Shown: positions 1-42,285 of the stretch, piece after piece | Position numbering within the stretch: position 1 is the first letter of the stretch | Layout: the number at the start of each line of letters is the position of its first letter | Assembly (NCBI GenBank): GCA_000961585.1 | Contig: LADN01000014.1 | Coordinates: 1-42,285, forward strand | Length of the DNA stretch: 42,285 nucleotides | Reading direction: 5' to 3' | Source of the DNA: Peptococcaceae bacterium BRH_c4a | Lineage (GTDB): Bacteria; Bacillota; Desulfotomaculia; Desulfotomaculales; Desulfocucumaceae | The notes under the pieces: model-generated | Told to the model about the DNA's origin: nothing | Seen by the model: only the letters and a program-made list of their open reading frames with translations | Databases searched by the model: none | Translations under genes and position numbers: made by a program

Positions 1-476
1 TTAGGTATCTTTTCCAGCATAACCTTGAGGATCTCATCTTTTTTCAGAGTTCCTTCCAGCAGCCTGGTCAGGTACCCAAGGACGATTACGTTGGCGTAAA
101 TTTCCCGGCCCAGATCATTTACAGCCATATCCCTGGCTCCCACCGCCACCTGGCTGCACTGAAGGCCGTTGTCAACCTCCACGTAGTACGGCTCGTAGAT
201 TATTGTTCCGTGGCTTACCAGCGGGTTGAACTTGTTGTAAGCAGCCTTGGACAGGGCCACCAGGAAATCGGGATTTTCACAGCCGGGGCTGTCTACGGGC
301 TCGTCTGATATGACCACCTGGGCCCGGACGTAGCCTCCCCTGGTTTCGGTGCCGTGGCTCACCAGCATGGTGGTGTACAGTCCCTCGTTCACCGAGGTCT
401 GGGCCAGAATCTGCCCCAACCTCACCACGCCCTGACCGCCAAAGCCGCTAATGAGCACCTCCAGTCTCTTTCCCAT
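1..476 (-). CDS. 2-oxoacid:ferredoxin oxidoreductase, gamma subunit (3' end beyond window)
   Basis: Partial gene; about 158 codons are visible before it runs off the left edge. The N-terminus contains GFGGQGVVRLGQ and then TRGGYVRAQVVIS, the signature of the gamma domain of the KorC/PorG/VorG group. This subunit sits with the alpha and beta subunits in enzymes that oxidise 2-oxoacids to acyl-CoA and CO2 with ferredoxin as acceptor. The ATG at 476-474 overlaps the stop of the beta gene by one base (TGATG), and an AGGAGGG lies about 9 bases upstream inside the beta gene, so translation is probably coupled. Which 2-oxoacid is used cannot be read from this subunit. A decayed second copy of this gene's start and of the beta gene's end lies at 20766-21052. 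Confidence 0.9.
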   Translation of the reverse strand, partial: MGKRLEVLISGFGGQGVVRLGQILAQTSVNEGLYTTMLVSHGTETRGGYVRAQVVISDEPVDSPGCENPDFLVALSKAAYNKFNPLVSHGTIIYEPYYVEVDNGLQCSQVAVGARDMAVNDLGREIYANVIVLGYLTRLLEGTLKKDEILKVMLEKIP

Positions 477-1315
477 CAGCGCGCCCTCCTTTGGATTTCA
501 TGTGTAAATTTACGCAGCTTCTCAGAGAATTCTTCCCGTGTGTTGCTGGCGTCCAGGTATACTCCGGTCTTGAAGGCCGTCAGGCCTTCGGGAACCTTGT
601 CGTGCAGGCTGCAGGTGCGCTCCTTTATCCATTTGAACATGGCCATGGGGTTCCGGGTTCCCAGTGCCCTGTCCGAAAAATTGGTGACGCAGGGATAGAT
701 CACGTGCACCAGCGAAAAACCTTTATTGAGTATTGCCTGCTTCATGCTTTCCACCACTTCCTGCCCCTGCAGGCTGGTGTATCTGGACAGGTAGGTCGCC
801 CCGGCGTCTTTCAGCAGGTTGAGCACATCCTGCCCTTCCTGCATGAAGTTTGGCTCGTAGGTCCCGTAGGGTGAGCTGTCTGTTTTTACCCCCAGGGGTG
901 TGGTCCAGCCGTACTGACCGCCGGTGGACATATAGCCCAGGTTGTCGCAGACCACCACTGTCATGTCCACGTTGCGGCGGGCGCAGTGCAGCAGGTTTAA
1001 AAACCCTATGCCAAAGGCGTCGCCGTCACCCACGGTGCAGATTATTTTTTTATCCGGTGGGAGGGCTATCCTCAGTCCGGCGGAAATTGCGTACACCCGG
1101 CCGTGGGTGCCGGCGTAGTTGTCACCCTTCCAGGTGTTGTAGGTCTGTCTCCCGGCGCATCCGATACCGGTTCCCCATACAACGTCTTCAAGGCCCAGCT
1201 CCAGCTCGTCAATGGCCATGACCAGTTTTTTGTGAACCTGCCCCAGGCCGCAGCCACTGCAGGCAGTGCTGGGAATTTTCCTGGGCCGTAAATATTTATT
1301 AGCTAGATAATCCAT
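476..1315 (-). CDS. 2-oxoacid:ferredoxin oxidoreductase, beta subunit (TPP-binding)
   Basis: This 279-residue protein has the usual length of a KorB/VorB beta subunit. Near the N-terminus is CSGCGLG, which supplies cysteines of the family's iron-sulfur site. GDGDAFGIG followed by a DN residue pair and YMSTGGQ forms the thiamine diphosphate/magnesium site. It would decarboxylate the 2-oxoacid and pass electrons to ferredoxin together with the alpha and gamma subunits. The gene starts 3 bases after the alpha-subunit stop and shares a base with the gamma start, so all are cotranscribed. The short beta plus separate alpha and gamma subunits resembles the 2-oxoglutarate/2-oxoisovalerate type more than single-chain pyruvate:ferredoxin oxidoreductase. 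Substrate specificity is not determined. Confidence 0.92.
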   Translation of the reverse strand: MDYLANKYLRPRKIPSTACSGCGLGQVHKKLVMAIDELELGLEDVVWGTGIGCAGRQTYNTWKGDNYAGTHGRVYAISAGLRIALPPDKKIICTVGDGDAFGIGFLNLLHCARRNVDMTVVVCDNLGYMSTGGQYGWTTPLGVKTDSSPYGTYEPNFMQEGQDVLNLLKDAGATYLSRYTSLQGQEVVESMKQAILNKGFSLVHVIYPCVTNFSDRALGTRNPMAMFKWIKERTCSLHDKVPEGLTAFKTGVYLDASNTREEFSEKLRKFTHEIQRRAR

Positions 1316-1318
1316 CGT

Positions 1319-2494
1319 CTACCAGGCCTCCCATTCCCAATTGTTTGATTTGACCAGCGGCTGGCCGGCCAGAATCTGTTTGAGCTGCATCATCAGTTCG
1401 GCCACACTGGGCAGTTCACCGCATTTGCCAAAGAAGCTGACCCTGCTGCCGGTGGGTGCGCAACGCTGTACTTCTCTTACCAGTTGGCCGTCGAAATTTA
1501 ATTCGGTGACTAGGTAATTGGTTTTTCTGTGGAAGAGGTCATCCAGGAAGGGCCACAGGGATATGGGCCTTATGCAGCCCACTTTGAGCCCCTGCTTCCT
1601 GGCTTCCTTTACACAGCTGACCATTACCCGGGAGGGGCTGCCGTACGCCACCAGAACCACTTCCGGGTGATCATCCATAAAATGTTCCTCATAGCGCCTG
1701 ATTACATCCATGTTGTTTCTTACTTTGTAGATAAGCCTGTGGGCGTGTTTGTGCTGGGCTTCCACCTCTTCGGTGTCGTAGCCCGACTCTGTGGGGGTCC
1801 AGTCTGAGCAGGCGCCCCCTGTATTATGTCCCAGGACCACCGGCGGGATATCCAGTTTGTCGTTGCAGGGATAGAATTCCGGGCCCCGGCATATTTCCCT
1901 GTCTTTGAAGCGGAGGCCCATTTTTTCCATTTCTTCTTTGCTTTCCGGAATTTCAAGGGTTTCCCAGCCATCGGTGACCAGTTGGTCGGCCAGTATGGTG
2001 ATGGGCATTCTGAATCTTTCGGAAAGGTAAAATGCTTCCACTGTCATGGTGAAGGCTTCCTGTACGCCGTTGGGGGCCAGTACTATGGTTTCGGCGTTCC
2101 CGCCATGGGTGGGGTACTTGGCGATGTAAAACTCGCCCTGGCCCGGGGCCCCGGTGATGCCGGACACCGGTCCCACCCTCTGGGCGTTGACTACCACTAT
2201 GGGAATTTCACTGCCCAGGGCCCAGCCGTACGGGTCGGCATATAGAATATAGCCCGGGCCGGAGGTGGCGGTCATTGTTTTGAGACCACCCAATGCAGCT
2301 CCCACGGCGATATGCATGCCGGTCATTTCATCTTCGGCCTGAATATAGTATCCGCCCACCTCGGGCAGCCTGCGGGACATGTTCTCTGCAATTTCGGTGG
2401 CCGGAGTGATGGGATAGCCGGCAAACACCTTACATCCGGCGAGAATGGCCCCTTCGGTGATTGCTCTGTTACCAGTGTCAAAATACCGTTTCAT
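1319..2494 (-). CDS. 2-oxoacid:ferredoxin oxidoreductase, alpha subunit
   Basis: Alpha subunit of about 391 residues. GYPITPATEIAE near the N-terminus and the following pyrimidine-binding domain are typical of KorA/VorA/PorA, and the C-terminal part has the transketolase-C-like VAYGSPSRV...VGCIRPISLWPF region. A longer frame opens at 2572, but the ATG at 2494 gives the conserved N-terminus (MKRYFDTGNRAITEG) and overlaps the upstream stop as TAATG, so 2494 is preferred. It follows the GltD-like/ferredoxin gene directly. The operon therefore carries alpha, beta and gamma as separate chains, with the delta (ferredoxin) function apparently supplied by the C-terminus of the upstream protein. Confidence 0.92.
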   Translation of the reverse strand: MKRYFDTGNRAITEGAILAGCKVFAGYPITPATEIAENMSRRLPEVGGYYIQAEDEMTGMHIAVGAALGGLKTMTATSGPGYILYADPYGWALGSEIPIVVVNAQRVGPVSGITGAPGQGEFYIAKYPTHGGNAETIVLAPNGVQEAFTMTVEAFYLSERFRMPITILADQLVTDGWETLEIPESKEEMEKMGLRFKDREICRGPEFYPCNDKLDIPPVVLGHNTGGACSDWTPTESGYDTEEVEAQHKHAHRLIYKVRNNMDVIRRYEEHFMDDHPEVVLVAYGSPSRVMVSCVKEARKQGLKVGCIRPISLWPFLDDLFHRKTNYLVTELNFDGQLVREVQRCAPTGSRVSFFGKCGELPSVAELMMQLKQILAGQPLVKSNNWEWEAW

Positions 2495-4182
2495 TACTCT
2501 GCTCCACCTACCTTCGCGATGCTTATTGAGAAATCGGGACAGATAAAGAAGCACTTCCGGCAGCCCACGCACCTGTCGCTGCCGGTTACCTCCATGGGCT
2601 GGTATCCACGGTCGTTAAAGGACTGGGACTTGTTGAATATACCCATCCCGCATACTTCCTTGCAGTAGCCGCAGGCTTTGCACCCGTTGAAGTCAACCTC
2701 CACCTTGTATTCCCTTATGTCGCAGGCAAGGCAGCGACGGGCTTCCCTTTTGGACGTAATTTCGTCGTATCCCCTCTCCGCCAGGCCGAAGCCGGTCAGC
2801 CGTTCTCCCAGGGGTGTTGTTGCGGCGGCGGGGCGGCTTGTCCCCATCTGAGCCGGGGTGAAGAGCGATGTATCATCATCGTCAGCAAAAGATTCGCATA
2901 TTTCCCCCTTACCGCCCAGAAACTTGTCTATGGAGGAGGCAGCCTGCCTGCCCTGGGCTATGGCGTTGATAATTGACGTGGGGCCGGTTACACAGTCGCC
3001 TCCGGCGAACACGCCCTTTTTTCCGGTTTCAAGGGCTTCTGAGTTTATTTTGACGGTTCCGTTGGCGTTGCCGGGAAGGCTCAGCGCCCCGGCATCCGCC
3101 TTCTGGCCTACGGCGGCGATTACGGTGTCGCACTCTATGGCGTACTCACTGCCGGGCGCCGGAACAGGGGCCGGACGTCCACTTTTGTCCTTGGGGCCAA
3201 GCTTCATCTTTGTGCAGATAATACTGTTTCCGTCGATTTTTACCGGGGCGGCCAGGAATTCCATAACCACTCCCTCTTCCAGGGCCTCGGCGATTTCCTC
3301 AGCGCTGGCGGGCATTTCATCCCTGGTGCGGCGGTATACCAGCTTCACTTCCTTCGCCCCGAGGCGGACGGATGCTCTGGCTGCGTCGATGGCGGTGTTG
3401 CCTCCGCCGATGATAACCGTCTTTTTACCGGGAGAGACTTTTTTGCCTGCGTTCAGGTCATTTAAAAATGAGATGCCGTCCATCACCATGGCCGAATCTT
3501 CGCCATCTATACTTATTTTGGAGCCTGCCCAGGCGCCGGTGGCTACGAACACAGCGTCAAAATCATTTAGCCGGTCCACCGATTCCACTTTTGTATTTGT
3601 TTTGATCTCCACTCCCCGGCCTTTTATTACCGAGATGTCCCTGTCCAAAACACTGTTGGGCAGGCGGTATTCCGGGATACCGTAACGCATCATGCCGCCT
3701 GCATCGGGAAGGGCTTCGTACACAGTTACCTTGTGCCCCAGCCCGGACAGGTAGTAGGCCGCAGTCAGTCCTCCCGGGCCGGCGCCGATGACGGCAATCT
3801 TTTTGCCGGTGGAGTGGGCAGGCTTCACTGTATCTTTCCAGAGGCCTTTACCCATTTCTTCAGCCGCTCTTTTCAGCATCCTGATGGCTATGGGCTCGTC
3901 ATACTGTGCCCGGGCGCACTTTGCTTCACACGGATGTACGCAGGCGTGTCCGCAAGCGGCGGGGAAGGGGATCCTTTCGCGAATTACAGCCAGGGCCTGG
4001 TCAAATTTTCCCTCCCTTATGTGCCTGATGTACCGGGGCACGTTAATACCCGCAGGACAGGCTTCCCGGCACGGGGTCATGCTCTTTTTACCGCAACTTG
4101 ATGTTCCCATTTTTCTGATCATGCAGCTCCTTTCCATGTCTGAATGTCCTTCGTCATCCTCGGCATAGCTTTGGATTTTCAT
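2494..4182 (-). CDS. GltD-like NAD(P) oxidoreductase fused to a 2[4Fe-4S] ferredoxin domain
   Basis: A 562-residue flavoprotein. Its N-terminal cysteine region (CREACPAGINVP, then CGHACVHPCEAKC) matches the iron-sulfur N-domain of glutamate synthase small subunit relatives. Two dinucleotide folds follow (VIGAGPGGLTAAYYL for FAD; VIIGGGNTAIDAAR for NAD(P)), and the C-terminus has two ferredoxin motifs, CKACGYCKEVC and CVGCRKCFFIC. In the 2-oxoacid oxidoreductase operon it plausibly supplies the delta ferredoxin subunit and links ferredoxin to NAD(P)H; that coupling is inference. The start is uncertain. ATG 4182 is the longest, while ATG 4137 has a better GAAGGA ribosome site and begins MERSCM, as many relatives do. 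A sigma-54 promoter lies about 60 bases upstream of 4182. Confidence 0.88.
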   Translation of the reverse strand: MKIQSYAEDDEGHSDMERSCMIRKMGTSSCGKKSMTPCREACPAGINVPRYIRHIREGKFDQALAVIRERIPFPAACGHACVHPCEAKCARAQYDEPIAIRMLKRAAEEMGKGLWKDTVKPAHSTGKKIAVIGAGPGGLTAAYYLSGLGHKVTVYEALPDAGGMMRYGIPEYRLPNSVLDRDISVIKGRGVEIKTNTKVESVDRLNDFDAVFVATGAWAGSKISIDGEDSAMVMDGISFLNDLNAGKKVSPGKKTVIIGGGNTAIDAARASVRLGAKEVKLVYRRTRDEMPASAEEIAEALEEGVVMEFLAAPVKIDGNSIICTKMKLGPKDKSGRPAPVPAPGSEYAIECDTVIAAVGQKADAGALSLPGNANGTVKINSEALETGKKGVFAGGDCVTGPTSIINAIAQGRQAASSIDKFLGGKGEICESFADDDDTSLFTPAQMGTSRPAAATTPLGERLTGFGLAERGYDEITSKREARRCLACDIREYKVEVDFNGCKACGYCKEVCGMGIFNKSQSFNDRGYQPMEVTGSDRCVGCRKCFFICPDFSISIAKVGGAE

Positions 4183-4243
4183 TTGTATTAAGGAATTTGG
4201 GTTCAGACTTTTCTTTTGTCCCGAAGGGCTGTCATGAAATAAC

Positions 4244-4258
4244 GCAAAAACTGTGCCA
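4244..4258 (-). promoter_or_regulatory. sigma-54 (-24/-12) promoter of the 2-oxoacid oxidoreductase operon
   Basis: On the minus strand the sequence reads TGGCACA-GTTT-TTGC, against the consensus TGGCACG-N4-TTGC. It has the required GG and GC doublets 12 bases apart and only one mismatch, in the last base of the -24 box. The expected start is near 4232, about 50 bases before the first ATG. A GGGG-N7-CCCC operator lies about 60 bases upstream. It is placed between the operon and a sigma-54 activator gene. Confidence 0.82.
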
Positions 4259-4292
4259 CAGGTTAATATGCAAGGTTTTCCGAACTTAGGGG

Positions 4293-4330
4293 GGAAGAAA
4301 AAAGAAAACTGGGGTGGTTAACCCCAGTTT
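4293..4330 (-). terminator. Rho-independent terminator of the regulator A gene
   Basis: A perfect 10-bp inverted repeat (arms 4306-4315 and 4321-4330, 5-base loop) is followed on the minus strand by a T-rich tract with runs of four and six T. It lies about 50 bases past the stop of the sigma-54 activator gene and before the sigma-54 promoter of the next operon. The same palindrome carries the presumed operator, so it may have two roles. Confidence 0.75.
4311..4330. promoter_or_regulatory. Putative enhancer site GGGG-N7-CCCCAGTTT (copy 1)
   Basis: The dyad GGGG-N7-CCCC followed by AGTTT lies about 60 bp upstream of the -24 box at 4258. The same pattern with the same 7-base spacing and the same AGTTT flank occurs at 6571-6590, upstream of the other sigma-54 promoter beside this regulator. 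Two matching sites flanking one activator gene make this a good candidate for its binding site. It coincides with the terminator hairpin, which alone could explain this copy, but not the second one. Confidence 0.5.
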
Positions 4331-4381
4331 AGGTCCATATCCGAGCTTTCATTTAATGAGATTTTCACCGTAGGCAGCCAG

Positions 4382-6442
4382 TCATTTGGACAGCATTTCC
4401 CGGCCCTTGTTGGTTATTTGGGTGCCCTGCCTTCCGGCCCCTATCTTTACCAGATTCCGCTGGGCCAGAATTCTAAGCCTGGTTCGCACCATGTCCTCGG
4501 TAAGTTTAAAGCCCTGCTGCCTGAGTTCTCCTGCCAGCCTCTGGCGGCCCACCGACTGATTGTCGGCGATGATCCGGAGTATGGCCAGATCGGCGGAAAA
4601 CTTTTGGGATCCCATAAGCTCGCCCGCCAGTTTTAACAGCGGTGTATCGCCGGGGGTCGGGTCGACAACGGGTGGCTCTTCATGCTGCAGGTCGGGCGGC
4701 AGGTCTTCCATCCGGGCTTTTCGCCCACGGCAGACAGCAGCCATGTAATCAATCACGTTGCGCAGTTCACGTATATTTCCCGGCCAGGAATAGCTTATCA
4801 GAGTGTCGAGGACGCGGGAGGTGAAAAAGTCCTCCGGCTTCCTGTTCCATTTTTTCAAAAAATGTTCAATAAGCAAGTAAATATCTTCGGTTCGATCCTT
4901 AAGGGGCGGCAGTTTTAACGTGACGGTATTCAGTCGGTAGTACAGGTCCTGGCGAAAATCCCTGCGTTCCACGGCCTGCTTGAGGTCCTGGTTAGTGGCG
5001 GCGATTATTCGCACATCTACGGGGATGACACGATCGGCTCCTATACGCATAACCTCTTTTTCTTCCAGGACTCTCAGTAGTTTGGCCTGCAGGCTGAAGG
5101 GGAGGTCGCCTATTTCATCCAGAAAAATGGTTCCGCCGTTGGCCTGCTCAAACAGGCCGGCCCTGCCGCCTCTGCGGGCTCCGGTGAAAGCTCCCTCTTC
5201 AAATCCGAAAAGCTCGCTTTCAAGCAAATCCTTGGGCAGGGCGGCGCAGTTGATAGCCACAAAAGGATTCAGGCGGCGGGGTGAGGTTTCATGAACGGCA
5301 TGGGCCAAAAGTTCTTTACCGGTTCCGGAAGGCCCGTTAATAAGTACTGTGAGATTGGTCTCGGCAAAATACTTGGCCTTCTTAAGGCAGATCATAAGGG
5401 ATTGGCTTTTTCCCGTTATATCGTCAAATGTGTATTTTGCCACGTATCCAGTGCCGCCGGGGTGGGTTTTTAAACGCCGCTCTATTTTTTCCAGTGTGCC
5501 CAGCTCGCTGAATGTGATTACTGCTCCCGTGGGCTCTTTGCTTTCGTTTTCCAGCAGGGTGCGCCTGACCAGTATTTTATGTCCGCCGAAGAGTTCAGCC
5601 GAGTCTTCTTCCGACTTTAACTGCTGTAATGGCCGTTCGGCGGCTATCTGCGGGATCATCTCCTGTAAGCGCCGTCCAATAACCTGCCGGGCCGGGACTT
5701 TAAAAAATTTTTCAGCCGCATAGTTGTAGACCAGGGTTTTGCCGGCGGTGTCCACGGTTATTACGCCATCGTGCACCTTATTAAGCACGGTGGTCAGAAG
5801 CCGATTCAGATCCTGTTTTTCATTTGAACTCTGCACCAGGTTTTTGCTTAATTCTATTGCCTGCTGATAATAGCGGGCCGATAAAAAGTGGGCTTCCTCG
5901 TCCAGAAGGTCAAGACGGTAGAGTATTTCCGTAAGGGTGGTGACGTCTATTATCCGGCATCCAAGGTTGATTATTCGTTTGATATTCGGGGGCACAAGCT
6001 GGGGCTCTCCGGGAGTGATGGCAACTTCTACCTGAGGGACGCTGTCTATTCCCGGGTAGACGGGTATAAACCAGTAGTCATTGAAGCCCATTCCGTAGAG
6101 GAGCGAGATGGCTTCTTCGGCGGTCTCCTTGCGGTCATTTACCAGCAGAGCCTTGGTCCGCGAAGGCAGTCTCAGGATATGGTGAATGCTGCGGAGGTCA
6201 ATGGTGCGGCGCGCCATCAGGACATTTGAACGGCCTTCCAGGTGGCGTTTCAGGTCCCGCTGGATAGCCCCGGAGGACACCACAACCAGATCACCCTCCA
6301 GTAAAGAAGGGGAAAAATTATCTTCTATATTTAAAGAACGCACCTGAACCCTGCCTCGCAACAAATCATTCAGCTGTCCGCTCAATATTTGGCGGTTTTG
6401 TTCTCCTCTTGTCAGGAGAACCAGGCTCTGGCTTTTTCCCAT
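4382..6442 (-). CDS. Sigma-54-dependent transcriptional activator with PAS domain (regulator A)
   Basis: A 686-residue regulator. Residues 1-200 form a sensory region without a motif I can name. About 205-310 is a PAS-like domain. Residues 345-575 form the AAA+ sigma-54 contact domain, with Walker A GPSGTGKE at 370-377, the sigma-54 loop GAFTGA at 417-422 and Walker [10 protein letters not shown] at 438-446. The C-terminus (about 615-686) does not look like the usual Fis helix-turn-helix. Its [20 protein letters not shown] and [20 protein letters not shown] segments look like a winged helix. It lies between two operons that both have sigma-54 promoters and a shared GGGG-N7-CCCCAGTTT site, so it probably activates both. 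The signal is unknown. Confidence 0.93.
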
Positions 6443-6493
6443 TACTCGAAGAAGCCCCTTTCTGTCAGGAATGCTGTCTTTTAATGAGGGGTT

Positions 6494-6522
6494 AACAGGG
6501 GACTTCCGACACCCCCCCTGTT
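6494..6522. repeat. Inverted repeat in the regulator A/creatininase intergenic region
   Basis: AACAGGGG (6494-6501) and CCCCTGTT (6515-6522) form an 8-bp inverted repeat with 13 bases between. It lies just upstream of the regulator A start and about 140 bp before the sigma-54 promoter at 6661. It may be a second activator site or an autoregulatory site; its spacing differs from the GGGG-N7-CCCC sites, so this is weak. Confidence 0.3.
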
Positions 6523-6570
6523 ATTATTACATACAATCAGTCAAAAAAAAAGCGGTTCAACTTTAGTACG

Positions 6571-6590
6571 GGGGAAATCTTCCCCAGTTT
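6571..6590. promoter_or_regulatory. Putative enhancer site GGGG-N7-CCCCAGTTT (copy 2)
   Basis: GGGGAA-ATC-TTCCCC is a 6+6 dyad followed by AGTTT. It shares GGGG-N7-CCCCAGTTT with the site at 4311-4330 and lies about 80 bp upstream of the -24 box at 6661, a normal distance for a sigma-54 enhancer. Unlike copy 1 it is not placed as a terminator, which supports an operator role. Confidence 0.55.
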
Positions 6591-6660
6591 TTCACGGCGG
6601 TACAGCTGACCGGAAATCAGGGGCATGCCAATAGTAGGTCGAAAAAGGAAATGTGAGTAT

Positions 6661-6675
6661 TGGTACGACATTTGC
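6661..6675 (+). promoter_or_regulatory. sigma-54 (-24/-12) promoter of the creatininase-Tct operon
   Basis: TGGTACG-ACAT-TTGC matches TGGCACG-N4-TTGC with one difference (T for C, which is common), and the GG and GC doublets are 12 bases apart. Transcription would start near 6687, 36 bases before the ATG at 6723. A sigma-54 activator is encoded divergently just upstream. Confidence 0.82.
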
Positions 6676-6722
6676 TTGGAACTATATCGCAGAGATTTTA
6701 AATTTTTAAAGGGGGTAAAAAA

Positions 6723-7589
6723 ATGAATACCGAGGATAAGAATACTGAAAACCGCAAGTATCGCATATTTGATATGACATGGTTAGAAGTCAAGGAGTGG
6801 CTCCAAAAAACAGACACCGTCCTGGTGCCTATTGGCAGCACCGAGCAGCACGGGCCGCATTTACCTATGGGAATAGACTCCTTTGCGGCTTACCATGTTT
6901 GCATCGAGGCGGCAAAGCAGGCCCAGGTGCCCGTTGCCCCGCTAATCCCGGTGGGATTCAGCTGCTTCCATATGCGGCCCAATGAGCCCGGAACAATAAC
7001 TGTCCGTGATGAAACCCTCTTCAACATGATGTACGACATCGGCCGCAGCCTTATTTACCATGGCTTTAAAAAGATAATATACGCCACCGGCCATACCTCC
7101 AACGCCCCTACCATGGACAGGGTGGTGCGGGCCATCAAGTACGATACCGGCGCCATAGCAATAAATTACGCCGCCGACACCGAGGTCTTCGCCGAGCTGT
7201 GCGGGGATTTGATTGACGGAAAAGATCAGCTCCCGGGCTGGCACGCCGGCGAGATAGAGACCTCCGGGGCAATGCTTTTCTGCCCCGACCTGGTGCGATT
7301 TGAGAGGGCAAAACTGTCTCTCCCCCAAAACCCCGACTGGCTTCCCGAGGGCAGCGCCAAAAAGTCAGGGTCGGGCTTCCAGTTTTATTACAAGGGATAC
7401 CCGGTGAGGGCGGCCTTCGACCAGTATGAGTACAGCGAGGCCGGAGTAGCAGGCAACCCGCTGCTGGCAAGCAAAGAAAAGGGTGAAAAAATATACGCCC
7501 GCATGATTGAGCTTTTCGCAGACTTCATCAGGGGACTGAAAGAAGTGCCCGTTGAAATAAAGAAGCGCGAATTTCCAGAAATGGTTTAA
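6723..7589 (+). CDS. Creatininase-family amidohydrolase
   Basis: A 288-residue protein of the creatininase/MftE fold. Metal-binding signatures are visible: IGSTEQHGPHLPMGIDS around residues 38-53 (E41, H43, D52), an ATGHTSN where the family usually has NGHGGN (H124 retained), and WHAGEIETS at 173-181. Known members open cyclic amides or formamides (creatinine, formamidopyrimidines) or act as small peptidases, so this one may hydrolyse an amide in the operon's substrate. It is the first gene after the sigma-54 promoter and has a strong GGGGG ribosome site. The altered GGN loop argues against true creatininase. The substrate is unknown. Confidence 0.85.
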   Translation: MNTEDKNTENRKYRIFDMTWLEVKEWLQKTDTVLVPIGSTEQHGPHLPMGIDSFAAYHVCIEAAKQAQVPVAPLIPVGFSCFHMRPNEPGTITVRDETLFNMMYDIGRSLIYHGFKKIIYATGHTSNAPTMDRVVRAIKYDTGAIAINYAADTEVFAELCGDLIDGKDQLPGWHAGEIETSGAMLFCPDLVRFERAKLSLPQNPDWLPEGSAKKSGSGFQFYYKGYPVRAAFDQYEYSEAGVAGNPLLASKEKGEKIYARMIELFADFIRGLKEVPVEIKKREFPEMV

Positions 7590-7608
7590 GTGAGGAGAGT
7601 TGAGTCAA

Positions 7609-8802
7609 ATGACCAGTAATTCAATGTACAACGACCTGGACCCCGCTAACCGCTTTCTGTCCGACAGGTTCAGGCACATACCGGTAACCGAGAGAAGCCG
7701 TATGATTGCCCTGGCTAAAGGCTACTCCAACATAATCAGTCTGGGCAGGGGGGATCCTGACCTTGATACACCCGGTAATATTGTCGAGGCGGCCAAAAGG
7801 GCGTTGGATCAGGGCAAGACTCACTATACCGACTGGATCGGGATACCCGAGCTGCGGGAGGCCATTGCTGACAAGCTGCGGCGGGAAAACGGAATGGATT
7901 ATGACAAATCAGAGATACTGGTAACGGTTGGCGGGCAGGAAGCCGTATTCATGCTTATGCTTTCCCTGCTTAACATGGGGGATGAAATAATCATACCGGA
8001 GCCTCGCTATACCTCCTATGACACCGCCATCGAGGTGGCCGGGGGCAAAATGGTTCCTCTGATCACCAAGCCCGAAAATGATTTCCAGATCATGGCCGAA
8101 GACGTTGAAAAGCTGATTACCCCGAGGACCAAGGCGTTACTGGTGATTACCCCCAACAACCCCACCGGCGTAGTGATGACCAAAGAAAACCTGGAGGCTC
8201 TGGCTGAAGTGGCAAAGCGGCACGACCTGGTGGTTATCTCCGACGAGATATACGAAAAGCTCATGTTTGACGGATGGAAGCACTGGAGCATAGGGTCCTT
8301 CCCCGGCATGAAAGAACGCACCCTGACTGTGAACGGGGTGTCCAAATCATATTCCATGACCGGGTGGCGCCTGGGATACGTGGCTGGCCCGCGCAATATC
8401 ATTGACGCCATGTCTCAACTGAAATACGCTATCACCATCTGCGCCGCCTCCATTTCCCAGTTGGCCGCCCTGGAGGCATTCACCGGCCCTCAGGACAGCC
8501 TCGAAGAAATGGTAAATGTTTACAATAAACGGCGCCTTGTCACAATGATGCGCCTTGACAGGCTTGGCATACCCTACGTGACGCCCCGGGGAGCCTTCTA
8601 CATCTTCCCCGAAATACGCAAGTACGGCATGACGTCTTTTGATTTTTGCCGTTTTATGATGGAAAAAGCTCAGGTGCTGTTGTTCCCCGGCACAGCCTTT
8701 GGTGAGGGTGGGGAAGGCTTTGTCAGGATTTCTCTGCTGGCCCCCACAGATAAAATAATGGAGGCCTTTGACCGTATGGAAAAGGCCCTTGAGATGCTTT
8801 AG
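7609..8802 (+). CDS. PLP-dependent class I/II aminotransferase
   Basis: About 397 residues, an aspartate-aminotransferase-like fold type I enzyme. Landmarks are TPNNPTG (substrate/PLP region), SDEIYEKL (PLP-binding Asp and Tyr) and NGVSKSYSMTGWRLGY, where the Lys of SKS is the expected Schiff-base residue. RISLL near the C-terminus carries the carboxylate-binding Arg. A TTG at 7600 opens the frame only 2 bases from the GAGGAG site, so the ATG at 7609, 11 bases from it, is preferred. The gene follows the creatininase gene by about 20 bases. It should interconvert an amino acid and its 2-oxoacid; the 2-oxoacid could feed the next enzyme, a LeuA-like synthase (inference). Confidence 0.88.
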   Translation: MTSNSMYNDLDPANRFLSDRFRHIPVTERSRMIALAKGYSNIISLGRGDPDLDTPGNIVEAAKRALDQGKTHYTDWIGIPELREAIADKLRRENGMDYDKSEILVTVGGQEAVFMLMLSLLNMGDEIIIPEPRYTSYDTAIEVAGGKMVPLITKPENDFQIMAEDVEKLITPRTKALLVITPNNPTGVVMTKENLEALAEVAKRHDLVVISDEIYEKLMFDGWKHWSIGSFPGMKERTLTVNGVSKSYSMTGWRLGYVAGPRNIIDAMSQLKYAITICAASISQLAALEAFTGPQDSLEEMVNVYNKRRLVTMMRLDRLGIPYVTPRGAFYIFPEIRKYGMTSFDFCRFMMEKAQVLLFPGTAFGEGGEGFVRISLLAPTDKIMEAFDRMEKALEML

Positions 8803-8834
8803 TTTATTTATAATGTGAAAGTGAGGAGATAATT

Positions 8835-10058
8835 ATGGACTTGGAACGCGGCCCCTGGAAAAAGGATAACTACTGGGTCAGTCATTTTCAGTTTCTGCCG
8901 GAGGTTAGCGAAGGAATGAACCTTCCGGCCCAGGTGGAATTTCACGACTCCACCCTGAGGGACGGCGAACAGGCCGCCGGTGTGTTTTTTTCCGCCCAGG
9001 ATAAGATTGAAATTGCAAAAAAGCTTGACGCCGCCGGCATCCAGTTTATAGAGGCGGGCTTCCCGGTGGTTTCAAAGGCTGACCAGGAGGCCATAGAAAA
9101 GATAGTGGGCCTGGGATTGAAGGCTAAGATAACCTGCCTTTCACGCGCCAAGGCTGAGGATATAGAACTGGCGGCGGCTATAGGCGTCTGGGGGGCAATA
9201 TTGGAGGTGCCGGTAAGCCAGGTCAGGCTTAAATACCAGTTCGGTTGGACAGAGGATGACGCCATCAAAAAAATACTGTCCGCCTGCGTTATGGCCAAGG
9301 AAAAGGGACTGGCCACCTACCTCTTTATGATCGACTCCTCCAGGGCCGACCTGGAATTCATTGAGAGGCTGCTTACCGCCACTGTAAAGGAGGGAGTTGT
9401 TGACCGGATTTCTGTTGTTGACACCGCGGGTTGCATAACCCCTGCGGGAATGCGCTACTTTGCCGGCAAGATACGCCAGATGGTGGATGTTCCCCTGGAG
9501 GTGCACGCCCACAACGACTTTGGCCTCGGGGTGGCCAATTCACTGGCATCTATTGAGGCCGGCGTAAGCAGTGTGGCTGCCACTTTAAACGGTTTGGGCC
9601 AGCGTGCCGGAAACGCCCCCCTGGAAGAAATTGCCTGGAGCCTTGAGGCGCTCTACGGAGTTCCCACGGGACTGGATATGGCCAAACTCTACGAGGTTGC
9701 CGTGCACGTGCAGGAGCTTTCCGGGTGGTCCTTCCCGCCCAACAAGCCCGTGGTGGGCAAAAATATTTTCACCTGGGAGGCCGGTCTGCCGGTGGCCGCC
9801 CTTCGCAAAAACCCCCATACCGTTGAGCCCTTCCAGCCGGAAACTTTCAACCGCACCCACCAGATCGAGCTGGGTAAAAAGTGCGGCAAGGCCAATATAG
9901 AGTGGAAAATGGAAATGCTGGGCCTGTCGGCCGGGGATGAAGGAATGGTTGAAAGGCTGATGAAGAGGGTAAAGGAAGAATCTGTCAAGTTCAGGCGCGG
10001 GTTGACCGACGCTGAATTCGCCGGGCTGTGCCAAGAGGAAAAGAAAAGTGGAAAATAG
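8835..10058 (+). CDS. 2-isopropylmalate/homocitrate synthase-family acyltransferase
   Basis: A 407-residue DRE-TIM metallolyase-superfamily protein. FHDSTLRDGEQAAGVFFS near residue 36 is the DRE-TIM catalytic signature, and the HAHNDFGLGVANSLA helix supplies the metal-binding His pair. It lacks the C-terminal leucine-feedback domain of full-length LeuA and is close in length to homocitrate synthase NifV. Family members condense acetyl-CoA or another acyl-CoA with a 2-oxoacid. Within a catabolic operon with a carboxylate transporter, the reverse (cleaving) direction or an unusual pair of substrates is possible. No leuB/leuCD genes are nearby, so a role in leucine synthesis is unlikely. The start ATG has a GAGGAG ribosome site. 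Confidence 0.88.
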   Translation: MDLERGPWKKDNYWVSHFQFLPEVSEGMNLPAQVEFHDSTLRDGEQAAGVFFSAQDKIEIAKKLDAAGIQFIEAGFPVVSKADQEAIEKIVGLGLKAKITCLSRAKAEDIELAAAIGVWGAILEVPVSQVRLKYQFGWTEDDAIKKILSACVMAKEKGLATYLFMIDSSRADLEFIERLLTATVKEGVVDRISVVDTAGCITPAGMRYFAGKIRQMVDVPLEVHAHNDFGLGVANSLASIEAGVSSVAATLNGLGQRAGNAPLEEIAWSLEALYGVPTGLDMAKLYEVAVHVQELSGWSFPPNKPVVGKNIFTWEAGLPVAALRKNPHTVEPFQPETFNRTHQIELGKKCGKANIEWKMEMLGLSAGDEGMVERLMKRVKEESVKFRRGLTDAEFAGLCQEEKKSGK

Positions 10059-10118
10059 GTAACGGTATTATGGAGCTCGGGCTAATACGAATAAATTATT
10101 TTTCGGGGGTAAAACTTA

Positions 10119-10304
10119 ATGCCTACTATCCAAATTAGTATATTGGAAGGTCGTACACTGGAACAAAAGCGCCAATTGGTCAAGGGAATTACCGAAGTGG
10201 TGGTTAATACCTGCAATGCCAAACCGGAAAAGGTGACCATTTATATAAACGAGATAAAGAAAGAAAATTCGGCTAAAGCGGGCATTTTACGGTCTGACCG
10301 GTAG
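10119..10304 (+). CDS. 4-oxalocrotonate tautomerase-family protein
   Basis: A 61-residue protein beginning Met-Pro-Thr-Ile. After Met removal, Pro-1 would be the catalytic base of the tautomerase superfamily. TLEQKRQLVKGITEVV and PEKVTIYINEI match the beta-alpha-beta unit of the family, and the length is that of hexameric 4-oxalocrotonate tautomerase. It would convert enol and keto forms of a 2-oxoacid intermediate, which fits the aminotransferase and LeuA-like enzymes upstream. The second arginine region is altered (KKENSAKAG), so the substrate may differ from oxalocrotonate. Confidence 0.85.
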   Translation: MPTIQISILEGRTLEQKRQLVKGITEVVVNTCNAKPEKVTIYINEIKKENSAKAGILRSDR

Positions 10305-10456
10305 GATTAATATTGTTATTATGATTATCAATAGTCTCTCACCTGTTATAGATGCATAATTCTGAAATTACCAAGCCTTACCTTATAGCTGACTGCTTGA
10401 AACGATCAGGCTGAAAACGTCTGGGGATCGTGATTAGGTTGTTTGGGGGAATTAAA

Positions 10457-12127
10457 GTGAGGAACTATCATAGGATATCGACTGATGTTCTGGTAATTGG
10501 TGGCGGGGCCGCCGCCGCCATGGCGGCAATCAGGGCAAATGAAAAGGGTGCCGGTGTTATTATGATGACCAAGTCCGGTTTTCCGGGAGGGGCATCGGTC
10601 ATGGCGCGCAGTGGTTTTCAGGCTGCCGTGGGGCACTCGGACCCGGCAGACAGCCCGGAAATACACTACAAAGACACCATGAAGGCGGGAGGGGGCCTGA
10701 ACAACCCGGAATTGGTCCGCAGGCTGACCGAAGAGATTATACGCACCGTCCGTGATCTCGACCTGTGGGGAGTAAATCTGGTTAGGGAAGGGGATAAATT
10801 TTCCCAGCGCCTCCGGGTAGGATGTACTTACCCGCGTCACCTCCACCACTACGACACCACCGGCAAGGTATTGATGCAAACACTGAAAGAACAGGTGATC
10901 AAAAGAAATATCCCGGTGATGTCTCATACTATGACTGTTGACTTGTTAAGTAACGGTGGTTCTGTTTGCGGGGCATTGGCGCTGGATTATAACAATTTAA
11001 AGTGGTTTGTGGTAGAAGCCGGGGCCGTGGTGATAGCCACCGGGGGCGCCGGGTGGCTGTACGCGGTCACCGACAATTCTCCCATGATGACCGGGGACGG
11101 CTATGCCATTGCCTTAAGGCAGGGTTTGCCGTTGATAGATATGGAAATGATTGATTTTCAGCTGCAGGTTTGTTATCCCGACGCCATGAAGCGATACCCC
11201 CCCAACTCCAGCGCCTGGATAGCTGCCGGGGCGCATTTTTACAACGGTTTGGGTGAGAGATTTATGAAGCGGCACCAGCCCGAAACCCTGGAGAAAAGCA
11301 GCCGGGCCATGATAAACAGGGCGGTTGGAATAGAGCTTCATGAAGGGCGTGGAACAAGGAACGGCGGTGTTTACCTGGATCTATCCACCATTCCCGCAGA
11401 GGATCTCTCCAAGATAGGCCCCTCTATATACAACATGTTTTCCAAAAACGGAATAGACCTTACCTGCCAGCCGATGGAGCTTGCACCCGGATCTCATACC
11501 TTCCTGGGTGGGATCTTGATTCGTGAGGACGGATCTACAGAATTAAAAGGGCTATACGCCGCCGGTGAAGTGGCCGGGGGTGTTCACGGGGCAAACCGGC
11601 TGGGGGGAAATGCGGTGACAGATCCGCTTGTATTTGGGGACCTGGCCGGATCAGCCGCCGCGGTTTATGCAAAAGGGTATAAAAAACCATCCCTGCCGGA
11701 TAAGGAAATTGAAAAACTTTTGTCATTGGCCCAGGGCTTCACCGAGCGTACCGAAGGCATTGCTCCCAAAGAGGTGATTAAAAGGGTCCAAAATATAATG
11801 CATGAAAATGTGGGAATAGTCCGCAGCGCAGCTAAACTTCAGAAAGCCATGGCCGCCCTTGAAGAAATAGAGGCGGAGGACATTCCCAGGCTTGTCGCCC
11901 GGGGGAGGACAGCCAGGGAAACCGCCGCGGAGCTAAAACGAAGCTATGAGGTTGCCAACATGGTATCAGTGGGTAAAGTCATCGCCCTTGCCGCACTGGA
12001 ACGCAGGGAAAGCAGGGGTGCGCACTACCGTTACGATTTTCAGCAGCCCGGTGGGGACAAATGGGTCAAGCATATTGGTGTCCGCCTGGAGGACGGGGTG
12101 TTCAAAACTCAATGTTTTGACGTATAA
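10457..12127 (+). CDS. Fumarate reductase/L-aspartate oxidase-like flavoprotein
   Basis: About 556 residues with one FAD domain. DVLVIGGGAAAAMAAIRA at the N-terminus is the Rossmann FAD motif, GASVMARSGFQAA follows, and HGANRLGGNAVTDPLVFG near residue 385 is the conserved flavin/active-site region of SdhA/FrdA/NadB. The substrate-site His of that family is present in APGSHTFLGGI. The usual RDxxxRA catalytic loop is not recognisable and reads HEGRGTRNGGVY, so the reaction may differ. A GTG at 10430 opens the frame, but the GTG at 10457 has a GGGGGA ribosome site 6 bases upstream and is preferred. It probably reduces or oxidises a carboxylate intermediate of this pathway in the cytoplasm, because no signal peptide is seen. 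Confidence 0.82.
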   Translation: MRNYHRISTDVLVIGGGAAAAMAAIRANEKGAGVIMMTKSGFPGGASVMARSGFQAAVGHSDPADSPEIHYKDTMKAGGGLNNPELVRRLTEEIIRTVRDLDLWGVNLVREGDKFSQRLRVGCTYPRHLHHYDTTGKVLMQTLKEQVIKRNIPVMSHTMTVDLLSNGGSVCGALALDYNNLKWFVVEAGAVVIATGGAGWLYAVTDNSPMMTGDGYAIALRQGLPLIDMEMIDFQLQVCYPDAMKRYPPNSSAWIAAGAHFYNGLGERFMKRHQPETLEKSSRAMINRAVGIELHEGRGTRNGGVYLDLSTIPAEDLSKIGPSIYNMFSKNGIDLTCQPMELAPGSHTFLGGILIREDGSTELKGLYAAGEVAGGVHGANRLGGNAVTDPLVFGDLAGSAAAVYAKGYKKPSLPDKEIEKLLSLAQGFTERTEGIAPKEVIKRVQNIMHENVGIVRSAAKLQKAMAALEEIEAEDIPRLVARGRTARETAAELKRSYEVANMVSVGKVIALAALERRESRGAHYRYDFQQPGGDKWVKHIGVRLEDGVFKTQCFDV

Positions 12128-12151
12128 ATAAGTCATGAAAGGAGAGATTCC

Positions 12152-13180
12152 ATGCTGGCAGCGGTTTTGCGCGGAGCGCGCGACATCAGGGTGGAAGAGA
12201 CACCCACCCCCGTTCCGGGTGACGGCGAAGTGGTGATCAAGGTGGAGGTTTGCTCGGTATGCGGGTCGGACTTACACGCCTATAACGGGATGCACCCCAA
12301 GGTTACCTACCCCCGCATACTGGGACATGAGTATTCCGGAGTGGTGAGCGAGGTGGGTAAGGGAGTTAAGGATGTAAAACCCGGGGACAGGGTGGGCGCC
12401 GACACCAACCTGACCTGCGGCGCCTGTGTCTACTGCAGGAACGGGAGGGTAAACCTTTGTCCGTCCTCCAAAACCCTTGGTTTTAACATGGACGGCGCCT
12501 ATGCCCAGTATATAAAAATACCGGTCGGGATCAACATTTATCACCTGCCCGACAACGTGACCTTCGAGGAGGCTGCCCTGGCCCAGCCGCTCGGAGTGGG
12601 TTTCAACGCCGTCAAAAGGAGGGCCGGGGTAACCGTGGGCGACGTGGTGGCCGTCATGGGGGCCGGCCCCATAGGCCTTTCCTGCCTTTTGCTGGCCAAG
12701 GCCTCCGGGGCCTTCGTAGTAATCTCCGACACCCTGGACCACAGGCTGGAGACTGCCCGCAAACTGGGGGCCGATGTGACCATCAACATCAGCCAGGAGG
12801 ACCTGATGGAAAGGATCAGGGAACTGACCGGCGGTGAGGGTGTGGACAAGGTGATTGAGGCCGTGGGCGGCAGGCAGGACATGACTTTGATGCAGTCCAC
12901 CCAGATAGTCAGGCGGGGCGGGCTGATCGTGGTGGTGGGCACCTTTTCGGATAACAAGGCCAGCCTGAGGATTACCGAGTTCAAGGACAGAGAAATGGAA
13001 CTGAAGGGGGCCCGGGGGCAGCACAATACCTTTAAGCCCTGCATGAGACTAATCAGCACCGGGAGGGTAAATGTAAAGCCTATGATCTCCCACGTGCTGT
13101 CTCTCCAGGAAATTGAAAGTGGCCTCCAGATGATGACGGACCCCGCTGAAAAGGTATCCAAGATAATAATTAAATTTTAA
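12152..13180 (+). CDS. Zinc-dependent medium-chain alcohol/polyol dehydrogenase
   Basis: A 342-residue MDR-family protein. The catalytic zinc site CSVCGSDLH and GHEYSGVV are present, as is the structural zinc lobe with four cysteines (CGACVYCRNGRVNLC). The NAD-binding motif is VMGAGPIGL. It resembles threonine and sorbitol dehydrogenases, which oxidise a secondary alcohol to a ketone. It is in line with its neighbours, with an AGGAGAG ribosome site and short gaps on both sides. In this operon it would oxidise a hydroxy intermediate; no specific substrate can be assigned. Confidence 0.88.
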   Translation: MLAAVLRGARDIRVEETPTPVPGDGEVVIKVEVCSVCGSDLHAYNGMHPKVTYPRILGHEYSGVVSEVGKGVKDVKPGDRVGADTNLTCGACVYCRNGRVNLCPSSKTLGFNMDGAYAQYIKIPVGINIYHLPDNVTFEEAALAQPLGVGFNAVKRRAGVTVGDVVAVMGAGPIGLSCLLLAKASGAFVVISDTLDHRLETARKLGADVTINISQEDLMERIRELTGGEGVDKVIEAVGGRQDMTLMQSTQIVRRGGLIVVVGTFSDNKASLRITEFKDREMELKGARGQHNTFKPCMRLISTGRVNVKPMISHVLSLQEIESGLQMMTDPAEKVSKIIIKF

Positions 13181-13196
13181 GAGGTGAGTGTTGATA

Positions 13197-14180
13197 ATGA
13201 AAACTCATGGAAAGATAGCCCTTCTTACCGCCGTATTGCTTTGCGCGGCAATTATCGCCGGATGCGGCGGACAGGATCAGGCGAAAAAGCCCAAGTTCCC
13301 GGAAAAACCACTGACCTATTACTCGTGGAACGATCCGGGGTCTTCGGGGGACCAATTCGTCAGGGCCATTTGCAAGGCTGCCGAAAAACAGCTGGGCCAG
13401 CCCATTAACATTGTCGTCAAGACCGGCGGCAACGGCGCCGAGGCTTTAAGCGAAGTGATCAAGGCCCCCGCCGACGGCTATGCCCTCTCCCATTACGCAT
13501 CCAGCCTCAGCGGATTCATGAGTATGCCCGGTTTTCCATACAAGCCGGATGATTTTGAGGCCTTCGCCAGGGTGCAGGAAAAAAATTACATGCTGGCTAT
13601 AAATGCCGACCTGCCCATCAAGAACCTGGATGAATTTGTTGAATACGCCAGGAAAAACCCCGAAAAGCTCCGCATTACCGGGTCCAGGGTGGGCGGTGTG
13701 CACCACCAGATTGCCTACACCCTGGCCAAAAAGGCCGACTTTAAAATAACCTACGTTCCGGCCAAAGGCGGCTCAGAGGCCCTGAAGAACACCCTGGGGG
13801 GGCATGTTGACGGTATTGTGTACACCCCCATTGATATGCTGCAGCATGTCAAAAGCGGCAAACTGAGGCCCATCGTCAACTTCACCAGCCAAAAGGACCA
13901 AAACTACCCCGATGTCCCGCTTATAACCGAGACCAAGTATAAGTTTGACCCCATGTACCAGATTAACGGCCTCATGCTGAAAAAAGGAGTTCCGGAAGAT
14001 GTAAAGGCCATTCTGGTGGATGCCTTCAAGAAGGCCATGGACGACCCGGAATTTGAACAGTTTTTGATCAAGGCCGACACCAGAAAGGGCTGGAAGGATC
14101 CCAAGGACTTCCAGGCTGAATTCGTCCGGGAGTATAAAGAATCTAAAGACTTCATGACCGAAATGGGGATCCTCAAGTAG
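13197..14180 (+). CDS. tctC: Tripartite tricarboxylate transporter substrate-binding lipoprotein
   Basis: About 327 residues with an N-terminal signal and lipobox (AAIIAGC), so it is a lipid-anchored extracytoplasmic receptor. The Bug/TctC signatures are visible: DPGSSGDQFVRAI, then TYVPAKGGSEALKNTLGGHVD. It captures a carboxylate and hands it to TctB/TctA downstream. The ATG at 13197 lies about 10 bases from the GAGGTG ribosome site and is preferred to the GTG at 13188. A strong stem-loop follows the stop, probably raising its expression relative to the membrane subunits. Confidence 0.9.
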   Translation: MKTHGKIALLTAVLLCAAIIAGCGGQDQAKKPKFPEKPLTYYSWNDPGSSGDQFVRAICKAAEKQLGQPINIVVKTGGNGAEALSEVIKAPADGYALSHYASSLSGFMSMPGFPYKPDDFEAFARVQEKNYMLAINADLPIKNLDEFVEYARKNPEKLRITGSRVGGVHHQIAYTLAKKADFKITYVPAKGGSEALKNTLGGHVDGIVYTPIDMLQHVKSGKLRPIVNFTSQKDQNYPDVPLITETKYKFDPMYQINGLMLKKGVPEDVKAILVDAFKKAMDDPEFEQFLIKADTRKGWKDPKDFQAEFVREYKESKDFMTEMGILK

Positions 14181-14197
14181 ATCCCGCAAAATACCGG

Positions 14198-14229
14198 CAG
14201 CCCCTTTCTTCCAGCAAAGGAAGGGGCTG
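14198..14229 (+). promoter_or_regulatory. Intercistronic stem-loop between tctC and tctB
   Basis: Arms 14198-14210 and 14217-14229 form a 13-bp stem (one G-T pair) around a 6-base loop. There is no T-tract after it, so it is not a full intrinsic terminator. Its position, directly after the binding-protein gene, fits mRNA stabilisation or partial attenuation that lowers the membrane subunits. Confidence 0.6.
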
Positions 14230-14255
14230 TGGCCTATCGGAAAGGGGAAGATTCG

Positions 14256-14681
14256 GTGAAGAAAGCGAATATCGTGACGGCTGCTGCAATTTTTTTATTA
14301 AGCCTTTATCTTTTTAAACTGTCCTATAGTTTCCCCCCTTCTTTGCAGCAGTACATGCCCGGCCCCGGTTTCTGGCCCCGGGTCATTTTGGTGTGCCTTA
14401 TGGGGCTCTGCATTATTCTTTTCTGCCGGGGCCTTATGCAAAAAAACGACATCAAAATCAACTGGAACCTGAGGCATGTAATGCCGGTTTTCATTCTGGG
14501 AGCCGCCTATCTTGCCACTATCGAGCTGGCCGGTTATTTTGCCGTTACGGTCCTTTTAATCGCAGCCATGCTCCTGTTTTTAGGCTTCAGGAACTGGAAG
14601 TTGATCACCGCTCTTAGCGCGGGCTGGATTATCACGGTATATTTGATTTTCGTCCGCCTGCTGGGCATACCGCTGAACTAG
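14256..14681 (+). CDS. tctB: Tripartite tricarboxylate transporter small membrane subunit
   Basis: About 141 residues with four predicted hydrophobic segments, including AAIFLLSLYLFKLSY, VILVCLMGLCIILFC and the last one ending near LGIPLN. YMPGPGFWPRVI in the first loop is typical of TctB. The GTG at 14256 follows AAGGGGAAG; an upstream GTG at 14229 lies inside the stem-loop arm and lacks a ribosome site. It lies between tctC and tctA as in known Tct operons. Confidence 0.88.
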   Translation: MKKANIVTAAAIFLLSLYLFKLSYSFPPSLQQYMPGPGFWPRVILVCLMGLCIILFCRGLMQKNDIKINWNLRHVMPVFILGAAYLATIELAGYFAVTVLLIAAMLLFLGFRNWKLITALSAGWIITVYLIFVRLLGIPLN

Positions 14682-14705
14682 CTAAAAATCATGGGGGGAA
14701 AAGCA

Positions 14706-16226
14706 ATGGAGAATTCCATCTCCGATCTGGCACTGAATTCCATAATAGCCGTTTTTCAAATTAAAAATATACTGATGATCATATTCGGTATCTCAGCGGG
14801 CATTCTGCTGGGGGCGCTGCCAGGCATAGGGGCGTCCACGGCCCTGGCCATCTTCCTGCCCCTTACCTACAGCCTGCCGGTGGGATCTTCCGTTCTTCTG
14901 CTGTGCAGTATATATACCGGGGCCGAATACGGGGGATCAATTTCCGCCATAGCCATCCGCGCCCCGGGAACGGGAGGCGCCGCCGCAACGCTTATCGACG
15001 GCTATCCTTTGACCCAGCAGGGCCTGCCCGGCAAGGCCCTGGGCGCCTCGCTGTACGCCTCGGTGGTGGGCGGGCTGTTCAGCGCCGTGGTGCTGGCGCT
15101 GTTTACGCCCCCGCTGGCCGCGCTGGGCCTTCGCTTCGGCCCTCCGGAAATGTTCGCCCTGGCGGTCTTCGGGGTGGCCGTAATAGCCTCCCTGGCCAGC
15201 CAGGCGCCCCTTAAAGGGTTTCTCAGCGCCTTCCTGGGCTTTCTTTTCGCAACCGCGGGAATAGACCAGTTCGTTGGTTTTTCCAGGTTCACCTTCAACC
15301 AGAGCGCCCTGTTCGGCGGCATTCCGGCGATACCCGCCATGATCGGCCTCTTTGCGCTGGCCGAGGCCTTTCGCATGGTGGAAAGCAAGGTGATTGCGGA
15401 AAAGAACTTCGAGATCAATAAAGTTTCACTGGCCATGCTTACGCTGAAAGAATTCAGGGGGCTGTTGAAACCCACCTTCAGGGGCAGCGTCATCGGCACC
15501 ATCGTCGGGATTATCCCCGGGATCGGGACCAGCGTGGCTTCATTTTTCGCCTACGACGACGCCAGGAGGACATCCAAAAAGCCCGAAGAGTTCGGGAAAG
15601 GCAGCCTGGAGGGAGTGGCCGCCCCGGAAGCGGCCAATAACGCCGTGGTGGGCGGAGCGCTGATCCCCATGCTGGCTTTGGGCATACCGGGTTCGGCCAG
15701 CGTGGCTATGCTGATGGGCACACTGATTATGAATGACGTGGTGCCCGGACCTTTCTTCTTCGAAAAAAACCCGGACCTGAGCTTTCTTATTTTCACGGGG
15801 AACTTCGTCTGCAACCTGGTGCTCCTGCTTGTCGGCTATTTCAGCGTCAAGGTCTGCATCAGGGCGTTGGACGTGCCCAAGGAGGTGCTGGCCACATTCA
15901 TCATGGCCGTCTCTTTCCTGGGCGCCTATGCCCATGGCAACAACCACAGCGACATGGTCATCATGTTCTGCTTCGGCATTGTGGGATGGGCCTTCGGCAA
16001 AATGGAAATACCCGTTGTTCCCTGTATCATAGCCATGCTGCTGGGTGAAATGGTGGAAAGCAACTTTTTGAGCTCAATCCTTATTTCCCACGGGGACTAC
16101 CTGGTCTTTTTCAAAAGGCCGATCACCACAGTCTTGCTGCTGCTTTCTGTAGCCACTTTTGTCTACTCGGTGATCAAGGACCGCCAGCTGGCGTCCAGGC
16201 TGAGGAAAAATGAAATCGATGCCTAA
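14706..16226 (+). CDS. tctA: Tripartite tricarboxylate transporter large membrane subunit
   Basis: About 506 residues and highly hydrophobic. GALPGIGASTALAIFLPLTY near the N-terminus and GIIPGIGTSVASFFAYDDAR near the middle are the two repeated glycine-rich motifs of TctA. The second half has AAPEAANNAVVGGALIPML, also diagnostic. The ATG at 14706 is preferred over the one at 14691 because a GGGGGG ribosome site lies between them. With TctC and TctB it makes a secondary transporter driven by ion gradients. The carried acid is unknown but is presumably the substrate of the preceding enzymes. Confidence 0.93.
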   Translation: MENSISDLALNSIIAVFQIKNILMIIFGISAGILLGALPGIGASTALAIFLPLTYSLPVGSSVLLLCSIYTGAEYGGSISAIAIRAPGTGGAAATLIDGYPLTQQGLPGKALGASLYASVVGGLFSAVVLALFTPPLAALGLRFGPPEMFALAVFGVAVIASLASQAPLKGFLSAFLGFLFATAGIDQFVGFSRFTFNQSALFGGIPAIPAMIGLFALAEAFRMVESKVIAEKNFEINKVSLAMLTLKEFRGLLKPTFRGSVIGTIVGIIPGIGTSVASFFAYDDARRTSKKPEEFGKGSLEGVAAPEAANNAVVGGALIPMLALGIPGSASVAMLMGTLIMNDVVPGPFFFEKNPDLSFLIFTGNFVCNLVLLLVGYFSVKVCIRALDVPKEVLATFIMAVSFLGAYAHGNNHSDMVIMFCFGIVGWAFGKMEIPVVPCIIAMLLGEMVESNFLSSILISHGDYLVFFKRPITTVLLLLSVATFVYSVIKDRQLASRLRKNEIDA

Positions 16227-16289
16227 GCTCCGGCGGCAGACCTTGTCTGATCCTTTGAACAAAGTACGGTATTCCGGGCGGGTTATAAA

Positions 16290-16846
16290 ATGGGAGAAGC
16301 TAAGCGGCTTGCCGAAAGGCATACAGGAGACGTCAGAACTAACCGGAAACTTTACCTGGCCCTCTTCCTGATACATATCGGGTTGGGCGTGGCCGGGCCG
16401 GTTTTGAGCGAAATCAAAAGTTATTTTCAGATGGAAAGCACGGCCCGGGTCAGTCTGGTTTTTTCAGCCTTCGGGCTGGCCAGGCTGATCTGCGATCTGC
16501 CCGGAAGCTTCCTGATCCAGAAAGTAAAGCATGAGGCGCTGATGGTTGCCGGCGCCTCCCTCCTGGTGATCGGTTCGGTGATGGTCACCATGGCCCCTTC
16601 CTATGAGCTCTTTTGGCTGGCAGGGTGATTGCCGGAACCGGATCATCCCTGATTAACATTTCCGCCCAAGATAAGGCTCAAGACCCTGATGGGACCGCCG
16701 GAGGGAGTGCAGCCCCGCCCCGGTTTTTCATGGGCAGGGCTATGGTCGCCAACGCTTCAACCTTTGTCCTTTTATTCGCCCTGGGCAGGATGGCCAACAA
16801 CGTCAACGTGGCACTGCTGGGTGATGTCACTCCGAGGGAAAAGTAA
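16290..16846 (+). pseudogene. Broken MFS transporter gene (N-terminal part, frameshifted and truncated)
   Basis: The first frame (16290-16628) encodes helices of a major facilitator protein, NRKLYLALFLIHIGLGVAGP to YELFWLAG, then hits a stop. A second frame continues in register with the family as RVIAGTGSSLINISAQ, which implies a small deletion near 16623. The product then jumps to a later part of an MFS protein (NNVNVALLGDVTPREK), so internal sequence is also missing. Homology ends abruptly at about 16843, where the oppositely oriented BKACE gene begins to match its own family. This looks like the scar of a rearrangement at the end of the tct operon. The stop is not a plausible selenocysteine codon because the next residues fit only in another frame. 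Confidence 0.75.
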
Positions 16847-17692
16847 CATAGCCCTCGCCTCTTCAACTGTGGCGACTTCTCTACCCATTTCTCTTGCCAT
16901 GCGCACCACTTTTTCCACCAGGTCTCTGTTTCCCTTGGCCAGAACGCCTTTATAGAGGTAAATGTTATCCTCCAGACCGACCCGGACATGTCCTCCCATT
17001 ACCATTGCCATAGAAATTAACCTGGTCTGGTATTTGCCGACACCGGAAGCCGTCCAGTGAATTCCCTTTGGCAAATGATCAAGGTAGTAGAGAATACAAC
17101 GCGGATCGGGGAAAGTTGAACCGCCCATTCCAAATACAAAGTTGACTGAATACGGGTAATCCGCAGGCATTGCCCCACTATCTATCAGCGCCTGGATGTT
17201 TCTTAGGTGACTTAGGTCATATGCTTCAAATTCAATGTGCATTTTGCGCTCAACCATTCCCCGGGCAAAGGCTTCAATTAAATCAGGAGGGTTAGACATT
17301 AAAAAGCATTTTAGCTTTGCACTAGGACTTAGAAGACTAAAATGAAACGTTCCTGCATTTAGTGTTTCCATTTCGGGCATAGGTACAATGTTTAAAAGAT
17401 CTAACCGTTCTTCTTGATTGCGTATCTGGTTAAAGCGATTGATTTGGCCGGTTCCTACTTGAATAATCGCATCGCACCTTTCTCTGATTAAGCGAATTAT
17501 CTCACCGGTTACCTCAGTATCACTTTTTTCAGGATTGGGGTCTTTAGGATGTAGATGGATAATAGGCGCCCCTGCCTGATAGGCTTGATAAGCTTCCTCT
17601 GCTACCTCCTCAGGAGTCATCGGTAGATGCTGGGTCTGTTCTCTGTGCGTGTGAGAACCTACAACCGCGGCAGTAATTATTAGTTTTTCCAT
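16772..17692 (-). CDS. BKACE (3-keto-5-aminohexanoate cleavage) family protein
   Basis: A 306-residue TIM-barrel protein. IIHLHPKDPN holds the paired zinc-binding histidines, VRVGLEDNIY holds the zinc-binding Glu, and THTHREQ is near the N-terminus. BKACE enzymes condense a beta-keto acid with acetyl-CoA to give acetoacetate and a new acyl-CoA; side-chain specificity varies widely. The natural end of the family falls near ARAML. The last 25 or so residues here (from LFPRSDIT) are read from the antisense of the MFS remnant, so the C-terminus was replaced at a junction near 16844. The enzyme may still work. It lies downstream of a TAXI-TRAP transporter, which may import its substrate. Confidence 0.9.
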   Translation of the reverse strand: MEKLIITAAVVGSHTHREQTQHLPMTPEEVAEEAYQAYQAGAPIIHLHPKDPNPEKSDTEVTGEIIRLIRERCDAIIQVGTGQINRFNQIRNQEERLDLLNIVPMPEMETLNAGTFHFSLLSPSAKLKCFLMSNPPDLIEAFARGMVERKMHIEFEAYDLSHLRNIQALIDSGAMPADYPYSVNFVFGMGGSTFPDPRCILYYLDHLPKGIHWTASGVGKYQTRLISMAMVMGGHVRVGLEDNIYLYKGVLAKGNRDLVEKVVRMAREMGREVATVEEARAMLLFPRSDITQQCHVDVVGHPAQGE

Positions 17693-17707
17693 ACAAAATC
17701 CCTCCTT

Positions 17708-18748
17708 TTATTTTGAACGAATTTCTTTTGTGCGTTTTACGAACTCATCCAGTCCGGGAACTCCCTTTTCCTTAAAGTATTTCAAGGCTCCTGGATGCAA
17801 TGGTATGGAAAGGCTGTCCAGGGCATTGTTTAAGCTAAGATCTTTAAAAATTGGGTGGACAGAACCCAAATAATTTATGTTTCCAAAAATGGCTTTGGTC
17901 ATTTTGTAAACCGTATCTTCATCAAGGTCTTCGCTAATTACCACCATTCTCCGATAGCTCATGGTAGGCAGTTCCTTGTCTAAACCTTTATAGACACCAG
18001 GCGGTATACTCTTTAATGAATAATACGGATACTTTTTTTGTATTTCGGCTATCGCTTCCTTTGAAGTCGGAAGGAAAACCATATCCCGGGCCAAGGCAAT
18101 TTCCTGTATGGACGCCGAAGGATATCCTGTGCACCATAAAAACACGTCTATTTGACCGTTTTTAAGAGCATCTGACATTTCCGACTGGCTCATATAAAGC
18201 ATTTTTATATCATTGGTGGACACTCCCGAAGCTTCTAACCACAGCTTTCCGTCGATGAAATTAGCGCTCCCCGGTTGTCCAATACCCACCCTCTTGCCTT
18301 TAATATCTGTAGCGCTATTAATACTGCTTCCTTTTGGAACTATGGTTGTCTGGTAAACATCCTCTATAGAAAACCAGGCCATTAAAAGGTTTTTTTTGCC
18401 CTTGAAATTACCTTGGCCGGTATATGATTCAAAGGCGGTACTTGGCATGGTCAACCCAACTTCTGACTTACCGTCGTTGATTAACTGAACATTGGCCACC
18501 GCTCCGTTGGTTTCTTCAGCCGTAGCCTGGATGCCGGGAACGTTTTTATTCAGTACCTCCGCTATACCGGCGCCTATAGGGTACCAGGTTCCTCCAACCT
18601 TGGCTGTGCCTATGGAAATATACTGCTTTTTAGCTGGAGATGTTTTCTTTTCGGCGGAATCCTGCTGCCCACCGCAACCGAAAATCAGAAATGAAGTTAC
18701 AAGTAATGCCACAATTAAAATCAAAGGAAATATTGTAAACTTTTTCAC
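17708..18748 (-). CDS. TRAP transporter solute receptor, TAXI family
   Basis: A 346-residue lipoprotein: N-terminal hydrophobic signal ending SFLIFGC, then a low-complexity linker. ISIGTAKVGGTWYPIGAGIAE is the TAXI-family opening, and VGIGQPGSAN and DVFLWCTGYPSASIQEIA match the later conserved blocks. The ribosome site is an AGGAGGG. It binds the transported solute outside the membrane and passes it to the fused TRAP permease encoded just upstream on the same strand. TAXI receptors carry dicarboxylates, glutamate and other poorly defined acids. The neighbouring BKACE gene suggests a keto or amino acid; a sulfonate is possible given the aldehyde dehydrogenase in the same direction. Confidence 0.92.
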   Translation of the reverse strand: MKKFTIFPLILIVALLVTSFLIFGCGGQQDSAEKKTSPAKKQYISIGTAKVGGTWYPIGAGIAEVLNKNVPGIQATAEETNGAVANVQLINDGKSEVGLTMPSTAFESYTGQGNFKGKKNLLMAWFSIEDVYQTTIVPKGSSINSATDIKGKRVGIGQPGSANFIDGKLWLEASGVSTNDIKMLYMSQSEMSDALKNGQIDVFLWCTGYPSASIQEIALARDMVFLPTSKEAIAEIQKKYPYYSLKSIPPGVYKGLDKELPTMSYRRMVVISEDLDEDTVYKMTKAIFGNINYLGSVHPIFKDLSLNNALDSLSIPLHPGALKYFKEKGVPGLDEFVKRTKEIRSK

Positions 18749-18777
18749 TCTGAAACCCTCCTTTTTATTTTCTATTG

Positions 18778-20706
18778 TCAGGTATTTAACTTTTGATATC
18801 TAAAAAAATACTTTTGCGTAAGGAAAACCATCGCAAGAAGCCCTACCCCAATGATATCAGTAACAACCCCCGGTTTAATTAATAACACGGCAGCTACTAT
18901 GAGAACGATCCTCTGCCACCACAAAGCCTCTGTGTACAAATAACCATGTAATCCGACCGCTAACGCATAACATCCTAAACAAGCAGTTATTACTGCGCTG
19001 ATAATACCTGGCCAGCTTCCACTGAAAAGAAGTTCAGGTCCAAATATAAACATATATGGTATAAGAAAGGCTACCATACCCATTCTGAAAGCCATAAAAC
19101 CGGTTCGATTGGGATCTGCTCCGCCTATCCCGGCGGCTGTATAGGCAGCCAGCGCCACCGGCGGAGTTATAGCAGATATGCAGCCAAAGTAAAGAATAAA
19201 CATATGGGCTGCAAGTACCGGTATACCCAAGTTAACCATTGCCGGTCCAACCAATGCTCCCAATAATATATAACAGGCCACAGTAGGCAGGCCCATTCCC
19301 AAGATCAGACAAGTAGTCATTACCAAAATCAACAATATCAGTATATTTTCTCCTGAAAGGGCCACTAATAAACTGGAAATTTTCAAACCAAGACCGGTTA
19401 GAGTAATTACACCGGACACAAGGCCTGCACAGGCGCAGGCAATAGCCACTGAGAGAACACCCCTGGCCCCCCCTTCCATTGTGGCTATAAGAGATCGCCA
19501 GTTAAACCTGGAGGACTGTTTTATCGTAGCAACTAAAAAAAGTGCCAATATAGCCCGGGAAGCAGCATAAATAGGTGAATATTGCATGGCCATCAAAACT
19601 ACAAGCAATATGAGTGGGAGAAACAGGTGTGCTCCTCCCAATAGTGCTTTTCCTATCCTAGGCAACTCTTCTTTTTTGATCCCTTTCAAGCCTGTTTTTA
19701 ACGCTTCTATGTCCACCATCACAAACAATGTAAAATAGAAGAGAACTGCGGGTATTATAGCGGCTACACAAACCTTTAGGTAGGGTACCCCAATCATCTC
19801 CGCCATGACAAAAGCTGCAGTCCCCATAACTGGCGGCATCAATTGCCCACCCGTCGATGAAACGGCCTCTATGGCTGATGCGACATGGCTGCTATAGCCG
19901 CTTTTTTTCATTAATGGTATTGTAAAGGTTCCTACAGTTGCAGCATTAGCGGCGGCGCTGCCAGAAACCGTACCCATTAAAGCGCTGCCAATAACCGCTG
20001 CCTTTGCCGGGCCACCTCTTAACCAGCCAACCGTACCTGTGGCTACATCCATAAATACTTTGGCTGCTCCAGATTTTTCCAAAAAGGCGCCGAAAATAAT
20101 AAACAGGGTGATAATATTGGCGGAAACTGAAATTGGCTGACCAAATATTCCAGAGGTCGTCAAGTACATGTGGGCAGAAATACGTTCAATATCGTAGCCT
20201 CGGTGTCCTAAAACTCCCGGAAAATAAGGTCCGGCCAGGCTATAAAGCAAAAAGGCGCCCGTAATTATAACCAAGGGCCAGCCTATAACCCGCCTAGTAG
20301 CTTCCAAAACCAAAATAATAGCCAGAACGCCCATTACAATGTCTGTTGTTATGGGTGCTCCTTCTCTTTCAATTAACGAATTGTAATTTACAATTAAATA
20401 ACCCATGGTACTTACCGCTAGAACACAAAACAGTCCATCAATGACGGTAAAACGGCCACGCTTTCCTTTAAGAGTTGGCCAAAGCAAAAAAATCAACAGT
20501 ATTACAAACAATACGTGTACACTACACTGAATCATTTCCGTGAAAGAACCGAAAAAACCGGTATATAGGTGAAATATCGACATGGATACAGCAATTACAG
20601 TAACAAGAAGGGCCAACCACTTTTTGGGGGCCATTTCGCCATCAGATTGTCCAGATTCCTTCTGCCGGTCCTGATCATATGTTTTATCCATCTGTGTTTC
20701 ACTCAT
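18778..20706 (-). CDS. TRAP transporter fused permease (DctQ-DctM type)
   Basis: About 642 residues, almost all membrane-spanning. A DctQ-like small-subunit part occupies roughly the first 170 residues and a DctM-like part the rest, with GAFLEKSGAAKVFMDVA, GSALMGTVSGSAAANAATVG and GLPTVACYILLGALVGPAM as conserved large-subunit motifs. The ATG at 20706 has a ribosome site of the type GGGGTGG; an upstream in-frame ATG at 20739 does not. It pairs with the TAXI receptor 29 bases downstream. Sodium-driven uptake is expected from the family. Confidence 0.93.
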   Translation of the reverse strand: MSETQMDKTYDQDRQKESGQSDGEMAPKKWLALLVTVIAVSMSIFHLYTGFFGSFTEMIQCSVHVLFVILLIFLLWPTLKGKRGRFTVIDGLFCVLAVSTMGYLIVNYNSLIEREGAPITTDIVMGVLAIILVLEATRRVIGWPLVIITGAFLLYSLAGPYFPGVLGHRGYDIERISAHMYLTTSGIFGQPISVSANIITLFIIFGAFLEKSGAAKVFMDVATGTVGWLRGGPAKAAVIGSALMGTVSGSAAANAATVGTFTIPLMKKSGYSSHVASAIEAVSSTGGQLMPPVMGTAAFVMAEMIGVPYLKVCVAAIIPAVLFYFTLFVMVDIEALKTGLKGIKKEELPRIGKALLGGAHLFLPLILLVVLMAMQYSPIYAASRAILALFLVATIKQSSRFNWRSLIATMEGGARGVLSVAIACACAGLVSGVITLTGLGLKISSLLVALSGENILILLILVMTTCLILGMGLPTVACYILLGALVGPAMVNLGIPVLAAHMFILYFGCISAITPPVALAAYTAAGIGGADPNRTGFMAFRMGMVAFLIPYMFIFGPELLFSGSWPGIISAVITACLGCYALAVGLHGYLYTEALWWQRIVLIVAAVLLIKPGVVTDIIGVGLLAMVFLTQKYFFRYQKLNT

Positions 20707-20765
20707 TATTCCACCCCTTTTTGAAAGGGACTTCCTCATGAATGAGCAAGCCCTTATTTCCTTAG

Positions 20766-21052
20766 AACGGGACTGTCCACCGGTTCGTTGGATATAACCA
20801 CCTGTGAGCGCACATACCCCTGGTTTCGGTTCCGTGGCTGACCGGCATGGGTGGTGTACAGGCCTGCCGACCGGGCAAGTATTTGTCCCATACTGACCAC
20901 ACCCTGGTCACCACGCTTATCAACATATCCAGTCTCTTTCCATCAACTCCTCCTTTGCATTTCAGATGTGAACGCCCTTAGGTCTTCGGCAAATTCCATA
21001 TTGGTATTCTGGCGTCCCAGTGAATACCAGTACGAAAGATTAGTTGACCTTG
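20766..21052 (-). pseudogene. Decayed duplicate of the porB/porG junction (2-oxoacid:ferredoxin oxidoreductase)
   Basis: This gap between the TRAP permease and the aldehyde dehydrogenase aligns by eye, over most of its length, with about 285-575 at the start of the window. On the minus strand one frame reads EFAEDLRAFTSEMQRRS and stops, like the beta subunit end KLRKFTHEIQRRAR. The stop overlaps an ATG as TGATG, exactly as in the intact genes. The gamma part resumes out of frame as GYVRSQVVISNEPVDSP, against GYVRAQVVISDEPVDSP. Several frameshifts and stops make it non-functional, and only the junction remains. It shows that a second copy of the oxidoreductase operon once existed here. Confidence 0.85.
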
Positions 21053-21062
21053 CCCGGCCGCA

Positions 21063-22475
21063 CTACACAAATTTTTTTACATCCCTCTTACCGCCGTGCC
21101 TTCTCCAATAATCGCCAAATAACTCTTCGTCCGTAGGTACTACTGCTTTTATTGGGCTTGATACCCATGTTACGTTAAGAAAATGCTTGACGCTGATATT
21201 TTCATTTGTAATGCCACCACCCCACGTTCCGCAACCCAAGCTGGTGGTAAACGGCATACCGTTCTCCCAACTACCTCCGTTTCCTATGGCCATCGATTGC
21301 CGTAACATTACCCTGCTGGTTTTTGTCCGCAAGGCTAGGTCCATAATATGTTTTTCATTAAAGCTATGAATGCCGCAAGAATGACCCATACCTTGAAATT
21401 CAGTTATTTGATTTACTTTTGAAATTGCCTCTTCAAAATCACGATATTTATACACTGTTAATACTACCGACAATTTCTCACCGGAAAACAAGTAATCATT
21501 TCCGATCTCATTTTCCTCAACCATAATGAAGTTTTTGTCTTCCGGAATAGAAAGGCCGGCATATTTTGCTATCTTTGAGGCCTTTTGGGCAACGATATCG
21601 CGATTAAGTTCACCATCAAGCCATAAGTATTTTTCTAAAGCGGCCTTCTCTTCAGGACTCGTAAGATATCCGCCCTCGCGCTGCAAAGCCAGTAACATAT
21701 GCTGGTAAATGCTTTCTTTTACTACTATGGAATTTTCGGATGAACAACTTGTGGCCAAATCAAATGTTTTACCAATAGCTATCTTACGTGCCGCATCACC
21801 AAGGTTGGCTGTCTCGTCTACTACTACAACAGCGTTTCCCACTCCGACACCATAAGCCGGCTTACCAGAACTATACGCCTTTTTTAATATACCTGTCCCT
21901 CCTGTAGCCACCACCAGATCACATTGTTTCATTAGTTCGCAGCTAAGCTCTTTTGTCGGCTCCGGTATGCATTGCAGTAGGTCCGGCGGATAACCAAGCT
22001 CTTCAACTACAGTCCGTATACTTTCAATAATTTCATACACGCTTCTCTTGCTCTTGGGATGTGGAATAAAAATAATAGCGTCTCTTGCTTTAAAAGCACA
22101 CATTGCCTTTAAAACCGGGGTTATTTCGGCGTTTGTCATTGGTATCATAGCTCCGACAACACCTACCGGCTTTGCTATTTTAACTAGCCCTTTAGTTTCA
22201 TCAGTTTCAATAATCCCTACAGTTTTAACCGGTTTAAGGTCATGTAAACAACCTCTGACCTTGTTGTTTATTTTGACGATTTTGTCATCCGCATCCCCCA
22301 TTCCCGTTTCCGCAACGACACTTTTTGCGAATTCCGCCGCTCTTTTTATTGCCGTCCAAGCTACGGCGGTGGCTAACTCATCTACTGCCTCTTGGGTGTA
22401 TTCTTCCGCTTTCTTTTGTGACTCTCTTGCATTTGCTATTAATTCAGCAATATATTTCTCCTCATTATTTCTCAT
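21063..22475 (-). CDS. CoA-acylating aldehyde dehydrogenase (SauS/EutE-like)
   Basis: About 470 residues. FDLATSCSSENSIVV around residues 238-252 is the catalytic region with Cys244, and the SCSSEN form is closer to acylating acetaldehyde and sulfoacetaldehyde dehydrogenases than to the hydrolytic family. VATGGTGILKKAYSSGKPAYGVGVGN is the conserved CoA/NAD region (about 189-214). The reaction is aldehyde + CoA + NAD(P)+ to acyl-CoA. The ATG at 22475, with a GGAGGC ribosome site, is preferred to the longer frame from 22553. It is divergent from the DUF39 gene, and both share a regulatory gap with GATGCAA repeats. If the substrate is sulfoacetaldehyde it would feed or drain CoM synthesis; acetaldehyde cannot be excluded. 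Confidence 0.87.
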   Translation of the reverse strand: MRNNEEKYIAELIANARESQKKAEEYTQEAVDELATAVAWTAIKRAAEFAKSVVAETGMGDADDKIVKINNKVRGCLHDLKPVKTVGIIETDETKGLVKIAKPVGVVGAMIPMTNAEITPVLKAMCAFKARDAIIFIPHPKSKRSVYEIIESIRTVVEELGYPPDLLQCIPEPTKELSCELMKQCDLVVATGGTGILKKAYSSGKPAYGVGVGNAVVVVDETANLGDAARKIAIGKTFDLATSCSSENSIVVKESIYQHMLLALQREGGYLTSPEEKAALEKYLWLDGELNRDIVAQKASKIAKYAGLSIPEDKNFIMVEENEIGNDYLFSGEKLSVVLTVYKYRDFEEAISKVNQITEFQGMGHSCGIHSFNEKHIMDLALRTKTSRVMLRQSMAIGNGGSWENGMPFTTSLGCGTWGGGITNENISVKHFLNVTWVSSPIKAVVPTDEELFGDYWRRHGGKRDVKKFV

Positions 22476-22524
22476 CAAATGCCTCCAAAAAAAATAACAT
22501 TTCATTTCCATTCCATAACACACT

Positions 22525-22539
22525 GCAAAAACAAGACCC
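22525..22539 (-). promoter_or_regulatory. Weak sigma-54 promoter candidate for the aldehyde dehydrogenase
   Basis: On the minus strand the sequence reads GGGTCTT-GTTT-TTGC. The -12 box is good and the GG/GC spacing of 12 is right, but the -24 box matches only at GG. It lies 50 bases before the ATG and about 95 bp from the GATGCAA repeats that also serve the divergent promoter. Confidence 0.35.
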
Positions 22540-22631
22540 GAAGATTTTTCCACAGTCCGCCGATTATAATTACTTTAACCAATGGCAAATCTAAGTAGCG
22601 CTACTCTATCATAGTAAAATTTTACGGCTTT

Positions 22632-22660
22632 TTGATGCAAATCAGCATATCGCGATGCAA
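22632..22660. promoter_or_regulatory. Direct repeat GATGCAA, candidate activator site
   Basis: GATGCAA occurs at 22634-22640 and 22654-22660, exactly 20 bp apart, so on the same face of the helix. An inverted half-site (CGCATCA) is at 22721-22727. The pair lies about 105-135 bp upstream of the sigma-54 promoter at 22766. GATG/CATC half-sites recur upstream of the second sigma-54 promoter at 24261, so one activator may bind both. Confidence 0.45.
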
Positions 22661-22765
22661 TAATTAATCTCTTTATTTGCTACATAAAATCAATGTTTTT
22701 AAAAACACCATATGTAAATCCGCATCATATAATTGAATTTTTGACAATCGATAGATACAATTCTC

Positions 22766-22780
22766 TGGCATGAGATTAGC
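22766..22780 (+). promoter_or_regulatory. sigma-54 promoter of the DUF39 gene
   Basis: TGGCATG-AGAT-TAGC has the GG and GC doublets 12 bases apart; the mismatches are T for C in the -24 box and A for T in the -12 box. The predicted start is near 22792, 48 bases before the ATG at 22840. Confidence 0.7.
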
Positions 22781-22839
22781 TAGTATTAATTGAAAGCTTT
22801 TTAAGGTTTAACATTAACTTAAAAAAAGGTGGGGGTTAC

Positions 22840-24096
22840 ATGGAAGCTACTTGCAAAACACTTGCTGATATTAATAAGAAATTGCAAAAAGGTCAGGCAT
22901 TGGTTCTGACCGCCAAGGAATTTAAGGATTTGGTCCGTGCTGGCAACCGCCCTTGCGTTGAAGAGGTTGACGTTGTAACATGCGCAACCATGGGTGTAAT
23001 GTCCGGAACAATCGCTTGCCTGAACATTCCCATAACTGAACCGGGTAAGTTTTGCGTTGCTAAAGAAGTTTATATAAATGGGGTTCCGGCCCACCCCGGG
23101 CCTGCGCCCAATGAACGCCTCGGCAACGTAGACTGTATTATTCACGGAACCGCCCATAGCGTTTATGACCATAACTATGGGGGTGGCCATCTTTTTAGTG
23201 ACATGGTTTCAAGACGGCCCTTTGACGTAGAAGTGATTAGTGATGCCGGGGCAAAGCATAAAAAAACACTTACCTTGGACGAAATTCCATTTGCCCGCCT
23301 TCAAGGGACCCGCCACGCTTTTAAAAACTATAACGGTTTTGTCAATATAAAACAAAAAGAACGCTCCTATTCAACAATTTTCTATTTTAAGAATATGCAA
23401 GGGACTGACGGTATCAGCGTGGCTGGCTGTGGTGAATTAAATCCTCTGCAAAATGATCCTGAAATGCAGACTATAAGGATGGGTACCGTGGCTCTTGTGA
23501 ACGGTGCAACCGGCATAGTAATTGGTACGGGAACCAGAAGTACCCCTAAAAAACCGAACTTATCCTTATCAGCTGACATGTTTAATATGGATCCAAGGTA
23601 TATGGGGGGCTTTAAAACGTCAGCGGGGCCAGAAATTTTAAACTCTACAGCGCTGGCGATACCAGTTTTAAACGATCAAATTTTGCAAAAAATGGTAAAG
23701 TATACCGATGAAAATATTTCAATTCCTATAGTTGATATTTCTGACAGGCTCATGGTTGGCGAGGCCACCTATGCGGATGTGTGGCAAAACGTCGATTTGA
23801 GAGTAAAATTTAACCGGGAAAAATGCATTGAGTGTACTATCCCCTGTCCTGTGGAACTTCTCTGCCCGGTTGGGGCTTATATAGCCGCCGGCAAAAAATG
23901 GTTTGCAGATATATGCTTTGGCTGCGGTGCCTGTGTAAGCCTTTGCAGTTGCGGAGCCTTTAGCGCCAAGATGGGTAAGATCAAGTTGGGCGATCGTGAA
24001 TATCCAATTACTTTTAGGCAGTCTGACAGAAAGCGGGCCATTGAATTGGCCGAGATTTTTAAGCAAAAATTACTCAGCAGTGAAATTATTCTTTAA
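22840..24096 (+). CDS. DUF39/HcyBio sulfurtransferase with C-terminal ferredoxin domain (ComF/marker-16-like)
   Basis: A 418-residue protein. Residues 1-315 match the HcyBio/DUF39 fold: VDVVTCATMGVMSG, NYGGGHLFSDMV, FKNYNGFVNI and the GELNPLQNDPEMQTI block. The C-terminus has iron-sulfur cysteines C329, C332, C336 and C342, then C359, C362, C365, C369 and C371. Known relatives insert sulfide into an aldehyde: L-aspartate semialdehyde to homocysteine (MA1821 type) or, in methanogens, sulfoacetaldehyde to coenzyme M (ComF, 'methanogenesis marker 16', also with a fused ferredoxin). The next gene encodes a 2-KPCC homologue that needs a CoM thioether, and a SauS-like dehydrogenase is divergent, so CoM formation is the favoured role. 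Homocysteine synthesis remains the alternative. It has its own sigma-54 promoter and a GGTGGGGG ribosome site. Confidence 0.85.
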   Translation: MEATCKTLADINKKLQKGQALVLTAKEFKDLVRAGNRPCVEEVDVVTCATMGVMSGTIACLNIPITEPGKFCVAKEVYINGVPAHPGPAPNERLGNVDCIIHGTAHSVYDHNYGGGHLFSDMVSRRPFDVEVISDAGAKHKKTLTLDEIPFARLQGTRHAFKNYNGFVNIKQKERSYSTIFYFKNMQGTDGISVAGCGELNPLQNDPEMQTIRMGTVALVNGATGIVIGTGTRSTPKKPNLSLSADMFNMDPRYMGGFKTSAGPEILNSTALAIPVLNDQILQKMVKYTDENISIPIVDISDRLMVGEATYADVWQNVDLRVKFNREKCIECTIPCPVELLCPVGAYIAAGKKWFADICFGCGACVSLCSCGAFSAKMGKIKLGDREYPITFRQSDRKRAIELAEIFKQKLLSSEIIL

Positions 24097-24114
24097 AAGA
24101 GCGAAAACCGTAAT

Positions 24115-24154
24115 GTGATGCATATTAACATAGGCTTATGCCAGGCTGCATCAC
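24115..24154. repeat. Nested inverted repeat after the DUF39 gene
   Basis: GTGATGCA (24115-24122) and TGCATCAC (24147-24154) form a perfect 8-bp inverted repeat. Within the 24 bases between them CATA-GGCT-TATG makes a small inner hairpin. No T-tract follows, so it is a poor terminator. The GATGCA core equals the half-site upstream of the previous sigma-54 promoter, which favours an operator. Confidence 0.5.
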
Positions 24155-24206
24155 TCCATAATCGCATAAAACAAGGACCATAATCATCAAAGGCTATGCT
24201 AAATTA

Positions 24207-24239
24207 CATCAACTTTGATGATTAACATCATTTTTGATG
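24207..24239. promoter_or_regulatory. Tandem palindromes CATCA-N4-TGATG, candidate activator sites
   Basis: Two near-identical 14-bp palindromes lie at 24207-24220 (spacer ACTT) and 24226-24239 (spacer TTTT), 19 bp apart. They end about 20 bp upstream of the -24 box at 24261. Repeated dyads next to a sigma-54 promoter are typical activator-binding sites, although they usually lie further away. The inverted repeat at 24115-24154 is better spaced. Confidence 0.6.
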
Positions 24240-24260
24240 ATTGTTAGGGGTTTTTTGCTT

Positions 24261-24275
24261 TGGCATAGGTTTTGC
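24261..24275 (+). promoter_or_regulatory. sigma-54 promoter of the 2-KPCC/lar/acetoacetate operon
   Basis: TGGCATA-GGTT-TTGC matches the consensus except in two of the less conserved -24 bases, and the GG and GC doublets are 12 bases apart. The start would be near 24287, giving a leader of about 110 bases before the ATG at 24399. Confidence 0.8.
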
Positions 24276-24398
24276 TTTTCGTTATATCAAACGAAAGAAT
24301 TGAGTGATTTTGCCATTCATTAAGGGGGTGCTAAAAACGAAGTAAATATTTTTAAGTTACAGAAAAATGAAAATGTTAAATTAAGGGGTGTTAGAACA

Positions 24399-25895
24399 AT
24401 GGGAAACAAGCGTTTATATTGGCCAGCAAAAAGTAATTATATTCCACCGGCTTCATCCACAAGTATACCTAAGAAAGACTTTGTCTATGATGCCATCTTT
24501 ATCGGCGGAGGCGCCGCGGGCAGGTTTGGTTCAGCCTTCCTCAGGGCGATGGGCGGAACTCAGTTTACCTTTGAAGCGGATAACCACCTGGGCGGGCAGT
24601 GCTGCAAGCATAATTGCGTACCGGAGCACTTTGCGTATGACAACTCTGTTTATATGGATCATCTGCGCTGGTTCGGGGGGCAGCTGTGGTTTCCGGAAAT
24701 TCCGGATAAACTCGATATGGCTCCAATCTTTGACGTATACCGTAAGGTTCGGGACACCAATGTGTACCAGTTCATGACCGACCAGAGCAAGGGGCAGTTA
24801 GGCATTGAGTTTGCCGTCTACAAGGAAGCAAAAATTATTGATGCGAACACGGTAGAGGTGGATGGCGAACGCTACCGGGCCAAGAATCTGGTTATAGCTA
24901 CCGGCGCCCGTCCAAGAATTCCCAACATTCCCGGAATAAATCTGAAGGGTGTTATTACTCACCAGGAACTTGTCGGTATCGATTACGAACCGCAAAAAAT
25001 AGTTGTAATCGGCCAGGGCAAAACATCATCCGGATATACATCATTCTTCCGCTCCTGCGGGTGCGAAGTTACCGTGGTTAACCGCTCACCCATTTACCGC
25101 TGGCTGGATGATGATGTCCGCGAATTTGTTATCTCCAACATGAAGCGCCGTGGCATCAAGATTCATGAAGGGGTAAAGATAAAGGAAATCAAGGGCGTGG
25201 AAAAGGTTGAAGCGGTGGTGTTTGAAGAGGATGGCAAGCTGAAGGAGGTTCCTTGCGATACCGTGTTTCTTGGCACCGGGGTTGTTCCCAATTCAGAAAT
25301 CGCCAGCCCTCTGGGAGTGGAGATCGGGCCCAACAACGAGATAGTGGTGAACAAGAAATTCCAATCCAGCATTCCCAACGTATATGCCATTGGGGACACC
25401 GCCGGGCTTCCCTATGTAATGTCCAAGGCCCGCCAGTCCGGTATGATCGCGGCCAAAAACATTATGGGCGAAGAAACAGAAATGATGGACAGGACAATTC
25501 CGGAGTTTATGTTTACCACATATGAAATAACCTGGTGCGGCCTGACTGAGAAAGAGTGCCGGGAAAAATACGGCGATGCGGTGATAATTAAGATGCCTCC
25601 TGACAAGCTTGACATCGGACTGCCTCTGGCAGAGCGTTCGATGGTTATGGCACACCTTCACCCGGAGATGTCCGGATTCCAGAAGGCCATTATTGAGCCC
25701 AAGTCGCGTCGTTTTGTAGGCTTCTGGCATGTCGGCTACGGCGCCAAGGCGGCCTTCCAATACCTTCCCGTACTGATGGACAAAGGGCTGACAGTTGATG
25801 AGATGGCTACATTCCATGAGCTGTTCCTTAATGCGGAGCATTTTATTCAGCTTACAAGGCTCAGGGCTGGGCAGAAGAACCTGAGCAATCTGTAA
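24399..25895 (+). CDS. 2-ketopropyl-coenzyme M carboxylase/oxidoreductase-like flavoprotein (2-KPCC, XecC-like)
   Basis: A 498-residue member of the disulfide oxidoreductase family. The FAD motif AIFIGGGAAGRFGS and redox pair C68/C73 (GGQCCKHNCVP) are present. Unlike lipoamide dehydrogenase or mercuric reductase, the C-terminal His-Glu dyad is replaced: ELFLNAEHFIQLTRLRAG has F476 and H481, the spacing and context of F501/H506 in Xanthobacter 2-KPCC as I recall it. The two arginines that hold the CoM sulfonate there (R56, R365) correspond to R42 and R344. 2-KPCC cleaves 2-ketopropyl-CoM with NADPH and carboxylates the product to acetoacetate. The genes downstream activate and move acetoacetate, which supports that reaction. 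No epoxyalkane:CoM transferase is in the window, so the source of the CoM thioether is unknown. Confidence 0.88.
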   Translation: MGNKRLYWPAKSNYIPPASSTSIPKKDFVYDAIFIGGGAAGRFGSAFLRAMGGTQFTFEADNHLGGQCCKHNCVPEHFAYDNSVYMDHLRWFGGQLWFPEIPDKLDMAPIFDVYRKVRDTNVYQFMTDQSKGQLGIEFAVYKEAKIIDANTVEVDGERYRAKNLVIATGARPRIPNIPGINLKGVITHQELVGIDYEPQKIVVIGQGKTSSGYTSFFRSCGCEVTVVNRSPIYRWLDDDVREFVISNMKRRGIKIHEGVKIKEIKGVEKVEAVVFEEDGKLKEVPCDTVFLGTGVVPNSEIASPLGVEIGPNNEIVVNKKFQSSIPNVYAIGDTAGLPYVMSKARQSGMIAAKNIMGEETEMMDRTIPEFMFTTYEITWCGLTEKECREKYGDAVIIKMPPDKLDIGLPLAERSMVMAHLHPEMSGFQKAIIEPKSRRFVGFWHVGYGAKAAFQYLPVLMDKGLTVDEMATFHELFLNAEHFIQLTRLRAGQKNLSNL

Positions 25896-25927
25896 TTAAA
25901 AACACCTGAAAAGGGGTGAAAAAGTCG

Positions 25928-27325
25928 ATGAGAAAAGTCCTGGTTGACTACTTTGATAAAAAGATGGAGATATCCGTTCCGGATGACGCAATTGTGCTGG
26001 AATCAAATCCGCCTCCAGGGCATCCGGAGCCCCAAAAACTGGTCCGGGATGCCCTGGCCAATCCCCTGGGCATGCCCCGCATTTCCGAACTGGTTAAGCC
26101 GGGCAGCAAGGTGACAATAGCCTTTGACGATCCCTGCCGGCCAGGGTTGCCGCGTCAGATTATTATCCCCATCATACTGGAGGAGCTTAATAAAGCCGGG
26201 GTGCCAGACGAGGACATAATACTGATCTCAGCCAATGGCAACCACGTAAAGCGGACAAAGGAAGAGTTCCGGAAGTATCTTGGAGATGAGGTGTATAACC
26301 GCTTCTGGTCCAAGGGCAGCAATACCAGAATTCTTAATCATGACTGTGCCGATCCGGAAGGCCTGGTATATATGGGTGTTTCGGAAATGGGCGACTATGT
26401 GGAGTATAACAAACTGCTGTCAACCTCGGACCTGTTCATTTACTGCGGGACGGTGCAGTCCTCCAACTGGGGCGGAATGACCGGCTGCGGCGTGATAATC
26501 GGTCTGGCCGGTGCCCGGAGCATGCGTTCCACCCATAGCTGGGACGTGGTGGGTGACCCAATGTCCTGCCACGGAGACCAGAACAAAATGTTCTACCGGC
26601 ACCACAAGGACGCCGTGATGGATCAGATAGAGAAGTTTATTGGTAAAAAGGTGTTTTATGTGGATGCCGTGTTAGGCCAGGGAACCCAGATTGTCGGTGT
26701 TTACGCCGGCCATTACAAGCCAATACAGGAGCCTGCCTGGAAGCAGGTGACAGAACTTTACCAGGTAAAGGCGCCACAGGCTGACTTGGTGGTGGTTGGC
26801 TTGCCGCAATTTCTTTTGTATGGGGAAAGCACAAACCAGTTGATGTGTTTAGTGGGGACCACAACGGCTCCCCGCCACTGGGTCAACAAACCCCTGGTAC
26901 GGGAAGGAGGAGTGCTGATAGGCTGCGGGAAATGTACCGGCGTTATAGATGACGAGTTACACCCTTCCTATGCCGAAGTGGCAAAGCTGTTTGACAGGAG
27001 TTTTAACGCCGGGGATATGTATGATCATGAAGATCAATACCTCCACCGGCCGGATTTGCTTTTCAAATACAGCCACTGTCACGGATATCACCCTATTCAC
27101 CCGTTCTGGCTGTTCTACGAAAGCCAGTACATGCTTGATCACTGCAGTAAAATAATTTTCGCCGGGGCGGAAAATCCCGGGGCCCTGCGCCAGCTTGGCT
27201 GCGAAGCGACCAGAAGTTTTGACGCAGCGTTTGCAAGGGCAAAACAGGTTGTCGGGCACAATCCCAGGGTTCTGGTGCTTCCCACTTTCTGGAGCAAGCC
27301 CAGGATGCAGTTCTATGTCGAGTAA
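25928..27325 (+). CDS. Divergent LarA-family protein (nickel-pincer lactate racemase superfamily)
   Basis: About 465 residues. By residue spacing against L. plantarum LarA as I remember it, R75 corresponds to R71 (DDPCRPG), H108 to H106 (NGNHVKR) and the nickel ligand H200 to H203. The pincer-anchoring K184 corresponds to C187 and the catalytic H174 to Q177. LarA enzymes racemise 2-hydroxyacids by hydride transfer to a nickel-pincer nucleotide. The changes suggest a different reaction or cofactor attachment. LarB and LarC1 genes follow, so the cofactor is probably still made for it. The ATG at 25928, about 10 bases after AAAGGGGTG, is preferred to the GTG at 25916 inside that ribosome site. 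A role on 2-hydroxypropyl-CoM or another hydroxy compound is possible but unproved. Confidence 0.82.
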   Translation: MRKVLVDYFDKKMEISVPDDAIVLESNPPPGHPEPQKLVRDALANPLGMPRISELVKPGSKVTIAFDDPCRPGLPRQIIIPIILEELNKAGVPDEDIILISANGNHVKRTKEEFRKYLGDEVYNRFWSKGSNTRILNHDCADPEGLVYMGVSEMGDYVEYNKLLSTSDLFIYCGTVQSSNWGGMTGCGVIIGLAGARSMRSTHSWDVVGDPMSCHGDQNKMFYRHHKDAVMDQIEKFIGKKVFYVDAVLGQGTQIVGVYAGHYKPIQEPAWKQVTELYQVKAPQADLVVVGLPQFLLYGESTNQLMCLVGTTTAPRHWVNKPLVREGGVLIGCGKCTGVIDDELHPSYAEVAKLFDRSFNAGDMYDHEDQYLHRPDLLFKYSHCHGYHPIHPFWLFYESQYMLDHCSKIIFAGAENPGALRQLGCEATRSFDAAFARAKQVVGHNPRVLVLPTFWSKPRMQFYVE

Positions 27326-28089
27326 TGATAAAAGAAAAAATGCACCGTATTCTTGAAGATGTCAAAAATGGTGTTGTTGAGGTTGATATGGCGCTGGACA
27401 GCCTTAAGAACATGCCATACGAGGACCTGGGCTTTGCTAAGGTGGATCATCACAGAGAGATGCGCAAGGGCTTTCCGGAAGTCATCTTTTGCCAGGGGAA
27501 AACCACTTCCCAGATAGTGGAGATTATAAAAATAATGTATGACAACAGTCGTACTATTTTGGCCACCCGGGCCTCCCCGGAGGCGCATCAAGCGGTGCGC
27601 GCCCTCTTTGACGAGGCTGTTTACTCTGAATTGGGACGCACCATTGTGATCAGCCAGGGAGAGAAACTTCCTCTGAAAGGCAATGTGCTTGTAATGACTG
27701 CAGGAACCGCGGACCTGCCGGTGGCTGAAGAGGCTGCGGTAACCGCCGAAACGATGGGTAATCATGTGCGCAGGTGTTACGATGTCGGTGTTGCGGGCAT
27801 ACACCGCCTGTTTGACAATTTGGACATGATTAGATGGGCCCACGTAATAATCGTGGTGGCCGGGATGGAAGGGGCTTTGGCCAGTGTCGTGGGTGGGCTG
27901 GCGGTTCAGCCTGTGATCGCCGTTCCTACCAGCATAGGGTATGGAGCAAGTTTTAACGGACTTGCCGCGCTTTTATGCATGCTCAATAGCTGTGCTTCCG
28001 GGGTCAGTGTGGTTAATATCGACAACGGTTATGGCGCTGCCGCCATGGCAAACGCCATAACCCAAATGATTGCGGGGTTGGAACGGTGA
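27325..28089 (+). CDS. larB: Nickel-pincer cofactor biosynthesis protein LarB
   Basis: A 254-residue protein with the LarB/PurE-like carboxylase domain: VMTAGTADLPVAEEAAVTAE, YDVGVAGIHRLF, VVAGMEGALASVVGGL and VPTSIGYGASFNGLAALLCML are all diagnostic. LarB carboxylates and hydrolyses nicotinic acid adenine dinucleotide to a dicarboxylated pyridinium mononucleotide, the first step of nickel-pincer nucleotide synthesis. Its ATG overlaps the stop of the LarA-like gene (TAATG), and its stop overlaps the GTG of larC (GTGA). No larE is in the window; the sulfur-insertion enzyme must be elsewhere. Confidence 0.93.
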   Translation: MIKEKMHRILEDVKNGVVEVDMALDSLKNMPYEDLGFAKVDHHREMRKGFPEVIFCQGKTTSQIVEIIKIMYDNSRTILATRASPEAHQAVRALFDEAVYSELGRTIVISQGEKLPLKGNVLVMTAGTADLPVAEEAAVTAETMGNHVRRCYDVGVAGIHRLFDNLDMIRWAHVIIVVAGMEGALASVVGGLAVQPVIAVPTSIGYGASFNGLAALLCMLNSCASGVSVVNIDNGYGAAAMANAITQMIAGLER

Positions 28090-28994
28090 GGGTAGCTTTT
28101 TTTGACTGTTTTTCCGGGATTAGCGGGGATATGTGCCTGGGTGCCCTGGTGGGAGCGGGCCTGGATTTTGAACTGCTAAATGACGAATTAAGCAAACTGC
28201 CCGTTGAGGGCTACAGGCTGCGGTATGAAAAGACTGAATATAGCGGAATTTTTGCCGTGAATTTATTTGTGGATTTGGATGATTCCGCCCATGCACACCG
28301 GCATTTAAGAGATATTGAGGAAATAATCGGGAAAAGCACTTTGCCGGAAGAGGTCAAGGAGAAAAGCAAAGCTGTATTCAGGTGCATTGCTTTGGCCGAA
28401 GCCAAGGTTCACAACACAACCGTTGACCATGTTTATTTTCATGAAGTGGGTGCGATAGACACCATAATCGATGTGGTGGGTACCGTTCTTGGGCTTTATG
28501 CTTTGGGGGTAGAAAAAGTTTTTGTATCCCCACTCCCCATGGGCAAAGGTTCGGTTCAGTGCATGCATGGAATCATTCCATTGCCTGCGCCGGCAACGCT
28601 GGAAATCCTCTGCCAGAAACCCATACCGGTTTATGGGACTGATATCGATATGGAACTGGTGACCCCTACCGGGGCCGCACTGGCTGCCACCCTGGGGGAG
28701 TATTACGGACAGATGCCTTTAATGACAATTTCCCGGGTAGGTTACGGGGCGGGCAAGAAAAAAATGCTGCGTCCCAACATGCTCAGGATTGTAACCGGGG
28801 ATTTGATTGAATTGTCCAGCGGCGCCGGGGACACGTGCCTGCAGCATTCCGCAACACACCATGCGGGCCACTCTCACCCTGAGGTAAGCGGTGAAGCAAT
28901 CATGCAGGCGTTATACAAACAGGGTCCGGACATGATAGACATCAACAACGGTTCTAGAAAGGCTGACTTTGTTTTCCATAAAAAATGCTGCTGA
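28086..28994 (+). CDS. larC: LarC N-terminal domain protein (LarC1), LarC2 domain absent
   Basis: A 302-residue protein starting at GTG 28086. FFDCFSGISGDMCLGALVGAG is the LarC opening, and HNTTVDHVYFHEVGAIDTIIDVVG and SPLPMGKGSVQCMHG...PLPAPATLEIL are conserved blocks. LarC inserts nickel in a CTP-dependent way. Full LarC has a second domain (LarC2, which binds CTP), sometimes reached by a programmed frameshift. Here the protein ends after a His-rich stretch (QHSATHHAGHSHPE) and the next gene begins 16 bases later, so no LarC2 is encoded in place. It may be supplied in trans, or this protein may work differently. Confidence 0.88.
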   Translation: MRVAFFDCFSGISGDMCLGALVGAGLDFELLNDELSKLPVEGYRLRYEKTEYSGIFAVNLFVDLDDSAHAHRHLRDIEEIIGKSTLPEEVKEKSKAVFRCIALAEAKVHNTTVDHVYFHEVGAIDTIIDVVGTVLGLYALGVEKVFVSPLPMGKGSVQCMHGIIPLPAPATLEILCQKPIPVYGTDIDMELVTPTGAALAATLGEYYGQMPLMTISRVGYGAGKKKMLRPNMLRIVTGDLIELSSGAGDTCLQHSATHHAGHSHPEVSGEAIMQALYKQGPDMIDINNGSRKADFVFHKKCC

Positions 28995-29010
28995 AAGGTG
29001 TTGAGGATGC

Positions 29011-29835
29011 ATGCTGGAACCGGATGTGAAATCCACAATTAAAAAAAGGTACAACATATTCGCGCAAAAAGAAAGGATGGACGAAGGAAAGTTCAAGGCC
29101 GAAAACGGTATGGGCCTGAACGGTCAAAAACTATTAAACGCTTACGAACTGAGTAAAATTCCAAACGATGCACTTTACTACTTCATGGGGGCAACCACGC
29201 CCACCAGACTGGTTGAAATAAACCGCGGCGATACGGTACTGGATCTGGGCTGCGGGATAGGGGTGGATGTAATACTGGCAGCCTATGAGGTTGGAACCCC
29301 GGGCATGGTGATTGGCATCGATCTTTCCGAGGGACTGATTGAGAGGGGTAATGAGGTTATCGCACAGACAGGGTTGAAGAATATTGAGTTGATTCAGGGA
29401 GACATGGAAAGTATTGCCCTGCCTTCTTCCTCAGTCGATATTGTTATATCTAACGGGGCGATTAACCTCGTGCCTGACAAAAGGACTGTTTTCCGGGAGG
29501 CTTACAGGGTTTTAAAGCCGGGTGGCAGGCTGGCGCTGGGAGATATAATTCTGGAAAGAAAAATTGAAAGGGAACTTCTGGAGCGATTCAGGGAAAACCT
29601 GGCTGGCTGCCTGGCCTTTGCGGTTGAAGAGAGAGAGTACCTGGAGGCAATAAGTGATGCAGGTTTTAATCAACTGAAGGTGGTTTCAAGGCGCCCACTG
29701 TCTCGGGGCGAACTGGATGTAATGGCTGCCTGTCCCGATACGCGGATAACGCCGCCTCCCCGAAAAGAAGATGTCGATGTTGTGGAAGGTCTGGTCATCA
29801 GTATTAAATTAACAGCCGTTAAAGATTTACACTGA
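29011..29835 (+). CDS. SAM-dependent methyltransferase (ArsM/UbiE-like)
   Basis: A 274-residue class I methyltransferase. VLDLGCGIGVDVILAA is motif I, with IGIDLSEGLI, the post-I acidic region GDMESIALP and VLKPGGRLALGDII following. It resembles arsenite methyltransferases in the INLVPDK and AGCLAF segments, but the Cys of their SNCVINL motif is Gly (SNGAINL), so arsenic methylation is unlikely. In this operon it may methylate a thiol or carboxylate intermediate; that is inference. It starts at ATG 29011 after a GAGG site. Confidence 0.82.
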   Translation: MLEPDVKSTIKKRYNIFAQKERMDEGKFKAENGMGLNGQKLLNAYELSKIPNDALYYFMGATTPTRLVEINRGDTVLDLGCGIGVDVILAAYEVGTPGMVIGIDLSEGLIERGNEVIAQTGLKNIELIQGDMESIALPSSSVDIVISNGAINLVPDKRTVFREAYRVLKPGGRLALGDIILERKIERELLERFRENLAGCLAFAVEEREYLEAISDAGFNQLKVVSRRPLSRGELDVMAACPDTRITPPPRKEDVDVVEGLVISIKLTAVKDLH

Positions 29836-29881
29836 ATTGATATAGCGACCTCCTTACATTGAGGAAGGTGTTAAAAGGAAA

Positions 29882-31846
29882 ATGAGGGTTGCGAAGGAAA
29901 TTTTATGGAATCCGTCAGAAGACTACAAAAAGTCCACCAACATGATGCGTTTTATTGATTTTGTACAGAAAAAGAGTGGCTTGAATTTAACATCATATAA
30001 TGATCTATATAATTGGTCAATTGAAAATAGCGCTTTATTTTGGAAAGCCATGTGGGAATTCGGGGGAATTATTGCTTCCCGTTCTTATGATGAGGTTGTA
30101 ACTAATTTCGAAGAAATGCTGAGAACAAAATGGTTTGTCGGTTCGAAACTTAACTTCGCTCAAAATTTGCTTCGCTTCAGGGACGATCGCACGGCACTGG
30201 TTTTTAAAGGCGAAACAATGGTACAGCCGGTCACCCTTTCCTATGCCGAACTGTATGACCAGGTGGCCCGACTGGCCAAATCCATGCGGGATATGGGTGT
30301 AACAGCAGGTGACCGGGTGGCCGGGTTTATGCCCAATATGATTGAGACAGTGGTGGCCATGCTGGCCACCACCAGCATCGGTGCAATATGGTCTTCCTGT
30401 TCACCTGATTTCGGAATAAAGGGTGTTTTGGATCGCTTCGGGCAGATTAAGCCGAAAATACTTTTCATGGCCAGTGGTTATTTTTATGATGGGAAGGCCT
30501 TTGACACTACAGAAAAAGTAGCCGGCATCGCCAGGGAGATCCCGAGCATCGAGCGGGTGGTGGTAATACCTTATACGGAAAAGGATCCCCGCATAGACGG
30601 TATTCAGAGGTCCATTCTATACCAGGACTTCCTCTCGGCAGAAAAAGGACTTGAGTTGGAATTTACTCAGCTTCCTTTTGACCATCCGGTATATATCCTT
30701 TATTCCTCCGGTACCACCGGTATTCCCAAGTGCATTGTGCACGGGGCTGGGGGAACCTTAATTCAGCACCTGAAGGAGTTAATGCTGCACACCGATTTGA
30801 AGCGGGAAGACACTATTTTTTATTACACCACATGCGGATGGATGATGTGGAACTGGTTAATCAGCTCCCTGTCAGTAGGTACTACCCTTGTCCTGTTTGA
30901 TGGTTCACCTTTTTATCCCGATGCGGGGGCACTTTGGAGACTGGCTCAAGAATTGGGCATCACGATTTTTGGGACAAGCGCCAAGTACCTGGCAGCGGTG
31001 GAAAAGGCCGGGGTAAAGCCCGGGGCGGTTTATGACCTGGGAAAACTTAAAGCCATACTATCCACCGGATCCCCCCTATCCCTGGAAAGCTTCAGATTTG
31101 TTTACCGCGACATAAAACAGGATGTTTGCCTTTCCTCCATTTCCGGCGGCACAGACATCATATCCTGTTTTGCTCTGGGTAATCCAACCGGGCCGGTATA
31201 TGCCGGGGAACTGCAGTGTCGGGGACTGGGCATGAAAGTGGAGAGCTTTGACCGGTACGGCAAGCCCGTTCTCAACCGGAAAGGTGAACTGGTCTGTTCA
31301 GCACCTTTCCCATCCATGCCAGTTTATTTCTGGAATGACCCCGACCGGGAAAAGTTACGGAAGGCATATTTCAATGTGTATCCTAATATCTGGCGTCATG
31401 GAGATTACATAGAGATTACAGAACCTGGCGGGGTTATCATCTATGGCCGGTCCGACACCACCCTGAATCCCGGCGGGGTCAGGATAGGCACTGCCGAAAT
31501 CTACCGACAGGTGGAGTCACTGCCGGAGGTTAAAGACAGCATTGTGGTGGGGCAGGATTGGGATCATGATGTTCGGGTGATTCTCTTTGTCAAGCTTGCC
31601 GATAGTATAAGACTTACCGATGAATTGATCTTGAGGATTAAGACAACCATTAGAATGAATGCCACTCCCCGGCACGTTCCGGCAAAGGTTATTGAGGTAA
31701 AGGATATTCCTTACACGTTAAACGGAAAGAAAGTTGAAATGGCTGTCAGAAGTATCATCCACAACGAGGAGGTGTTAAACAGAGATGCTCTAGCCAGTCC
31801 GGAAGCATTGGAATTGTTTAGAGGCTTGCCACAGTTGTCGGAATAG
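29882..31846 (+). CDS. Acetoacetyl-CoA synthetase
   Basis: A 654-residue ANL-superfamily ligase. The P-loop-like YSSGTTGIPKCIVHGAGG, YTTCGWMMWNW, the adenylate-binding and hinge motifs IYGRSDTTLNPGGVRIG, and the C-terminal lysine context YTLNGKKVE are all present. N-terminal features (NFAQNLLR) and GGT DIISCFALGNPTGPVY in the middle match acetoacetate-CoA ligase rather than acetyl-CoA synthetase. It converts acetoacetate, ATP and CoA to acetoacetyl-CoA, AMP and diphosphate. This is the expected next step after 2-KPCC, and the BKACE enzyme at 16772 would also release acetoacetate. The ATG lies after GGAAAA with a GAGGAAGG upstream. Confidence 0.92.
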   Translation: MRVAKEILWNPSEDYKKSTNMMRFIDFVQKKSGLNLTSYNDLYNWSIENSALFWKAMWEFGGIIASRSYDEVVTNFEEMLRTKWFVGSKLNFAQNLLRFRDDRTALVFKGETMVQPVTLSYAELYDQVARLAKSMRDMGVTAGDRVAGFMPNMIETVVAMLATTSIGAIWSSCSPDFGIKGVLDRFGQIKPKILFMASGYFYDGKAFDTTEKVAGIAREIPSIERVVVIPYTEKDPRIDGIQRSILYQDFLSAEKGLELEFTQLPFDHPVYILYSSGTTGIPKCIVHGAGGTLIQHLKELMLHTDLKREDTIFYYTTCGWMMWNWLISSLSVGTTLVLFDGSPFYPDAGALWRLAQELGITIFGTSAKYLAAVEKAGVKPGAVYDLGKLKAILSTGSPLSLESFRFVYRDIKQDVCLSSISGGTDIISCFALGNPTGPVYAGELQCRGLGMKVESFDRYGKPVLNRKGELVCSAPFPSMPVYFWNDPDREKLRKAYFNVYPNIWRHGDYIEITEPGGVIIYGRSDTTLNPGGVRIGTAEIYRQVESLPEVKDSIVVGQDWDHDVRVILFVKLADSIRLTDELILRIKTTIRMNATPRHVPAKVIEVKDIPYTLNGKKVEMAVRSIIHNEEVLNRDALASPEALELFRGLPQLSE

Positions 31847-31890
31847 CTTGGAAATTTCTGTGTCCTATGCATTTAAGGAGAACGATAAGC

Positions 31891-33330
31891 ATGAGTAATT
31901 TGATAAAACAGACTGATGTACAATTAAATAATGTTTACGAACCGGAAGAAAAAGAGGGTAGCCTGGCTCGGTTAGGCTTTAAAATGGCGGACTGGGCTGA
32001 AAAATGGTTTCCCGACGCCTATGTTTTTGCGGTTGCGGCGGTGGTAATTATTGCGGTCTGGGCTATGTTTATGGGCCAGAGCGTATATCAGATCTCGGTA
32101 AATTTTGGTTCGCATTTCTGGGATTTGGTTCCTTTTACGATGCAGGCGGCTTTCGTAATTATAACTGGTTATATTCTTGCTGCTTCAAAGCCGGTTAACA
32201 TGCTTATAATGGCCCTTGCCGGAATACCCAAAACCCCCCGGCATGCGGTTTGCTTTGTAGCCTTCTTTGCAATGGTGTCCTCCCTTTTAAGCTGGGGATT
32301 CAGCCTGATTTTCAGCGGACTTTTAATCAGGGAGGTTACCAGGAGGGTTGACGGCATCGATTACCGGGCCATGGGCGCGGCCGGATACCTTGGACTGGGT
32401 AGTATTTGGGCGCTTGGACTCTCTTCAGCCCCAGCCCTGCTTATGACAACAAAAGGTTCCTTACCGCCGGCCCTCTATAAGATTAGCGGTGTAATTCCCC
32501 TGTCCACAACTTTATTTACATGGCAAAACCTTGTAATGATAGTGGTTTTGATAGCTCTTTCCGTATGTATATGTTATTTTTCAACACCTTCGGCTAAAAA
32601 AGCTAAAACCGCGGAAATGGCCGGAGTTAGATATGACAAATTGACCATTGAGGTTCCCAAAAGGGAAAAGCCGGGTGAATGGCTGGAGTACAGCCCTATT
32701 TTAACGCTGTTTATCAGTGCGCTGGGTATGGTTTATCTCTACCATGCCTTCAGAACAAAGGGTGGATTCGCCGCTTTGGATTATGCAACCTATGACTTCA
32801 TGTGCCTGATTTTGGGAATGCTTTTACACTGGACGCCCAAGTCTTTCTTAATAGCTGCGAAAAAATCAATCCCGGCCACCGGTGAGGTGCTCCTCCAGTT
32901 CCCGATATACGCCGCAATTTTTGGAATCATGATTGCCGCTGGCATAAATGATGTTATCGCCAAGTTCTTCGTGGAGATTTCCAACCAACATACCTTCCCT
33001 GCACTGGTTGCCATTTACTCAGCCATCCTTGGGCTGTTCCTTCCCTCCGGAGGCGGTAAGTGGATAGTGGAGGCCCCTTACGTGCTGGAAGCGGCAAAAC
33101 ACCTGAACGTCAACATGGCTTGGTGCGTGCAGATTTATAATGCGGCGGAAGCCCTTCCCAACTTTATAAACCCCTTCTGGATGCTGCCCATGATGGGAGT
33201 CCTGAACATAAGAGCCAGGGATTTGGCGGGTTATTCCATGCTGCAGCTTTTATTCCACGCCCCAATTGTTATCATAATGGTCTGGCTGCTTGCATATACA
33301 CTGCCCTATGTTCCTCCGGTGTTTCAATGA
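31891..33330 (+). CDS. atoE: Short-chain fatty acid/acetoacetate transporter, AtoE family
   Basis: About 479 residues, about 12 hydrophobic segments. It resembles the TIGR00366/AtoE short-chain fatty acid permease family, with WAEKWFPDAYVFAVAAVVI at the start, SWGFSLIFSGLLIREV and LFLPSGGGKWIVEAPYV. The ATG at 31891 lies 10 bases after AAGGAG; an upstream ATG at 31867 has no ribosome site. It probably moves acetoacetate, butyrate or similar acids across the membrane. As the last gene before a terminator, next to acetoacetyl-CoA synthetase, it lets the cell take up or release acetoacetate. Confidence 0.9.
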   Translation: MSNLIKQTDVQLNNVYEPEEKEGSLARLGFKMADWAEKWFPDAYVFAVAAVVIIAVWAMFMGQSVYQISVNFGSHFWDLVPFTMQAAFVIITGYILAASKPVNMLIMALAGIPKTPRHAVCFVAFFAMVSSLLSWGFSLIFSGLLIREVTRRVDGIDYRAMGAAGYLGLGSIWALGLSSAPALLMTTKGSLPPALYKISGVIPLSTTLFTWQNLVMIVVLIALSVCICYFSTPSAKKAKTAEMAGVRYDKLTIEVPKREKPGEWLEYSPILTLFISALGMVYLYHAFRTKGGFAALDYATYDFMCLILGMLLHWTPKSFLIAAKKSIPATGEVLLQFPIYAAIFGIMIAAGINDVIAKFFVEISNQHTFPALVAIYSAILGLFLPSGGGKWIVEAPYVLEAAKHLNVNMAWCVQIYNAAEALPNFINPFWMLPMMGVLNIRARDLAGYSMLQLLFHAPIVIIMVWLLAYTLPYVPPVFQ

Positions 33331-33347
33331 CGGTTTAAATGTGACTT

Positions 33348-33381
33348 GCCGGGGATTCCAGGATCCCCGGCGCCTTCTTTT
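33348..33381 (+). terminator. Terminator of the 2-KPCC/lar/AtoE operon
   Basis: A perfect 9-bp GC-rich stem (33348-33356 with 33363-33371) and 6-base loop are followed by a short T-rich tract (CCTTCTTTT). It lies 18 bases after the atoE stop. Confidence 0.75.
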
Positions 33382-33505
33382 CAGGAGAACTCGCTATTTC
33401 TCTGGCTTAATGTAGAAAAAACATAACATTCGGCCTGGACATTAAGGGTGTCTCCGCTGCCGAACAAAAGAACGTGGCTGCCCATTATATAGGGATATCC
33501 CTCCC

Positions 33506-33646
33506 ATGACCATAACCGCTGTGCGTGTTTCGGTGGCCGGGGTGTTTTTGGCTGCACTATTGAGGTATAATGAAAAAAGATTCCCCAGGCTTGAAAAAAA
33601 GCATTTCATCCCCTTGATCACATTTTGGGCGGTGCAATGGTTTTGA
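33506..33646 (+). pseudogene. Possible remnant of an EamA/DMT-type transporter gene
   Basis: This short frame (46 residues) reads MTITAVRVSVAGVFLAALLR followed by a basic stretch and HFIPLITFWAVQWF. It resembles the TALRFLIAGLLL region of drug/metabolite transporters, but is far shorter than the family and has no intact continuation on either side. The rest of the 385-base gap from 33331 to 33715 holds only the terminator at 33348. Identification is tentative. Confidence 0.35.
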
Positions 33647-33715
33647 CCGGTGTATACATGGGTTCAAGGCGATCCCAGGTTCCAAAAAACAAAACTGATT
33701 TGGGGGTGTTTTAGA

Positions 33716-34285
33716 ATGAAAGTATTAGGCATTGTTGGCAGCCCCCGCCGGGGTGGCAACACCGAGACATTGGTCGGGGAGGCCCTGCGGGTTTGCAGGG
33801 AAGAAGGACTGGAAACAGAAATGATAACCCTCGCGGACAAGACTATTCAGCCTTGCGCCGAGTGTATGTACTGCAAGTCGGAAAAAACCTGCAGCAACCA
33901 GGAGGACGACTTTTTACCTATCTTTGAAAAAATGAAAGAAGCCCAGGGGATCATCCTATCTTCGCCGGTCTTTTTTGGTTCGGCTACGCCCCAGATAAAG
34001 GCCCTTATCGACCGTGCCGGTTACCTGGGGATTGCTGCGGGCAGGCCTTTTGAACGAAAGGTTGGAGGAGCGTTGGTGGTTGCAAGGAGGGCCGGACAGA
34101 ACTTTACATTTTCCCAACTGCTCTATTTCTTTCTCTACCACGGAATGATTGTCCCGGGCTCCACTTACTGGAACATCGCTTTCGGTAAAGAGCCGGGCGA
34201 GGTTAATAACGACCAGGAGGGACTGCAAACGGCGTATAACTTTGCAAAAAATATGTGCTGGCTGATCAAAAAGATTAATTACTGA
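33716..34285 (+). CDS. Iron-sulfur flavoprotein (NADPH-dependent FMN reductase fold)
   Basis: A 189-residue flavodoxin-like protein. GIVGSPRRGGNTETLVGEAL at the N-terminus is the FMN phosphate-binding loop. CAECMYCKSEKTC (C-x2-C-x2-C-x5-C) matches the compact [4Fe-4S] motif of methanogen-type iron-sulfur flavoprotein Isf. LSSPVFFGSATPQIKALIDR is the second FMN segment. It is probably a cytoplasmic electron carrier between ferredoxin and an unknown acceptor. The ATG at 33716 follows TGGGGGTG; an earlier frame from 33650 lacks a ribosome site. It precedes regulator B but is separated from it by 133 bases. Confidence 0.87.
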   Translation: MKVLGIVGSPRRGGNTETLVGEALRVCREEGLETEMITLADKTIQPCAECMYCKSEKTCSNQEDDFLPIFEKMKEAQGIILSSPVFFGSATPQIKALIDRAGYLGIAAGRPFERKVGGALVVARRAGQNFTFSQLLYFFLYHGMIVPGSTYWNIAFGKEPGEVNNDQEGLQTAYNFAKNMCWLIKKINY

Positions 34286-34418
34286 TTTAATGAAAAACAA
34301 GATTCCAGCAGTATTTTTGCAAATGACGCAAAGGTATCAGTTGTAAAAGACCTGGGGTGTAAAAAGAAAATATTATTGCTGTCAGGGACAGATCCTGAAT
34401 AAAAAAGGAGACAAAAAA

Positions 34419-36197
34419 ATGGCCATGGTTTTGGACACTGAAGTATACCAAAAGATTTTGGAGTCAATGTACAGCGCCCTGGTTATTGTAGATTTCGAAG
34501 GAAAAATTATTTTTTTAAACAAGACTGCCGAACGTATTTTGGAAGTATCAAAGGACGAGATATACGGCAGGTATTTGGCTGACACACTTTACTGCAGCCG
34601 CCTGTTGAAAGTTCTGGAAAACGGTGAGGAATATATAAATGAAAAAGTGAGGATAGATGGACAGAGATATGTTCTAAGCAGCGGATCGCCCATCAAGAAC
34701 GATAATATAATAGTTGGCGCTTTCGCCGTGTTCCATGATTACGACGAGTTGCAGGAAAGGCTCAGGGCTGTAGAGTCGGCCTACGGCGAGCTGAATGCCA
34801 TTATAGAATCATCTTACGATGGCATCTGGATATCCGATGGCAAGGGGGTTACCCTGAGGGTAAACAAGACCTATGAGGAATTTTCAGGGATTAAGGCCGG
34901 TGAATTGGTGGGCAGGTCCCTCTACGACCTGGTTAAGGAAGGGTACTATTCTGATTCAGCCGCCCTTCATGTATTGAAAAAAAAGGAACCGGTGACACTG
35001 GTTCACGAAATTAAAACCGGGAAAAAGGCCATGGTCACCGCAAATCCCGTGTTTGATTCGGATGGAAATATCTGGCGTGTAATTACAAACGTCAGGGATA
35101 TAACCCTTCTGACAAGCCTGCAAGAACAACTGGAGCAAGTGAAGAGCTTATCAAAAAAATATGAGCTTGAATTGCAGGAACTGCGCAGGAAATCTTTTGA
35201 CAAGAACATTATCTGCAACAGCCGGTCTATGGAGTCGACATTGGAGCTTGCCGTGAGGGTGGCCAGGGTGGATTCCACTGTTTTGATACTGGGCGAATCC
35301 GGTGTAGGGAAGGGGTTAATAGCCAAGTTAATTCATAAAAATAGCAAACGTGCGGATAAACCCTTTATTAACATCAATTGTGGGGCCATCCCGGAGAATC
35401 TGCTCGAATCGGAACTTTTTGGTTACGAAAAGGGATCCTTCACCGGAGCCAGCAAAGAAGGGAAGCCAGGTATATTTGAACTGGCGCAAAAGGGAACCCT
35501 TTTTCTGGATGAAATTGGGGAATTACCAATGCACCTGCAGGTAAAGCTGCTGCAGGCGGTTCAGGAGCAGCAGATTTACCGCGTGGGCGGTACCAAGTCC
35601 ATAGATCTGGATGTCCGCATTTTGGCCGCCACTAACAAAGACCTTGTGGAAATGATGGAAAAAAGAGAATTCCGGAAGGACCTCTATTACAGGTTAAACG
35701 TTGTGTCCATTTCAATCCCCTCCTTAAGAAAGAGAAAAGAGGATATTCCTCTGCTTATAAATCACTTCATGGAGAAGTTTTGTAAAAAATTCCGTATAAA
35801 AAAACAGATATCACCGCAGGTTGTGGATACGCTTATTGCTTACGACTGGCCGGGGAATGTCAGGGAGCTTGAGAATGTAATAGAAAGGATAGTTGTGTTA
35901 AGTTCAGATGATACAATAACGTTAAATGATTTACCGGTTAACATAAGAGGGCAGCAGGAACAGGCAATGGACGGTTACGTCATTAATATCCCGAGGGGAA
36001 CTTCTTTGAAAGGCGCCCTCGAGCAGGTTGAAAGATTATTGATTAAGGAAAATTTGATTAAACACGGCAGCACCAGAAGGGCGGCTATCATGCTGGACAT
36101 CAACCAGTCTACGGTGGTGCGCAAGGCTCAAAAATATAACAAAGAGGCAAAGGCCAAAAATGAATTGAGTCCAAAGGGGTCTGTTAATATTTTTTAG
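34419..36197 (+). CDS. Sigma-54-dependent activator with two PAS domains (regulator B)
   Basis: A 592-residue regulator. PAS domains lie at about 10-110 and 125-230, followed by a short coiled coil (about 230-258). The AAA+ domain has Walker A GESGVGKG at 292-299, GSFTGA at 339-344 (Ser for Ala in the sigma-54 loop) and LFLDEIGE at 361-368. The C-terminal helix-turn-helix, STRRAAIMLDINQSTVVRKA, is of the TyrR/RocR type. It is the nearest activator to the sigma-54 promoters at 22766 and 24261 and is transcribed in the same direction after that operon, so it is the likely regulator of the CoM/acetoacetate genes. The PAS ligand is unknown. AAGGAG precedes the ATG at normal spacing. Confidence 0.93.
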   Translation: MAMVLDTEVYQKILESMYSALVIVDFEGKIIFLNKTAERILEVSKDEIYGRYLADTLYCSRLLKVLENGEEYINEKVRIDGQRYVLSSGSPIKNDNIIVGAFAVFHDYDELQERLRAVESAYGELNAIIESSYDGIWISDGKGVTLRVNKTYEEFSGIKAGELVGRSLYDLVKEGYYSDSAALHVLKKKEPVTLVHEIKTGKKAMVTANPVFDSDGNIWRVITNVRDITLLTSLQEQLEQVKSLSKKYELELQELRRKSFDKNIICNSRSMESTLELAVRVARVDSTVLILGESGVGKGLIAKLIHKNSKRADKPFININCGAIPENLLESELFGYEKGSFTGASKEGKPGIFELAQKGTLFLDEIGELPMHLQVKLLQAVQEQQIYRVGGTKSIDLDVRILAATNKDLVEMMEKREFRKDLYYRLNVVSISIPSLRKRKEDIPLLINHFMEKFCKKFRIKKQISPQVVDTLIAYDWPGNVRELENVIERIVVLSSDDTITLNDLPVNIRGQQEQAMDGYVINIPRGTSLKGALEQVERLLIKENLIKHGSTRRAAIMLDINQSTVVRKAQKYNKEAKAKNELSPKGSVNIF

Positions 36198-36393
36198 TCA
36201 CCCGCATGCGGAGCATACGCATTATCATCAGCACATGTAAAGTTACGGTCAAATGAACCAAAGAAAACAAAAAAAATAATGCAATTATGCACCTGTATCA
36301 GAACACCATTAAAAACAGGGGCGTGGTGTAAAAAATGAACGAACTCAATTACAAATAGTTTTAACCGAACACGGATGGAAGGGGGTATAGTCA

Positions 36394-37296
36394 ATGGCAG
36401 TAACACTAAAAGACCAGGGAAAATTCCATGACCCCGATGATTATCCTGTAAAAGTTAAAAACCATATGGTTAAGTTCAAAAACATTGACTTGCACACTGT
36501 AGATTATGGTGGGCAGGGGGAGACCATGATCCTGGTGCATGGCATGCTGTCTAACGCCAGAGCGTGGGATGGCCTTGCTGAAAAGCTATGTCAAAGGTAC
36601 AGAGTTATCGCCTATGATTTACCTGGAAGAGGATATAGCGATGAACCGGATTTTACAGAAGTTTACGATCTCTGGAATTATGTAGACCAAGTCAAAGCGG
36701 TGCTGGATTATTTCGGAGTTGAGAAAACTATATATGCCGGGCACTCAATGGGAGCCGCTATTGGAGTTTGTTTCGCAAACCGGTACCCCGAAAGTCTTAC
36801 CCGTCTGATTTTGGTGGATATTGGTATGCCATTTGACCCAAGGGTAGCGGACGATGTCAGAGCTCTTATGAAATTACGCACCGGCCTGGTTCTTCCCAAC
36901 TTCGAGGCCTATCTTGACGCGTTAGGCTTTCCGAGGGGCAATATTTATCTCGAGCGATTTTGCTGGCACTCTCTGCACCATTATCTGGACGGGAGCTGTA
37001 CCGGCAATATATCTGAGCGGGTAGTTATAGCTGATTTGTCCATCATAAGCTTTGACTTTGACAAATTGTACCCAAACATAAAGGTGCCTGTCCTGCTGAT
37101 GCGGGCTCCACTTGGACTTCCCCTTGGAGAAGAAACAATACCTATGATTGATCCGGAAAAAGGAAGAAAGTTTATCAAATCCATGCCTCAAGGAAGCCGT
37201 TTTGCTGAAATAGAAGGCTCAAACCATATATCCATTCTTAATTTTTACGGCCCGGTTTTAAAAGAATTTCAAGATTTCCTAAACGCAACGGCGTAA
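36394..37296 (+). CDS. Alpha/beta hydrolase
   Basis: A 300-residue protein of the alpha/beta-hydrolase fold. ILVHGMLSNARAWDGLAE carries the oxyanion HG, YDLPGRGYSDEP is the strand-4 region, and AGHSMGAAIGV holds the nucleophile Ser. A C-terminal SNHISILNF holds the likely catalytic His. It could act on an ester, thioester, lactone or C-C bond; the sequence does not decide. It has a GGGGG ribosome site and a terminator follows. The 196-base gap before it (36198-36393) contains TGCAATTATGCA-like dyads but no convincing -24/-12 promoter. Confidence 0.87.
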   Translation: MAVTLKDQGKFHDPDDYPVKVKNHMVKFKNIDLHTVDYGGQGETMILVHGMLSNARAWDGLAEKLCQRYRVIAYDLPGRGYSDEPDFTEVYDLWNYVDQVKAVLDYFGVEKTIYAGHSMGAAIGVCFANRYPESLTRLILVDIGMPFDPRVADDVRALMKLRTGLVLPNFEAYLDALGFPRGNIYLERFCWHSLHHYLDGSCTGNISERVVIADLSIISFDFDKLYPNIKVPVLLMRAPLGLPLGEETIPMIDPEKGRKFIKSMPQGSRFAEIEGSNHISILNFYGPVLKEFQDFLNATA

Positions 37297-37336
37297 GTTT
37301 GTCCAATTTTTATGATACATAAGAATATAAACATGT

Positions 37337-37373
37337 GCAGGGAGTCCGTTTACCGGACCCCCTGCGTTCTTTT
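37337..37373 (+). terminator. Terminator after the alpha/beta hydrolase
   Basis: Arms 37337-37348 and 37353-37364 pair over 12 positions with one mismatch, around a 4-base loop. GTTCTTTTC follows. It lies 40 bases past the stop and separates this gene from the convergent DUF1540 gene. Confidence 0.75.
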
Positions 37374-37396
37374 CAAACCCTATTTTGTGATGGAAG

Positions 37397-37645
37397 TTAT
37401 GACATTCTGGTAACACTATCCGCTCCAACCTTGTCCGACCCTTTTGCCACATAGGTTTTGCAGCAGGTGGCCATGCAGGTTCCGGCAGAGGCAGGAGTCA
37501 GCTGCTTTGCCATGATAGCGTCTATTCTATCGGGCTTGCTGGCTCCAAAGTCATCGGTGGATACAAGAATTTCGCTGGCCTTGCACATGTTGCCCTGGTT
37601 CCAGTAGTTACAGTCGCTGACGATGCAGTGGATATGTTGGTTCAT
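37397..37645 (-). CDS. DUF1540 domain protein
   Basis: An 82-residue cysteine-rich protein. IHCIVSDCNYWNQGNMCKASEI is the DUF1540 pattern, with Cys also in the C-terminal TCMATCCKTYV. Such small proteins are common in spore-forming Firmicutes and may bind a metal, but their function is unknown. It reads convergently with the hydrolase and is followed by no gene on its own strand until past the terminator. Confidence 0.8.
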   Translation of the reverse strand: MNQHIHCIVSDCNYWNQGNMCKASEILVSTDDFGASKPDRIDAIMAKQLTPASAGTCMATCCKTYVAKGSDKVGADSVTRMS

Positions 37646-37732
37646 TCTCTCATCCCTTTCCTCATGATTATTTGTCGCTAATATATTTTTACCGGGATAG
37701 AGGTTTTTATGAGAAAGTGTATGAAAAACTGC

Positions 37733-38509
37733 TTATTTTACATAACTGGAAACGCAGTCCCGGTATGTACGGTGCAGAACTATTTCCCGGCCCACCTCGC
37801 ACCCATGGCCTGAAAGTATGCCGGTAACGGTGTTTTCCGCCAGATCCGGATGGTTGTTTTGCTGGCTCAGGTGGGCCAGGAAGACGTGCATGCGTTCTTT
37901 CCGGGGAATGCTCACCAGTGCCCTGGCGGCATCATGGTTGGACAGGTGACCCGATGCGCCCTTGATGCGCTGTTTAAGAGATCTCGGATAGGGGCCGTTT
38001 TCCAGCATGAAGGCGTCATGGTTGGACTCCAGTACCACGGCGTCGGCATAGGCCAGTGCATCCTCCACATTTTTGGTAACCACCCCCAGATCGGTGACTA
38101 CGGTACATTTATAATTTTGATGATAGAAGCAAAAGCCCACCGGATCCGCCGCATCATGAGATATGCTGAAAGGTTCCGCCCTTACGCCGCCGATGTCAAT
38201 ACTGTCCGCCAATTCTCTGCGGCACCCTGAGGGGAGGTTCCCCCGGCAGGCGATCATTTCCCAGGTCTTCGATTGCGCGTAAACCGGCATTTGGTATTTC
38301 CTTACCAGTACATCCAGTCCCTTGATGTGATCGGTGTGCTCGTGGGTGATCAGAAGGGCGTCAATCTCCCCGGCCTTAACTCCTATTTCCGCCAGGGAGC
38401 GCTCTATGCGGCGGGTGCTGATCCCGGCATCCACCAGCAGCCTGGTTTGGCCCAGTTTAAAATAAATTGAGTTGCCGCTGCTGCCGCTGGCCAAAACATG
38501 TATCTGCAT
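37733..38509 (-). CDS. Metallo-beta-lactamase fold hydrolase (WalJ/YycJ-like)
   Basis: A 258-residue MBL-fold protein. LASGSSGNSIYF opens it, the dinuclear metal motif THEHTDHIKGL is at about residues 54-64, and further ligands occur in ISHDAADP and LSNHDAARAL (His-Asp). SGSSGN and the later SHLSNHDA context are characteristic of the YycJ/WalJ group, which may act as a nuclease in cell-wall or DNA metabolism. It is usually near walRK, which is not visible here. The upstream gap holds the repeat element rather than a recognisable promoter. Confidence 0.9.
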   Translation of the reverse strand: MQIHVLASGSSGNSIYFKLGQTRLLVDAGISTRRIERSLAEIGVKAGEIDALLITHEHTDHIKGLDVLVRKYQMPVYAQSKTWEMIACRGNLPSGCRRELADSIDIGGVRAEPFSISHDAADPVGFCFYHQNYKCTVVTDLGVVTKNVEDALAYADAVVLESNHDAFMLENGPYPRSLKQRIKGASGHLSNHDAARALVSIPRKERMHVFLAHLSQQNNHPDLAENTVTGILSGHGCEVGREIVLHRTYRDCVSSYVK

Positions 38510-38559
38510 TGTCGGTTATCCTCTTTTTTTGTATTTGAATTCCCCTGCGTGTATTCTGA

Positions 38560-39020
38560 GTTCTGGATTCCGCCGTCTGAAAGGCGGCACCGCCGACAAG
38601 GCGGTTTTTTATCGTTAAGGAAAGTATATACCATATTAAAGTATTAAAGCGCTAAAGTCCTGTTGTGCCCTGGTTCCTCCGGGGTCGCTTGAGGGTCGCT
38701 CCTGGGTCACTCTGTGGCCGGTGGAGGGGTTTGAGTCCGATCTACTTATCCTCCGGCTGAACTGGCTCTAAGCTCGTCGCCTAACGGACTGCCGACCGCC
38801 TCCAACGCCGCGTCCATGCGTCGATTCCGGCTACCGGCTGCGTCCTGCAGCCGGTTCGGCAGTCCGTACGGCTCTGTCGCCAAGAGCCAGATAACAGCCT
38901 CCGGAACATCCGCCTGGACTAAAACCCCTCCCCCTCACTGCATGTCGCTTTAGGGTCACGCTTGCTTATTCTGACTCCTGTCTCCTGTCTCCCCAAGCGC
39001 CCGTCAGGGCGTTTTCTTAT
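38560..39020 (+). repeat. Dispersed structured repeat element, copy 1
   Basis: This fills most of the gap 38510-39175, which has no gene. From left to right: a terminator-like hairpin (CCGCC-N5-GGCGG with a T6 tract near 38592-38610), a 51-bp block (38606-38656) matching copy 2 with one difference, GGGTCGCT repeats with spacers of 3 bases, a long imperfect palindrome, a CCCCTCACTGCATGTCGCT block, GGGTCAC, iterated CTCCTGT, and another hairpin (38998-39011) with TTTTCTTATT. The palindrome pairs 38723-38738 with 38916-38931 (15/16), 38762-38769 with 38883-38890, 38785-38795 with 38856-38866, and 38834-38841 with 38847-38854. No coding frame fits. Strand is arbitrary. Confidence 0.8.
38998..39020 (+). 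terminator. Hairpin at the right end of repeat copy 1
   Basis: CGCCC-GTCA-GGGCG is followed by TTTTCTTATT. It resembles a short intrinsic terminator for rightward transcription, and copies of the element appear to carry such hairpins at both ends. It lies upstream of the VOC gene. Confidence 0.45.
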
Positions 39021-39175
39021 TATACTGGAAGAAAAAGAGTGAGGGCAGCCGACATTATGGTGAAATATCTGCAAGGATTTATATAAACAGTAGCTTTGCT
39101 CAATATATATATATGGTACAATATAGTAACTAAATTGGCAACAGAAGGTTATTGCATATAAAAGGGGGAGAAAAA

Positions 39176-39655
39176 ATGGGTATTGATATTAAATATGTAC
39201 ATACCAATATTATTGCAAGGGATTGGAGAAAACTATCTGAATTTTATATTAATGTCTTTAATTGTAAGCCTGTATATCCGGAAAGAGACCTTTCAGGTGA
39301 ATGGATAGATGAACTGACCAATATTAATAATGTCAGAATTAAAGGCATTCATCTTGGTTTACCAGGATGCGATAATGGGCCAACATTAGAAATATTTCAA
39401 TACGAGCCAGGTAATCTTAGAATTAATGAATCTCAAATAAATAGGCAAGGATTCGGACACATTGCCTTTCATGTAGATACAGTGGAAGGTGTTTTAGACT
39501 TGTTGATCGAACATGGTGGAGAAAAAACCGGAGAGATGATTATAAAAGAATATGAAGGTATTGGCGTTTTAACAGTTGTCTATGCAAAGGATCCGGAAGG
39601 TAACTTTGTAGAGATTCAAAATTTTAATGCTTCCCTGCCCGGGGGAAAAACATAG
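39176..39655 (+). CDS. VOC (glyoxalase/dioxygenase) superfamily protein
   Basis: About 159 residues with two beta-alpha-beta-beta-beta modules. IKYVHTNIIARDWRKLSEFY opens the first, GFGHIAFHVDTVEGVLDLL the second, and YAKDPEGNFVEIQNF ends it; His and Glu positions fit a metal site. The ATG at 39176 is preceded by GGGGGAG at 6 bases. The gene is much more A/T-rich than its neighbours, which suggests separate acquisition. The enzyme class (lyase, epimerase, dioxygenase or resistance protein) cannot be assigned. Its 3' end overlaps the convergent methyltransferase gene by 32 bases. Confidence 0.85.
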   Translation: MGIDIKYVHTNIIARDWRKLSEFYINVFNCKPVYPERDLSGEWIDELTNINNVRIKGIHLGLPGCDNGPTLEIFQYEPGNLRINESQINRQGFGHIAFHVDTVEGVLDLLIEHGGEKTGEMIIKEYEGIGVLTVVYAKDPEGNFVEIQNFNASLPGGKT

Positions 39656-40172
39656 GCACTCTTTTCCTGTAGATTACATACCTTTCACCAAACCGCTTTT
39701 CCAGTTCAGGTTCCTCAACAGCCCTTAACTCAATTATATTCAGAAGAATGAAAAGGGGGGTGTATATAAAAACCAGGGATATTGATCCCCCCAGAATACC
39801 CAGGCCAAACAGCAGTAAAAAAATACCGGAAAGCATGGGATTTCTCACATGGGCGTAAGGACCCGAGGTTACCAGCGTGGGCGGGGGGTTGAAAGGTACT
39901 GGAGTTCCCTTCACTTTTAAAAAGTGCGCCATTGACCATATCGTGAAGAAAAGGCCGGTGGAAATAACCGGAGCCGAGATAATAATGTTAAAGGGATGGG
40001 GTAGGAGTTCCGGAAATCTTACAAATCTGTCGGTAAGAATGGAAAGTGTAATGGTAAGGGCTACAAAAGAAATAAATACCGCCGCTCCAACCGGGGTGAG
40101 TAGTTTCCTGGTTTGAAAGCTGCCGGTGGCTACCCTGTTGAAAAGGTCAATAAATCTCTCACTTAGTTTCAT
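39624..40172 (-). CDS. Isoprenylcysteine carboxyl methyltransferase (ICMT)-family membrane protein
   Basis: About 182 residues with four or five hydrophobic helices. GPYAHVRNPMLSGIFLLLFG is the conserved SAM-binding loop of the ICMT/PEMT group, and EEPELEKRFGERYVIYRKRVP is the conserved C-terminal region. The ATG at 40172 lies 6 bases after AGGAGG; the one at 40178 is too close to it. Bacterial members methylate small molecules or lipids, with substrate usually unknown. The last codons overlap the end of the VOC gene on the other strand. Confidence 0.85.
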   Translation of the reverse strand: MKLSERFIDLFNRVATGSFQTRKLLTPVGAAVFISFVALTITLSILTDRFVRFPELLPHPFNIIISAPVISTGLFFTIWSMAHFLKVKGTPVPFNPPPTLVTSGPYAHVRNPMLSGIFLLLFGLGILGGSISLVFIYTPLFILLNIIELRAVEEPELEKRFGERYVIYRKRVPMFFPRAGKH

Positions 40173-40240
40173 CCACATCCTCCTGAGGTATCACCGACAA
40201 GATACTCATGCAGAAAAGCCTGTAAAACAGCGTTGGAGTA

Positions 40241-40269
40241 TGCGACAGGGGACGGTTCCGCTGTCGCGC
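40241..40269. repeat. Short REP-like hairpin
   Basis: GCGACAG (40242-40248) and CTGTCGC (40261-40267) flank GGGACGGTTCCG. Such GGGACGGTTC hairpins are scattered in many Firmicute genomes and may relate to Y1 transposases, but only one copy is visible here. Confidence 0.4.
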
Positions 40270-40318
40270 ATGACAGAAAAGACCAGGGGCGCTACGGCAA
40301 CCTCAGAACCCGGGGGGA

Positions 40319-40546
40319 GGGCTGCTGTACTGCCACCATGACGCCCTGGGCAGCGTAAGCGATCTTACCGATCACCTGGGAGAAAACACCGTCAAATACC
40401 GCTGGGACGCCTTCGGAGGCATGTTCGCCGGCGCGCTGGCCCCCCCTACAGCTTCAAGGGAATTACCGGCAAGGACCATGATCCCAAGTCCGTGCTCATG
40501 TTCTACAACTCCCGCTGGTACGACCCCCAGGTAGGGCGCTTTACCC
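40319..40546 (+). pseudogene. Remnant of an RHS/YD-repeat protein (core C-terminal part)
   Basis: The plus strand encodes YCHHDALGSVSDLTDHLGEN, then KYRWDAFGG. After a frameshift near 40440 it reads PPYSFKGITGKDHDPKS, then MFYNSRWYDPQVGRFT. These are the conserved RHS core blocks (HLGS, YDAFG, GF-TGKE, YNARYYDP-GRF). The N-terminal bulk is missing and the frame is broken, so it is a decayed fragment. The typical toxin tail that follows such cores is not recognisable. The long antisense open frame here is not a gene. Confidence 0.8.
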
Positions 40547-40555
40547 ATAAGAGAA

Positions 40556-40708
40556 TTGATTACAACAGAAAACAAAAATACAAAGGGCCAGATTGAACTC
40601 CAAAAGGTTACCGGAGGCAGAAAATCACTAAAAGAAATAGCCTGCCACATTGGAGTTCCTTCGGTGACTGTATTCAAGTACATTAACAAGACGATCAATA
40701 AGCAATAA
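40556..40708 (+). CDS. Small helix-turn-helix ORF or fragment
   Basis: Fifty codons from a TTG, containing GGRKSLKEIACHIGVPSVTV followed by FKYIN, which looks like a helix-turn-helix with sequence-specific recognition. No ATG and no good ribosome site precede it, and it begins inside the end of the RHS remnant, so it may be the 3' fragment of a lost gene. A strong terminator-like hairpin follows at 40762-40798. Function is unknown. Confidence 0.3.
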   Translation: MITTENKNTKGQIELQKVTGGRKSLKEIACHIGVPSVTVFKYINKTINKQ

Positions 40709-40761
40709 GTTAACAAGTTAAGGGACAGGCCCCGATATCCGATATCTCCGATATTCTCTGT

Positions 40762-40807
40762 AAACAAGGGCCGACACCGGTGATGTCGGCCCTTGTTTAT
40801 ACTTTTT
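40762..40807. terminator. Strong hairpin between convergent genes (probably bidirectional terminator)
   Basis: A perfect 15-bp inverted repeat (40762-40776 with 40784-40798) with a 7-base loop, followed on the plus strand by a T-rich tract ending in TTTTT. It lies just past the stop of the selenoprotein gene on the minus strand and after the small HTH frame on the plus strand. Confidence 0.75.
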
Positions 40808-41090
40808 AATGCAGCAGTCCCTGTATTTTTATTCCGCGCCAGGGTTCCTCTCCCGTCATAGAAATACTGACTCCCTCGGGAGCGGTAACAGCGGTCTTGG
40901 GTATGTACACCGTTATTCCGTTTTCAATAAAGGTATCGTACCCTTCAGTGGCCGGAGGCTGGCCTGCATACAAGGCAGGCTCGTATTTAACGCCGCTTCA
41001 GCCGCCGCAAGCCTCCATTTGTACTGTGATAATTTCGGTCTGCTTTAAAATGAAATCCCGGGCCTCATCTGTGATCTGTACTTTAGTCAT
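40806..41090 (-). CDS. HesB/IscA-like (CC/Se-motif) selenoprotein with in-frame UGA
   Basis: This is a 94-residue protein if codon 31 (TGA at 41000-40998) is read as selenocysteine. The reading frame continues cleanly on both sides. It starts MTKVQITDEARDFILKQ and reads EACGG-U-SGVKYEPALYAG across the UGA, then a HesB-type second half (IENGITVYIPKTAV...GIKIQGLLH). Cys28 and Sec31 form the CxxU motif, where IscA/HesB relatives have ligand cysteines. A hairpin with bacterial-SECIS geometry follows the UGA. The ATG has an AGGAG site about 9 bases upstream. Family members bind iron or act in iron-sulfur assembly; the selenium version is undefined. A plain stop or sequencing error is less likely because the downstream half is conserved-looking. 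Confidence 0.85.
40962..40980 (-). promoter_or_regulatory. Putative bacterial SECIS hairpin
   Basis: On the mRNA strand GCCTGC-CTTGTAT-GCAGGC forms a 6-bp stem with a 7-base loop. The loop begins 23 bases after the UGA codon, within the known range for SelB recognition, and it contains GU as in the E. coli fdhF element. It lies inside the coding sequence, as bacterial SECIS elements do. Confidence 0.6.
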
Positions 41091-41180
41091 AGTAACCACT
41101 CCTTATTTTTTTCGGGGTTATACACTTAATAATAGCAAAAACATGTTCCCCCTTGTCAAGTATAAAATTTTTCTCGTAAC

Positions 41181-41645
41181 TTATTCCGGGAATTCTCCCC
41201 CTTCCGAGTGATCTAAAAAACGATCCAACTTCAGTCCCACCAGGCCCAGAAGAGCTGCGGTACCAGTAAGTATATAGAGACCGGCTCCTATACCCATGCC
41301 AAGACCGGCGGTGAGCCAGATGCTTGCCGCAGTTGTAATACCTTGTACATGATCGTGTTCCTTGAAAATTATTCCTCCGCCGATAAACCCAACCCCACTG
41401 ACAATTTGTGCCGCCACGCGGGCTGGATCATAATCTTTAATGGCGGAAGTGGAGTCAGCCACAGGAAAGCCGTATGTTCCGGCAATGGTAAAAAGGGCTG
41501 CGCCCAGGCAGACCAGGGTGTGGGTGCGAAGGCCGGCAGGTTTATGGCGCTTTTCCCTTTCCAATCCAAAAAGACTGCCCAGTATAAATGCTAAAGCCAG
41601 CCTTATTATCAACTCCAGATCAGTGTTCAAAAATACCACCACCAT
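41181..41645 (-). CDS. MgtC/SapB-family membrane protein
   Basis: A 154-residue membrane protein with about four helices. LGSLFGLEREKRHKPAGLRTHTLVCLGAAL is the family signature (arginine-rich loop), and GVGFIGGGIIFKE followed by GITTAASIWLTAGLGMGIG is the second conserved block. MgtC proteins affect magnesium-limited growth and ATP synthase activity in pathogens; in environmental bacteria the role is unknown. The start codon has only a weak ribosome site, so a start a few codons later is possible. Confidence 0.9.
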   Translation of the reverse strand: MVVVFLNTDLELIIRLALAFILGSLFGLEREKRHKPAGLRTHTLVCLGAALFTIAGTYGFPVADSTSAIKDYDPARVAAQIVSGVGFIGGGIIFKEHDHVQGITTAASIWLTAGLGMGIGAGLYILTGTAALLGLVGLKLDRFLDHSEGGEFPE

Positions 41646-41747
41646 TTTTTATCCAGAATACAGAACTCAGAACACAGGACTCAGAATAAAAAGGAAAAAG
41701 ACGATAACCGATGCCCGCCGTAATAATCTTCTATCCAAGCCCGGAAG

Positions 41748-42285
41748 ATTCTGAGTTCTGAGTCCTGTATTCCAGCCGCCCGTGGGCGGCTTTTTTTATC
41801 GTTGAGGAAAGTATATACCATATTAAAGTATTAAAGCGCTAAATCGCCAAAGCATTTTTATGTAGCCCAGAGTTTTTCCGGGGTCGCTCCGGGGTCACTT
41901 GAGGGTCGCTGCATTGTCGCTAATGGGTAGGCGGAGCGATTTAAGTCCGGCCTGCATAACCTCCTGCTGCAACTGTCTCTAAACTCGGTCGCCAACGGAA
42001 TGCCGACCATTTTGGAGGTTGGAGGCCAGAGGTTAGAGGTTAGAAAAATTGTAGGAAATGACCTCAGAGCCATTTCTAGCTTAATCCGACTTCCAACTTC
42101 CAACATCTAACCTCAAAATTCGTAGGCTCGGTCGTTAAGAGACAGTAGCAGCCTCCGGTACATTCCGCACGGACTTAAATCACTCCCCCTCACTGCATGT
42201 CGCTGTGGGGTCGCTTGAGGGTCGCTTTTAAGGCAGGCTGTCACCATTCTGGATTCTGGCTCCTGGCTCCTGGATTCCGCCGTCT
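41748..42285 (+). repeat. Dispersed structured repeat element, copy 2 (reaches window end)
   Basis: No gene is seen from 41646 to the window end. The element starts with iterated TTCTGAG/TCCTG units, mirrored by an inverted copy at about 41653-41687, then CCGCC-CGT-GGGCGG with a T7 tract. The 51-bp block (41793-41843) matches copy 1 except for one base. GGGTCGCT units follow, then a palindrome pairing 41934-41949 with about 42170-42185, and 41973-41980 with 42138-42145. Inside the loop are GAGGTTAGA and TCTAACCTC iterations. The window ends in TGGATTCCGCCGTCT, the same text that begins the hairpin of copy 1, so a hairpin or another unit probably continues beyond. Confidence 0.8.

Follow-up and report, generated by a model that had tools for sequence, protein, structure and literature searches.

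CoM synthesis genes had so far been known solely in methanogenic archaea and in aerobic bacteria that use alkenes (PMC11507031). In the bacterial epoxide carboxylation/CoM clusters of Xanthobacter, Nocardioides JS614, Mycolicibacterium NBB4 and Methylohalobius, 2-KPCC or a CoA-transferase branch stands beside the CoM genes, and some of these aerobe clusters also hold sulfoacetaldehyde dehydrogenase genes (PMC11507031). In methanogens, MMP16/ComF acts on sulfoacetaldehyde; genetic work published in 2025 identified it as the main CoM synthase in Methanosarcina acetivorans (PMC12068725). The window (the entire 42,285-nucleotide stretch analyzed here, from Peptococcaceae bacterium BRH_c4a) shares features with both systems. 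Unlike the epoxide clusters, it encodes an archaeal-type last CoM step (MMP16), and epoxide chemistry was not found; unlike the methanogen gene, its MMP16 gene is bacterial and lies beside a predicted carboxylase, and ComDE was not found. Our search for papers on 2-KPCC in anaerobes or on this gene arrangement returned none, most subscription journals being outside its reach.

The 2-KPCC-type reductase/carboxylase gene (24399..25895, + strand) is a complete ORF with an ATG start, encoding a flavin disulfide oxidoreductase of 498 amino acids with PF07992 and PF02852 domains and a CxxxxC redox pair, C68/C73; phmmer, alignment and tree all support the assignment. Searched with phmmer against PDB chains, its best match is 2-KPCC of Xanthobacter autotrophicus Py2 (1mo9; E 2.9e-122, 412 bits, query residues 29–497), and the runner-up enzyme kind is mercuric reductase (137 bits, E 8e-39). 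This second-best match, together with an ArsM-like methyltransferase in the operon and ABC importer parts closest to Sao models in related clusters, could point to an operon for dealing with an organometal or arsenical by means of a MerA-related flavoenzyme, the methyltransferase and a Sao-like importer. We consider this most improbable: the matches supporting it all fall below family cutoffs, the 2-KPCC match in bits is three times the MerA match, and nothing in metal handling calls for MMP16, the acetoacetyl-CoA ligase or the CoA-transferase.

For comparison, four aerobe 2-KPCCs were taken from annotated plasmids (Xanthobacter pXAUT01, Nocardioides JS614 and two from Mycolicibacterium NBB4) and aligned with the window protein and two relatives described below, giving seven sequences in all. 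The window protein is 44–47% identical to the four aerobe enzymes and 44% identical to the Xanthobacter enzyme near full length. All seven sequences share the redox cysteines C68 and C73 (Xanthobacter C82 and C87), the sulfonate-binding arginines R42 and R345 (R56 and R365), the Phe–His dyad F476 and H481 (F501 and H506), and M126, M341 and Q484 (M140, M361 and Q509). Both sulfonate-binding arginines are absent from the other disulfide oxidoreductases compared, and a lipoamide-dehydrogenase-like paralogue in the same genome (L001) has His in the F476 column. These equivalences rest on alignment to the solved structure, since an AlphaFold2 model built from two sequences reached a mean pLDDT of 33. 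The initial annotation had named the same cysteines, R42, F476 and H481, and had placed the second arginine at R344, one residue short of R345; its prediction of Phe–His in place of His–Glu was borne out, no His–Glu pair being present, and the two arginines speak for the sulfonate pocket whose lack it had named as a ground for refutation. The textual match to Xanthobacter that it claimed holds for ELFLN..HFIQL and for the N-terminal IFIGGGAAGRFGSAFLRAMGG, but not for the first ~28 residues, which are shorter and different.

Two positions near the active site depart from the Xanthobacter enzyme: H84 is replaced by K70, with Lys in both relatives as well and a His at position 71 (CCKHNC vs CPHNAC), and H137 is replaced by Y123. 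In Xanthobacter 2-KPCC, H84 is proposed to act together with H506. It is kept in all four aerobe 2-KPCCs and is perhaps a defining residue of 2-KPCC; as far as alignment can tell, the change to Lys70 is a real active-site difference from the aerobe enzymes. Judged from its sequence, the window ORF is a 2-KPCC family member with one active-site change. The fold and redox pair are those of disulfide reductases, and MMP16 is absent from two of the three clusters, both of which would fit a CoM-disulfide or mixed-disulfide reductase serving thiol housekeeping with no physiological carboxylation. However, all three enzymes carry Phe–His rather than His–Glu, and their clusters include genes for activating acetoacetate and for catabolic control by sigma-54, which makes this role quite unlikely.

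We then placed the protein in a maximum-likelihood tree of 16 sequences, comprising seven 2-KPCCs and nine other disulfide-oxidoreductase-type proteins. In this small tree the seven 2-KPCCs, the four known ones included, are monophyletic (support 100/99), and the three new proteins form their own branch apart from the aerobe sequences (100/100). Sequence, tree and gene context agree with the earlier proposal that a carboxylating reductase of the 2-KPCC type occurs beyond the aerobic degraders of alkenes. Among 398 genomes sampled across the phylum (E 1e-60 or better), a 2-KPCC-type protein occurs in three: the window genome (G000), a Clostridia bacterium MAG carrying locus L009 (G351), and the genome carrying locus L017 (G047). 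By taxon, it was present in one genome out of 113 in the window's order, one out of 22 in the class of G351 and one out of 4 in the order of G047. The G351 and G047 enzymes are 82–84% identical to the window protein (84% and 83%, respectively, in the phylum search) although the three genomes are related at the phylum level only; this identity, combined with the patchy distribution, suggests spread by horizontal transfer. Window GC drops from 0.54 to 0.46 across 16.5–37.4 kb, and no relatives were found in viral contigs.

Upstream of the 2-KPCC gene lies a gene for an MMP16/ComF-type CoM synthase (22840..24096, +), a COG1900/HcyBio protein with two C-terminal 4Fe-4S motifs. Its product matches TIGR03287 at full length (positions 1–389 of 391; 499.8 bits, cutoff 363.95) and PF01837 at 304 bits, so that the predicted assignment is firm, and it is the only gene over the TIGR03287 cutoff among the 398 phylum genomes, with none in G351 or G047. 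The window genome's other DUF39 copy (G000:C78, L036 9084–10733, −) scores 116 bits against TIGR03287 and lies beside a NIL-domain ferredoxin; by analogy, these two would be an L-ASST pair of the homocysteine type, carried by one genome together with MMP16. ComDE sulfopyruvate decarboxylase is the usual source of sulfoacetaldehyde, and no TIGR03846 match over cutoff was found in G000, G351 or G047. All three 2-KPCC genomes carry ComA; it also matches in B. subtilis, and we therefore rejected it as proof of CoM synthesis. In G351 a second ComA homologue (L035 7801–8589, +; G351:C90) lies beside TTT transporter genes and is perhaps related to sulfolactate catabolism.

Divergent from the MMP16 gene is a gene for a SauS-like acylating sulfoacetaldehyde dehydrogenase (21063..22553, −; NF047625 554 bits, just under the cutoff of 600), possibly linked to the CoM precursor sulfoacetaldehyde. 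The same strand carries genes for BKACE (beta-keto acid cleavage enzyme) and a TAXI-TRAP transporter (16772..20739, −), whose association with the CoM cluster is uncertain; the whole SauS-like/TAXI-TRAP/BKACE stretch (16772–22553) diverges from that cluster within the same low-GC region. Because BKACE enzymes release acetoacetate, it is conceivable that this one handles a sulfonated beta-keto acid, yielding sulfoacetyl-CoA.

On the plus strand, the gene order runs from MMP16 and 2-KPCC through LarA-like, LarB, LarC, ArsM-like methyltransferase and acetoacetate-CoA ligase to a short-chain fatty-acid transporter, with intergenic gaps of −4 to 46 bp between the 2-KPCC and transporter genes. The MMP16 gene ends 302 bp upstream of the 2-KPCC gene and may belong to a separate transcript. 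LarB, for NPN cofactor synthesis (27325..28089, +; NF033503 298.8 bits, cutoff 175), is followed by LarC (28086..28994, +; TIGR00299 219 bits, cutoff 90; PF01969), of which the LarC1 part alone is seen. The window LarC covers Pfam positions 2–235 of 375, the LarC2 part seemingly being absent; some species make LarC through frameshifting, a case that this one resembles. The SAM methyltransferase (29011..29835, +) is ArsM-like at 200 bits against NF008823, below the cutoff of 263, and has a homologue in both related clusters (49–51% identical). The acetoacetate-CoA ligase (29882..31846, +; TIGR01217 928.6 bits, cutoff 520.9) and the AtoE-type transporter (31867..33330, +; PF02667 302 bits) complete the series. 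Directly 3′ of the transporter gene, an intrinsic terminator-like stem-loop of 11 pairs, 7 of them GC (33347..33372, +), likely marks the predicted operon end. It is followed by a flavodoxin-like reductase and a PrdR-like sigma-54-dependent activator with PAS domains (34419..36197, +; PF00158; NF041552 496.6 bits, below the cutoff of 795), which has homologues in both related clusters (50–53% identical).

A −24/−12 type sigma-54 promoter, TGGCATAGGTTTTGCT (24261..24276, +), is situated 122 bp ahead of the ATG of the 2-KPCC gene. The strict element TGGCA[CT]-N5-TTGC[TA] has a single match in the 42-kb window, one in L017 (840) and two in L009 (one at 7261), where base counting predicts roughly 0.04–0.08 per locus. 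Strict elements precede 2-KPCC in the window and in L017 and the ABC-2-KPCC operon in L009; the second L009 element lies upstream of a transporter at some distance, about 0.8 kb. The form TGGCAT-N5-TTGCT is shared among the clusters. With two mismatches allowed, the count equals chance, and the strict form alone is informative. Upstream of the sigma-54 site, a TGATGC...GCATCA dyad (24116..24153; about 2% chance per region) has similar counterparts upstream in both relatives and is possibly, though only suggestively, an activator site.

The two related clusters differ in composition. That of G047 contains 2-KPCC, a LarA-like gene, a sulfonate-family ABC importer, a methyltransferase, a sigma-54 activator and two CoA-transferase subunits. 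That of G351 contains a CoA-transferase pair, a methyltransferase, an AtoC-like regulator with histidine kinase, two fatty-acid transporters, an ABC importer, 2-KPCC, a LarA-like gene and a sigma-54 activator. In both, the CoA-transferase pair is of the acetate/3-oxoacid type, and the ABC importer is of the sulfonate family, with parts closest to Sao models; as speculation, it might bring in CoM or a CoM conjugate. Common to all three clusters are 2-KPCC, a LarA-like enzyme, a methyltransferase and a sigma-54 activator, along with a ligase or CoA-transferase by which acetoacetate could be activated. Directly upstream of the G047 cluster, L017 1–630 holds the 3′ part of a class III aminotransferase that by eye resembles taurine:pyruvate aminotransferase, an enzyme that would yield sulfoacetaldehyde.

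The LarA-like partner (25916..27325, +; PF09861) belongs to the single-histidine type of nickel-pincer nucleotide enzymes, with 9q2u and 9q3j as its nearest structures. As in those enzymes (PMC12393405), H108 is kept, H174 is replaced by Asn and the Ni-ligand His is kept; unlike them, the window protein lacks the cofactor-tethering Lys and stands beside 2-KPCC rather than carbohydrate genes. The tethering Lys is gone because GGMTGC--GV, with a 2-residue deletion, replaces in the three 2-KPCC partners the GGYSGGYK of ~40% identical relatives. The window protein thus has one of the two catalytic histidines of LarA racemase and lacks its tethering Lys. The gene adjoins 2-KPCC in all three genomes (separated from it by 20 bp in the window and by about 290 bp in L009), and orthologues of 63% identity or more occur in 3 of the 398 genomes, exactly the 2-KPCC carriers, the next relatives being 41% identical or less. 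Such overlap would have a chance of about 1e-7 for independent genes, which these linked genes are not, and the co-occurrence therefore indicates a partnership in transfer and not, by itself, in function.

We also searched for the entry step. No match to epoxyalkane:CoM transferase (EaCoMT) was found at E 0.01 in G000, G351 or G047, under settings that detected the control plasmid, and we therefore rejected the epoxide route; the window cluster is also without the SDR dehydrogenases of Xanthobacter. Acetone, which the initial annotation had offered as a possible origin of the conjugate, is unsupported as a source, since no acetone-activating gene was recognized and the reaction would need methyl-group oxidation. 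The known acetone route of a sulfate reducer relies on a TDP enzyme together with a B12 mutase and a dehydrogenase (PMC8084838); neither a TDP enzyme nor a B12 mutase was recognized in the window cluster. Candidates for supplying the 2-oxoalkyl-CoM thioether are the LarA-like enzyme and the methyltransferase, both of which recur in each of the three clusters. An enzyme of the 2-KPCC fold might instead cleave a different 2-oxoalkyl thioether, of another CoM conjugate or anionic thiol, and release a different 3-oxoacid. This could explain why the new and aerobe enzymes differ at H84 and H137 and lie on separate branches, why the epoxide entry enzyme was not found in the three genomes, and why the alkene clusters contain nothing that corresponds to the LarA-like protein and the methyltransferase. 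Yet the pocket residues M140, M361, F501, H506, R56 and R365 are unchanged and the operon carries an acetoacetate-specific ligase, and we regard such a substrate as unlikely.

Family membership, the conserved residues, the gene partners and the promoter element are supported by the data, and the reading we favor, with reasonable though not full confidence, is a sigma-54-controlled, CoM-dependent reductive carboxylase that provides acetoacetate for catabolism with CoM made in the cell. First, NADPH would reduce the C68–C73 pair through FAD. R42 and R345 would hold a 2-oxoalkyl-CoM thioether, most likely 2-ketopropyl-CoM, and the interchange thiol would then attack its sulfur, so that a carbanion is set free. 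With Phe476 in the place where a His normally donates the proton, this carbanion would react with CO2 rather than be protonated, and acetoacetate and CoM would result. This carboxylation chemistry is assumed by analogy with the Xanthobacter enzyme; the ligase or CoA-transferase partners point to acetoacetate as the product; and MMP16 with the conserved arginines points to CoM as the thiol, in line with the earlier suggestion of a CoM conjugate. The neighboring MMP16-type synthase would make CoM from sulfoacetaldehyde and sulfide. To activate the acetoacetate, the window operon would use its acetoacetyl-CoA ligase and the two related clusters a CoA-transferase, and the dedicated sigma-54 activator would turn the operon on.

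This carboxylase reading is favored by a 2-KPCC match far above other disulfide oxidoreductases, retention of every catalytic or CoM-binding residue checked other than H84 and H137, the clade shared with four known 2-KPCCs, MMP16 adjacency, the acetoacetyl-CoA ligase or CoA-transferase pair, the AtoC-like regulator of G351, the adjacent LarA-like orthologues confined to the same three genomes, the shared promoter element and the sulfonate-family importer. It is weakened by the failure to find EaCoMT, which leaves it without a known substrate source, by the lack of ComDE over cutoff and of MMP16 in G351 and G047, by the occurrence of ComA in B. subtilis, by the change of H84 to Lys and by the 302 bp between the MMP16 and 2-KPCC genes. 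The host is probably anaerobic, as ferredoxin-type oxidoreductase genes nearby and the Clostridia MAG relative suggest, and the pathway around the window 2-KPCC differs from the epoxide pathway. The clustering of 2-KPCC with an archaeal-type CoM synthase and an unusual nickel-cofactor enzyme in such a host suggests an oxygen-free CoM pathway. More tentatively, it is possible that in an oxygen-independent route the LarA-like NPN enzyme and the methyltransferase take the place of epoxide opening and supply 2-oxoalkyl-CoM for carboxylation by 2-KPCC to acetoacetate, with the archaeal-type CoM synthase fed by the SauS-type dehydrogenase. If true, the finding of a CoM synthase next to 2-KPCC in a bacterium that is probably anaerobic would widen the range of CoM to bacterial catabolism without oxygen and offer a second natural lineage in which to study CO2 fixation by a disulfide reductase. 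It would also assign an uncharacterized nickel-pincer enzyme type to a pathway whose product can be predicted, which makes the enzyme's substrate searchable.

Elsewhere in the window, a further catabolic-looking cluster (6723–16226, +) encodes creatininase-like, aminotransferase, isopropylmalate/homocitrate-synthase-like, fumarate-reductase-like flavoprotein, Zn alcohol dehydrogenase and TTT transporter proteins, and is preceded by an opposite-strand sigma-54-type regulator.
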